A stretch of DNA of 64,000 bases from Tethya wilhelma. Taxonomy: Eukaryota; Porifera; Demospongiae; Tethyida; Tethyidae. The position numbers were made by a program, and so were the translations under genes. The stretch covers positions 3,771,383-3,835,382 of the forward strand of contig CAXIPT010000007.1 in NCBI GenBank assembly GCA_964030475.1, written 5' to 3'. The notes under the pieces are model-generated. The model saw only the letters and a list, made by a program, of their open reading frames with translations. It did not search any database and was not told where the DNA came from. How positions within the stretch are numbered: the first letter of the stretch is position 1; each line of letters begins with the position of its first letter. Shown one piece after another: positions 1 to 64,000 of the stretch.

Positions 1-1964
1 TGGTCAGACATGTGTTAGTGCTTGGTTTTACTTGTGGTTTTTCTTTAGTTCTTATTTCCTGTATTGGTTGATTCTCTTTGATGTTTTGTATAGGGATTAG
101 GCTATATATATAGGCTAGGATTATATAATCTAGGAGCATTTTTGTTGTATTTGTCCTCCGTTTTTGAATCAAACATCTTAAACAGTCATCGGCGCTCAAC
201 TCCACGCTCGGCTCTTTAAATTCATGCAGCCATGCAACTAGCTATTATATTCACAGTGCTAAAGAATATACTCTCAGTAACTATGCAGTCACTACCATGC
301 ATGCATGTGATGCATTCAATTTCATATATCGTACCGGATAAATATTAAATTTCATCAAGATTTGGAGTTAAAGTTATTTTTTTGTTATATTATTATAAAG
401 TCAGTTACTGTACATGTATATGGATGTTCCAATAATCACATGACAACTTTCAATGCTGTGCAGATATGCATGGGGGCAAAGCGGGTTAGTATGATCTGTG
501 ATTAGAGTAGGCAATGCAGCCAAAGGAGGCTACAATTAAGTACAAAGCAACTAATAGATCTAGGTCTAGCTATATAGTGCCTGAGCGCCAAGAATCACTA
601 ACAGTCTTATACCTACTCATTCTAATGATGTATATTCGCTTCTCCATCCAAATCATGCAACTTGCCAAGGGGCAACTTACTAATTTCCTGTGTACATTAG
701 TCACCCGGGTTCCCAAATGAACAGTAAAATGGGCATCCGCGTGACTGGAATTTAAAATTTTACTGTGTGATTATTCACCCCGAGTGACTAAAATGGGGGG
801 CGACCGATTTCACCGGCATGACACAGCGGGGCCACTGATTCATATATGCCATTCCTATGTACCCAGTACTATACTGTACTGGAAATAAATTAATTGTAAT
901 GACCATGACCATGCATGTAAAGAAGGCACAGGCCCATATATAGCCAAATAAGAGTGGAATGGGGGACTTTATTATAGGGATTCTTGGCATGCCTGGCATG
1001 CATCAGTAAAGTCATATATCTTGTTTGCTTTCTGAATCATCTTAGTGTGATTTGGCTATTTTCCAGTGTGACTGTAAGTGTTGTAGAATCATTTACAAGA
1101 CCCTGCACACTATATTGGTTACTAGCTAGCCGGGAAGCATGTAATAGGCCTGGTTTACCGTACCAAGGCTACCATTACAGATCTATAGTAAATTGTTCTT
1201 CACCTGCTATGAATAACAAAACAGTACTGTTACCGTATTTTACATGCACTTATACAGGTATACACTATTATACTGTCTAGCTCACTTGTTTGATCTCTCC
1301 ACAAACGATAATCATGTAACAGAGACTGGTAAATTCGCCCACTTTTCAGTCTACACTAAGATCTACGGAAGTGCGTACTTAATTTTATTGAACATTTAGA
1401 ATTTATATGCATGGGGCTTATGCAAGTCATGGGAGTTAATGATATTCATACTGCACGTGGCCACGGTTGTAAATCAGCAGGGATCGAGGGATCAACTGAC
1501 AAGAATAAAAATGAAGTAGTCATGTGCCGAAATTGAGACATGCCTTGTTCCCGGATACTTTTTTACCGCACTGAAATTTTTACTACTTGTGGTATATAAA
1601 ATGCACCTGGAGCTGGAACCCATGCAATGATATCATGTCAATCAGAATGCAAGAGCTTGAATGAATTGTCATGTCTTTTTTTCTATAATCCACATCGCTA
1701 GTTTTGCAGACCATGCACGGACAAGTATTATAACTATCACTGCATTGATAACTATCTTCAAATTCCTCCTGGCTACATAGCTATATATCAGTGAGACTGG
1801 TAAAGAATGCTGAGATGTAGTCAATCTGTCCTTGATAACTAACATGCTTCTTGCCTGGCACTACAAAGCATAATGGTTTACATGCTGTTCAGATAAACCT
1901 TTGCCTCATGATGATAGAAAAAGTGACAGATCATAGTATACATGCTGGCCCTTAATTCATTTCC
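1..1964. other. intergenic, no gene recognised
   Basis: AT-rich sequence without a convincing exon. Short open frames here have no domain-like pattern and no paired splice signals. The only structure I see is a small foldback at 697-791, listed separately. Confidence 0.5.
697..791. repeat. small foldback, possible MITE
   Basis: The left arm begins TTAGTCACCCGGG and ends ACAGTAAAAT. The right arm is its imperfect inverse, ending CCCGAGTGACTAA. The outer ~15 and inner ~10 bases match well and the middle is diverged. No clear target-site duplication is visible, so transposon origin is only inferred. Confidence 0.4.
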
Positions 1965-4165
1965 TCATTTCCCATTTCCAGTTCCACAATCATTAATTTT
2001 CCCATTCTTCCTTTCAGTAGACCAACCTGATAATAGCTTAGGGAGACAAACTATCTCACGCTCATTGACCAATTCAATGCCCATTTCCCTAGTCATTGCT
2101 TGAGAAGTTTTGTCTAATTGAAGGGGAAAGGGCACACCAGGTTCGGAAAACATGTTGAATGTGAAGTTCAAAAGTTTCTTTTCCTTCAAATTTGGCTTCT
2201 TTCTTTCCCAAACTTTGTACAGAGATTTGACAAAATCTCCAACATCTGAAATCTGATAATCCAGTTCGATGCTAACTTTAAACAAATCTGAGTGAGATAA
2301 GGCAAGGAGAATGCTGTCTCACCAAAATGCTCTGCTTCAGCCTCACTTGATACCTTGACACTACCAAATGACAAAGAAACAGCCGGACCCTCAACTGTGA
2401 ATTTCTTCAAAGAATTCTGTTCATTTATCTTCACTAATCTGGCAGTGATGTCATGGAGACTCACAGAAAATTTTCCCATCAGGATGATTGTGAGTTCCTT
2501 CATGGAATTGTTTTGTACAAGTGCCAGGAAATCTTCAGTTGAGAATTCGATTACTTCCAGTCTGAGACCGATCACATGTAGGCTAGTGTGGTGTGAAGCA
2601 AGAGCTAGAGATGAGCGGCTTAGGTTAGTGACAACTTAAACTCTTCGGTTCAAGAGATCGCAAAGAAAAAATCCATTGGTTGACTTCTTCTGGTGTCAAG
2701 CTATAAACTTTTAAGAACTTGTGTTCTCGCGATGATTGAGGGATATCAATTTTTGTAATGAGCTCCCTTCGTGGCTGCTCAGATATCTGGTTAAACAACA
2801 AGTCAAAGCATTGGTTCTCAGAGCAAGGAGTCGTGAGAAATGCAGCAATCAATCTTTGTACTGTTCCATTTGTAAACGATGGACCTTTCAAACAAACATT
2901 CCTGAAACCAGGTCGCTGAAGAAGTGTAAGCACACTAGTAGTAAATCGTGAGATATTGGCTGAATTCCCACGCCACTCTGCTTCAAGTGAGATTAGGTTT
3001 GACTGCGATGAGACAATATCTCCAAGTGCATTGGCACTATCGAATTCTTCAGCCCCAATGCTCTTAAAGTAAAGATCTATGATTCTATTCGGTGTATTCG
3101 GATCGGTGAGTAGTGGAGCTAGAGCATTAACATGATCACTACGTGCATTAAGTAAAGAGAGACTAAATTGAGATTGGCTTGATGAGGAGAAAATGGCTGC
3201 CATGATATTAGATAGTGCACTAGTTGTCTTGGTATTAGCAGAACGAGAGTAACAGCACAGCTCTAATTTGGTGACCATGCTGAAGAAATTACCAATGAGA
3301 GATTTAGTCATTTCATCTTTCCAATTGCATTGAATTGCTCCACACCTGAGAACATTGATGTACAGTTCTCTAGCATAGTAGTTGCACTTTTCCATGAGAA
3401 GCATAAGAGCATTCTCTTCTGAGAGTCGATAGTGACTCTCTTCGTTGAGAAACGAGGAATAACGAGGAGGAATTTCCTGATAGAGCTTACAAATATTCTT
3501 GTAAGTAGTATGATCTAGGATACCGGCAAAGACCTCATATTGATCAAGGTCGTACTCCGCGACTGCAGCACCAATGGTATTGTCATCACTGGTATCAAAA
3601 TCATAATTGCTGATATCAGAATCTTGGATTACATATTAGAGGGATTTATTTTCACAGCAGCTACAAGATAGTTCACAATGTCCACAGGGTGATCAAGTAG
3701 GTCATTCTCCACTAGATCAATGTTTCCTAGAGTAGCTGCCTGGTTAGAATAGCGGCCAAATTCATAGTAGCCAGTGGGACGAGCACACTCAAAGATAGAG
3801 TAGACAATGGCAGCAAAATACTTCTTCCTCATGGTTTTGTACCCGTATAGAAAATACTCAGGGTACCGCACAATGCAGTGCTGCAGCAGGTCACTAAAAT
3901 TAACAATATTTGCATCAGCTATTAAAGAAACATAATATTTCTCTGTTTGCTCTTCCTATCGTTCCTTCCAAATCATTTCAGCATCTACTCCATCAAACAC
4001 ACAGGTGTTCTCCAACTGGCAGAGGTCTACTATTGGCATGTGGACTAGTAGTGGACGACGTAGTGTTGGTGGTAGACAGGCTAGGAGCTCAGGTGGATAG
4101 TATTCAAGGCTCATAATGATCTGTCTGAGACAGAGATCCTGAAGGGATGCTGTGGAGTACTTCAT
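1965..4165 (-). pseudogene. VLR-like family pseudogene (copy 1)
   Basis: This is a decayed full-length copy of the ~700-residue leucine-rich family whose intact members lie at 18787-20889 and 21155-23290. It starts with the family N-terminus MKYSTASLQDLC at 4165. A nonsense TAG replaces the tyrosine codon of the WKERY motif near 3956, a second in-frame stop lies at 3629, and the frame shifts near 2620 and again near 2280. The remaining segments line up in order with the intact paralog, including YINVLRCGAIQ, LLQRPGF and SLHDIT. It belongs to the same subtype as the copy at 18787. It could still be transcribed, but it cannot encode the full protein. Confidence 0.85.
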
Positions 4166-4555
4166 GACTTATTTACATTTGTAGGTGACAGTTAGCTTCT
4201 TTTTTCCGTACACTTGGTTCTACTGATGATTATTCTCATTGACTTAAATTCCACTGATACAACCTATATCTAGAAAAGAATTTCCCTCAATAATAATAAA
4301 TTATCTACATGTATATAGGTATATGTATAGTCAACATGCATATCAGCACAAAGGCATGGACGACTATACAGGTGATTTGGAAGCCTCATGAGATATGTTA
4401 CCATGAAGCCATACAGTCTCTACCCTACTTCAATGGGTAGGTTGTCACTCCTATGCATACACTCTGTTCATTATCTGCATGCTGGTGACCCCGGTCACAT
4501 ACCATGGTAATAAGTAGTCTCGTGGCGACAAAAATCTGTCATGACCAATCAGATT

Positions 4556-4972
4556 GCAGAATTATTCATTAGTTAACCGCTGTTTCCGGATCTGGGAACA
4601 AGTCGTGTGATGCCTAAAGTTTTGAGTTGCATAGATATCTATTTGCCATCACTTGCAGCTAGGACCGCTGCTTCACTAAGCTAGGAGTCTCTCAAAGGTT
4701 AGCTATAGTTTTCTTCTCTTTAATCGTTGGAAAACGCTGGATTTTGTCTTACTTCTTTATCTTTTTGCAGAATTATTCATTAGTTAACCGCTGTTTCTGG
4801 ATCTGGGAACAAGTCGTGTGATGCCTAAAGTTTCAAGTTGCGTAGATATCTATTTGCCATCACTTGCAGCTAGGACCGCTGCTTCACTAAGCTAGGAGTC
4901 TCTCAAAGGTTAGCTATAGTTTTCTTCTCTTTAATCGTTGGAAAATGCTGGATTTTGTCTTACTTCTTTATA
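4556..4972. repeat. tandem duplication, 2 x ~211 bp
   Basis: The block beginning GCAGAATTATTCATTAG at 4556 recurs at 4767, an offset of 211 bp. The second copy ends near 4972. The two copies differ at only a handful of positions, so the duplication looks recent. No coding content is seen. Confidence 0.85.
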
Positions 4973-6091
4973 ACCACATACTACATGACGAATCATTTTG
5001 CTGACATGGCACATAAATTGGCATTCCGCCGTTACAAGATTAGGTATAGGCATGCAACCAGACCCTCTCCCTGCGGAGCGTATGGGCGGAGCAATTGTGA
5101 GGGTCTGGCTTTGGGGGGACTAAGCAATATCTAGGTGTATACTCGGACTAATATGCATGGCACCAATTTTGAGATTCATCATGGACTAACAGTCTCAATC
5201 CGAGAAAATTTTGGATACTCTGAGATGAAAGGAGGATTTATGTGAACCCCCCCCCCCAAACCCTCCTTGCTACAGGCCTGCAAAAATTACATTATCGTTT
5301 TTAGCTTCAGTCCATTGACTGGGTATATAGTATTTCTCAAATTTTTCAACCATGACAAACCGGCTAAATGAGGCTGAGTCCACACACAACTTGTTATTCA
5401 GTGATCCCACTGAGCTGCAGTAAATATAGCAGTGACCACTAACTTTGCTAAATAGCCCAAAAATATTTACAGTGGATATTGCATGTTTATATAGTTCACA
5501 TACTAAACTGATATATTGCAAGATATAGCTAGTCTGAGGACCCAAGGCCCGAACTAGACCCCGCGGGGCCTGGCAGGAAACAATAACCAGCTAGACTGTG
5601 GCACACTGAACACACTTTGAAGTTAGCTTTACATTATTCACGCTGCTTTTACTTACTTCTTTGCTTTCTTTTTCAGCTTGGGTCCAGCTAGCTGAGTCAG
5701 ACGGAGCCTGACGTTCCTGAGTCCTTATATAACAGGGCAATTTCCCCCAGGAAATTCGGGACCTTTCGAATCCCTCAAAGATATTTTTTTTGAAAACTAC
5801 ACTAAGAAGCCTGCATGGATCTAAGATTCAAAAACTGTTTGAATTCAGAATCTGGAAAAAAAATTCCGCATCTTATAAAATTTATGCAACTGAGTCAGTT
5901 AGTAATTATAGTTACATCAAAATTGTCAACCATGAATCATGCAGTGAGTCAAGAACATAAACAGTCAACAGTTAACAGTCACATAAATGCAATACTTGAA
6001 CATAGCTGCATGGATCACGTAAACAGGTGATCTCAGTGCTGCAAAGTTGCATTGAACATTCCCATTTTAATGCCCCGTGACCTACTCAAGA

Positions 6092-6322
6092 GTCTGGCAA
6101 AGTTCACATGCGCTACTCGTTCTAACTGGTCCAGGAATTTCGTGGACCGATAATTTATTCATAGCCTGCTCTTAATAGGTAATGTGGCCCCTTTACATGG
6201 CTGTTACTGTTTGTATCCCTCAGGGTATACGTTTTTCGCAGTTAGCAGGCTATGAATAAATTATCAGTCCACAAAATTCCTGGACGAGTTAAATCGAGTA
6301 GCGTATGCGAACTTTGCCAGAC
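6092..6322. mobile_element. foldback MITE with ~78-bp arms
   Basis: The left arm begins GTCTGGCAAAGTTC and runs to about 6170. The right arm, from about 6245 to 6322, is its inverse at roughly 90 percent identity. A spacer of about 75 bp separates them. There is no coding capacity and no clear target-site duplication, so the superfamily is unassigned. Confidence 0.65.
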
Positions 6323-6382
6323 CCTTTTTTACCCTGCCCAACGTAAAAGAGAAAAAAGGGGCTGGGCACGAGACTACAGATA

Positions 6383-7018
6383 GACTATATAAGTTTGGAA
6401 AGCATGTTGAACGAGAACTTCAAGAGTTTATATTCCACCAATTTTGCCGGGCTTTATATTCTCTCACAAACGAAATTAATCTCCGGCAACATCTGAAATC
6501 TGATAATTAGTCAATCTGAGTGCGTCATTCTCCATATAGAGTAGCTGCATGATTTGCAAAGCCACTGCCAAATTCATAGTATAGTCAGTGGGACGAGCAC
6601 GTTCAAAAATTGAGTAGAAAATAATAGCAAAATCATGACTTTTCTTTCATTATTTCATATACTCGGGGTCCCCCACAATGCAATGCTCAAGCTAGAATCA
6701 GAGATCTGTGCGTTTATACGATTGGGTATATATGAGACATATTGTATAGTCTATTTCAACGTTTGTTCTTCATATCATTTCAGCATGGCATCGACTCTGG
6801 ATCCATCAAACACACAGGTGTTCTCCAACTGGCAGAGATCTACTATTGGCATGTGGACCAGCAGTGGATGACGTAGTGTTGGTGGTAGACAGGCTAGGAG
6901 CTCGGGTGGATAGTATTTCAGACTCATAATAATCTTTCTGAGACAGAGATGGTATTCCAGGCTCATAATGATCTTTCTGAGACAGAGATCCTGAAGGATG
7001 CTGTGGAGTATACTTCAT
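6383..7018 (-). pseudogene. VLR-like family relic (copy 2), internally deleted
   Basis: The N-terminal coding part of the family, up to FDG, is recognisable at about 6790-7018. A piece around the CARPTGYY region lies near 6540-6620, and a C-terminal piece (TSDVG-like) near 6383-6510. Most of the middle of the gene is missing and several frames are used. Within the N-terminus a segment of about 45 bp is duplicated in tandem (two copies of CTCATAATRATCTTTCTGAG at 6920-6985). This is a dead copy. Confidence 0.75.
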
Positions 7019-7629
7019 AATATGTCAAATTTGTAGCCAACAATTACAGTTTCTCCATAATAGTATTATGTCCTATCGATGACTATTCTCACGTGCATTT
7101 CCACTGAAATAAACCTGTACGTATAGGAAAAAAAATTCTCTCATTAATATTATTATTGAACTGTAAACTGGTAGTCAGCATGCATGGCAAAAATGACTGT
7201 ACACAATAAGTCTATAATAGAGATAATTTGGAAGCCTTGCATGATGTCATTGAGCCATATATACAGTCTATACCCTACTTCAATGCATATGGGTGGTCAC
7301 TAGCTCCCATACTGTTTTTTGTCTGTAACTCACGTCACACCACAAATCATTGAACTGTGGTGACAACCAGTCCATCATGGCAACACAAGTGCTATTAGAC
7401 TATACACACACCAATTTTGAGATCCTTACTCATGTTTTAAACTGGCAGTACTTGCACACTAGTGTACCACTTAAATATGTTTACCTTCCACCAAGGCACT
7501 CCATGGCATTGATTGCTCACTCAAATATTGCAAGCAACAAGAGAAATTAGGCCAGCCGGATACACTGACTGTGTAAAGATTAAACATGATCGTTTCACCT
7601 ATATGCACTTCAAAATTGGCTGTGCATGA
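7019..7629. other. intergenic, no gene recognised
   Basis: Separates the copy-2 relic from the beta-helix gene. Part of it (about 7020-7320) resembles the flank upstream of copy 1 (about 4170-4500), including CCCTACTTCAATG. Copies 1 and 2 were therefore duplicated together with their upstream DNA. No open frame of note is present. Confidence 0.45.
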
Positions 7630-8724
7630 CTACTGCAATGATTCAGACATTATGCCACATGTAGTNTACACATTAATGCTGCCACTGATGGTCCATATTG
7701 CTCCTCCATATGTAGCGCTGTTGCTACTGAAACCACTATCATGTATGTTAATATTAGCACTGTCTGTCACTATTGCACCACCGTCAATACCTACTATGTT
7801 GTTATTGAATCTACTGCCATTTATCGTGATAGCTCCACTCACTGTCAGTATTGTCCCGCCATAGCCTGCTGTGTTGCTACTGAAATCACTATTTTGTATG
7901 CTAATATTAGCACTGTATGACCATATTGCACCACCCCACTTATTTGCTCTGTTGCTACTGAACTGACTACTGTGTACGCTAATACTACCACCATCTGTCC
8001 ATATTGCACCACCATCACCTAATTGATCGTAAGCAGCACTATTCCCCTCAAACAGACATTTGGTAACATTAATGTCACTACTAAAGGCAGTAATGGCCCC
8101 TCCTGAGAGTTCATATCGTCTATACCGTGTCTCCCAAATCTTTCTAAAAGCAGTGAGAGAGATGAAAGAACTCTTCTCAAAAGTTGCACTCCTGACATTT
8201 ATCAATTCCATTCCGTGTCTGTTTTTGAATCCACAGTCCTCCATCTTCAGTTTGTCTACCCATCTTACAGAGTTCTCTCGGCAGTCGCTGAACTCTAGAC
8301 CGCTAGCAATGACCTCAGATATGGCCTCAAAATTGATGCCTGAGGAATTTATACATGTAACCATGGCAACTGATATAGGGGAGGAGTTTGTAGGTGAAAC
8401 TCGTAAGACAAGCTTGTTGACATTTTGTATCTGCAGAGAAGAGCCAAGAGTATGATGACCAGGCTCAAAGATCAGGTTAATATTGGAGGCAATGGCAGTA
8501 GCTGGGAACAGTAGCTGGGCATATTGAGTAAGAGTCAAGCAATAAGTTGTATCCTCATTGTTGGGGGTGTGATCAGTGGGTGTGACAGGAAGTGATTTGC
8601 TACCTGTGGGTGTGGTCTCAGTGGGACAAGGGGTGTGGTCTGGTATGATATAGTATGTTCGTCCTGACACTAATGATGCCAGAAATCCCACAGTTGCTAG
8701 TAAGATAGTCAACTGGCCAGCCAT
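7630..8724 (-). CDS. secreted Pmp-like beta-helix protein (partial)
   Basis: A 364-codon open frame with ATG at 8724 in a good start context. Residues 1-21 form a typical signal peptide: a short hydrophobic run ending LVSG. From about residue 215 the protein has at least six tandem ~27-residue units, each with GGAI followed by an FxxN motif such as FSSN. This is the pattern of chlamydial polymorphic-membrane-protein repeats, which fold as a right-handed beta-helix. It is therefore probably secreted or cell-surface. The last unit runs into an N at 7666, and the reading frame stops soon after. The 3' end is thus an assembly break or an unspliced intron, and the true protein is probably longer. 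Its ligand or role is unknown. Confidence 0.7.
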   Translation of the reverse strand: MAGQLTILLATVGFLASLVSGRTYYIIPDHTPCPTETTPTGSKSLPVTPTDHTPNNEDTTYCLTLTQYAQLLFPATAIASNINLIFEPGHHTLGSSLQIQNVNKLVLRVSPTNSSPISVAMVTCINSSGINFEAISEVIASGLEFSDCRENSVRWVDKLKMEDCGFKNRHGMELINVRSATFEKSSFISLTAFRKIWETRYRRYELSGGAITAFSSDINVTKCLFEGNSAAYDQLGDGGAIWTDGGSISVHSSQFSSNRANKWGGAIWSYSANISIQNSDFSSNTAGYGGTILTVSGAITINGSRFNNNIVGIDGGAIVTDSANINIHDSGFSSNSATYGGAIWTISGSINVXTTCGIMSESLQ

Positions 8725-11276
8725 GGTTTTAGGCTACTTCAATGTCCTATTAATGTATCACTGTATTGCTAGAGGTATATGTTTGTGTGTGGGTTGGTGT
8801 ATGTAGTTAGTACAAGAAAGTATTCACTATTGCGTTCAGTGTGGTATGGTGCAGTTTTGTACTTCTATAGGTTAAAGGAACTGTATAATATATTGTATAA
8901 GCATGCAGTGTTTTGTTACTAAAAATGAATTTTTGAAGTCTTGTGATGTCTTGTGTTTCTTTCTGCCCCAGTGGGCACGTACCACATTTGGGATTGCTCA
9001 TTTTGCTGTTACTTGTGTCTACTTTTTTATCAAGCCAGCTCTAGCGTAATGTGACAAACGTGCAATACATATACGTACATAGAGCTAGTATCCGGATGTG
9101 GTACCCAGATTTTAGAACATCATAAAAGTCATGCATTTTATTTTAGTAACAAAACAACGCTTATAGTGACACAGTACCTTTAAGGGTGCTCTGTTAAAGA
9201 AGTGATTTTGTAATTTGATTTCTTGTCCTAAAAATTAATATTCAATGTCATCGGATGCCCATGATTCCAAATGTCATGGTTTATTGTTTATGTCGAAAAG
9301 CAAGCGTATTTGAGTTCCATAAGCCTTGTATAACAGATGGAACTAGAGCATGCTGGTGCTACCTTTGTGTTGTTCCCAGGCTCAAAACTAATCATGATGA
9401 CGCAAAATTCTGCTACTGACTGGCTTTGAGATGTAAATCGGAAGTGCTTATCATCATCTACTGCTGCTGTGAGGAGTCTAAGTTGTCAGCAGCCTGACAT
9501 TTTGGTCTAAAACTGCCATAGTCCATGCAAACTTGTACGCACAGTTAATTTTTGCGTCTACTTGTGATCTAATTAAATATCTGAAAAATTTTTTTACAAA
9601 ATATTTTGAACAAGAAAATTTCTCGATCTACGGTATACTCCTACTCTGTATTCTAATTTAATACCTTACACTTCTAAATCTTTATTCTGTATTCTGATGT
9701 GGCCCTGGCTGGTTGTAGGAGTCAGCTGACCAGCCTGTCAGAGTGTTGCACTAGTTGTGTCACTTACAGAGTATTGATTGACTCAGCCTCCAATGATTCT
9801 AACTGCATTAGGTGTACATCAATAATCTATCATCTGTCAATTATCTGTTAGCATTTAGTTACCTTCATTACCTTACCTTCTTTGGTTTCTATCCGTTTGA
9901 GATTCTCGTAGATGTTTTGAAATCCTGTATATCTCAAAGTGTCGGGTTCTGAATCTTGTGAAAATCCAATCATTTATGTAGCCCCCTGTGTGATTACAAT
10001 GATGACAATATTTCCATACATGATCAACTTTGAGTGAAGCTTGTTATTGTGGTAACTCAACTACGTAAGCTGCTTACTCAAAGCTGTATTCAGCTGAAAC
10101 TATGTAAGCTATTCAAATGCTGTTAAACTAAAAGATGTAAAAGTGTAGGGGGCTATCGTGAGCAAGCCCTACAGTGGTGATGTCACCATCTGGACTGTCC
10201 ATATAATGTATGATGTAACTGTATACATACATACGTACATATATAATTCTGTGCATTTTGTTTTGTATCGTGTACATCCAAATTAACCATATTGTGGCCT
10301 ATGACCATGTTCTAGTATGCCATTAGTAAGCATTACTAAACCACAACATCCTGTTATTGGAAAGTACAGGCTAGGGAAAGCCCTCAATTTTATCCCACAA
10401 GCAGAAAGTGGGAATTATTATTCACTTCAGTCATCCAGTGTATATAGCAGTGCCAGGATTTGTGGTTAGTGGATATCGTTATACTCATGAGGCTCTGAGC
10501 ACAAAATATTCATGAGCGCATGGCTCTACCTACTAATATGGTTACATATTCTACGTTCTGTGCGCTATTGTGCACTACAGCGCACACCCTACAAGTGGGT
10601 GTGTATCTCAGCAATCATTGTCACAGTTAAAGTGTACATTTTAGTATTTCCATTTCGCATATCTTTGCCGTATGAGTCTCAATTCAATTAATATGAAGAG
10701 GCTATGTAGAAGGCAATATATAGGAATGAAATACTGTGGTCTGCAGTCTCAGTATCTACCAGTACTAATTTGCCCAAAATTCCAAGTCGTGTGAAAATAT
10801 GAATGTATTGTGGGGGTTCTGTTCAAAAAAAGTTTGCAAGTCAAGAAGTACTTGGACAAGCTACATGTAGACTGTATACATGCAGCTATAGTAGGAGGGC
10901 CAAACTACATTTTTATGGTCCCTAGAACGCATCAAAATGTTATGCATACTGCCAAGTTAGTGGTGATATCAATCACCCACTTTTTTGTGAAATAGAAACT
11001 TATGTATGTATCTTATAGCATACCATTTATGACTTGTGCATTGTAAGTACAAGTTTCAAAGTCTATTATAACCAAGTAATAGACCCACAGCATGCTCAGT
11101 ACTGATTTAGCTTATTAGTAATGCTCATAAGCTCCTGATATGTGTTAGCTCACAAATTACACTACTATAGAAAGCACACCCACACTGAGGGATATTGTAC
11201 CATTGCATTGTGCTTTTATTTTTTCTCTTGAATAAAAGTAATCTATATTGATTCAGTGTTTTTTCTCTAATTTTAG
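8725..11276. other. gene-poor stretch upstream of SPT6 exons
   Basis: I looked here for the missing N-terminal exons of SPT6 and found none. No frame shows the acidic N-terminus or helix-turn-helix region expected of that protein. The stretch ends in a clear polypyrimidine tract and AG at 11263-11276, so at least its right end is intron. A TGTTCCCAGGCTC motif near 9371 resembles the termini of the element at 14561-15201. Confidence 0.45.
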
Positions 11277-13040
11277 AGTTGTGTCCACAAGTTTCGCAAG
11301 TGGTTGGACCCCGCCCCTATTCCCATGAGCCACGACAATGACAGTCTCAACAGCTCTCAAGGTCCCTACTCTAAAGTCTTCTCCTGTGCTTTCACTTCTG
11401 ACAAGACACTCCCGGCCTTTTGTTGCTTCATGGATGGCAATGGAGAGGTGGTGGACTTCCTTCGTCTCAACAACCTCCTCAAGAGGAAGTTCAGTCCCTT
11501 TGAAAAGGAGAGGAAAGACAAGGAAACCGATTTGGAGACCTTCAAGACCTTTGTTGGACAGAAGCATCCCGATTTGATCGTAGTGACGGCAGAGTCCAGG
11601 GAGGCCATGAGCGTTGTGGACGAGTTTCGTGATTGTTTGACAGAGTTGGAGCAAGAGGAGGACCTGCCGGTGGTCCCTGTGGAGATGATTGACCCCAGCA
11701 TTGCACGCATCTACTCCAAGTCTCGACGGGCAAAGGTTTGTTTGAAAAGGGGGAGATCTTTTGTGAGTACTTGTGTATGGCAATCAAGATGTGTTAGTAT
11801 ATATATATATATACACGTAGCTAGGTTTTATTTGAGTTTACTTGGTTACACGTACATGAGTCAGGTTGGATTTAGGTATGGCATGTTTATCATGTCGGGA
11901 AGGACATGCTGGTCATGTATTTGCATCATGCAAGTCCTGCCATTACATGACATTGTACATGTACAGTAGGCCTTGAGATCTAGTTCAGAAGTCGATTGGT
12001 GTCTATGAATAGTAATATATATATTATTCTCTAGCTCGGTGGTAAGAGCATTCAACTAGAATTCGAAAAACCTGGATTTGAATCCCAGTTAGATCTCAAA
12101 ATTTTTCCAGTAAACTTTAATGTACTTTTTCTTGCATGTTACAGTGCATTGTTATCAAAGATACATTTTGTAATGTATGGTTCATAGGTACATGTGTGAG
12201 AGAGATGTTTGTTTCTCTCCTACAGGAAGCCTTTCCAGAGTATCCTGAGCTCCTCAAAATGGCCGTCTCTCTAGCTCGTCAGATGCAAGAGCCTCTCCAT
12301 GAGTATGCGGCCCTTCTCAACTCTGACGACGATGAAATCTTTGCCCTGAGGATGCACCCTCTTCAAGACACCCTCTCTAAGGACAAGTTGAAGTCTCTCC
12401 TGGAGATAGAGTTGGTCTCCAGGGTGAACGATGTCGGAGTGGACGTCCACTTTCTCATGGAGCACCCTCACGCTTCAGACACTCTCACCTATGTGTGTGG
12501 TCTGGGACCAAGGAAGGCCGCTGCTCTCTTGAAGGTGAGCATGTGAGAGAAAGGGAGAAAGGGCAATAGTTGTTGGCCTTGTTCAGTGTTTATTATCAGT
12601 GGGCTTTACTTGGGAAGCAAATACTGGAGATAGTGAATTGTGTTACAAGTCAGGAGAGGGTTTAACGTAGCTTTGAACTTGGCAATATACATGTACAACT
12701 GTAATCTGATATTCTTTCTTGAGGTTATCCTTTTTTTTTTTTACATTTTCAACTTTCTTTTCCCTGTTCAATCTCTTCATCTTTCATATCATATAGGACT
12801 TGACAGCGTTCGCTCTAGCAGTTGTTTTCATGTGTGTGTGTTTTTGTATATGTTTGCAGATTTTGAAGCAGGAGAATGCTCAGCTCCAGAACAGGTCTCA
12901 GTTGGTGACCCAGTGCTCCATTGGCCCTCAAGTGTTTATCAACTGTGCAGGCTTCATAAAGATCGATACTTCTGCCTTTGAACTTGTTGAGTAAGTGTGC
13001 TTCAGTGGGTGATTTTGTTCAAACCTGGAGTGACCGTTCT

Positions 13041-13102
<62 letters not shown>

Positions 13103-16100
13103 GTGAGAGCATCTACCTGGAGATATTGGACCAGACTAGAATTCACCCTGAAACTTATGAATGGGCTCGTAAGATGGCTGTGGATGCCCTAGAGTATGAT
13201 GATCAGGTAAAGTCACAAGTCTAAAGTCGATCTGGTTTGAGAATGCCACCGGAAGTGAATTAATGAGATTCATAGCCATACTTTTTCTATGGGACAAAAT
13301 AGCTAACTTTTGACTGGTAAGGTGTAGGAAGCTGAAAAGTGACCAAAAGGCGCTTTCCAATGGTGCTTGAAATTTTGAAATTGGTTGGATATTTTGAAAG
13401 TTATTCAAGTTTTTCTACCGGCATTCTCAAACCAGATGGACTTTAGTCCCAGTCTATCGGGAGCTAGATCCTTTTTTCTACCCCTGACAGACTAGACTTG
13501 TCTAGTACCAGGAGCATCTAATAAAGAGGGGAAAAGAGAGAGCGAGGGACCATTGTACCTAGCTGTTTATTCTCTATCCCCCTTCCCCTCACTGTAGACT
13601 GGAGATGAGAATGACCCCAGTGTTGCAGTGAAGGAGATCCTAGTGACCCCTGAGAAGCTCAGGGACCTTGATCTGGATGCCTTTGCTGAGGAGCTGGAGA
13701 GACAGGAGTATGGCAACAAGAGGACCACGCTTTATGATATCAGGGATGAGCTGTTTGGGCCTTACAAAGAGAGGCGTCCTCCATTCACTCCTCTCACCCA
13801 GGTATGGTGGTACAGCTGGCTGGTCACTGATCTGTGAACTATGGGGGATTTACATGCTGTTGTTTTTGGTTGGTGTTGAAGAATTGAGCTCAAGTTGTGT
13901 TGAGAACTGTAAAAGTTTTGGAATTCGAACCCAAGTTTTTTTGAAATTTACAGTTGAACACTCTTATCACTAAGATGTACTACAACTCATAGCTGGAGCA
14001 GCTAATATACCTGTATAATAATATTCATATGCTACCGTAGATTGGGAAATTTTTGTCGACGACCATTATTGACGAAAATTAAACTCGGCGAAATTTTTTT
14101 GGTTCATTTTATTATTTGCAATGACAAAAATTAAACTACGCGAAAATTTAACAAGGCAAATGTTTTACCAACGAAAATTTCTCAATTTACGGCAGTTGAC
14201 ATCGAAACATGTATTGTATACGTATTTCTTGTTACTTTCTCTCTCTCTCTCTCCTTCTTTCCAGGAGGAGAAGTTCATTCTGTTGACAGAGGAGACCCCA
14301 GAGAGTCTCTATGAGGGGAAGCTGGTCACATGCACCGTGGTGGGTATTGTGAGACGCAAGCCAATGAGAGAGGTGCTGGACCGAGCCCAACCCATACAGA
14401 ACGAGAGAACCCATCTGTGGCAATGTCCCTTCTGTCTCATGGATGAGTTTAGAGACATTGCAATGGTGAGTAGTAGTGAGGTCGATGGGAGGGTACAAGA
14501 CAGTGTGAAGACTTTGATTAGTGTGATTGGTCTGTGGCTTGTTCAGTAGTGACTCTGGCTTAGCCTTGTTCCCAGGCTCCTCCTTTGCGAATATTTTCTT
14601 CGAAAATAAGGAAGGAGAGAGCCTGGTACCAGTAGTCACGTGAGTGACGTACAGGGTAGACGTCTGGTAGACGTGAGTCTACTCAGCATTACGCGCTTTA
14701 TCTAAAATGCGTCACGCACGCGTTCCAGTCAGTTGATGTGAGCAAAATTTTTTGCGTATCTACGAGCTCTGAGAGAGCTAGACGTAGAAGACGATGGAAA
14801 TAGACAAGAAAAAAGCAGCCAGTAGTCTCCAAAGATAGTCCAAGAAGCAACAGATAAATGGCAGTCTCTCTGAATCAGCATTTTTGGTTCTGTGTCCAGT
14901 CTCGATCTTTCAGTCTGACCAAACCAAGGTACAAAACAAAAGCGACGATCACAAACGCTGTTTGGAAAGTACATCTTAACTCTTGGCTCACAAGAAAAGA
15001 CTTTGAACAAGCAAATGGTAGTTTTTTTCAAGCATTTTTTTGTTCTGTTCTGTTCGCGGTCGCTCCCAGGAAACTTTCTCTTGCTAACTAACTTGAATTA
15101 CGTAAAACAGTACGTCACTCACGTGACTACTGGTACCAGGCTCTCTCCTTCCTTATTTTCGAAGAAAATATTCGCGAAGGAGGAGCCTGGGAACGAGGCT
15201 AACTCTGGCTGGATGTGTGGTTTGAGTCCCACCAGTGCCAACTGGTGTTTCTTTCCTCTTTTGAACCCTGCTTAAAGTCCATCTGGGTTGAGAATGTCGC
15301 CGGAAGTGAAATAATGAGATTCATGCAATACTTTTTATATGGGGTAAAATAGTTGACTGGTAAGGCATAGGAAGCTGGAAAAGCAACCAGAACAACGGGG
15401 AGAATGAGCACATTCCAATGGTGCTTGAAATTTTGAAATCGGTTCTATATTTAGAAAGTTATTCAATTTTTTTCTACGGGCATTCTCAAACCAGATGGAC
15501 TTTAGGAGTTTTATTTACCAAATCATGTTGATTTCGGAATCAATTTAGGGAGGGGGAAATCCAAAAAGATCATACAAGTGTGCCCAACTTGTATCATGGT
15601 CTCTCTCTCTCTCTGTAGGTTTGGCAGCACATTGATGATGGTAGTTGTCCAGGCCAGAGTATTGGTGTGAGAACCAGATTGGAGAGTGGGTTGAGTGGGT
15701 TCATCCTGACCAGGAACCTCAGTGACAAACACGTCAATGCTCCAGAAGAGAGAGTGCACGTGAGTTGTTGGTCTTATGGTGTACTGTATGTTGATTTCTT
15801 CTTCAGATTATATTTCACTGTTCTCTCTCTCTCTCTCTCTCTCTCTGTCTGTCTGTCTATCTGTCTGTTTGTCTCTCTTTATATCTCATTGTGTGACTGT
15901 AGATCGGTATGACCATACACTGTCGTATTCTGAGGGTAAATCTTGACAAGTTTTCTGTGGACCTTACCTGTAAGTCGTCTGACCTGGCTGATGCAGAAGG
16001 GAAGTTCAGGTCAGTTTTTTCAGCCTTATTTTCTTAGTTCTTTCCTTCTAAATGTTTCATTGAGGATTAATAGTAGTGAGGGAGTGAGAGCCTGGCTCTA

Positions 16101-18054
16101 ATTACATGGATGTTTTTGTGTGCAGTGCTCCTAAGGACATATACTATGACCATGAAGCTTCGGATAAGGACAAGAAAAAAGATGAAGCACTCCAAAAGAA
16201 ACCACAACAAAGTCAGTAATGATGGTATCTTGCCATAGTCTACAATACTGTGCAATATAAATTTATTGTCGTTATCAATGTCATATCAGTTTGACATGCC
16301 ATTTTGAAATGATTTTTTTTCTAGGATACATTAAGCGTGTGATTGTGCATCCTTCCTTTATGAACTGCTCCTTCTCTGAAGCTGAGAACACCCTGGCTAA
16401 GATGGACCAAGGAGAGGCCATCTTCAGACCCAGCAGCAAAGTAAGTCTAATAGAGAAGCTGAGTCACTGTTCTTATGTTGTACGTACATTGTAGTTCAGT
16501 TGGAGTCATTAACACTGTTTTGGTTGTCCCTATATAGTAAGGGTAGCCTTGAAGTGGAGAGCCTGCATGGATATTCTGCTCACTTGAATCTTCAATTTTT
16601 CGCTATTACTTGTCCATAATATCAACTACTGTAATTTCAATATTTCAAGCACTGTTAAATAGCAAATTTCACATACTGTAGATTATGTTACTAGCTACCC
16701 TTTACCAGTCGAAATCTTCATGTTTTGCCATACATAGAGTATTGTTAGTACATCAAGGCAATTTACTTCCTGGGCTCAATTGAGCACAATAGACATTAGG
16801 CTTTTTTTGTGTTATCATTTTAATTCTATTCTCTTCCCACCCCAACTCTTTCTCTCAGGGAACTGATCACCTGACTCTAACTTGGAAGGTAGATGAAGAC
16901 ATCCACCTGCACATTGACATCAAGGAGCAGGACAAGCCCAACAAATTTAGTCTTGGAAAATCTCTTCTAATAGGAGATGAGGTGAGTTGTTCCCTGGTGG
17001 TACAATGGGTAATGGTGCAAACACTGATTTAGAGACTTCCCAATAGTTATGTTACAAGTGGTACAAGGATGGTTGCTTTCTCTGTTGAGATTTTTATGTC
17101 TAAATTACACATGTATGAGTCTCAGTCATTGTTTTTGTTTGTTTATGTATGCATTAGGTATATGAAGACCTTGATGAGATATTGGCTCGATTTGTCCAAC
17201 CCATGGCCTCTTATGCCCGAGACCTCATCACTCACAAGAGCTTCAAACCAGCCAATGGTGGCAACGTGGATCTCCTGAAGAAACTCCTCAAAGAGGAGAA
17301 GAAAAAGAACCCTCAAAGAATCCCTTACTTCTTCAGCACCTCAAAGCAGTACCCAGGAAAATTTTGCCTCGGCTATCAACCTGGGAGCAAACCTCGAGTG
17401 GAGTACTTGACTGTGACCCCCGATGGATTCAGATATCGGAACAAGACTCACTCGAACGTGAACGGACTTTTGAAATGGTTCAAAGAGCACTACAAGGATC
17501 CCATTCCCAGACCGACCCCAGCCAGCAGTAGTAACACCACTCCCAGTGGTGGTGGTGGCTCACAGATTCCATCACACATCACTCAAAAAGTGGATCCCAA
17601 TCTTTATTCCACGCTTCAAGCTGCCGTGAACACTGCTCATCACCATCAACACCGCGGTAGCTCGGGCACTCCCTACACTCCTACTCATTTGGCCTATTCT
17701 ACAGGCACCCCCACACCACAATATGGACAGCAACCCCAACCTGCATTCGGAGGGGGGTTTGGTGGTCAAGGGGGCCCTGGACAATTTGGAAACTTTCAGC
17801 CCCCTCAAAGGGGTACAGTTGGGGGGCCAGGATGGGGTGGTGCTCCCCCGAATTGGAACACTGTTGGACGCACACCAACTCAGACTCCTGGTCGGACCCC
17901 TGCATACACCCCCTCCCAGACCCCTCACTCTATGATGTCATCATCTTATGGAACTCCCCCTGTAATGATGGGAAGAGGTGGACGGGGTCGTCATGGCAGT
18001 ATGCAGCACAGACGACCAGGGTCACCCATGGGCACACCTCTGTTGGATGAGTAG
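11277..18054 (+). CDS. SUPT6H: SPT6 transcription elongation factor, 3' part (12 exons)
   Basis: Spt6 is a histone chaperone and elongation factor that travels with RNA polymerase II. The exons are 11277-11735, 12226-12534, 12860-12990, 13104-13206, 13598-13801, 14265-14465, 15619-15759, 15903-16009, 16126-16211, 16325-16440, 16859-16981 and 17158-18054. All have GT-AG borders and together give 958 residues in frame. Visible domains, numbered from the first visible residue, are a YqgF/RNase H-like fold (about 20-165), a helix-hairpin-helix around VCGLGPRK (about 243-256), the [12 protein letters not shown] region, an S1 domain (about 470-550) and tandem SH2 (about 580-780). The phosphate-binding arginine lies in FRPSSK. 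A Gly/Pro/Thr-rich tail ends TPLLDE, as in animal orthologs. Roughly 700 N-terminal residues are absent: the first visible exon has a proper acceptor, so the gene must begin further left, beyond a very long intron, or the assembly is misjoined. Confidence 0.95.
12031..12096 (+). repeat. tRNA-derived relic in SPT6 intron
   Basis: TAGCTCGGTGGTAAGAGCA fits a pol III A box, and GGATTTGAATCC, about 30 bases on, fits a B box. The anticodon arm does not pair well, so this is a tRNA pseudogene or SINE head, not a working tRNA gene. It shares the core AAGAG(C/T)RTTCAACT with the relic at 13918-13985. Confidence 0.5.
13043..13099 (+). repeat. (CT)n microsatellite serving as polypyrimidine tract
   Basis: An uninterrupted CT run ends directly in TGTAG, the acceptor of the SPT6 exon that starts at 13104. 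The repeat itself is the pyrimidine tract of this short intron (12991-13103). Shorter CT runs sit next to the SPT6 acceptors at 14265 and 15619 as well. Confidence 0.85.
13222..13445. mobile_element. TAAAGTCC-family MITE, copy 1 (SPT6 intron)
   Basis: The element begins TAAAGTC and ends GGACTTTA. Inverted termini of about 25 bp (ATCTGGTTTGAGAATGCC) match three other copies in this window. TA at both edges fits a TA target-site duplication, as in Tc1/mariner-type MITEs. It is non-coding and lies wholly within the intron 13207-13597. Confidence 0.8.
13918..13985 (-). repeat. tRNA-derived relic in SPT6 intron
   Basis: Read on the minus strand it has CTTAGTGATAAGAGTG (A-box-like), then GGGTTCGAATTCC (B-box-like). 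The spacing and the shared TTCAACT core match the relic at 12031-12096. This suggests a small family of tRNA-derived elements. It is not a functional tRNA, because the anticodon region is A-rich and unpaired. Confidence 0.45.
14561..15201. mobile_element. 641-bp Mutator-like MITE with 9-bp TSD (SPT6 intron)
   Basis: The termini TAGCC(T/C)(T/C)GTTCCCAGG form inverted repeats of about 92 bp (14561-14652 and 15110-15201). I count only two mismatches. The element is flanked by a perfect 9-bp direct repeat, ACTCTGGCT, at 14552-14560 and 15202-15210. Long TIRs with a 9-bp duplication are typical of Mutator-like elements. No transposase frame is present inside, so it is non-autonomous. The near-identical arms imply a recent insertion. 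Confidence 0.85.
15273..15504. mobile_element. TAAAGTCC-family MITE, copy 2 (SPT6 intron)
   Basis: Same termini and internal sequence as the copy at 13222-13445, in the same orientation. It sits 70 bp downstream of the 641-bp Mutator-like element. The shared interior includes TTGAAATTTTGAAAT and GGAAGTGAA. Confidence 0.85.
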
Positions 18055-18786
18055 GATTTTTTTGTGGATTTATTTGATACACTTTGCATTTTCAAATTCA
18101 TTGTACAGTAACTAAACTATAGCTAATGTAGACACATTTATTTAGTATTAATGATACACTTTAATAATATTATGTATAATGTTCATGATTTTGTGTCAAA
18201 ACATTTATTCATGCCCTACAGTAAATATTGCAGTCTCATTCAATTCCCCAGTTAATCGAAATCTTACCCAGTAGCTACTTACATTTGCATGTAACTCCAG
18301 AATCTGGTCAGGATCAGTTTGTGTCATCATTGTTTTGTGTCCACATTGATTGCAATGTTACTATACCAGTTGAGGGATACATTGAATTTGACCAAGTTTA
18401 TGACATTGTGTAAAATTTAATGTATTCATGTGTATAGACATAGCTACTGGTCTAGTCTCATTCCCAGGTTCAGATAATACCTGTCTGCTCCATGTGTATA
18501 AACCCAGTGCTTTCTTGTATTTTTTTCTGGACACTAAACTAGCTGATGTAGAAATAATTCAGCATGATCATATGATTTTTATACTGAATTTCTATTGTAA
18601 GTACAGTCATAATATTATGCTACTTGTTCGAGCTTCAGTAAAATTGTCTAGTCTCATTCCCAGGTTCAGGGTCAATGTGTTGGAATGAGACCTCGTATTA
18701 ATCTAGCGATCTTTACCTGAAGTGAACCGGCGGCGTGTCCACGTGTCCAACATTTTTTATTTTTTTGAGCAGCTGCCAGAAAAGAC
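18055..18786. other. SPT6 3' UTR and intergenic DNA
   Basis: Runs from the SPT6 stop to the next gene start. The motif CTAGTCTCATTCCCAGGTTCAG occurs at about 18452 and again at about 18646. The second is followed by an inverse GGAATGAGAC, so these look like degenerate element termini. No canonical AATAAA was found close to the SPT6 stop. Confidence 0.4.
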
Positions 18787-20889
18787 ATGAAGTACTCCAC
18801 AGCATCCCTTCAGGATCTCTGTTTCAGAGAGATTATTATGAGCCTGGAATACTATCCACCTGAGCTCCTAGCCCGTCTACCACCAACGCTACGTCGTCCA
18901 CTGCTAGTCAAAATGCCAATAGTAGACCTCTGCCAGTTGGAGAACACCTGTGTGTTTGATGGAGTGGATCCTGAAGAGGTTTGGAAGGAGCGATACGAAG
19001 AGCAAACACTGAAATACGTTTCTCTCATAGCCAATGATGCAAACAAAAGTTATGAAAACCAGCACAGCATTGTGTGGGATCCAGGGTATTTTCTAAACAG
19101 GTACGAAACCATGAGAGAGAAATACTTTGCTGCCATTGTCTGCTGTATCTTTGAGTGTGCTCGTCCCACTGGCTACTATAAATTCCGCTCTTACCAGGCG
19201 GCCACTATGGGTGACATTGATCTAGTGGAGTGTGGCCTACTTGATCACCCTGTGGACATTGTGAACTATCTTGTTGCTGCTGTGAAAATCAATCTCTCTC
19301 ACGTAACCCGAGATTCTTCTGATGAAGTCTACAGTACGCCAGGCCCCCCACTAGCAGAATATGAGCTTTACCAATGTGAAGAGATTGTTGGTATCTTCAA
19401 CTCTTCTACCTATAAGAATGTTAGTAAGCTCTATCAGGAAGTCCCTCCTCGTTATTACTCTTTTCTCAATGAAGAGAATCACCGTCGACTTTCAGAAGAG
19501 GATGCTCTTACACTTCTCTTGCAAATGTGCGACTACTATGCTAGTGAACTGTACATCAATGTTCTCAGGTGTGGAGCAATTCAATGGAATTGGGAAGATG
19601 AAACGATTAAATTTCTTATTGGAGAATTCTTCAGCATAGTGTACAAATTAGAGCTGTGCTGCTACTCCCCTTTCATCAATACTCAGACAGATGATAGACT
19701 ACTGGCTAATATTATGGCAGCAATTTTCTCTTCGTCAAGCCAATATCCCTTTAGTCTTTCCTTACTTAATGCATCTAGTGATCATGTTAATGCTCTAGCT
19801 CCACTGCTCTCCAACCCCAACACACCAAATAGAATTAGAGCTCTTTGCTTTGAAAGCTTCGAGATTGAAGAATTCGATGGTGCCAATGCACTTGGAGACA
19901 TTGTCTTGTCGCAGTCAAACCTAATCTCACTTAAAGCAGTGTGGTTTAAGGATTCAGCCAATATTTCACAATTTACAAATAGTGTGTTTGCACTTCTTCA
20001 GCGACCTGGTTTCAAGAATCTTTTTTTGAAAAGTCCGTCGTTTACGAATGAAACAGTACAAAAATTAGTTACCACATTCCTCACAACTCCTTGCTCCGAG
20101 GCTCAATGCTTTGATTTGTGGTTTACAGGTACATCTGAGCAGCCACCATTGGAGCCTACTACAAAGATCGATATCCCTCAATCATCACTAGAGCACAAGT
20201 TCTTGGCAGTTCGTAGCTCGAAAGCAGAAGAAGTCAACCAATGGATTTTTTCTCTGCAGTCCCTTGAAGTGAAGAGTTTAAGTGTCACTAACCTAAGCCA
20301 CTCATCTCTAGCTCTTGCTTCACACCACACTAGCCTACAGGTGATCCGTCTCAGACTGGAAGTAATCGAATTCTCAACTGAAGATTTCCTGGCACTTTTA
20401 CAAAATAACTATTTAAAGGAACTCACGATCATCCTGACGGGTAAGCTTGCTGCAGTGAATCTCCACGACATCACTGCCGGTCTAGTGAAGATTGATGAAC
20501 AGAAATCTCTGAAGAAATTTACGGTTAATGGCTTTTTTGATTTTCCTGATTTTGTTTCCTTTGGTAGTGTCAAGGTATCAAGTGAGGCTGAAGCAGAGCA
20601 GTTTGGTGAGACATCATTCTCCTTGCCTTATCTCACTCAGATTGATTTAGAGCTCAGTATTGAACTGGATTATCAGATTACAGATGTCGGAGATTTTGTC
20701 AAATCTCTGTACAAAGTTTGGGAAAGAAAGAAGCCAAATTCGAATGAACAGAAACACTTCAAATTTTTGTTCAACATACTTTCCAAACCTAGTCGATACT
20801 ATTTCTCTCCATTGGATGAAACTTCTCTAGTAATGTCTGAGGAGATGGGCATTACAGTGGGAATATTCAATGGAACTTTGCAACACTGA
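18787..20889 (+). CDS. VLR-like family protein, intact (copy 3), 700 aa
   Basis: A single-exon gene of an unnamed leucine-rich family. Residues 7-16 (SLQDLCFREI) match the Elongin-C BC-box pattern [APST]-L-x3-C-x3-[AILV]. Residues 31-39 (LPPTLRRPL) match the Cullin-2 box pattern hydrophobic-P-x2-hydrophobic-x3-hydrophobic. A conserved middle follows (WKERY, CARPTGYY, LLDHPVDIVNYLVAAV, RLSEEDAL). The region from about residue 240 to the end is built of irregular leucine-rich strands, such as LLQRPGFKNLFLKSPSF and LKELTIIL. No signal peptide or membrane helix is seen. By analogy with VHL-box LRR proteins such as ZYG11, it may be a substrate receptor of a CUL2-Elongin ubiquitin ligase. That is inference; an F-box-like reading of the N-terminus is the main alternative. 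Confidence 0.8.
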   Translation: MKYSTASLQDLCFREIIMSLEYYPPELLARLPPTLRRPLLVKMPIVDLCQLENTCVFDGVDPEEVWKERYEEQTLKYVSLIANDANKSYENQHSIVWDPGYFLNRYETMREKYFAAIVCCIFECARPTGYYKFRSYQAATMGDIDLVECGLLDHPVDIVNYLVAAVKINLSHVTRDSSDEVYSTPGPPLAEYELYQCEEIVGIFNSSTYKNVSKLYQEVPPRYYSFLNEENHRRLSEEDALTLLLQMCDYYASELYINVLRCGAIQWNWEDETIKFLIGEFFSIVYKLELCCYSPFINTQTDDRLLANIMAAIFSSSSQYPFSLSLLNASSDHVNALAPLLSNPNTPNRIRALCFESFEIEEFDGANALGDIVLSQSNLISLKAVWFKDSANISQFTNSVFALLQRPGFKNLFLKSPSFTNETVQKLVTTFLTTPCSEAQCFDLWFTGTSEQPPLEPTTKIDIPQSSLEHKFLAVRSSKAEEVNQWIFSLQSLEVKSLSVTNLSHSSLALASHHTSLQVIRLRLEVIEFSTEDFLALLQNNYLKELTIILTGKLAAVNLHDITAGLVKIDEQKSLKKFTVNGFFDFPDFVSFGSVKVSSEAEAEQFGETSFSLPYLTQIDLELSIELDYQITDVGDFVKSLYKVWERKKPNSNEQKHFKFLFNILSKPSRYYFSPLDETSLVMSEEMGITVGIFNGTLQH

Positions 20890-21154
20890 GATTGCCTGTT
20901 TGTATACGTGTTAATTCCTGCAGCTATCTTCAAGCATGCATTCACTGTTATTATATCATTATTAGAAGTGTTAATTATATTATATCATAATAGTCAATCA
21001 TTATTATATCGACGCAGTCTAAAAAAGTGCTTATACATATGCATATATTTCATGTAATCATATTATGATCAAATTAATGGTGATTATGAGCATGCCGAAT
21101 ATATAATTCAACAAGACATTGTGCATATTAATTAATTTGTTTGTATAATTATAG

Positions 21155-23290
21155 CTATGGATAAGTGCACAAGCTATAGATAAACTTCTTGTTCACTTCC
21201 ATTCCTATCTGGTCAGCAATATACTGTGAGTTCTCATCTAGTGACTGAGCCGATTGCATCCTGTTTTTGTAAACAAAATTGAGTGTGAACCTCTTGATTC
21301 TTGGTTGCTTGCTCTTCTTCCAGCTGTTGAACAAAGCCTCAAACAATTCAGTCTCATCTACTGAGTCTTCATCGATTGGAATTAGAATGTTGAGTTCCAA
21401 ACTGAACTGGTTCAGATGTGGAAGAGAAAAAAGTACCCCGGCAAACTGTTCTACTTCAGTTATGGATGATAGTTCACTGCAACCATAAGTTTTGGTTAGA
21501 TTGAAACTGATAGAGCCACTAACAATGAGTGTTTCTAAAGTCTGTGATTCAGCTATTGTCATCAGACCAGAAGTGATGTCAGTGAGACTCACTGGACCAA
21601 CAGGAGCAAACTGAAGTTCCTTTAGTGATTTGTTTTTTAAGAGATTGATGAAATGTTCTGTAGAGAAGTCTGTCCAATATAGTAGAAGATGACCTACATT
21701 GAGGCTGCTGTTGTTTGCAGCAAGACAAAGAGTTTGAAGGGAATAGACAGTTGAGATACACAAACACTTTAGTTTGAGAGGCTGTAACGTCAGTAGCCAT
21801 TTATGAATATCAGCATCACCTGATTTGGTATAAATTTCCAGTGACTTGTAGTCCTGAGCTGATTGAGAAATTGCATGGGTGTCTATATCTTGATCAGGAA
21901 TATCAGAAAAGTCAGTAATGGACGACATTGTATGTAGTACCATAGTTTGGTCATGTGAACAAGGTGTAGTGAGGAATGTGGCGATCAAACACTTTATGGC
22001 ATTGCATGAAAATGTAGCTCGATCAAGATACAGGTGTTTGAAATGAGGTCGCTGAAGAAGATCGACAATACTGCCTAAAAATGATGGATTAGATACAAAA
22101 CTGCCACTTAATACTAACAAGCAAATCTTCCGCTGATAAGACAGTATATCACTAACTAATTTACCTTTCACAAAAAAATCATTATCAAGCAAATGTAACT
22201 CTTCGATTCTACAGGCAGAGTTGGGAGTGGATAGTAGTGCAGCAACAGCTTTGAAATCATCGTTAGAAGCATCAGATATTGTCAGACTAAAACACTGCTC
22301 ACTAGAGAAGGACATAATTGCTTCCAAAACAAAATTGTCTGTGAACACACAAGCTCTTCTTTCTGAATAATAGGACAGTTCCAATTTAAACATTTTGCTG
22401 AAAAAAAGACCAATCACCGACTTACACCTGTCCTCCATCCAATTCCATCGTATTGCACCACACCTGACAACATTGATGGCTAGTTCACTAGCATAGTAGT
22501 CACACTTTTCCATAAGAAGCATAAGAGCATCCTCTTCTGAAAGTCGACAGTGATTCCTTTGATTGAGAAAGGAGGAATAGCGAAAAGGAACTTCCTGATA
22601 GATCTCATTGGTCTTCATGTATGCCCAATGCTTCAATAATATTGCGTCGTCTAAGGAAAGCATGTGACAAGACAGTGAAAAGTTAGATAAAGGACATTTA
22701 AAATCTATCTTTCTTGGATTAGTAAAATAAGAATCATCTGATAGTTCCCTGGTTACAAGAACACGGTCAATTCTTACAGCAGCAACAAGATAGTTGACAA
22801 GATCCACAGGATGATCTAGCAGACCACATCTCTTTAGATCAATGTCTTCGAATGTTGCTACTCCATAATCATCATTGCATCTATAGTAGCCAGTAGGACG
22901 AGCACAGCCCAAAATTGAGTGAATAATTGTGGCAAAATATTTTTCTTTCATTGTTTGGTCACAGCCGTACTTGTCCACTAAATGTTCAAAATCAGTCTGA
23001 GGCTCGTGACTAGTATTGTATTCCTTGGATATAAGATACGTGTAATTTAATGTCTGTTGTTCATATCTCTCCTTCCAAACCATTTCAGCGTCCACTCCAT
23101 CAAACACACAGGTGTTCTCCAGATGGCAGAGGTCTACTATTGGCATTTTGACTAGCAGTCGACGACGTAGCGTTGGTGGTAGACAGGCTAGGAGCTCAGG
23201 TGGATAGTATTCCAGGCTCATAATAATCTCTCTGAGACAGAGATTCTGAAGGGATGCTGTGGAGTACTTCATGACTCTGGATGGGACCAA
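21155..23290 (-). CDS. VLR-like family protein, intact (copy 4), 711 aa
   Basis: An intronless paralog of the gene at 18787, of a second subtype. The family start MKYST is residue 7 (codon at 23272). The ATG at 23290 adds six non-conserved residues, so 23272 is the more likely start. It has the BC-box-like SLQNLCLREI and Cul2-box-like LPPTLRRRL, then the family middle (CARPTGYYR, LLDHPVDLVNYLVAAVRIDR) and a leucine-rich C-terminal half. It is tail-to-tail with copy 3, only 265 bp apart, and head-to-head with copy 5. No frame break is present, so it is probably functional. The substrate is unknown. Confidence 0.8.
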   Translation of the reverse strand: MVPSRVMKYSTASLQNLCLREIIMSLEYYPPELLACLPPTLRRRLLVKMPIVDLCHLENTCVFDGVDAEMVWKERYEQQTLNYTYLISKEYNTSHEPQTDFEHLVDKYGCDQTMKEKYFATIIHSILGCARPTGYYRCNDDYGVATFEDIDLKRCGLLDHPVDLVNYLVAAVRIDRVLVTRELSDDSYFTNPRKIDFKCPLSNFSLSCHMLSLDDAILLKHWAYMKTNEIYQEVPFRYSSFLNQRNHCRLSEEDALMLLMEKCDYYASELAINVVRCGAIRWNWMEDRCKSVIGLFFSKMFKLELSYYSERRACVFTDNFVLEAIMSFSSEQCFSLTISDASNDDFKAVAALLSTPNSACRIEELHLLDNDFFVKGKLVSDILSYQRKICLLVLSGSFVSNPSFLGSIVDLLQRPHFKHLYLDRATFSCNAIKCLIATFLTTPCSHDQTMVLHTMSSITDFSDIPDQDIDTHAISQSAQDYKSLEIYTKSGDADIHKWLLTLQPLKLKCLCISTVYSLQTLCLAANNSSLNVGHLLLYWTDFSTEHFINLLKNKSLKELQFAPVGPVSLTDITSGLMTIAESQTLETLIVSGSISFNLTKTYGCSELSSITEVEQFAGVLFSLPHLNQFSLELNILIPIDEDSVDETELFEALFNSWKKSKQPRIKRFTLNFVYKNRMQSAQSLDENSQYIADQIGMEVNKKFIYSLCTYP

Positions 23291-24545
23291 CTCTATTTGA
23301 CGAGCACTTTATGACTGGTAAGGATCGCCAAATTAACTTCCTCGTTCCCAGGCTCCTCCCAGCTCTTCAAGCGGGAGTGTAACATTAAAAGAGGGTGTGG
23401 CCTGGTACAAGACTATACATGACCAGAGAAGCTCAGCTTAAAACTAAAGTGAGTCAAAGAATATCTTATGTGCTTAGTGTTGATGCCTAGAGTATTGGTG
23501 TTTCCCGGAGTGTACTAGTGTTCTCTCAAAGTCCTAGTCTATACTGACATGATCAGCATAAACTAAATGATTTTGTGCTCCAGTGGGTGAGAACTCCACA
23601 GTGACCTAAAGTCTACATTCAAAAAATAAACATAGATTTATTACACTATAATTATTATTATCTATGAAGTATATAAATGGGGTGGTAACTACTGTATGTC
23701 CTGCCATAAAGACCCAACTGAATGGAGGGGAAGGAGGGGGTCAACTTTGAATCAGGCTAGAACTCGGCTAGAACTCAATATTCGGAAAGTTTCAAGTTAT
23801 TAGCCAACAGGATAATTCTGTAAAAGCACTCAGTGAAGACTTTTACTAGAGGTTTCCACTGATAAAACACAGTGTCAGAAGCACCAACTGACCTACTTTC
23901 AGAATTACCCATATCCAAATAAGTAACTTAGCATTATTATCCTGCTTTTGGGGGTTGGAGCTGATTGAGTCAACTCCTGGGGTTAATGTTAGGGTAGGCC
24001 ACCCCATGCATACAAAGAAAGAAAGTCCATATAAAATGGTGCTTTTGATGTAGCTAGAATAATGATGCTCTGATCTCAAAATTGGTGGGTGCATGGTGCC
24101 TTGAAAGTAGGATACATGTATTCTAAAGTCCATTTGGTTTGAGAATGCCAGTTGAATAACTTTCTAAATCTATATCCAACCAATTTCAAAATTTCAAGCA
24201 CCATTGGAAAGCACTCGTTCTCCCCGTTCTTTTGATTACTTTTCCAGCTTCCTATGCCTAATTACCAGTCAAAAGTTAGCTATTTTGTCCCGCATATGAA
24301 AAGTATCAGTGCATGAATCTCATTATTTCACTTCCAGCAAAACAGATGGACTTTAGTGGTTGGTGTGTACCTGCATGTATAGATAATATTTATATCATAC
24401 CCCGTGTATTTATAGGTATAACACTCCATCAGTCCGGCATATCTATTCTCACTTTAACTGTAGAAATATAATTTGTATCCAGAAAAAAATCCGTCACTAA
24501 AGAGAAACTAATAATAATCGTCAGCTATACAAACGTATTCAAGTC
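23291..24545. other. divergent upstream region between copies 4 and 5
   Basis: A shared 1.25-kb upstream region for the head-to-head copies 4 and 5. It holds a short foldback-like stretch at about 23337-23410 (CCTCGTTCCCAGGCTCCTCC and an imperfect inverse), related to the ends of the element at 14561. It also contains the MITE at 24124-24355. No core promoter motif is clear enough to call. Confidence 0.4.
24124..24355. mobile_element. TAAAGTCC-family MITE, copy 3
   Basis: Begins TAAAGTCCATTTGG and ends AACAGATGGACTTTA. The interior is in reverse orientation relative to the copies at 13222 and 15273. It lies in the upstream region shared by two VLR-like genes, where it could affect their expression. 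Confidence 0.85.
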
Positions 24546-26071
24546 ATGAAGTACTCCACAGCATCCCTTCAGAATCTCTGTCTCAGAGAGATTATTATGA
24601 GCCTGGAATACTATCCACCTGAGCTCCTAGCCCGTCTACCACCAACACTACGTCGTCGACTGTTAGTCAAAATGCCAATAGTAGATCTCTGCCAGCTGGA
24701 GAATACCTGTGTGTTTGATGGAGTGAATGCTGAAACGGTTTGGAAGGAGAGATATGAACAGCAGACATTGAAATACGTTTCATTTAGTGCCCATGAGTAT
24801 TTTGACTATTGTTCTAATCTTGACGATCCACATGTCTGCATAATGGAGAATGATCCTGAAGGTTTTTTGAACCGGTACAAGACAATGAGAGAGAAATATT
24901 TTGCTGCAATTGTTCGCTCCATTTTTGACTTTGGTCGTCCTACAGGCTACTATCAATGCTACATCGATGGTTTTGGAGTATCAACGTTTGAAGACATTGA
25001 CCTAAAAAGATGTGGTCTGCTAGATCATCCTGTGGACCTTGTCAACTATCTTGTTGCTGCTGTAAGAATTGACCGTGTTCTTGTAACCAGGGAACTATCA
25101 GATGATTCTTATTTTACTAATCCAAGAAAGATTCAATTTGGCCGTCCATTTTTTGAATTTGAGCTTTTAGACTATATGATCATGAAGAGGGAATTTAATC
25201 CCCTTAAGTATTGGGCGTACATGAAGACCAATGAGCTCTATCAGGAAGTCCTTCCTCGCATACCTCCCTTCTCACTGAAGAGAATCACTATCGACTTTCA
25301 GAAGAGGATGCTCTTACGCTTCTCATGAAAAAGTGTGACTACTATGCTAGTGAACTGTACATGAATGTCAGCAGGTGCAGAGCAATTCGATGGAAGTGGA
25401 TGGATGACAAAATCAAGACTTTGATGGGGCTGTTTTTCAGCAAAATGTCCAAATTAGAACTATGCTACTTTAACGACTCAAATGTTGTCTCACCAAACAG
25501 AAATTTGGTTATTGAAACAATCCTCTTCTCCTCTAGTCAGCAACCCTTTAGCCTAACAGTATGTTCTCTCTATGCTAATAACATCCATCCTGTATCCAAA
25601 CTATTATCAAGCCCTGATGTACCATGCAGAATTGAGGAGCTGCATTTTAGGGACATTTATACCGAACCGGGGGTGGAGACAATCTGTGATATTCTTTCCT
25701 ATCAGTCAAACTTATCTTCTTTTGAAGCCAACTGGAATTCACAAACGATATCTATATGTACAGGTTCACCACTTGTCAGTTCTCTTACCAATCTCATTCA
25801 AAGGCCACGCTTTAAGCGTCTTTCTCTCAAAGGCCCAGTATTTTCAAGCAGTGATCTAAAGTGTTTGATCAAAACGTTCCTGACCACACCTTGCTCACAC
25901 GAACAAAGTGTGCTTCTGCACACATCCATTGCTGAGTCCTCGAATAACCTCAAAGAATACTTGGGCATCAGTGCAATACCTGAATCGGCTCAGAAATACA
26001 AATCACTAGACATTCTAACTCTATGCCAGTACCACAGCCCGCACTTTTATCAACCTAAATTTACTCTTTGA
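24546..26071 (+). pseudogene. VLR-like family, frameshifted and truncated (copy 5)
   Basis: The N-terminal 240 codons are intact (MKYSTASLQNLC, BC-box-like and Cul2-box-like segments, WKERY, LLDHPVDLVNYL). Compared with copy 3, one base is missing between 25258 and 25280, in the region equivalent to RYYSFLNEEN. The coding sense continues in another frame from there (the RLSEEDALTLLM equivalent, through CDYYASELYMNV). That second frame stops at 26071, so about 230 C-terminal residues of the leucine-rich part are missing. It is either a recent pseudogene or a sequencing error combined with a real C-terminal loss. The N-terminal half alone could still encode a short protein. Confidence 0.75.
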
Positions 26072-26463
26072 TCATAAGACAAAGTCATGTCACAAGCTCC
26101 TCATTGACAAATGGATTCAGGAGCATTGTACATGTCTAGCTTTAGAGTTTCCAATTATTGACTCCTCCTTTAACTTAGACAAAGTTGAGCTTTTATAGTT
26201 TGTTTTGTTGTTTTTTTTACTCCACATGATTATTATAACAATGTATGAATGTTTCTTTGAGTTTCGGATATACAATACATATATGCCATGCTCCTCTCGT
26301 TGTGCTCCACATGCATGCATGCTCATTTTGTTTTGATCATGCATGTATATTTTTAAATGGCAAAAAAATCCAAGCTGGAAAAAGACGTTGCTCTAAATAT
26401 TATTATATGCTCACAAGTTTTACGGCATATTTGCAAAGAAGGTGCATGAGGTCGTCCTAGAAA

Positions 26464-26988
26464 TGTTTACATATAGCACTCTTCTCAAGAAAAACCCTTT
26501 CTTAGAATAAAAGATGGATACATTGGAATGGGATCCCCATTAACATGGCATGGCACTCCAGATATTCAAGTGAGAGGAACTGATGTTGTGCTATCAAGAA
26601 TGAAAAATGAATATGAAGCTGAAGATGAAGAGGAGTGGAAAAGTGAAGAGGACTCGGAAAGGGAAGAGGACAGTGAAAACAGTGAAAAAAAGTGATGGAG
26701 CAATATGTCTATTGGAGATAAAATCCTCTATGCATGCAGACTAGTGATTTGCCCCAGGCAATTGCAACCTGTATTACGTCCAGCTTTATTGAAAACAAAC
26801 TCCGGCATGAAAAGTTAAATCCAACCGTACCTTATGGATGGTAGATTGTTTCATGTTATTTTGTACAATTGTGTGGAGGATGTGCTGTTAATATCCCAAC
26901 CTAAATATCTGCATGTTATCTGTTGGAGCTACTGGTGACAGATTATCAAGTAAAGGAGTGACTTCATGGCTTGTGATAAACCACAGGT
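26464..26988 (+). pseudogene. PD-(D/E)XK-like nuclease gene, decayed
   Basis: Coding sense is scattered over several frames. The pieces in order are a KKNPF piece, then LTWHGTPDIQVRGTDVV, an acidic run ending EDSENSEKK, AICLLEIKSSMHAD, LPQAIATCITSSFIENKL, and FHVILYNCVEDVLLIS. A PD in a loop followed by E-x-K (LEIKSS) after a spacer is the core of PD-(D/E)XK nuclease folds. The order is what one intact protein would show, with stops near 26697 and 26745 and frame changes between pieces. Donor-like CAGGTAAAAG lies at about 26987. The family name is inference from the motif, and I do not recognise the full protein. Confidence 0.5.
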
Positions 26989-27161
26989 AAAAGAATGTAA
27001 TAACAATGTGATGTTTTACAACAATGCCTATGTATAGTAACTGAGTTATTATCTAGTATGCAGGTCGTTCCTTCAGAAACTACCAGAGAATTTAAGAAGT
27101 ATATCGTGCAAAAGTCAATGATGCACTTAAAACAGATGATTCTCTCAAAGAGACATTTGAT

Positions 27162-27280
27162 TCTCCTGGAGGTCAGGTATGTGCTCTTCCTGGGGGTCAG
27201 GTATGTGCTCTTCCTGGAGGTCAGGTATATGTGCTCCTCCTAGGAGTCAGGTATGCCTTCCTCCTGTGGGTCAGGTAGAC
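27162..27280 (+). repeat. ~24-bp minisatellite, about 5 units
   Basis: Tandem units of the form TTCCTGGAGGTCAGGTATGTGCTC, with small changes and one longer unit. The units contain repeated AGGTATGT or AGGTATAT, which resemble splice donors. The array is next to the SINE at 27292. Confidence 0.8.
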
Positions 27281-27291
27281 GTTCAGGTACA

Positions 27292-27565
27292 TTTTTTTTT
27301 TTTAAGTGCCCCTTCGGGTTTACCACAATTGTGGCTAACGAGGGCCTGAATGAATGCAGGTCCCCTGGGACCGACGGCTTTACATCCCCTCCGAAGGATG
27401 CGGTGAAATTCACCTCCTCATTTTTTGGGGTAGAGCTGAGTTAACTCCTAGGCAGAGCTCGAAAGAGAAAATGGGAAACAAATACCTGTGGCACTGGAGG
27501 GACTCGAACCTACCCATGGGTTGGGAGTCCGAGTCAATGGTGAACAAGCCACCAGGCCACCCCCA
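27292..27565 (-). mobile_element. tRNA-derived SINE with A-rich tail
   Basis: Read on the minus strand the head has TGGCCTGGTGGCTTGTTCACC (A-box-like), then GGTTCGAGTCCC (B box). This is followed by a ~200-bp body containing AAAGCCGTCGGTCCC and TTAGCCACAATTGTGG, and a terminal A run (27292-27303 on the plus strand as T). A tRNA-like head, a unique body and an A tail are the parts of a SINE. It appears full length. No flanking duplication was confirmed. Confidence 0.75.
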
Positions 27566-27654
27566 AAATGTTCATTGTATATATTTGCAGTAGAATGAGC
27601 AGTAGAATGGCAGTAGAATAAATGACAGTATTGAATGAGCCGAACCACGTCTCA

Positions 27655-28330
27655 GACAACTCTCTCTGCTGATTACTCAGACGGTTTGGAGAGGTTCGAA
27701 GAAGTTCAGGCTGTAATTTACTAAAGAGCTTCAGAAAGGTTTGGACGAAAACCTCTCCAAACAAGTGCACTGTCTGAGCAAGCAGCAGTTAGCGTGGTCT
27801 GATTGTGGTTCGACTCAGTCAAACATCTCCAAACCTGTGCACAGTCTAAGCAAGCAGCAGAGACAGTGGTCTGATTGTGGTTCGACTCATTCAACTTGAC
27901 CTCTCCGAACCTCTTCGAATAAGTGCACAGACTGAACAAGCGTGGTCTGATTGTAGTTCAACTCATTCGAACATATCTCCAAACCTGTGCGAAGTCTGAG
28001 CAAGCAGCAGTCACTACTGCCATTCTACAGCTAGTTTGACTCATTCGAACATCTCCAAACCTTTGAGAAGTCTGAGCAAGCAGCTGCAGCAGAAAGAGTG
28101 GTCTGATCAGGGTTCAACTCTTCCGAACCTCTTTACAGCCTGATCAAGGAGCAGAGAGATCAGGGTTCGACACATTCAAACCTCTCCAAACCTCTCTGAA
28201 CCTTCGCACAATCTGAGCAATCAGCAGAGAGAGTGGTCTGATCATGGTTTGACTGATTCCAACATCTCCGGACCTCTGCACAGCCTGAGCAAGAAGCAGA
28301 GCCTCTGATCATGGTTCGACTCATTCGTAC
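27655..28330. repeat. ~73-bp degenerate tandem array with inverted left end
   Basis: The phrase GTCTGAGCAAGCAGCAG recurs near 27770, 27844, 27930, 27995, 28069, 28138, 28211 and 28284, spaced 65-86 bp. Each is followed by a GGTCTGAT-GGTTCGACTCATTC type segment and CTCCAAACCT. At 27655-27735 the same text appears inverted (CTGCTGATTACTCAGAC), so the left end can fold back on the array. No coding potential is seen. Confidence 0.7.
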
Positions 28331-28624
28331 TCGGTAGAATCCGGACACTGTCACAGTAGAATGGCAGTAATGAAGAATTAGATTGGCCAAGTTATGCTTT
28401 CTTCCTTCAGAGCCGTAGCTACCAATGAAAGTGGAATAATGGGATTTACCTCACTTATTTTAGATAACGATTGTTCACTTTCGGCCGTGGAAGTGAACAA
28501 TTCAGCGCCATCTTGCAACTGAGCATGCGCGTAGAACTTGGGCCTAAGTTGGTAAGGGGTCGAGCTATGTTTTGTTTACACTCCTTGAATAGTGTGCATG
28601 CTTTGAAGGTTGGCCCAATAAAAT

Positions 28625-28920
28625 ATGAGTGAAAGGGCTAGGGAAAAGACTTTAAAGAAAACAAGAAAGAGGAAAAGAATAGACCAGCTGACTCCTCCTC
28701 CATCAAAGTGGTGTAAACCAGCAGGTATGTGTGCGTGCATGTGTGTGTGTGTGTGTGTGCGTGCGTGTGTGTGCGTGTGCGTGAGCAATCTGTTGTCATT
28801 TATAGTGACCAGAAAGAAAAGAAGAAGGAAAAGAAGACGTCAGTACTTTCTTAAGAAGTTTAAACGACTAAAACAAGACATCACAGCAGGTGTGTGTGTG
28901 TGTGTTTGCGTGTGTGTGTG

Positions 28921-28958
<38 letters not shown>

Positions 28959-30422
28959 TGTCACGGGTCCTTTTGACGGCTTGACCTGTAACCACAGTTG
29001 TCTGCAAATCAACTCTCTCTCTCTCCAGTGTTAGAGCCACCACCCTATAACTTGGACGAGTATGTGGATCGCTGGTTTGCTTCTTTGGGTGAATTGTCAG
29101 AAGAAATGATGAAAGGAAATGCAGTGCTGTATTTTGTTGGTCCTGCTGGAACAGGCAAAACAACTACCCTGCTTGCGCTGTACACTACAATGAAGCAAAG
29201 TCTGCAGAACATAGAATGTATTTATATTGCTGAACCGAAGAGCACTGATTACCCATCGCATCTAGGCAAGAATCTGTATGCCTTCATAGATAATGCCCAG
29301 GATCTCCAGAAAAATCCTTCCTTACTTTCAAGCCTAAAAATGTATGTAAAGTCAATGTGCCTTGCATTTTCACCTTGTCTTACTCTTTCCAGTGGAGGGT
29401 TATGTACTATTGGAAGTCACATTCAATATACAAAGATATACAATTTCAAACCTTTCTCTTTTGTGGAGGTAGACGAATATGCTGAAAAAAACAAGTCCAA
29501 AGTTGTAAAAGAAGTAGTTGACACTACTAAGCACCTTAATGCCTGTGTTCCAAGGGCTCTCGTACAATGTTCTACATCTAGGCAAGTTATGCAATGGATG
29601 CGTTCCAATGTTCATCATTTCCTAGATAAACTTGAAGCCAGAGTAAAGTCTGCCAAAGTAGATACCCAAGAGTTCAGTCATCTCAACGAAGTGCGCTATA
29701 TTTTGATAGAGTATACCATTACAAACAAAGTTGCTCCTGAAAGCGAACCAATTGCTCTTGCTTCTGGATTGTTTTTTCTTAATGATGAAGAGGAACTTCA
29801 AGTGATGTTTCCTGTTCATATTATGTTGGAACAAATGTTTGTATATATCAAAAGCCTGTACCGCCTGATACAGAAACATGATGTGGGAATGGCATTTGAG
29901 TATCTAGTACATGCTCAACTCAACTGTACTGCCTGTAAGATAACTTGTTTAGGGAGAAAACCCTCTCCAGTAGGGAATTCGTTAAAAGCATCCCACCCAA
30001 CCAAGGCAAACACAGAGCATCTAATCCCACGATCTATGAAGTGTTGTATTCAAGCTACTGTAGAAGATAACTTGAAATTTGACAAAACTACTGTAATTAA
30101 GCTCCATGAAAATCATGTTGCGATTGATTTCATAGTCTACACTAAACCTCATGGAACAGATTCAGGCCAACTTTTTCTTGTACAAGCATCAGTTACTAAA
30201 TATCAGAATCGAAAAACTCCAGCTTTGGACCAAATTTATGTATCAAGGGACTGTTTTCACAGCAAATCTGTTGTGGAGTTTTACAGTCAAAAGACATCTG
30301 TTCCAGTTGACCAATGCTTCTTCGTTTATGCTTGTTCAGAGGTTCCTATTAATGCTGATTTTACAACAAAAAAGTATGTCAAAAACAAAGTATATTTCTT
30401 ACATGTAAAACTAATTAGCTAA
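28625..30422 (+). CDS. P-loop NTPase with C-terminal nuclease-like domain (Crinkler/RHS-like)
   Basis: Three exons, 28625-28724, 28806-28889 and 29029-30422, join in phase to give 525 residues. Residues 1-60 are extremely basic (KKTRKRKR, RKKRRRKRRR), a likely nuclear or nucleolar signal. Walker A is GPAGTGKTT (about 99-107). FIDNAQ (about 147-152) fits a Walker B. The C-terminal part has AIDFIVYT then LFLVQASVTKY (about 425-453), which resembles the D...(E/Q)xx core of restriction-endonuclease-fold domains. NTPase plus REase-like domain is the architecture of Crinkler and RHS proteins; the assignment is inference. Both introns are mainly GT repeats beginning at the donor. The gene sits inside inverted GTAGAATG repeats, so it may be element cargo. 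An unrelated AAA-type ATPase is the alternative. Confidence 0.65.
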
Positions 30423-31168
30423 TTAAAACCCACTCCAGTGAACATATATACCTTATAGACTATCATTTAAAGAGATACAATTTTGTTCAAATCTCATTAT
30501 CCATTGACAAAAGTAAACTTGTTATTTAAAAGGGCTGTTTATTTGCTGTAGTATAAGAAGTAGAATGGCAGTAGAATAAGCAGATGGCAGTAGAATAAGC
30601 AGATGGCAGTAGAATGAGCACAGAGAGAAAGGTCTAATCAGGTTCTAATCAGTCCTCAATGCTCATTCCTCTTCAAACTACTGTATACATGCATGTACAG
30701 GAGTACTTTGCGAGAGTTCAGACCCTCCAAAAACACTTTATACCTTCACTTCTGTTATGAACCACTCTAACAGCTAGCTGCTGGCTCTTTATGTAGGGAA
30801 TATGGAGAGAGATCTGCAGAGCAGATCGCGTTTTATTTTTGACACAAATCCCTCTCCATAGTTATTCTCACAGAATCAATGTGTACCTATTATTCTCAAA
30901 TTATTCCGGGAATAGTTTGCCAAGGCCTATCCTTCTACTTTCATTCTACTCAGTGCTCATTCTGTGGCATCATTCTACTACCATTCTACTATCATTCTGC
31001 TGCTCATTCTCAGTACTGCTCATTCTACTGCAATTCTACTGCTCATTCTATATTTTGACTCCCATTGTTAAATTTTTTTTTCAAATTCTTATGTAAAAAT
31101 GAGTCAGTTGGCTAAGTAGTGCAGTTATTTAAAAGGAGCTACGTATACAATGGAAAAAAGAGATAGAA

Positions 31169-31760
31169 ATACTCTATAGCATGCATCCCTTAAGGATATC
31201 TCTGTCTCAGAGAGATTATTATGAGCCTGGAATACTATGCACCTGAGCTCCTAGGCTAAGCCTGTCTACCACCAACACTATGTCATCCACTGCTAGTCAA
31301 AATGCCAATAGTAGATCTCTGCCAGTTGGAGAACACCTGTGTGTTTGATGGAGTGGATGCTGAAGAGGTTTGGAAGAAGCGATACAAACAACAAACATTG
31401 AAATATTAGTGGCAATTTAGTGCCCACGAGTCGATATCGACTATTGTTCTAATCGTGACAATCCACATGTATGCATTATGGAGGTTTTTTGAACTTGTAC
31501 AAGACAATGAGAGAGAAATATTTTGCTCCAATTTTTCGCTCCATTTTTGACTTTGGTCGTCCTACAGGCTACTATCAATGCTACAATGATGGTTTAGGAG
31601 TATCAACGTTTGAAGATGGACCTAAAGAGATGTGGTCTGTTTGATCATCCTTTAGAGTTTCCAATTGACCTCAGTGCCCTCACTTTTAAATTAGACAAAG
31701 TTGAACTTTTATAGTTGTCTTTTTTTTTTTTTTTTTTACTCCACATAATAATTATTATTT
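31169..31760 (+). pseudogene. VLR-like family relic (copy 6)
   Basis: A short remnant of the subtype of copy 5. It has the N-terminal segment with several indels (SLEYYAPELL, LENTCVFDGVDAEE, then a stop after LKY), part of the CARPTGYY region (FGRPTGYYQCYNDG), then a jump to the 3' end. The 3' flank (TTTAGAGTTTCCAATT, ACAAAGTTGA, a T run, and TGTTTCTTGAGTTTC) matches that of copy 5 at 26138-26290. It is therefore a deleted duplicate of copy 5, including downstream DNA. Confidence 0.75.
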
Positions 31761-32139
31761 AATGTACGAATGTTTCTTGAGTTTCAGGTATACTATATAT
31801 ATACATACTCCTCTTGTTGTGCTTCACATGCTTGTTTGTTTTGTACATGTAATTTTTTAAAATTCATTTTGTGTAATGTTTGTCTTGTTAGTGTATGGAT
31901 AATGATTATTGTTATTAGTTAAAAAATTGTTTTTCATAATGACAATTTTATCATTAATGATCACAATTATATTGTAAGAATGCAATAATTATGTAATTTA
32001 GTTCACTAATTGACGTGAAGGAATTATAACCATAATAATTATTATACACAACACCTTCTATAATTTTTTAACCAATAATAATATTATGATTGTTATAAAA
32101 TTATAAAAGTATTATATATACTAACATAATTTAATAGTA
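31761..32139. other. AT-rich intergenic DNA
   Basis: The first part matches the 3' flank of copy 5. The remainder is very AT-rich, with many ATTATTAT-type runs, and holds no coding sense. It includes the 3' side of the lysA gene. I could not find a clear AATAAA on the minus strand. Confidence 0.4.
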
Positions 32140-33486
32140 CTACAATATTGCACCAGAGCTATTATGAATCATTTCAAGAGCCAACAGATCAGCCATTGTT
32201 TCCCTACGACGGACTAGATCAAACTGACTACCGTGTACCATGATCTCTGGGGGACGACCCCTTGAGTTGTAGTTGGAACTCATAACAAACCCGTACGCTC
32301 CAGCAGAGCGTACGGCCAACAAGTCACCTTCGACAATCCTCAACTTTCTATCCTTTCCCAGGAAATCCCCTGTTTCACACACTGGACCAACAACGTCGCA
32401 GGAAACCTCCTCCTTTTGGTCGTCATATAAGACTGGCTCTATCCCATGCCAAGCTCCATAAAGAGAGGGACGTATCAAGTCGTTCATCGCTGCGTCGACC
32501 ACTGCAAAAGACTTGTAGGCAGATGTCTTTATTAGCTCGACGCGAGTGACCAAGATCCCAGCCTGTGCAGATATCGACCGTCCTGGCTCCACATATATCT
32601 CCAAGTGACTGTATTGCTTGTTTGAAGAAAGCCTCTTTCGAACTTCGCACAGGTAATCTGCAGGAGTGGGTGGATTTTCGTCTCCGTTGTATGACACCCC
32701 CAAACCTCCTCCAATGTCGACGTGCTTCAGGACTATGCCCAACTCGGAGAGATGATCGATGAGAAGAAGAATACAATCCAGAGCATCTATGAAAGGTTTT
32801 TTAGTGGTCAGCTGAGAGCCGATATGGCAGTCAACACCAATAATTTCTATGTTTGAAAGCTCCCTGGCATGCTGGTATACTGCCGGGGCCACATTGATGT
32901 CCACACCAAACTTATTTTCTTTCAGTCCAGTGGAAATATAAGGGTGTGTATGAGGGTCCACATCTGGGTTTACCCTGAGAGAGATCCGAGCAACTTTTCC
33001 CACAGACTCTGCCACCTCAGAGATCTTTTCCAGCTCCCTCTCAGACTCGACGTTGAAGCAGCAGATTCCAGCCTCCAAGCCTCTTGCAATTTCTCTGCTT
33101 GTCTTCCCAACACCTGAGAATATCACTCTGGAAGCCTCACCTCCAGCAGCAAGGACCCTCTCCAGCTCCCCTACAGAGACAATGTCAAAACCTGCTCCAA
33201 GTTTAACCAGAGTTCTCAGAACCGCCAGGTTGCTGTTGGCCTTCACTGCATAGCAGATGAGGTGTGGCCATCCTTTCAGTGCCTCCTCGTATGCTTTGTA
33301 GCCTTCTTCTAAGCCCCGGCAGGAATATATGTAGGCTGGAGTCCCGTAGGATTGGGCAATTTGAGCTACTGGTACTTCCTCAGCATACAATTCACCATTG
33401 TGTCTGGGAAACCAGTCAGGGGTAGCCATGTTTACGTTCACAGTTGTTGGGCCCAGGGGAGGGGTATTCGACACATGTGACTGCAC
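32140..33486 (-). CDS. lysA: diaminopimelate decarboxylase, bacterial type (horizontal-transfer candidate)
   Basis: This enzyme decarboxylates meso-diaminopimelate to L-lysine using PLP, the last step of bacterial and plant lysine synthesis, which animals normally lack. The open frame is 448 residues without introns. The PLP lysine is in YAVKAN (K82). Also present are HIGSQL, the glycine-rich GGGLGVSY phosphate-binding loop, EPGRSI, the active-site CETGDFL, and AGAYGFVMSSNYN. All parts of the fold-type III barrel and the C-terminal beta domain are there, so it looks active. M20 (codon at 33429) lines up with the usual bacterial start (MATPDWFPRHNGELY). The 19 residues before it may be extra or may serve as targeting. 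The neighbours are VLR-like pseudogenes. Lack of introns, the bacterial-type sequence and the eukaryotic surroundings argue for transfer from bacteria; endosymbiont contamination is unlikely in a continuous contig. Confidence 0.92.
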   Translation of the reverse strand: MQSHVSNTPPLGPTTVNVNMATPDWFPRHNGELYAEEVPVAQIAQSYGTPAYIYSCRGLEEGYKAYEEALKGWPHLICYAVKANSNLAVLRTLVKLGAGFDIVSVGELERVLAAGGEASRVIFSGVGKTSREIARGLEAGICCFNVESERELEKISEVAESVGKVARISLRVNPDVDPHTHPYISTGLKENKFGVDINVAPAVYQHARELSNIEIIGVDCHIGSQLTTKKPFIDALDCILLLIDHLSELGIVLKHVDIGGGLGVSYNGDENPPTPADYLCEVRKRLSSNKQYSHLEIYVEPGRSISAQAGILVTRVELIKTSAYKSFAVVDAAMNDLIRPSLYGAWHGIEPVLYDDQKEEVSCDVVGPVCETGDFLGKDRKLRIVEGDLLAVRSAGAYGFVMSSNYNSRGRPPEIMVHGSQFDLVRRRETMADLLALEMIHNSSGAIL

Positions 33487-34993
33487 TCAATAGGGATCTG
33501 TTTTGATAAGGAGAGCAGAAGTCACAGCAATACTATTATACAGAAAAGTGAGTAAGTATTTCCAACCATTTGGAATCATCATGAATCAAATACTCCATAA
33601 GTATCAGTACAGACTGAAATAAAACAATAATTAATTGACTATATCCTTCTCAGTTAGCTGCTCAGTCCAACCAAACTTTGATTCATAGTCCACAACACCA
33701 AAACACCTTATCTATAATCAACCATACTAGTTCATGATTAAGCTATGAATATTATTAATCAAACATTAATTGAATGTTTAGAGTGGATCATACTATGGCT
33801 TCAAGCACATGTCACACATAGTATACATGTGGCCTACTTCACAAACTGAAATTCCACCTTGCGATTTATCAACAATGATTTTGTTTGAGAACTACCAAAT
33901 CATACATTTTATCATAGCTGACTGATCCACAATTTTGGATCATAGTATTTAGTTAGCTAGCTACTAACTTTACTGACCACAATGGCTGATTGCAAATCAC
34001 TGACCAGTTACCTATTACTATTCATTCATTCATTGTACAGGCCAAAATAGGCCCAGAAGGGATGGGGAACAGAACACACATACACAAAATTAAGTACAGT
34101 GACTATAAAATCACATCTCTAAATTGATATTCACAACTTGAAGAATTGCCGTGAAGAGAGACAACCACTTTAGCAGTGGTAGGAACAAGTTGAAGAGTAG
34201 TCTCGCGGGCCAGCCCCTTTCAAGGAAAGAAAGGGTCTGGTAACACTCGCATGGCGGCCCAAGTGTCCAGGAATTTCTCGTCAATTTTGAAAACAGCAAA
34301 CCACACTACAATCTGCTGACAGTGCAGAACATACTACTGATAGCAGAGTTACCAGACCTTCCTTTTCCCTTGGGAAGAGTCTGGCCCGCGAGACTAGTTG
34401 AAGAGAGCTTCAAGATAAAAAGAACTTTCTCAACCACTATAGTCTGTGACAATTTAACCACACTGCACAAAAATTTATTGGCACCATGATAGTCATGATC
34501 AACTCACAAACATGCAGCAGCTCAAAATCTGAGTGGCCAGCTAGTGCATGGTGCTGTCCAGCCTGAAGATGTAATCTAGTTTACTCAGTAGTGTTCTAAT
34601 AGTGCCCACCACCATACAACAGTGAGTCGTTTCACAAGTATAATACTTACTTTGAGAGAGATTTTTGGAAAGGGAATTTTTACGGAGATCGCACAAACAG
34701 CTAATCAGCTACATTTCTTTCATTAGTAGTGCTCTATCGCAGTCATGGGTCAATTAACTGCAACTTGATATCCGGGATATCCGAGTCCGCGTACGCTCGC
34801 GTAGGCCCGCGGGATCGGGATCCGGGCGCGGGATGCAGGAAATTACGAAAATGGGTGGGGCTAAGAGTTAAACATCGATCAGATGCGCATAAGCACAAAC
34901 TCAATATTTAGGATAATATTATAATTGGCATCACCAAAACTACATGGACATGATGGCATTACACATGCGTGGGATCAGGCCCTAGGAAGTCAC
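33487..34993. other. intergenic with MITE and CpG-rich patch
   Basis: Contains a foldback element (34198-34396) and, at about 34775-34845, a GC- and CpG-rich patch unlike its surroundings (TCCGCGTACGCTCGCG, GGGATCCGGGCGCGGG). The part next to 33486 should hold the lysA promoter; no motif is strong enough to call. No gene is seen. Confidence 0.4.
34198..34396. mobile_element. 199-bp foldback MITE with 9-bp TSD
   Basis: Termini TAGTCTCGCGGGCCAG and their inverse CTGGCCCGCGAGACTA give arms of about 48 bp ending at GGTCTGGTAAC. A perfect 9-bp direct repeat, GTTGAAGAG, flanks it at 34189-34197 and 34397-34405. The 9-bp duplication and TAG- terminus match the larger element at 14561-15201, which points to one Mutator-like superfamily. 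Confidence 0.85.
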
Positions 34994-36700
34994 TCAGAAG
35001 TAGAATAGTTTAAACTTCACTTCGATTCCAATCTGGTCAGCAATATATTGTGAGTTCTCATCCAGTGACTGAGGAGATTGTGTAACAAAATTGATTGCAA
35101 ATCTCTTAATTTTTGGTCTCTTGCTCTTCTCCCAGCTATTGAACAAAGCCTCAAAGAATTCAGTCACACCTCCTGAGTATTGATCAACTGGAGTTAAAAT
35201 GCTGAGTTCCAGACTGAACTTGTTCAGATGTTGAAGAGGAAATAGTACCTTACCAAACTGTTCTATTTCAGCTCTGGATGATAGTTCAACATATCCGAAC
35301 ATTTCTGTAAGCGGGTTGTATCCAAAGTTGGTAGAGCTGCTAACAGTGAGTGCTTTCAAAGTCTGTGATCCAGCTATTGTCATCAGACCAGAAGTGATGT
35401 CAGTGAGACTCACTGGACCATTAAGAACAAATTCAAGTTCCTTCAGTGATTTGTTTAGTAAAAGATTGAGGAAATTATCTGCCGAGAAGTCTGTCCGATG
35501 TAGTAGAAGATGGCTCACTTGGAGACTGGTATTGTTTGCAGCAAGACTAAGAGTAGAGATGCTTGATTTAACAGTGGAGATACACAAACGCTTCAAGCTA
35601 AGAGATTGTGTTGACAGCAACCAAGAATTGATAGTAGTACCAGGGTCACCTGAGAGTGTGTGGATTTCCAATGATTTGTACTCATGCATGAGTTGATGGA
35701 GGGATTAAATCTAAATTGCTATCAGCGGACTCAGTGATGGGTGCTGTAATATGTGTGAGTATTTCAACAGATTGGTCATGTGAGCACGGTGTAGTGAGGA
35801 ATGTTTCAACCAAGCTCTTTAGTTCCCTGTCGGAGAGTAAAATACCTTTCAGAGAAAGACACTTGAAATGTGGTCACTGAAGAAGGTTGATAATAGCACT
35901 TATACACTCTGATCCACGAATTGGCTGGTTATTATGGCAGGATGCTTCAATATAGATAAATTTGACAGCTGGATGAGAATATCACTAAAGCTTAGCCCGG
36001 ATTGAGATTTAGTGCACATTCTTTGAGTACAAGCTCCTCATTTTGGCAGTAAGGACCAGGCAGTAGCCGGGATACAGCATTAACAGTGCCGTATTCAACA
36101 TCAAGCAATGATAAACTACGAAGTTTTTTTTCAAATTTTGGCGAATATGTAAAATTGTTCAAAAAATCCCTCAGTACTATATCATCTGGACTGGTTAAAT
36201 CAACGTCTAAAGATGTGCAACACAATTCCAATTTGTTTAAATTGCTGAAAAAATCTCCAACAAGTGGCTTAGTTTCTGGATCAGGCAACTTGCATTCAAT
36301 AATAATAATATCACAATATCTATCAACGTTGATGTACAAATCAGTAATGTGGTAGTTACATTTATTCATGAGAAGCATAAGAGCATCCTCTTCTGAAAGT
36401 CGATAGTGATTCTCTTCATTGAGAAAGGAGAAATAGCAAGGAGGGACTTCCTGATGGAGCTCATTGGTCTTCATGTACGCCCAATAATAATACTATTGGT
36501 GCATAAAAGGTGAAAGACATAGAGTAAGCTCAAAATGCATTAAAGGTGAATCAAGGCAAATGTTGTCGGGATTGGTAAAATAAGCTTAAGATTCATCAGA
36601 CATGCAGCTCCCTGGTCACAAGAATACATTTAATTCTTACAGCAGCAACAAGATAGTTGACAAGGTCTATAGGATGATCATGCAGACCACATACATACAT
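34994..36700 (-). pseudogene. VLR-like family pseudogene (copy 7), 5' truncated
   Basis: The C-terminal 230 residues form an open frame (34994-35689: YKSLEIHTLSGD to IADQIGIEVK). A middle block (35992-36474: YFSFLNEENHYRLSEEDALMLL to the LLPGPYCQNEEL region) is in another frame. The two are separated by stops, with the sense LTTPCSHDQS recognisable between them. Near 36640-36690 only the VNYLVAA equivalent remains. The first ~150 residues, including the BC-box-like start, are gone. The closest subtype is copy 8. Confidence 0.8.
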
Positions 36701-37856
36701 GTGATTGGGGTATGCTTTTGATCTGGAGAATAGAAGTCATGCATGAGATACTACCGATTCCCAACCTTCTTGAAAGGCATGCAAATGCTCCATAAGTTGC
36801 AATACAAAAGCAATAATAGGTATTTTGATCTTCTTAACTGCTTAATTGTCAACATGATAAAAAGGGAAGTACGGCACCACAAGACCAAAACCGTCAACTT
36901 ATCCATAACAATGCCAATTATAATAGGCTAATGAATATGTTTGGTGAGGATCGTCTATAATTCGTATGGTTTCAAGGACATCCATGTACTCCACAAAAAA
37001 CGTCCTTCAAATTCATTGATCATCTCGATTTTTAATGAACAGTGAGAGAATTGATAATGTCCCAATGATTATAACATGCCTCAAGATTACCATGGCATTT
37101 TCAAGATTGCAAATCAGACTGTGGCTTCAATCGCAACCACACTCTTGTAGCAAAACTTATTTCAGGCTCACAAACATGCAGTACTTCGAAACTTAGGCCA
37201 TGACATGCACATGTAGTAAGTGATCGACTGTCAGACACTAGCGTACAAAAATTTTGAAGCAAGGAGTTATAGGTAGGCATTAGTATATATCTATTCCTAA
37301 ATCTCCCTCAAAGTATGATTGTATAATAATTATGTCATGTGAATGATTCTGTGTAATTTACGTATGGTCAGGTGATGGGCACTCTAGCACTATTAGAACC
37401 AGGCTATACTACAGCTGCTCTAGCGTCATGTACTGTGATATGAGCCTAGATAGAGCTATAATAATTATATAATATTATACGTAATGGTTGCAGTCACAGT
37501 CCATCATTGACAAATGAAACGTACGCAACAGAAAAATAGGTGGGGCTAGAGATCCATCAACAACATCTGTTGCAATGGATACTTGGGATAAGAGTTAGTA
37601 TAATTATTATTATACTAGTCAAACAAAGCTGGATAAATGATGACTATAGAATTAAGTCAATCATAATTATTTGACACATTAGTTTACAATTTTACACACA
37701 ATTTTATTGTTACTACTACTACTACTATAATTGTACTACTACTGATAATAATAAATATCAACCTGAAAAGGTCACATAATTATACATTAAATTTTGGAAA
37801 TGAATATAGTGTTCAGGATAGAATCAGATGGTCAGAAGTGGAATTTAAATCCACTT
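36701..37856. other. intergenic, no gene recognised
   Basis: AT-rich sequence between copy 7 and the 3' end of copy 8, with a short (TACTAC)n-like run near 37710-37745. A segment near 37530 (GGTGGGGCTAGAGATCCATC) resembles one near 34853 (GGTGGGGCTAAGAGTTAAACATC), which suggests that copies 7 and 8 were duplicated together with their downstream DNA. Confidence 0.4.
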
Positions 37857-40025
37857 TCATTCCCTCTGGCCAGCAATGTAATATGAGCTCTCATCCAGTG
37901 GTTGTGGAGTTTGTGTCGTAATATAATTGACACACAATGTAAATCTCTTTATTCTTGGTCTCTTGTTCTTCTTCCAGCTATTGAACAAAGCCTCAAAAAA
38001 TTCAGTCACACCTACAGATTCTTCATCAAGTGAAAATAAAATACCGAGATCCAAATTGAACTGATTCAGATGTGGAAGAGAAAAAAGTACCTTGCCAAAC
38101 TGTTCTACTTCGGCTCTGCACGATAGTTGAATATAACCAAATATTTTCATTTTGTAATTGACATAGCTGCTAACAGTGAGTGTTTCTAAGGTCTGTGATT
38201 CAGCTATTATCATCAGACCACGAGTGATGTCAGTAAGACTCACTGGACCATTGGGAACAAACTGAAGTTTCTTTAATGATTTGTTTTGTAGGAGTTTGAG
38301 AAAATGCTCTGCTGAGAAGTTTGTCTGATGTAGGAGAAGATGGCTCACTTGGAGGCTGGTATTGTTTGCAGCAAGACTAAGAATAGAGTTGCTTGTTTGA
38401 AAAGTGGAGATACACAAATGCTTCAAACCAAGAGATTGTGTAGACAGCAACCAAGAATTGATAGTAGTACCAGTGTCACCTGAGAGTGTGTGGATTTCCA
38501 ATGATTTGTACTTTTGAGTTGACGGCTGAACTACAATACTATCTAAACTTTTACCAAAAGACTCAGCTGCAATGGGTGATGTAGTATCATGTGCTTGTAT
38601 TACCATACTTTGGTTGTGTGAACATGGTGTAGTTAGGAATGTTGTAATCAAGCTCCTTAGTTCACTGTTAGAAATGAACACGTGTTCGAGAGAGAGATGC
38701 TTGAAATGTGGTCGTTGAAGAAGGTTAATGCCACCACTTATACATTCTGATCCACGAATTGGCTGCGTATAGGATGACACTAAATCAAATTTAGATAAAT
38801 TCAACTGACTGATTAAAATATCATCAACGCCACAAATAGAACTGTTCGTAAATTGGGAGTCCTTTATTACAAGTTCCTCAATTTGGCAAGAGGGTCCTGA
38901 CAGTAGTCTGGATGTAGCATACATGATGTTGCAATCAACACCAAGCAATGATAGGCTACGAAGATCATATATTGATGAACGATATCTAAAAACATCTAAA
39001 AAATCCCTCATTATTTCATCTGAAGTGGGTAAATTAGCGATTAAACATGTACAGCATAATTCCAACTTGCACACATTGCTGAAAAAACGTCCAATAAGTG
39101 ACGTAGTCTCTGGGTCACATAAATTCCATTGAATACGATGATATCTATCAATGTTGATGTACAAATCAGTAATGTGGTAGTTACATTTATCCATGAGAAG
39201 TATAAGAGCATCCTTTTCTGAAAGTCGACAGTGATTCTCTTCATTGAGAAAGGAGAAATAGCGAGGAGGGATTTCCTGATAGAGCTCATTGGTCTTCATG
39301 TATACCCAATGAGATTGTTGCCCATAAAGTAAATCAGTACACGTGTAAACACATAGAGTAAACTCAAACTCTGGTAAAGGTGCATCAAAGTAAATGTTGT
39401 CAGGATAGGTAAAACAAGATTCATCAAACAGCTCTCCGGTTACAAGAACACGGTCAATTCTTACAGCAGCAACAAGATAGTTGACAAGGTCCACAAGATG
39501 ATCAAGCAGACCACATCTCCTCAGATCAATGCCTTCGAGTGTTGCTGCACCACAATTATTCCTATTTTTGTAGTAGCCAGTAGGACGAGCACAGTCAAAA
39601 ATTGAGTATACAATTGCGGCAAAATATTTTTCTCTCATTGTTTGGTACTTGTCCAATAAAATTTCAGAATCATTCACAATACTGCGATGGTAACAATTGC
39701 TACCCAAATACTGTGCAGTGTCAAAATTGGCGCCAGAAAAAGCACAATGACCATATTTCAGTGTTTGCTTTTTGTATCGCTCCTTCCAAACTTCTTCAGC
39801 ATCCACTCCATCAAACACACAGGTGTTCTCCAACTGGCAGAGGTCAACTATTGGCATTTTGACTAGCAGTGGACGACGTAGTGTTGGTGGTAGACAGGCT
39901 AGGAGCTCAGGTGTATAGTATTCCAGGCTCATGATAATCTCTCTGAGACAGAGATTCTGAAGGGATGCTGTGGAGTACTTCATGACTATACATGCGCCAA
40001 GACTTAACCGTTGATAATGATGCAC
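37857..40025 (-). CDS. VLR-like family protein, near-intact (copy 8), 722 aa
   Basis: A long open frame of the copy-4 subtype. The family start MKYST is residue 15 (codon at 39983). The upstream ATG at 40025 adds a non-conserved stretch. The BC-box-like SLQNLCLREI, the Cul2-box-like LPPTLRRPL, CARPTGYYK, VNYLVAAVRIDR and the leucine-rich C-terminal half are all present. At the end the family motif IADQIG is read as IAGQRE and then stops, because of a small indel. The last ~10 residues therefore differ and the protein is slightly short. It is probably still functional or only recently damaged. Confidence 0.75.
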   Translation of the reverse strand: MHHYQRLSLGACIVMKYSTASLQNLCLREIIMSLEYYTPELLACLPPTLRRPLLVKMPIVDLCQLENTCVFDGVDAEEVWKERYKKQTLKYGHCAFSGANFDTAQYLGSNCYHRSIVNDSEILLDKYQTMREKYFAAIVYSIFDCARPTGYYKNRNNCGAATLEGIDLRRCGLLDHLVDLVNYLVAAVRIDRVLVTGELFDESCFTYPDNIYFDAPLPEFEFTLCVYTCTDLLYGQQSHWVYMKTNELYQEIPPRYFSFLNEENHCRLSEKDALILLMDKCNYHITDLYINIDRYHRIQWNLCDPETTSLIGRFFSNVCKLELCCTCLIANLPTSDEIMRDFLDVFRYRSSIYDLRSLSLLGVDCNIMYATSRLLSGPSCQIEELVIKDSQFTNSSICGVDDILISQLNLSKFDLVSSYTQPIRGSECISGGINLLQRPHFKHLSLEHVFISNSELRSLITTFLTTPCSHNQSMVIQAHDTTSPIAAESFGKSLDSIVVQPSTQKYKSLEIHTLSGDTGTTINSWLLSTQSLGLKHLCISTFQTSNSILSLAANNTSLQVSHLLLHQTNFSAEHFLKLLQNKSLKKLQFVPNGPVSLTDITRGLMIIAESQTLETLTVSSYVNYKMKIFGYIQLSCRAEVEQFGKVLFSLPHLNQFNLDLGILFSLDEESVGVTEFFEALFNSWKKNKRPRIKRFTLCVNYITTQTPQPLDESSYYIAGQRE

Positions 40026-40415
40026 AGTAAGTCAATATGCTCTAAATCACACATGTGACTGTTTGTTTAGATACATAGTAAAACCATCTTATTAGGATAT
40101 ACCCACCATGCAGGACTATACAGCTAGTATAATCAGTATTAAAACAATTCACTATTATAACATGCATTGTATTTAGTACAATATCAGATTGTATATATAC
40201 TAGCTAGTACTCACTACAGAAAAATAAATCAGAACTAACCGAGTCGCTCTCTCACGTCACATGAAGACACATTCTATAGTTCATTTGCCTTAAATGTGCA
40301 TTAACAACTTGTCATACTATTGCCTACTTGTTTGCATTCTGTGAATTGATTTTGTGAGTTTTTAGTCAGCTAAAGAGATATTGGACTCTCTGTTGGTGTG
40401 TGAGCTATATAGAGT
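40026..40415. other. upstream region between copy 8 and the UNC93-like gene
   Basis: A 390-bp divergent intergenic region: copy 8 reads left and the UNC93-like gene reads right. It is AT-rich. A shared bidirectional promoter is possible, but no specific element can be named. Confidence 0.4.
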
Positions 40416-42535
40416 ATGCTGGCAGAAGGAGTTTCATTTGTAGCTGGTGCCTTTTATACAAGAGACACAGCTCGTGTTCGACGGCTTCAAGCATTGAAAG
40501 AACGAAGGAAAGTGTTACTCACTCAACAGCAGTTGGAGGAAACCTCCCAATCCTCTGCAAGTAATTTATTAGAACATCCACCTGCTTCAAATAATATTTC
40601 AGCAACGAATGCTCCTTTTGCTGAATTGGGTTCAGAGAATGAACCCAGACAAGAATATGTTCAAGTAATCAATGAAGAAAGTATTGTATATGAAGACTTT
40701 ATGAAAGATGGTAGTCTCAGGCAGAACTGCTTCACTCCAGGTCAGACACAGTGGACAAATCGAAACCTCTATGCCACCAGTATTGCAATGATGTTTGTCT
40801 TCTCAGCTTTTATGGGCTTACAAGGTTTGCAGAGTAGCTTGAATGCATCACTTGGAAGTATTTCTCTATCTGTGACATATGCCTTTTATTTTTCGATTGG
40901 TTTTGTGACAACACCAATTGTTCGTCTGATTGGTACCAAGTACTCTATGCTTTTCGGATTTCTCTGTCATACTGTGTATCTGGCCACCAACTTTTATCCA
41001 GAATTGTTCACATTGATTCCGTCTTCAGCTTTGATAGGAATTGGATCTGGTCCAGTTTGGGCAGGGCTTAGCACTCACTTGGGAACAGTGGCTATCATCT
41101 ATTCTCTATCACCAAACGCTTCCGATACTTTTGACAACTTGATAGCAAAGTTTACGGGTATTTTTTTCTTCATTTTTCAACTAACACAAATCTTCGGAAA
41201 TTTGGTTTCTTCTTTGGCTCTTTTCCCATATGGAAATATAGCTAATAGTACAAGTAGCAGTGATGTCTGTGATAACGAAGAAGCACAAAATGTGACACCA
41301 ACACAGAGATACATTCTCTTGTCTGTCTACCTCTTCTTGAACTTTTCAGGAATTGTGATTCTGTTGGTTTTTGTGAGTAAGCTTCCCAAAGAGATGAGAA
41401 GCACAACCACAGTCCTGATGAAGAGCAAAGTGAGGCAATACTTGATAGAACCAATTATGGATCTGTTTAGGGTACTCTTTTCATGGAAAATGTTTCTTCT
41501 TGGACCTCTGTCTCTTTACAGTGGACTGGAGACGTCATTTGCTTTTTCAAGTTTTGCGTCGGTAAGCAAAGTAGCAATATAAGACATTAATTTCAATGTA
41601 AATTGTTTTCTAATTTGAAATTTTTATGTATGCATCTCTTGTAGAACGTTATTTCTGACTGTGTTGGTGTAAGCAAAGTGGGCTTTGCTCTCATTGTTCT
41701 TGGATTCTTTACTGCTACAACCAGCATTGTCTACGGTAAAGTCGTCAAGTACATCCATCGTGTTTTTTTGGGAACAATTGCAGCATTTTTGACCCTATTT
41801 TTCCTCCTCTTTTTACAATTTTTCCCTCTCCGACCAAGCTATCCCCTCATCTTCCTCTTTGTCATCTTTTGGGGGATTTCGGATGGAATATGGAATACAC
41901 TCTCATCAAGTTAGTGACAGCAATTGTTATAATATACAGTACATACAATACTTTGTTACATACGCACCTCCATGACATTGTATTATTATACATATACAGG
42001 TCTGGTTGGTATTCTCTTCCCTGACAACCAAGACTCAGCATACAGTGCCTACAGAATTTGGATGAGCGTTGGATTTGCAATTGGCTTTGCCATCAACGAA
42101 GTGAAGACTTTTAGTACCACCATTTGGATCACAATTGCCATCTTCTTGGCTTCAATGATATGTTACTATCTACTCGAACTTTTTGTAAGCAAACTTGGAC
42201 AAAAAATATGTTGTTCAAAATCCAACAAAGATGATATTGTGGACAACAATGATCTCAAGGAAGACATGCTAGATATCTATTTAGGTTACAAGTGGCTTGG
42301 CTCTAGAAGCATCCATAGTGCATATGTTCCTCCTACTATCTCCACTAGAGCAATGACATATGCCACTGGAGATTTCAAGAACACGCTGCGTAACAAAAGC
42401 TCTTTGAAGAGAGCTAATGCTCGCAATGATCTAGATATGATACCTGAGGAGGCATCAATGTCATTGAGTGTAGAAGATGTTGGTGATGTAGATTATGGCC
42501 AAAAGCAAAAACTTTCAGAAACAGTAGCTATATAG
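40416..42535 (+). CDS. UNC93-like multi-pass membrane transporter (3 exons)
   Basis: Exons 40416-41561, 41645-41909 and 42000-42535 have GT-AG borders and join in frame to 648 residues. The first ~110 residues are soluble and charged. Then come about eleven hydrophobic segments of the major-facilitator type, beginning NLYATSIAMMFVFSAFMGLQ, with GLQSLQSSL-like and GIGSGPVWAGL motifs of the UNC93A/UNC-93 family. LYSGLETSFAF and GISDGIWNTLSSS fall where UNC93A has LYSGLQQGF and GVADAVWQTQNN. A soluble tail of ~110 residues follows, longer than in human UNC93A (457 residues). Family members regulate two-pore potassium channels or assist Toll-receptor traffic; the role of this one is unknown. An AATAAA lies ~206 bp past the stop. 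Confidence 0.88.
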
Positions 42536-42740
42536 ACTAAGTGGTTTGAACTCTGAATTTTAGTAACAGTTTTGCTTATATGTATGATAGCTAGAATCTG
42601 GTAGTGTGTGTTGTGTGCTAATATGACCATACTTATTAGTTTTGTATATCTTTGGTATTACCGAATATTTTTATCATTGAGTATAAGCTACTCTCGTAGC
42701 TATTAAGCCTACTAGTAGGTAGATGTGTTTCTGACCATTC

Positions 42741-42746
42741 AATAAA
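42741..42746 (+). other. poly(A) signal of the UNC93-like gene
   Basis: Canonical AATAAA about 206 bp downstream of the stop codon at 42533-42535, in an otherwise featureless 3' region. It is the first such hexamer on this strand after the gene. Confidence 0.5.
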
Positions 42747-42855
42747 ATCTGTGAATTATGGTCATAGCAATGACGCCTATAATTCGAAAATGATCAGTGT
42801 TTCATAGATACACTGGCTTTATCAAAAATCTCACACCATGTGGGTCAGATAGATC

Positions 42856-43254
42856 TTTACGTAAAATTAGAGAAATTTCCATGATTAATTCATGGGGAGA
42901 TTTTACGTGACCCGTCTCATGTGTTAATCATGGGGAGATTTTTTACGTCTTTTGTACCCTGATTCAATTGTGGCAACTTTTTACGTCACATGGAAAACAT
43001 TGCCACAGTTATATGATGCAATATTAATATGGGAACATTTTACGTGAGTACTCTGACCTCACGTAAAAGCTCCCCATTGTATATCTTTCTATACTCAAAC
43101 ATGGGATGCTTTAGTTGAGAACTTAATTCGATCGACCTCATATAAAATCTCCCTATATAATATATCAGCTATCAATGTGGCCACATTATACACAAAATAG
43201 ATTTGCTCTTAATTGAGAAGTGTCCTTTGACCTCACATAAAATCTCCCCATATA
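42856..43254. repeat. dispersed array of a ~22-bp TTTTACGT motif
   Basis: Eight copies of a motif with consensus GACCTCACGTAAAATCTCCCCAT or its inverse lie within 400 bp. Those near 42891, 42929, 42971 and 43029 read GGGGAGATTTTACGT-like on the plus strand. Those near 43055, 43133 and 43227 read the inverse (CTCACGTAAAATCTCCCC-like), and a weak one lies at 42856. Spacing is irregular (about 30-95 bp), so this is not a simple tandem repeat. It lies between the convergent UNC93-like and TTC28 3' ends. Confidence 0.65.
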
Positions 43255-43730
43255 TATCTAGTCAATGCAAACTAATAATTATTATATCTGTTGTGATTCA
43301 TTTATAATCATGCCACGACATTAAAATTACGTGCATGTGTGTATAAAAAGATTGTGATCTGAGTTTAATAGTTTCAAGTACAGACAGAATGAAAGAACAC
43401 GGTATAGTCAGAGAAATTCAACACAAAATGTAAAGATATAATATTATACAATAAAATTATAATAGTTTAATACATAAAATACAACAAGTGATACTATTTC
43501 TGTGTGTAACAATATGTACATATACCTGTAGGAGAAAACACCACACAATGATAACAATAATATAATACCATATCAAGGAGTTTGCAATAGGAATAAGACT
43601 AATGATAGCTAAACTTTTCAGTTTTACTTTCAAAGTTGTGGAACTCTGGTTATACAACTATATATACCACTTTGACTTTGAGCTTACCATGATATTGCTG
43701 TAAGATCTATATTACATTGGTGTGGTGGTG

Positions 43731-45455
43731 CTATAATAATTCTGAGGTCTCTATTGTCATCTTTGATGGGGAAATATCAGCAGTTTGTTCTGGACCTGTT
43801 GACAACACAGAACAAGATTAGCTAATTGACAACACTGTGGATTACTAGGGTAAGGAAAATGACCAGGGGTAGACCCAATAATCATCTCCAACATTCAGTC
43901 TTAATGGAAAATATATATTTTTTTGAATGCTTTGTGTAGGTACATAACCATTGGCAAAAAAAAAACAACAAAAAACAAAAAAACCCAGGTAATAACCATT
44001 GGTAAGGTGTAGTAAGTTACAAAAGCGACTAAAAGAATGAGGAGAACACAAGCACTTTCCAGTAGTGTTTGAAATTTTGAAATAGGTTGGATAATTAGAG
44101 AATTGTCTGGAGTCATTCTCCCAGGTCTACAATTGTAGCAGTATCAATTAGCACAACATCCATCCATTGTTTATTCCACACTTACCAAATATTGCTGACA
44201 CAGCAGTGAGTGCAAAGTGGAGCGTCTTTCTGTCTAACTTTACTGCCGGGGCAGACAGAGTCACACATGGACTGTGGGGCTCTGATCTCGAGAGTTCAAA
44301 GTTCAGTTTCTGTAGGAACTCGGCACATCCATTCACGCCCCATATCTCCTTCTCCAGTTGAACACGTACCCCTCGTTCGAAACTCTCAGGGGACTCGAGC
44401 GCGACCTTTGAACTGTGGAGCTAAAGGAGTAAAATAGGAAAGCATGTGAATGCACAAGTGTAGGCGCACACACAAACAGCAAACCACTTGCATAAGTCAG
44501 TGACTATACACATTAATAGACTACACAAAAATTACATGTAAGGGGAAAACATGCTCTTAATGAACATTTCCACTGAAATAGTTTTGTTCAAAGTACTGAA
44601 CCGATATACTTCCACAAACAGGGCAATATTCTCACACCCATGCACGCAAGCACAGGGAAAGCAATACTACCAGCATATGTTGAGAGTTAAAATGCCTGTA
44701 GGTTAAGGAGAGGAAGCTAAGGGACACAAACAACACAGCTTGTGATCTCAGAAGGTAGCTACACTCAGCAACCATTGTACAGTATACTGGTATGTAATGG
44801 CTTTCAATACGTATCCTGTGCAACTGTAAGATGTTGGGAATCACACATGCACACCATATGGACCTCAAATGACTCACAAAAAGGAGACACTTACTGGGAA
44901 CTAGGTACAAAGCTCTGATATTTGAATTGCTAAAAATCACTTTGTTAACAAAGGTGGCAAGACAAATCGTGCACAAAATAGGTCTAACAAAGTTTGCACA
45001 ATAAATCCACTGGTGGTTTATAAGTTAGTTATGCGTGTTAGTTTATCCACACACATCTATATCTATCTGTCCATGGATTATACACAGGTCAATAACCACA
45101 ATTATTACACTGTCTAACTACAGCCTAACTAACTTACAACATTGAGTAGTGGTTTAGCCAGCCGGGACTGTTTGCTGATGGCGGACAGGGACTTGAGGCA
45201 CGGTGTGGGGATGTTGAGAAGAGCCTCAATGTGCTTCTGAGCTTTTCTTTGTAAGCCCGAGTCATCGTGCTCCGGGAAGACGATGGTGGCTGGGACATCT
45301 TTCATGGGGCCTATGAAATGGAAGCCAGTGTACGTGAGAAAATCTTCCCAGCCATGGATGCTGCCGACTTTAGCTTCAATGGCTTGACGTGACATGTACT
45401 CTGGCTCAACTAGACCACCACTCTGGTTTATTCTCTTGAGAGAGTTCCCAATCTA

Positions 45456-45486
<31 letters not shown>

Positions 45487-46207
45487 ATAGCATACATTGT
45501 GTGTACAGTGTACGCTCATTTTAAAAATAGAGGAAAATGACCAGAGAAAAATTACGGGATTTGAACCTCAGCATTAAATTGAGCCACAACAGTTAGTTCA
45601 ACCAAGTACCACAGATACTGTTCGAACCTTTCATTAATAGATACAACAGAGATATATACATGGGAAAACAACGCAACATACACTGTACATGTAGTTGACA
45701 CACAGAGAAAAGAATAGGTACATCTCCCACTCACCATGGCTTGCAGTGTCCTGAGTGCTGTCAGCAGGTAGTCCTGAGGCGACTGCAGCATGGACTGGAT
45801 GCTCTTAGCCAGGTCCACTGATCTGTCTCTCAGGACAATGTCCTTCCCCATCAACATGTAGCCAGCCCAGTTGGCAGGGTGACCAAACTTACTGCTGGTA
45901 TGTACCACCTACAGGTAAAGATGGGATAAAGTGAGCAGTGGAGTGAAAATATTATACAACAGAAATAAGAATTTTCAGTTTGAAGATGATAAATTGTTTG
46001 TTGCACTTAATTTTTGTACCATGTCATAAATTATGATGTACTGTACTTGGAATGGGTCGTCAAACTTTAATGTTAGATACTAACAGTACAGTCGTGTATT
46101 AGCAATGAATTTCTAAAAATACGTATCGAGTAACATCATAGCCAGGTGTATGTCATACACACTGTATAATTAGAGTAGCTACCAATGAGGCACTTTGTAA
46201 TAGAATA

Positions 46208-46266
<59 letters not shown>

Positions 46267-49200
46267 ATCTCACCTGCATCGCATATCTCAATGCTCTACT
46301 AGCCTTGCTCCCGTAGATCAAACTGCTATAGAAGGCGTTCATCATGAGTCTCGATGACTGAAAACTGGACGGCCACAATGGTACAATCACACACTCTGCC
46401 CCAGCAGCCAGGAAGGCCTGAGACATACACATGATCCCTTTAGAGGACATCCTTGGGGTATCGCTCCTGTGACCTCCACTCAACACCACCAGTCTAGCGT
46501 TCAACTTCATATTCATGATCTCACTGACAGACAGCACGTACTGGCCGGGCTCCGGTAGGGCATTGGTTGCTCCGTCTGCCACACCTCTTCTCCCAGCTGC
46601 CACCGATGAGCTGTCCAAGTTCTTACGATTGTGAAGACCGCTTTTTGTATCGGAGGATTCTGTCGTGGGTGTGTTGGTGTGCGGGGCGAGGACAATCTCG
46701 AAGCGATTCCAAGAGAGGTTGGTGGCAAAGTGTAGACACTCTGCAGTGGAGATGTGTTTGGTGATGTGTTCTTTGGTGGCGTTCTTGGAGAGGAGAGGTG
46801 GAACTTGTAACAGGTCTGCGATCAGTTTGGCCTCTTTCTCGACACCTTTCAATGTCTGCCAATTGCACTGTGCTGCCGAGATAGGGATGGCAGGATTACC
46901 AACAATTAAAGGGTCTGTAAAATCGTTACTCTTTCCATTCATTTCGGCAGCCGAGTGGCGTCCGTCAGATCCGGGTGAAACCGACCTCCTACCGCGACCG
47001 CCATTGACCTGTAGGTTTGAAGAAGGTGAGACACTAGTACGGTTCATAGAGTTAGCTGACTTGGGGCGAGGAGGTCTTTTTGATTTCTTTGGAGGAATAA
47101 GAGACTGTAAAGATGGAGCAAAAATGAGCTGGTATCTCTCGTAGAGACACTCGCCAAGACCTTCTCCTTTGAGGAGACCAAACGGTACCAGGTAGAGGTC
47201 TTTGTCAGGGACGATGATGAGCTTGCCGGCAGAACCACTCGTCTGTTTGGCTTTGGGGAGAGCGTACTCCAGCGGTCTGATGAGAATATCGTAGAGCTCG
47301 TGTACAGGTTGCATGTTGACGATCTTTGGCGAGCCCTTGCCGTGACTTATTTCCATTCTTCCATGACTCGCTGATTTGTAAGCCGGAGCCGAGACGGTTG
47401 AACCGACGGTCGATTCATTATCCTCCCCTGAATCAAAATCGTCCGAGATCCCAGAGCTCACACTCTTGGCTGTGAGACGATAGCGCTGTTCCACTCCCAG
47501 TGTTTCACGGACCGAGGCAACACTATCTATGAGAGGCTGGATGTAGGATGAGCTACTCTCACTGTACACCGAGGCAGTGTCTGATCCCGGGAAACTAAAC
47601 TCTGTCATGTCGACTTTTTGAAACTGTACGATACCACTCTTGGGGTGAAGTAGCCAGATGAAGACGTGATTGAGGGCCACGGAGAAATAGAGCACGGGTG
47701 ACTGTATGGTCTCAATAGCCTCTTGGATCCAGCTCGAGTTGGGTGTGTACTGTTTGATGAGCCCACTCTCTTTCAAAATCTGCTGATTCACCTCTCGGTG
47801 CATGAGTGCTTCGGACACCGATCTGTTTCTCTCCATTTCGGCCATCTCGAGTGCTTCTTCAACCTTACCTTGTTTGATGAGGGTATTCACCAGTGTCTGG
47901 AAGAGCAGTGGGTATAGCTCCAGTGCTTGCTTGGTGCTGTGGTCATAGTGACCCACGTGTTGTCTCATGTGTTCAAACAATGGCAGTGCCTTTTGTAAGT
48001 ACACCACGGAAGCATCGTAGTGACATTGGTAGTAAAACGCTTGACCAAGATAAAATCGAATTTTCGCTTCTGCTTCGATTTCCGTCTGAGTGTGCTGTTT
48101 ATCGTTGTCTGTTCGATTCCGTTCCACAATGAGACTGAGGGCTTGCTTGAGAAGGGTGATGGCACGATTGTACTCGCTCATCTTGATGTAGATCTTACCC
48201 AGGCCGATGAAAGCCAGTGCCTTGGTGAAGCTGTCTTGAAGCGAGTCGGCAGCACTCAGCTGCTTCTCACGATAGTCAATAGCACTCTTGTACTCTCCTA
48301 TACACTCGTAGATCTCAGCAATGTTCCCAAGAGCCCGAGCCTCGCCATCCACAAACTGATTCACACTGGATATTCTAAGATCGAGCTTATGGTAGTCGAT
48401 GGCTTCCCGATGGTTGCCCAGTCTGGCATGCACCTCGCCTAGACCACATGCTGCCAACGCTTCACTGAAGGCGTCTTGAAGAGAGCGCGAGAGTTGTAAC
48501 TGGCTTGAAAAAGACTCCAAGGCATTGGTATAGTCGCCCATGTACATCTGTATGGCACCTTTGTCAGCATAGCACTCTGCTTCGATGTACTCATCTCCTA
48601 TACATCGGCTGAGCTTGAGTTGCTGTTCGAAAAAGAACAGTGCTCTTCTGAGGTTGCCCAACCCTCTGTGTGCTCTTCCCAAGCTACTGAGAGCTCTGAT
48701 CTGGGCCATGTCATTCTGGGCACGTTGGGCTAGGCTCAAATGTTGATCGTGATTCTTTACTGCGTGTTGAAAATCGCTCACAGCTTCGTACGAGTCACCA
48801 AGGTTAGCGTAAGCACTGGCTTGTTCGATGATGTTCTCTTTGAGCATGAGTGCACTGGACAGTTGCAATTGGTGGTACTGGAGTGCTCTTTGGAAGTGCT
48901 TCATGTTGCGATGGACAATACCAAGACAGCCGTACGCCTTGGTAGTGAGTAGAGGATTATCGAGTTGTTTTGCTAGCGCTAGTTGGTGTTCGTAGCAGTC
49001 CACAGCCTGTTGATGCTGGGATAGTGAGTTGAATGCGGCCCCCATATTCCCATAAGCACTACACTCTCCGTTTGCATCTCCAGTGGATTTTCTGATGGTC
49101 AGATCTCGTCGATGATAGCTGAGTGCGTGCTCATAGTCACCTCGTGAGAGGTAAGCATTGCCCAGTCCACAGTTGGCAAGACCTTCGAATGCTTGATGCT

Positions 49201-51430
49201 GTTCCTTCTTGGCCTCTTTCAGGAGATTTTCATAGTATTCGATGGCTTTGTCGAAGTCTCCAGATCCAAGAGCATCTTCTGCAATTTGGTTCCAAAACGT
49301 ACACTTTCCTGACGTGGTCTGGATGTCTTCGGCAATGTTGAGCAATTTTTTCTTGTAAATTTCCGCCTGTTCTCTGTCTCCGATTTCATGATGGGCTTTC
49401 ATGAGCTTCTCACAAGCTCTTGTCATTCCTTCTTTGTCCTGAGCCTCTTTGGCTACCATGAAGTCGTGCTGGTAGTACTGAATAGCTTGTTGGTTGTTAC
49501 CGAGTGCTTCGTGACACACACCGAGGTTGTGACACACTTTACTCTCGGTGCTGTGATCTTTAAGCTCTTGAGCTAGTTTGAGTGCTCTTTCCAAGTGTGG
49601 TAGAGCATCGCTGTACTCTTTAGTGGACGTGTGGTAATTCCCAAGGTTGCTCAGCGCCTGGCACTCTCCATTCTTGTCTTGTATATCCTGCGATAACTTG
49701 AGGCCTTTTCTCAGATGATCCAGAGCGAGTTCAAGATTATCCAAAGCAAGGTAAGCCGTTCCAAGATGACCGAGCGTTGTGGCTTCGCTGGATTTGTTGT
49801 TGGTTTCTTGCGAGATGGCCAGCTCTTGTTTGAAGTAGTTGACAGCATCTCGGTAGTTCCCTAATGCTATATGACACCCACCGAGATTGGCATACGCTCG
49901 CCCCTCAGCTGCCCTGTCTTTGAGCTGTTTGGCTATTGATAAGCTCTCGGAATAGTACTGCATGGCTTGAGAGAGCTTACCCGACTCCTTGTGGATGTGA
50001 CCAAGATGGCTCAAGGCAATGACCTGCCCTTCTTCGTCTTCAATGTCTTTGCACAGCTTGAGCTGTTGTTCACGACAGCTCTGAGCATGCCACAAGTTAC
50101 CCATGGCTCTGTTTGCATGACCCATTCCACCATAAGCACGAGCCTTCAACGTCATGTCGTTGAGCTGGACAGCGACAGAGAGAAGCTGCTGATAAAACAT
50201 CATGGATTGTTCATAGTTGCCCTTCCTGTACGTGGCTTGTCCAAGATGGCCGTAAGCTTCAGCTTCTTCTAGCTTGTTCTTTGTTTCTTTTGCGAAAGAG
50301 AGATGCTGGTGATGCCACATGATGGCTTTATCCACGTCATTGGTAGTAAGGAGTGTACAGCCAAGGTTACTGAAGGCTCGAGCAATGAGCGTGTGATCGC
50401 TGATTTCTTTGGACAATTTGAGCGAATCTTTGTATGACTTGAGAGCTTGTGGGTAGCTACCTTGCTTGGCAAACGAATTGCCAAGTCTTGAGAGTGAATT
50501 GATCATCTCGAGAGTATCACTTCTCGCTTGTGCTAAAGACAACTGCTGAGTGTGGTGTGCGATCGCTTCTTGATATCTACCCAGCGAGAAATAAGCAATG
50601 CCCAAGTTATCTCTGGCCCTACAACACCCGACATCGTCTCCCAGCGTTTCGTTGATTCTCAAATCCTTCTCCATGTACTCTAACGCTCTCTCTGAATTCC
50701 CAAGAAGCCAGTGGACTCGCCCCAGAGCTTGAAGCAAAGAAGCTTCCAATTTCAAACTATCCGTTCCAATCGATCGAGCTGCTTCAAGGATCTTAACGGC
50801 AGCATCAAGGCGATTGGCGGACTGCAATTCTTGACCGATGACAGAGGTGATGATGAATGGATTCTTGTCTAGTTTGAGGCTTTCGAATTTCTCCAATTTT
50901 GGCTGAAAGTTGCCTGTTTGTTTGTGTGTGATGGAAGAATGAGGGACAATGGCAGTGGCTGGTTTTGGCTAGACAGGTAGTCCAAATGGACTTGTGTTTA
51001 CAACAGTCCCCATGTACCCATACACATACAATAGAGTATGGATATACATGGTCAAGATCCAGGCTAGCTACCATTATGGATGTGATACTTGTAAGGGTAG
51101 TGAGCTAATAGTATTAAGAATGACTTGGTAGCCAAGTTTTCTGGTACAAGTCATATAATGAAGGATGTGAACTCACACACACATTACCAACACTGATAAA
51201 TTGTACAATATTATATACTATGCTTACCACTGAATGGTGACTTGAGCATTGCATCAGTGAGTCCATGTAACATTGGTGCTTGCTTTGAATCTGCCACCAG
51301 ACCCTCAGCATATGCTATCATTGCTTCCTCGTGTCTTTCTAAGCCCTGTAGAGCCACACCGAGACGATAGTAGGCCTGTGTGAGGTGTGTGTGTGTGTGT
51401 GTGTGTGTGTGAGTGTGTGTGTGTGTGTGT

Positions 51431-51461
<31 letters not shown>

Positions 51462-52107
51462 AGGTGTGTGTGTGTGTGCATGTGCACGCGTGCATTGCAT
51501 TACATTACTAATGTGAGCAAAGACACTTGCCCCATATAATGCACATACATTTATGGCTCACAAGTGAAATTCATTCCATTTCATGTGTACTCACATAACA
51601 TAAATGTTTAGACACAGTGAGTGTGCTAAGTTAACATCCACTCTGATCAAACAGTGATCAAAAGCCTCTACCCACAGTGGCTATCATAACCTCCATGCAA
51701 CACAAACAACTGCAGGCAAGGTTCTCACTATGCTAATGTATACATTGTGATACTTGGTATAGTAACATAGTATATACACAGAGCATACATACAAATTGTA
51801 CATTGGATACATCTAGGAAGTGTGTCAGTGGACATCTGATAGCCTTGTTCTCTGAGGTACAAAGGGAGCCAGGCACAGGTCACCTGTGCTTCAAATGAAC
51901 AACATGTGCCAGTAATTACCCAACATCAATGGAGAGGTTGAAGTATGGACATCTTTAAGAGGAAAGCCAAAATGTCATAAGACAGCACACCATTGAAGGG
52001 TACATCTTAGCCTCACCACTTCAGTGAAACAATGGACCACCCTCTCTACAAGCACACAGCCTTTGAATCTTTGAACCTTTTAACTGGTCTTCTCCACTTC
52101 TAAGGGG

Positions 52108-52145
<38 letters not shown>

Positions 52146-53873
52146 ACAAACACACACACACATGCACACACATGCACGCACATGCATGCACACGTGGTTC
52201 CCTCCACACATGCCTGCCGGTTTCACCTCAATTACATGTCCCACTACACCCCATTCAAATTCAATTACAAGCCCATAACAATAAAAGTCAATGGAATGGA
52301 AAACATCGTGTGTGTACAGAAAAAATGCATGTCTACCTACAGAAAATGCATGTACGTGAACAACAGACATGTAATGGGATTAATTCCTGTTGACATTCAA
52401 ATATTGAAGTCCTTGGACTGGTCTCCAGGAATACATACATGTAAGAGAATATTATAATATAGCATTGCACAGTGGAGAAATGTTTGGAATACAGTGATAC
52501 TTGTGCAGCCCTGTGTAGGTTATAATAACAATTCTCACAGAGTGAGTGTATACAATGGAGACACAGTGAACAATAGCATACTATAGTAAACCATCTCTAT
52601 AGAAACCTGGTTGGTTTGAAGACACCACACCTAAGGCCAATAGGAACTAAGGAAGTCAATCTTACACAAACAGGCTTAGACAAGACAGTCAGTTCCAAGA
52701 GGCTCAATTTCAACAATCTTTATCTTTCAACAAGAGTGCTGTACACTATCTGGGAAGGAAGTACTCTTGCTTACAACCATACCACTTGAATATGCTTGCT
52801 ACATGACATTGTATATTATGGACTAGGCACATTGCATCAGAGCTCCAGTATATGTGTCTACATGCACACACATGCACACAGCTACACTGCCCACATTGGG
52901 TGTGTACTCTGATTGAGACAAGGTCAAGAATGATTACATAAGGTTCCATACATGTAGTGTACATGTGCATGCAATACAATACAGGTACACATATAGTTCC
53001 GACAATTATAGTCAGACACAGGGGGTATTAGTATGGCTCCGCTCCTTATCTGCCATGGAGTGTGTAAGGCTACGCACGTGTACATTGAGTATGCATAGCT
53101 AAGTTTGAACATAGTTTACAATTGTACCACACGTAAATAAGCATGTGTGTATCACATGTATAAGCACATGTATACTTTGGTTTGTCAGCCCAAATGCTTT
53201 ATGAAAGCCATTCAGCAAGAGAGGAAAGCAAACACATGCACACAGGTGTAAAATATAGTATTCATCTATCAACCTACAGTCACTGGCTTCAAGAGAACCC
53301 GCAAACTAAGACCTCTCTAATCATCATAGGCACACTAAGCATATAGATCTATAATGATACATGTCTATTCATGGACACTAGCTTCAAGTTAAAAACTCAT
53401 GCAGCAAACTAAGATATGAAACACAATAATCACTATGAACATACAGTAACTAAGCCCACAGTCATACAATCTCAGCAGTGGTCTATTTTGAGGCTCATGA
53501 TGGACATTTCAGAGGTTCCTGATCGCAAACAGTGGTTGGCAGAGAGTAGGTGTCAAACCATCAAACGTTTCGTTGCATCTCTTTTGGACCAATTCATTAA
53601 CACATGTTTTCACCAGTCAAGAATGAAAGACCATAGATATTATAATACACCGTAATAACTATAGAAAGACCAAACATGGTACATGCTGGTGTGATACGTA
53701 TGGTGGATGAAGATCATTTTTCAGCTATGCTTGGGACCAAGAGGGTACAAGGGTGTTTCTTAATGGAAATTCCACAGGATAATGCCTACCCATGGCCCCA
53801 TTGTGTATGTAATCGATGGTTGTGTGACCTTATAGAGTCAATATGTAGATGGGAACAGTTAGGGAGTCTAAAC

Positions 53874-53904
<31 letters not shown>

Positions 53905-54464
53905 GTGTGTGTGTGTGTGTTTTGTGGGGGTAGTGATGGGGATATCTGTAATTTCTATCATTTAGTTTAAAGAGAAAAGCAAACATGCTTCAGCTTGCAT
54001 TCCTTTTAACCACACTCGTCTATGTGTGTGTTTGTTTGAATGTGTGTGTGTGTGGGTTTGTTCAATTGGATGCATCACTGATATGGCATGTGTAACCACG
54101 TAAAGCCAACTATCTTGTAGTCTACACGTGTCTTTCTATAAAGCCATTTAGCAGTGTATATGGTGGTCCTAATGGTAATGGAACTTTCACGTAATTTATA
54201 TACTCATTCTATTGCATTATTGCATTCACGCATTGTACGTGATTGTATTTTAACACACACACACACTTCACTCACTCACTCACACACACACTCACGTCAC
54301 AGACGCTGGCAGCTATGAAAACAGAAATGCAGCATTTGTGGCAACAGGGCATACCAATGAACATTGAGGTCAAAGGTCAGGCTCTACCGATGGAGGGAGT
54401 GTATCAGCACGATGGGAGGTGTTCTCTGCTACTGGAGCAATGGACGATACAAGTGATACCCAAG

Positions 54465-54507
<43 letters not shown>

Positions 54508-54508
54508 T

Positions 54509-54545
<37 letters not shown>

Positions 54546-55412
54546 TATGTGTGTGAGCTAGAATATACCAAGTCATATATGAGTATACCAGATAATGAAC
54601 AGAGCTGAGCCAACAGTCAAGGACATTCCACTCATAACTTGAAGCTGAACATCAAAAAATTTTTCAACAATGAACCTTACAAAAACATAGATCAACAATG
54701 GATAAAGATTGCACATGTGCACAAGTGACGCATGTGAAATTCTTTGTGGCTGTGTTCTCTATGGGAATTCACCATACGATCCAAAATGAAGCAACTGTAT
54801 TATGCACATCACATACACTACATAGAAACTTTCGAATTTAAAAACTACTCAAGTAACAATTGGCTCGGAACAACCATTGTAATTAATGCAACTACACAAG
54901 TACGTACAAATTTGCGTACAAGTTTAAAAATCCCTCATCATACAATGCTGGTCCTAGATGGATGTGTGTTTAGTCAATCAATGTACATAAATGTGCAAGA
55001 TACCTTAAAGCTAACGACCCATTCAAATTGAGCCTAATATATCACATTTCAGTTTGCACACCCTGCAGCACTTTGAAGGCATGAGTTAACACTGATAAGT
55101 GAGGAAACACAAGATATCTAATCATCAAATACTGCACAACGTAAATATTCTTTGCTCTTATCACAAATCTGCTTCAAGCTATTGTTCGTAGTGTTAATTG
55201 ATACTAACTTCCTTTCGGTTAGCACTCCCATTGACACACCGTGGTCATGCGCAAATGCACACACAAATGCTCTTTCTCACATGTGTACAATACACTCACC
55301 AAGCTTCACCATTCTCACATGTCTGTGGTTAGGAGTGTTTGCACACACACCAGGACCAATGTGTGTAAATGTACCCACCTTAAACCCCCCAATTCTTTTT
55401 CCCTCTCGTTCC

Positions 55413-55450
<38 letters not shown>

Positions 55451-56279
55451 CAAGTCTAACAAGTCTAACACCTCACAAGTGTGCACACACAAACTCCACT
55501 AACTAACCCCAATCTTGGCAGAACCTTAAAGGTGGTTTGGCTAGGGCGAATAAATCTTCTAATGATTAACACAAAAACACAGAGCGTTGCTAAGAGCCTC
55601 TGACAACAGATGAAAGAGCTATCATCCCTACGATGTCAGCTCCAATGAGCCAAACCAACTTGTGGATGAAACAATCGATTAGTGATTCAACTAAGTGGAC
55701 ACACTTAACACACACACAAGATCAAATACCACATCATCATTTCTAAAAAGAGACCCAGCAATTAAGTATGATACAAACATAGAGGAAGCTAGTGGTAAGA
55801 AAAGTTGAAGGTCTCGGAAGTAGAGTGGTCAAACTCACAAATCCTTGAATTCACCTCCCTTAAATAGGAATGCGCTTAAAATTCATTTCATATTCATTTA
55901 GTATTTTAAAATTTTTGTCAATTTGATAGAGAGAGGGGGGGTGAGGGTGAGTGTTTATTAATTTCAGACAATTTCCCATATTATATTTCGGGTTAGACCA
56001 CTTTGCTTCTGAGCCCTTCACTGTTGACCTCAGAAAAAGCCTAGCAATAAAGCGACAGATGTGATCTAACTACCAGGGATGTCCTCTCACCTTGGGCCAA
56101 TCAGGCTTCAGTTCGTGACACCTCTTGGCATCCTCCAAAGCCTCTTCAAACTTGCCCACTCTAGCGTAAGCTGCTGACCGGTTGCTGAAGAGGAGCTGGT
56201 TGTTTCTGTTGAGAGTGATGGCCTCAGTGTAGCGCTCAATGGCCTGGAAGAAGTCCCCTTCATCTGTTAGGTCCACCAT
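43731..56279 (-). CDS. TTC28: TTC28 ortholog, TPR-CHAT scaffold protein (7 exons)
   Basis: Exons in transcription order are 56279-56091, 51375-51228, 50913-46274, 45908-45735, 45452-45138, 44420-44186 and 43795-43731. They have GT-AG borders and sum to 1921 codons in frame. Residues 1-1100 are over 25 TPRs of the 40-residue LGN type (LGN/LGxAY...A..Y). A CHAT caspase-like domain follows (about 1180-1720). Its histidine is kept in LHFAT, but the place of the catalytic cysteine reads VVLSGGH, so it is probably not a protease, as in vertebrate TTC28. Later exons match the post-CHAT motifs (HPANWAGYML, VGSIHGWEDFL, KTLHFAL). Human TTC28 has 2481 residues and the long disordered tail is absent here. 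Human TTC28 acts at the midbody and spindle. The ATG at 56279 has an ideal context (GCCATGG). A 5' UTR exon ending at 59715 is possible. Confidence 0.93.
43985..44130. mobile_element. TAAAGTCC-family MITE, diverged fragment (copy 4)
   Basis: Shares the interior TGGTAAGG.GTAG..AG, GGTTGGATA and TTTGAAATTTTGAAAT with the copies at 13222 and 15273. It is diverged and lacks clear termini; a weak GGAGTCATTCTCCCAG remains of the right end. It lies in the last TTC28 intron (43796-44185). Confidence 0.6.
45553..45625 (-). repeat. possible tRNA-derived relic in TTC28 intron
   Basis: On the minus strand TGGTACTTGGTTGAAC (A-box-like) is followed by GGTTCAAATCCC (a good B-box match). The spacing between them is roughly that of a tRNA gene, but stems do not pair convincingly. 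It is probably a SINE or pseudogene relic. Confidence 0.35.
46209..46262. repeat. (TG)n microsatellite 11 bp past a TTC28 donor
   Basis: A pure TG run on the plus strand, hence CA in the transcript. It starts about ten bases into the intron after the donor of the 4.6-kb TTC28 exon. A similar run at 45459-45486 lies directly before the acceptor of the exon 45452-45138. Confidence 0.9.
51378..51480. repeat. (TG)n-rich microsatellite at TTC28 acceptor
   Basis: TG repeats with GAG interruptions. In the transcript they read (CA)n ending CTCACACAG, which is the acceptor of the exon 51375-51228. The repeat replaces an ordinary polypyrimidine tract. Confidence 0.9.
52109..52167. repeat. (CA)n microsatellite
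   Basis: CA run with a few CAAA interruptions inside the long first coding intron of TTC28 (51376-56090). It is not near a splice site that I can identify. Confidence 0.9.
53875..53921. repeat. (GT)n microsatellite
   Basis: GT run with one GC step in the TTC28 intron. It is on the same strand as, and 380 bp upstream of, the exon-like ORF at 54303. Confidence 0.9.
54303..54466 (+). CDS. orphan exon of an ATOS/FAM214-like protein
   Basis: An open 164-nt block with a CA-rich tract and CACAG directly before it and AG/GTGTGTG directly after it, as in real exons here. It encodes a coherent stretch with EMQHLWQQGIPMNIEV, then LLLEQWTIQVIPKR. This resembles the N-terminal motif of ATOS (FAM214) proteins, where a LW..N/G.P....E segment is followed by LLLERW...P.P. 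It lies on the plus strand inside the first coding intron of TTC28, which reads the other way. I found no companion exons nearby. It may be part of a nested gene with long introns, or a duplicated stray exon. The family call is from memory and tentative. Confidence 0.45.
54467..54545. repeat. (GT)n microsatellite fused to exon donor
   Basis: A GT run with a few GT-to-TT or AT changes that starts at the last base of the exon-like block 54303-54466, so that the repeat itself supplies the GT of the donor. Confidence 0.9.
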
Positions 56280-58478
56280 GGCTGGTTAGCACTCTCTTTC
56301 TGTGTGTGTGTGTGGTGTGTGTGCATGTGTGAGTGTGTGTGTGTACATTATATGTGTGTGTGCGTGCGCGTGTGCACGTGTGGGTGTACTATTATATAAT
56401 ACACACGCAATGTATCAATAATTTATTACATTCTATACAACGTTTGTGTCTACAGGTAATAGATGTGTGCACACACACATACATCTTCATGTGTGGTTTC
56501 CCAAACCAACATTCGTTATGTAAGTATAGAATTTTCAAAAGCTTCAAGTACTTCACTTCAAAGAATAAATGCCAACACACTCTTGTCAGCGAGCAGTCTT
56601 AGTAGCACAAACACACAAACACAAACACACACGAATGTATAAAGCCAACAAGGTCCCTACGTATGTGAGTGTTAAGAATCAAACAACTACAAAAACAATA
56701 GAATGTATTCATCTCCAAACACACATCTGTCCAGGCAATTTGTGAGCTCCGTTCTCACATTGTTCTACAAGGCATGCCTACAAGTATATACATACAAACA
56801 CACCAGTCGATACAACACAGCATATCTCAGCACTTGAAGCTTCACGACCGCTTTATTCTTTCATCCAAACACGTGAGACTACACATCTAACTCCAATTAC
56901 ACTGTATCATATTATGTTCTCTTACAAATTAATGGCAGTCTATACGCCTGCGATGTCTATTGAGGCAAAGGCTGAGGGATTGATACACACTCAGCCTACA
57001 TGGCTACTTGTTTCCACATACACATGGAAGGATTTTTTGTTTGCTTTATTATGTATCGTTTTTCACAGCAAATTGAGGTCATATCTCTGTACCAGTGAGG
57101 GCAAGGGCGAAAGATAATATGAAGATAAACTGTGTGCAAGCTTCCCAACCGCTATTAGCTTCAAAATTCAGTAAATATAGTATTCATCAAAGCTTTTCGT
57201 TCTAAGTGATAAACTCACCATGTTGACCAGACAGACTTTTTGTCTTGTTTTTTAATGGTCTCTTGTTATAAACACATGTTTCTTGTTATAAAGACTTGCA
57301 TGTTTTTGTGTTCCTGTCTGTAAATCCTCCATCTATTTAGCTTTTAGCCGCATTTGATGAGTTTTATATATAGCCATCCTGATGAGTTCTATCACTTAGA
57401 ACGAAAAGCCTTGATGAATATTATAATATTTACTGAATCTTGAAGCTAATAGTGGCAGGGAAGCTTGCATACAGTTTATCATCCTACTATTAATTAAGGT
57501 CACATCTCTGTACCAGTGTGGGAAAGTGTGAAATTTCTATTGGGTGTATGCTCCAATAGTGTAGAGTGCAAGTACAATAGACATTGGAGTACTTATACTT
57601 CTACAATACAACATGTTTTAGCTACAAGAAAAAAATTCTGTGACATGGTTCACTGCTTAAAAAAATGTCCAAAAACTTAAGCTAAACATTCTGCCACAGA
57701 CAATATACAATCAATAGTGATTTGCAGCTTGGGTACATATAACCATCCTAAATCCGGGCACAAATAGAATTCATATGTATTACCTTAATGTGTATTCCGT
57801 AGGCAATTGTGTTAGCACAAATACATCACAAGTGTACACCTCCTACTCAAACAAACAGGGCCTTTATTTGCATACGGTAGACTGGGGTCACAACACACCC
57901 ACTGCTCATTAACGCCAACCCTGTGGTGCTAATGACCACTAACGCCATCCACAAAAACACCTGTACTACTTCTACACAACGAAATTGACTTACAAGGCAA
58001 GAAACAATGCTTTCAATTTGGTTAGCTTGGCATTAATGCAGGTAGAGGGAGAAAAAAATTCGAAAGCACAGCAAAGCGTTATTTCTCTAATTACAAGATA
58101 CCATTTAAGGGTAAAGTCGAAACTCAGCACACGCGATACTGTATAATATATCTACTGTATAGACACATACACACACACGGAACATATGCAGTACAATGGG
58201 CATATCAGTCACGGTGGAATTTAACACTTGGTGCTATTAGTAGACTTAAACAGATTAGTTGTAACTAGGTGATATCAAATGTCACGGAAAATCAATCCAC
58301 CTCAGTGGATGTATGCTCTTGTAATACTACACAGGTGCAGCATATAATCATTGTTGTGTATTCCTGTACAATCACTATCGTGTACCATGTATCTGTTGAG
58401 ATAATGGAGCAAAGTAGATGTACTTTAGGTAGGCTTTCACAACTCTGACTGTTAATGTAAATGTGAGTAGCATGTGTC

Positions 58479-58524
<46 letters not shown>

Positions 58525-60157
58525 CACTTTGCATATGCTATGCTACAACACATGTCAAGTTGGTCTCGAGGTGACATCATCAATTATACACACTCAACTG
58601 TGCAGCTAAGGAACTGTCATACAGAAACAATACCACTTGTACACATGCAAATACTAAGCAAATGCAACAGTTTGCACAAGTCTTTGATCTTGGAGTTGCA
58701 AAAGATAGAGAGTGAGTGATCACAAGTACTTCTCACACACAAAAAAACATATACATAGTCCCCATTGCAACACGCTGCCATTTATGAATATACCCCACCA
58801 ATATGAATAGGGTTGACAAACAGCTGAATCTCGTCGGCCTAAGGCTAGTGATTGTCACCATGACTCCATTCACACACTCTACGGTGTAACTTGAGAAAGG
58901 AAGAGAGAGTTTGAAAATCAATGTTAGCTTTTTGAATATCATTGAGATGCAGCCTTTCCCACACAACACATCTAGACTTGCTTGTTATGACTATCATGGA
59001 AATACCCACCCACCATACAGATGACCCAAGACTGATTTGAATGACACAGCACGAGAGAGAGAGAGAAAGAGAGAGAGTGTGTGTGTGTGTGTCTATCATT
59101 ACATCATGAATAGGGAACCCTCTTTTGCTGCTATTGTTACCCATTAAAGTCTTTCAGTTTATCGGTTTCACAATGGGAATATGGATATCCATGGTTTCAC
59201 CACAATCAGCTATGCTCTGTGTGGGTCAGCTATGAGATAAGGAGGGGGCAAAGTGCCTCTACTGTATATGAAGCTCAGTAAATAACATCAATACTGCTGT
59301 TGCACAAACATATGAACCCCTACACTTAAAAGTTAACTCTGCTGTATAGACAGCTTGGCTTGTAGCAAGCCAAACTGCTAGTGCTATGCCCACACACACA
59401 CTGACACAAACAGAACCAAACACAGATCTGGAGCTAGTAAATAAAATCAGATACTCTATAGTACAGTATGTGTATGTCCTTGAACTACAAACTACACTAA
59501 GATGATTTCTACGCTTCTCTTCAAAGCTTCATAAACACACCATGAGGGAAACCTGCCTCAGTCTCAAACTACATCATGACCAAGGCATATGAACAGCTGC
59601 CACCATATACACAACTTGGCAGCCAGAAGCGCCGCGGGCCTAAGCTAACAATTCACACACGTTCGTCCACTAGAAACAGAGAACATAGACAAACACACAA
59701 ACTGCTTTGTTTACCTGCTTTATAGGGGTCCGACGTTTTGTCCTCTGGACTAGCTATAGACTTGGGTAGAAGATACAAAAATTATGGTTTTCAGTCTTTT
59801 ATGAACTTTCTGTGGGCTCAGGATCCTTTACAAGTACTGGTAGAATCCTACAGGCCCGCTGGCGTTCTTTTCATGACTACTTTCATCACACACTACACTA
59901 GCTGACTGTGTCGCTGTGGGTCTGTTGTTGGGTTATTACACTTCTTTTGCATCCGGGATCTCAAAGGCAGAAAAATTCGAATTAACTTCATTTCCGGTAT
60001 AATAATTATTATCAGTACATTTTCAAATGAAACGACCATTACCCTATTATTGCCAAAATTTTGTTTACAGCCAAAAAGGAGCGGACTGCATGATTATGTA
60101 CCAGGCATGCAAGCATATTTACAATTTCATAATAAGTTTAGTTTTCAATAGTTCATT
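56280..60157. other. TTC28 upstream region, no second gene seen
   Basis: About 3.9 kb between the TTC28 start and the PRPF8 3' end. It holds GT/CA runs (about 56301-56345 and 58482-58521), the foldback structure at 57070-57535, and a GA/GT patch near 59050-59090. On the minus strand TATAAAGCAG/GTAAAC at 59715 would make a donor for a 5' UTR exon, with a GC-richer patch near 59630. The TTC28 promoter is likely near 59.7-59.95 kb, but this is a guess. Confidence 0.35.
57070..57535. repeat. foldback (~110-bp arms) bracketed by ~42-bp direct repeats
   Basis: The left arm (about 57112-57220) contains AAGCTTCCC, GCTATTAGCTTCAA, CAGTAAATAT and TTTTCGTTCTAAGTGATA. The right arm (about 57388-57490) carries the inverse of all of these in order. 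Outside the arms, GAGGTCATATCTCTGTACCAG (57070) and AAGGTCACATCTCTGTACCAG (about 57497) are direct repeats of about 42 bp. No coding sense is seen. It could be a MITE with duplicated flanking DNA. Confidence 0.75.

Positions 60158-64000
<3,843 letters not shown>

Follow-up and report, generated by a model that had tools for sequence, protein, structure and literature searches.

Dozens of single-exon genes, each joining a putative ubiquitin-ligase docking motif to a leucine-rich part that varies between copies, were found in the genome of the sponge Tethya wilhelma, and neighbouring copies appear to keep swapping the docking piece while the remainder of the gene diverges. We consider it probable that these genes encode PRAME-like Elongin-BC/Cullin substrate receptors, forming a lineage-expanded family with module-wise concerted evolution. 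The family was traced from one window, the whole analysed stretch of 64,000 nucleotides (contig CAXIPT010000007.1), in which the initial annotation had recognized related open reading frames; two intact ones, A and B (45% identical), were confirmed, as were six further copies (Table 1). When copies A, B, C, c1 and c5 are compared pairwise, the 5' limit of homology lies at position -3 or -4 for 9 of the 10 pairs and at -17 for c1/c5; it might mark a splice acceptor.

Table 1. Family members and their features in the window
Feature	Position	Strand	Description
Copy A	18787..20889	+	intact single-exon gene, 700 aa
Copy A docking module	18787..18984	+	residues 1-66; best conserved genome-wide; silent sites homogenised in cluster
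Copy A BC-box SLQDLCFREI	18805..18834	+	residues 7-16, within predicted helix 5-19
Copy A Cul2-box LPPTLRRPL	18877..18903	+	residues 31-39, overlaps predicted helix 33-42
Copy A predicted RI-like leucine-rich domain	19534..20871	+	residues 250-695; predicted fold and profile match
Copy B	21155..23272	-	intact single-exon gene, 705 aa
Copy B BC-box SLQNLCLREI	23225..23254	-	motif match
Copy B Cul2-box LPPTLRRRL	23156..23182	-	motif match
Copy C	37857..39983	-	intact single-exon gene, 708 aa counted from ATG at 39983
Copy C BC-box SLQNLCLREI	39936..39965	-	motif match
Copy C Cul2-box LPPTLRRPL	39867..39893	-	motif match
Copy c1	2076..4165	-	broken by frameshifts and stop codons; N-terminus present with CLRQI
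Copy c2	6581..6951	-	fragment: docking module with internal duplication; later part decayed
Copy c5	24546..26014	+	N-terminus intact; frame breaks near 25250; 3' part unmatched
Copy c6	31167..31702	+	fragment: docking module and linker, decayed
Copy c7	35000..36691	-	broken; N-terminal module unmatched

In all three intact copies, SLQ(D/N)LC(F/L)REI occupies residues 7-16 and LPPTLRR(P/R)L residues 31-39, with 14 residues between them. The first agrees with the BC-box consensus of CRL2 receptors, (S,T,P)Lxxx(C,S,A)xxx-phi, as given in PMC4878042, and the second, C-terminal to it, with the Cul2-box pattern phi-P-x2-phi-x3-phi. The claim that every surviving N-terminus carries this exact BC-box proved too broad: it is present in four of the seven copies that keep an N-terminus (A, B, C and c5), while c1 has RQI, c2 has ILQ..RKI and c6 has lost SLQ. 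Across the genome, the pair L-x3-[CSA]-x3-phi plus phi-P-x2-phi-x3-phi is kept in 48 of 51 extracted modules; the Cul2-box is found in 50/51, and the BC-box in 37/51 by its full consensus and in 49/51 if the first position is ignored. Profile and N-terminal searches for more relatives in a protein collection, two of which scored about 8000 candidates each, found none beyond the first 12.

The significance of the motif pair was estimated from 20,000 shuffles of protein A, with the BC-box followed by the Cul2-box and a gap of 5-30 residues allowed. The strict pair arose within the first 60 residues in 2 shuffles and the broad pair in 62; at any position of the protein the counts rose to 38 and 1938, respectively, and the broad BC-box by itself has little meaning, being present in 72% of shuffles. 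The frequency of the broad pair at any position, together with the derivation of Elongin binding from sequence and an isolated module that had no significant match among known folds, would suit a different explanation, namely that the proteins are leucine-rich scaffolds or sensors outside ubiquitylation, with a fortuitous motif and a helical module serving some other partner. We regard this as very unlikely, given the rarity of the pair near the N-terminus of shuffled proteins and the presence of the motif residues among the invariant positions of the 51 modules.

Two rival docking modes were suggested by profile searches. The best Pfam F-box match to the module reached 15.6 bits (cut-off 20.5), and the best Elongin_A (PF06881) match, over the same stretch, 16.6 bits (cut-off 29.8); such weak matches may reflect SKP1/CUL1 or Elongin-A-type docking. 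In the first of these, as in F-box-LRR type receptors, LPxxLRRxLLxxLPxxDLxxLExT...W would be a divergent F-box for SKP1-CUL1 and the upstream helix an accessory. However, a clear F-box hit, named beforehand as evidence against the Elongin reading, was searched for and none exceeded the cut-off, while unrelated families match the same 25 modules at equal strength (e.g., Atypical_Card in 2 of 25 modules, E 0.02). Moreover, the upstream BC-box helix is as well conserved across the 51 modules as the box downstream (L8 in 51/51, C/S12 in 50/51), although an F-box needs no conserved upstream helix, and we judge the F-box explanation unlikely. It is also quite unlikely that the module is distantly related to the BC-box domain of Elongin A and docks in an Elongin-A-like manner with CUL5 or uses both cullins. 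The Cul5-box of CRL5 SOCS-box receptors, phi-x2-LP-phi-P-x2-phi-x2-(Y/F)L, was found in 0 of 15 proteins (9 with N-terminus).

Reading the family as Elongin/Cullin-2 receptors, we infer that its members bind Elongin C and CUL2, act in a ligase and choose targets through the LRR. Residues 1-66 would constitute a helical docking module whose BC-box helix (about 7-19) would engage Elongin C. Contact with a cullin, probably CUL2, would be made by the LP-box helix (31-42) and the subsequent PxxDLxxLExT...GIDxxxW stretch, and the target for ubiquitylation would be picked by the RI-like LRR. Copy A was modelled by AF2 with a mean pLDDT of 79.4. CRL2 receptors have a three-helix VHL/SOCS-box fold; here helices are predicted at residues 5-19, 25-30, 33-42, 45-51 and 62-89, with no significant match to a known fold. 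The LRR predicted for the window subfamily would supply the separate protein-interaction domain expected of a CRL2 receptor. The irregular leucine-rich fold proposed earlier was supported by the predicted fold and a profile match, upon which the assignment in A rests, since it is unreadable from motifs: LxxLxL-type motifs number 9 in A versus a mean of 7.3 in shuffles, which makes motif counting uninformative. A phmmer search of the PDB with copy A alone gave no match. Profiles of two other subfamilies gave no matches in the PDB either, and therefore the LRR fold is backed for the window subfamily only, although profile comparison ties the subfamilies together over their length (99.7 and 98.9% probability). 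Pfam searches with 10 diverse ORFs returned two weak matches, LRR_6 (E 0.025) and MauE (E 0.069).

In the majority of gene clusters, near-identity extends over the first ~60-75 codons, silent sites included, and the remainder has diverged, a pattern that points to module exchange among cluster neighbours. Comparisons between clusters show saturated silent sites in either part; in far pairs, their divergence was 5830/9542 = 0.61 in the module versus 15446/23740 = 0.65 in the rest. This near-equality rules out both a DNA-level constraint on the module and purifying selection alone as the cause of the local identity, which points instead largely to sequence exchange (gene conversion) of the docking module within clusters. 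The N-terminal box had been described as the best conserved part and the LRR as the most variable; this holds at the protein level, but silent sites show the same pattern, and thus N-terminal likeness alone does not indicate selection. Breakpoint fits covered 20 hand-chosen pairs. Fisher values, which are optimistic because the breakpoints were picked by fit, were obtained for 17 pairs, all but L004/L005, L002/L001 and L059/L063; support was weak (p 0.011-0.036) for both L053 pairs, L068/L074 and L079/L080. A fixed split of codons 1-60 versus those over 80, in 40 genes of at least 350 codons, is free of this bias.

Within four clusters, omega was 0.41-0.56 for the module, not lower than the 0.25-0.69 of the LRR. 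A receptor set with changing targets, as initially proposed, found no corresponding selection signal in these LRR values, nor was positive selection seen on the predicted concave strands (omega 0.30-0.49); all are regional pairwise averages, from which single selected sites could escape. In the c7 versus C comparison, omega exceeded 1 in two stretches, residues 81-222 (1.17) and 223-300 (1.93; dS 0.085).

A wider and more tentative proposal, which we hold to be possible but doubtful, is that an early-branching animal carries at least about 60 degradation-receptor genes in which the ~70-codon docking module is an autonomous gene-conversion unit, moving among neighbours and even across chromosomes, as the LRRs evolve independently. 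The result would be a germline-encoded, possibly immune, recognition set whose output module is kept uniform through exchange rather than selection alone. Should the main reading, that of PRAME-like receptors, be right, PRAME-style Elongin/Cullin receptors expanded independently, far beyond mammals, and the family illustrates how the recognition half of a receptor repertoire can diverge with no loss of uniformity at the ligase interface. Domain-confined exchange provides a testable model for the growth of large E3 receptor families. It also cautions against a widespread line of reasoning, since N-terminal conservation within a local cluster does not demonstrate selection if silent sites are conserved too.

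Among known systems, FBXL F-box LRR proteins likewise place a docking module ahead of an RI-like LRR, and the sponge module has a weak F-box resemblance, but it falls below the F-box cut-off and contains the additional conserved BC-box helix. To Elongin A, which is not known to have an LRR, the module shows weak profile and fold resemblance, although it stayed under the cut-off in every scan. The initial annotation had likened the order of VHL-box and LRR to ZYG11, LRR1 and PRAME; of these, PRAME has a similar motif spacing. In PRAME, the LRR fold follows the docking motifs. In motif layout, PRAME/PRAMEF (CRL2 receptors) share the N-terminal BC-box (25-34) followed by the Cul2-box (48-56) at near-equal spacing, according to PMC3418287. 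PRAME expansion also depends on lineage, but PMC3037382 describes bovine paralogues without gene conversion and positive selection in some PRAME clades, whereas the sponge family has strong exchange and regional omega below 1. LRR1 (CRL2-Lrr1) combines a Cul2-box and an LRR with a BC-box whose conserved L inserts into the pocket of Elongin C together with the L+4 residue; its order is opposite, the VHL box following the LRR, and it has a PH domain at the N-terminus and a zinc finger at the C-terminus (PMC8682755). Two module profiles matched 5 and 7 PDB sequences up to E 10, none of them named ZYG11 or ZER1, and the absence of PRAME, ZYG11 and LRR1 from fold lists was given no weight. The zebrafish NLR-B30.2 family consists of other proteins, and no NACHT domain was matched in the 13 sponge family proteins scanned (A, B, C and the 10 diverse ORFs); in zebrafish, gene conversion differs between the domains of this big family according to PMC4852459, as it appears to do in the sponge genes.

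Three of the eight family copies in the window are intact: A and B, which are tail-to-tail neighbours, and C, one of six further copies found by tblastn over the window, the other five being broken or partial. With the 80-residue N-terminus of A as the query, at least 63 matching places were found on nine contigs, 47/63 of them in open frames of at least 500 aa. From these 63, 51 N-terminal docking modules (residues 1-66 in A) representing 23 genomic groups were extracted, and 12 were left out, one of which is broken by stops. Among public proteins there are at least 12 relatives, all without a name among the matches listed. Four relatives from public contigs (P0003-P0006) share the predicted start MFDGVDAE, module residue 56, reflecting either start choice or an exon boundary near the exchange breakpoint. 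No description of the family was found among the open-access papers listed on sponge or lineage-expanded BC-box/LRR families; the receptor logic is known, this expansion appears to be new.

Copies A, B and C each carry the BC-box at residues 7-16 and a Cul2-box at residues 31-39. The initial annotation had reported the exact BC-box string in every copy retaining its N-terminus, which holds for 4/7 copies and fails for 3/7. The BC-box by itself is weak evidence, because 72% of shuffled sequences contain its broad pattern at some position. A BC-box followed by a Cul2-box within the first 60 residues was rare, appearing in 2/20,000 shuffles with the strict patterns and in 62/20,000 with the broad ones. 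The full published BC-box consensus is present in 37/51 modules, its strict version in 27/51, and the reduced BC-box and Cul2-box together in 48/51. The motif positions rank among the most constant sites in the 51 modules, both in the BC-box (L8, 51/51; C or S at 12, 50/51; I/V/L at 16, 50/51) and in the Cul2-box region (P32, 50/50; R36, 50/51), as do, further on, P44 (50/50), D47 (48/50), L51 (50/50), T54 (48/50), G59 (48/50) and W66 (47/50). Both broad patterns were taken from PMC4878042 and PMC13061254.

A clear F-box match had been named as evidence against the receptor reading; none was found, the best reaching 15.6 bits (cut-off, 20.5) on L066, a locus of another subfamily. The best Elongin_A match, on copy C, reached 16.6 bits (cut-off, 29.8). 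Both align from about residue 30 onward, and each may be a chance match, since unrelated families scored equal or better E-values in the same scans (DUF1374, 0.0032; Brix, 0.0071; Atypical_Card, 0.02). This stretch is assignable neither to Elongin_A nor to F-box.

Among 38 ORFs, mean identity is 48% at residues 7-66 vs 22% in the predicted leucine-rich domain (LRR), despite about equal silent-site saturation in far pairs, so the module protein is under genuine long-term constraint. Inside four clusters, however, dN/dS is 0.41-0.56 in the module vs 0.25-0.69 in LRR classes. Purifying selection is seen in both alike, and neither gave a convincing sign of positive selection in these clusters.

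Module-wise concerted evolution in the family is clear. In the window, four-fold differences within the first 60 codons are 0/29 (A/B), 2/29 (A/C) and 2/29 (B/C), vs 32/66, 38/70 and 24/88 in the LRR. For 37 near pairs (<100 kb apart, pooled per contig), silent-site differences are fewer in the module than elsewhere on 4/5 contigs: C7, 10/268 vs 312/966; C1, 2/37 vs 22/54; C3, 22/228 vs 292/1404; and C2, 78/379 vs 287/668, where four pairs set different subfamilies against each other (L025). The contrast is smaller in the 8.65-Mb cluster of C2 (module dS, 0.35-0.49), and the young C8 pair is similar along its whole length (1/27 vs 5/110). DNA-level constraint as the cause of local identity was ruled out because module silent sites of far pairs have diverged nearly like the rest (0.61 vs 0.65). 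In 16/20 hand-chosen pairs the fit places the breakpoint within codons 63-85; the outliers are L004/L005 (174) and L059/L063 (211, where a truncated frame ends), and fitting gave no supported break for L010/L009 and L027/L028. An interchromosomal pair, L013 (C1) and L019 (C7), has 0/33 silent differences before codon 78 and 62/99 after. Even the dead fragments c2 and c6 have ~90% of module bases in common (c2 vs A, ~92%). The simplest account is that the docking module has repeatedly undergone gene conversion, or some equivalent exchange, inside clusters and at times across chromosomes.

Upstream, homology among A, B, C and the broken or partial copies c1 and c5 starts 3-4 bases before the ATG, at an AG, in 9/10 pairs, as if at a splice acceptor; in the remaining pair, c1/c5, it starts at -17. 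Other features are tabulated; gene content, for example what looks like the C-terminus of an SPT6 homologue, suggests an animal host, perhaps a sponge. The lysA ORF, lying between family copies on an animal contig, is a candidate for gene transfer from bacteria.

Features of the window (C7, 3771383-3835382; assembly of 124.6 Mb in 204 contigs)
Feature	Position	Strand	Description
SPT6-like	17182-18054		presumably an SPT6-like C-terminus
Copy A	18787-20889	+	intact, single exon, 700 aa
Copy B	21155-23272	-	intact, single exon, 705 aa
P-loop NTPase-like ORF	28998-30422	+	474 aa; AAA/STAND matches weak only
lysA ORF	32140-33486	-	intronless; diaminopimelate decarboxylase, TIGR01048 527.8 bits (cut-off 297.9)
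Copy C	37857-39983	-	intact (tblastn)
TPR/CHAT ORF	46265-50896	-	one open frame, 1543 aa; many TPR stretches (TPR_12: 14), C-terminal CHAT domain
Short-repeat tract	61474-61992	-	reads as a long (RE)n run within an ORF

The family is best read as putative PRAME-like Elongin-BC/Cullin receptors, with CUL2 instead of CUL5 as the putative partner on the motif pattern only. The genome contains VHL-domain matches and one partial Skp1/Elongin C-type exon. PRAME has its BC-box at 25-34 and its Cul2-box at 48-56 (PMC3418287), with 13 residues between them, compared with 14 in A, B and C. LRR1, which the initial annotation had cited as a precedent for the order of VHL box then LRR, does not serve as one: its VHL box is C-terminal to the LRR (PMC8682755), unlike in this family. 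In domain-by-domain conversion, the family resembles the zebrafish NLR genes (PMC4852459).
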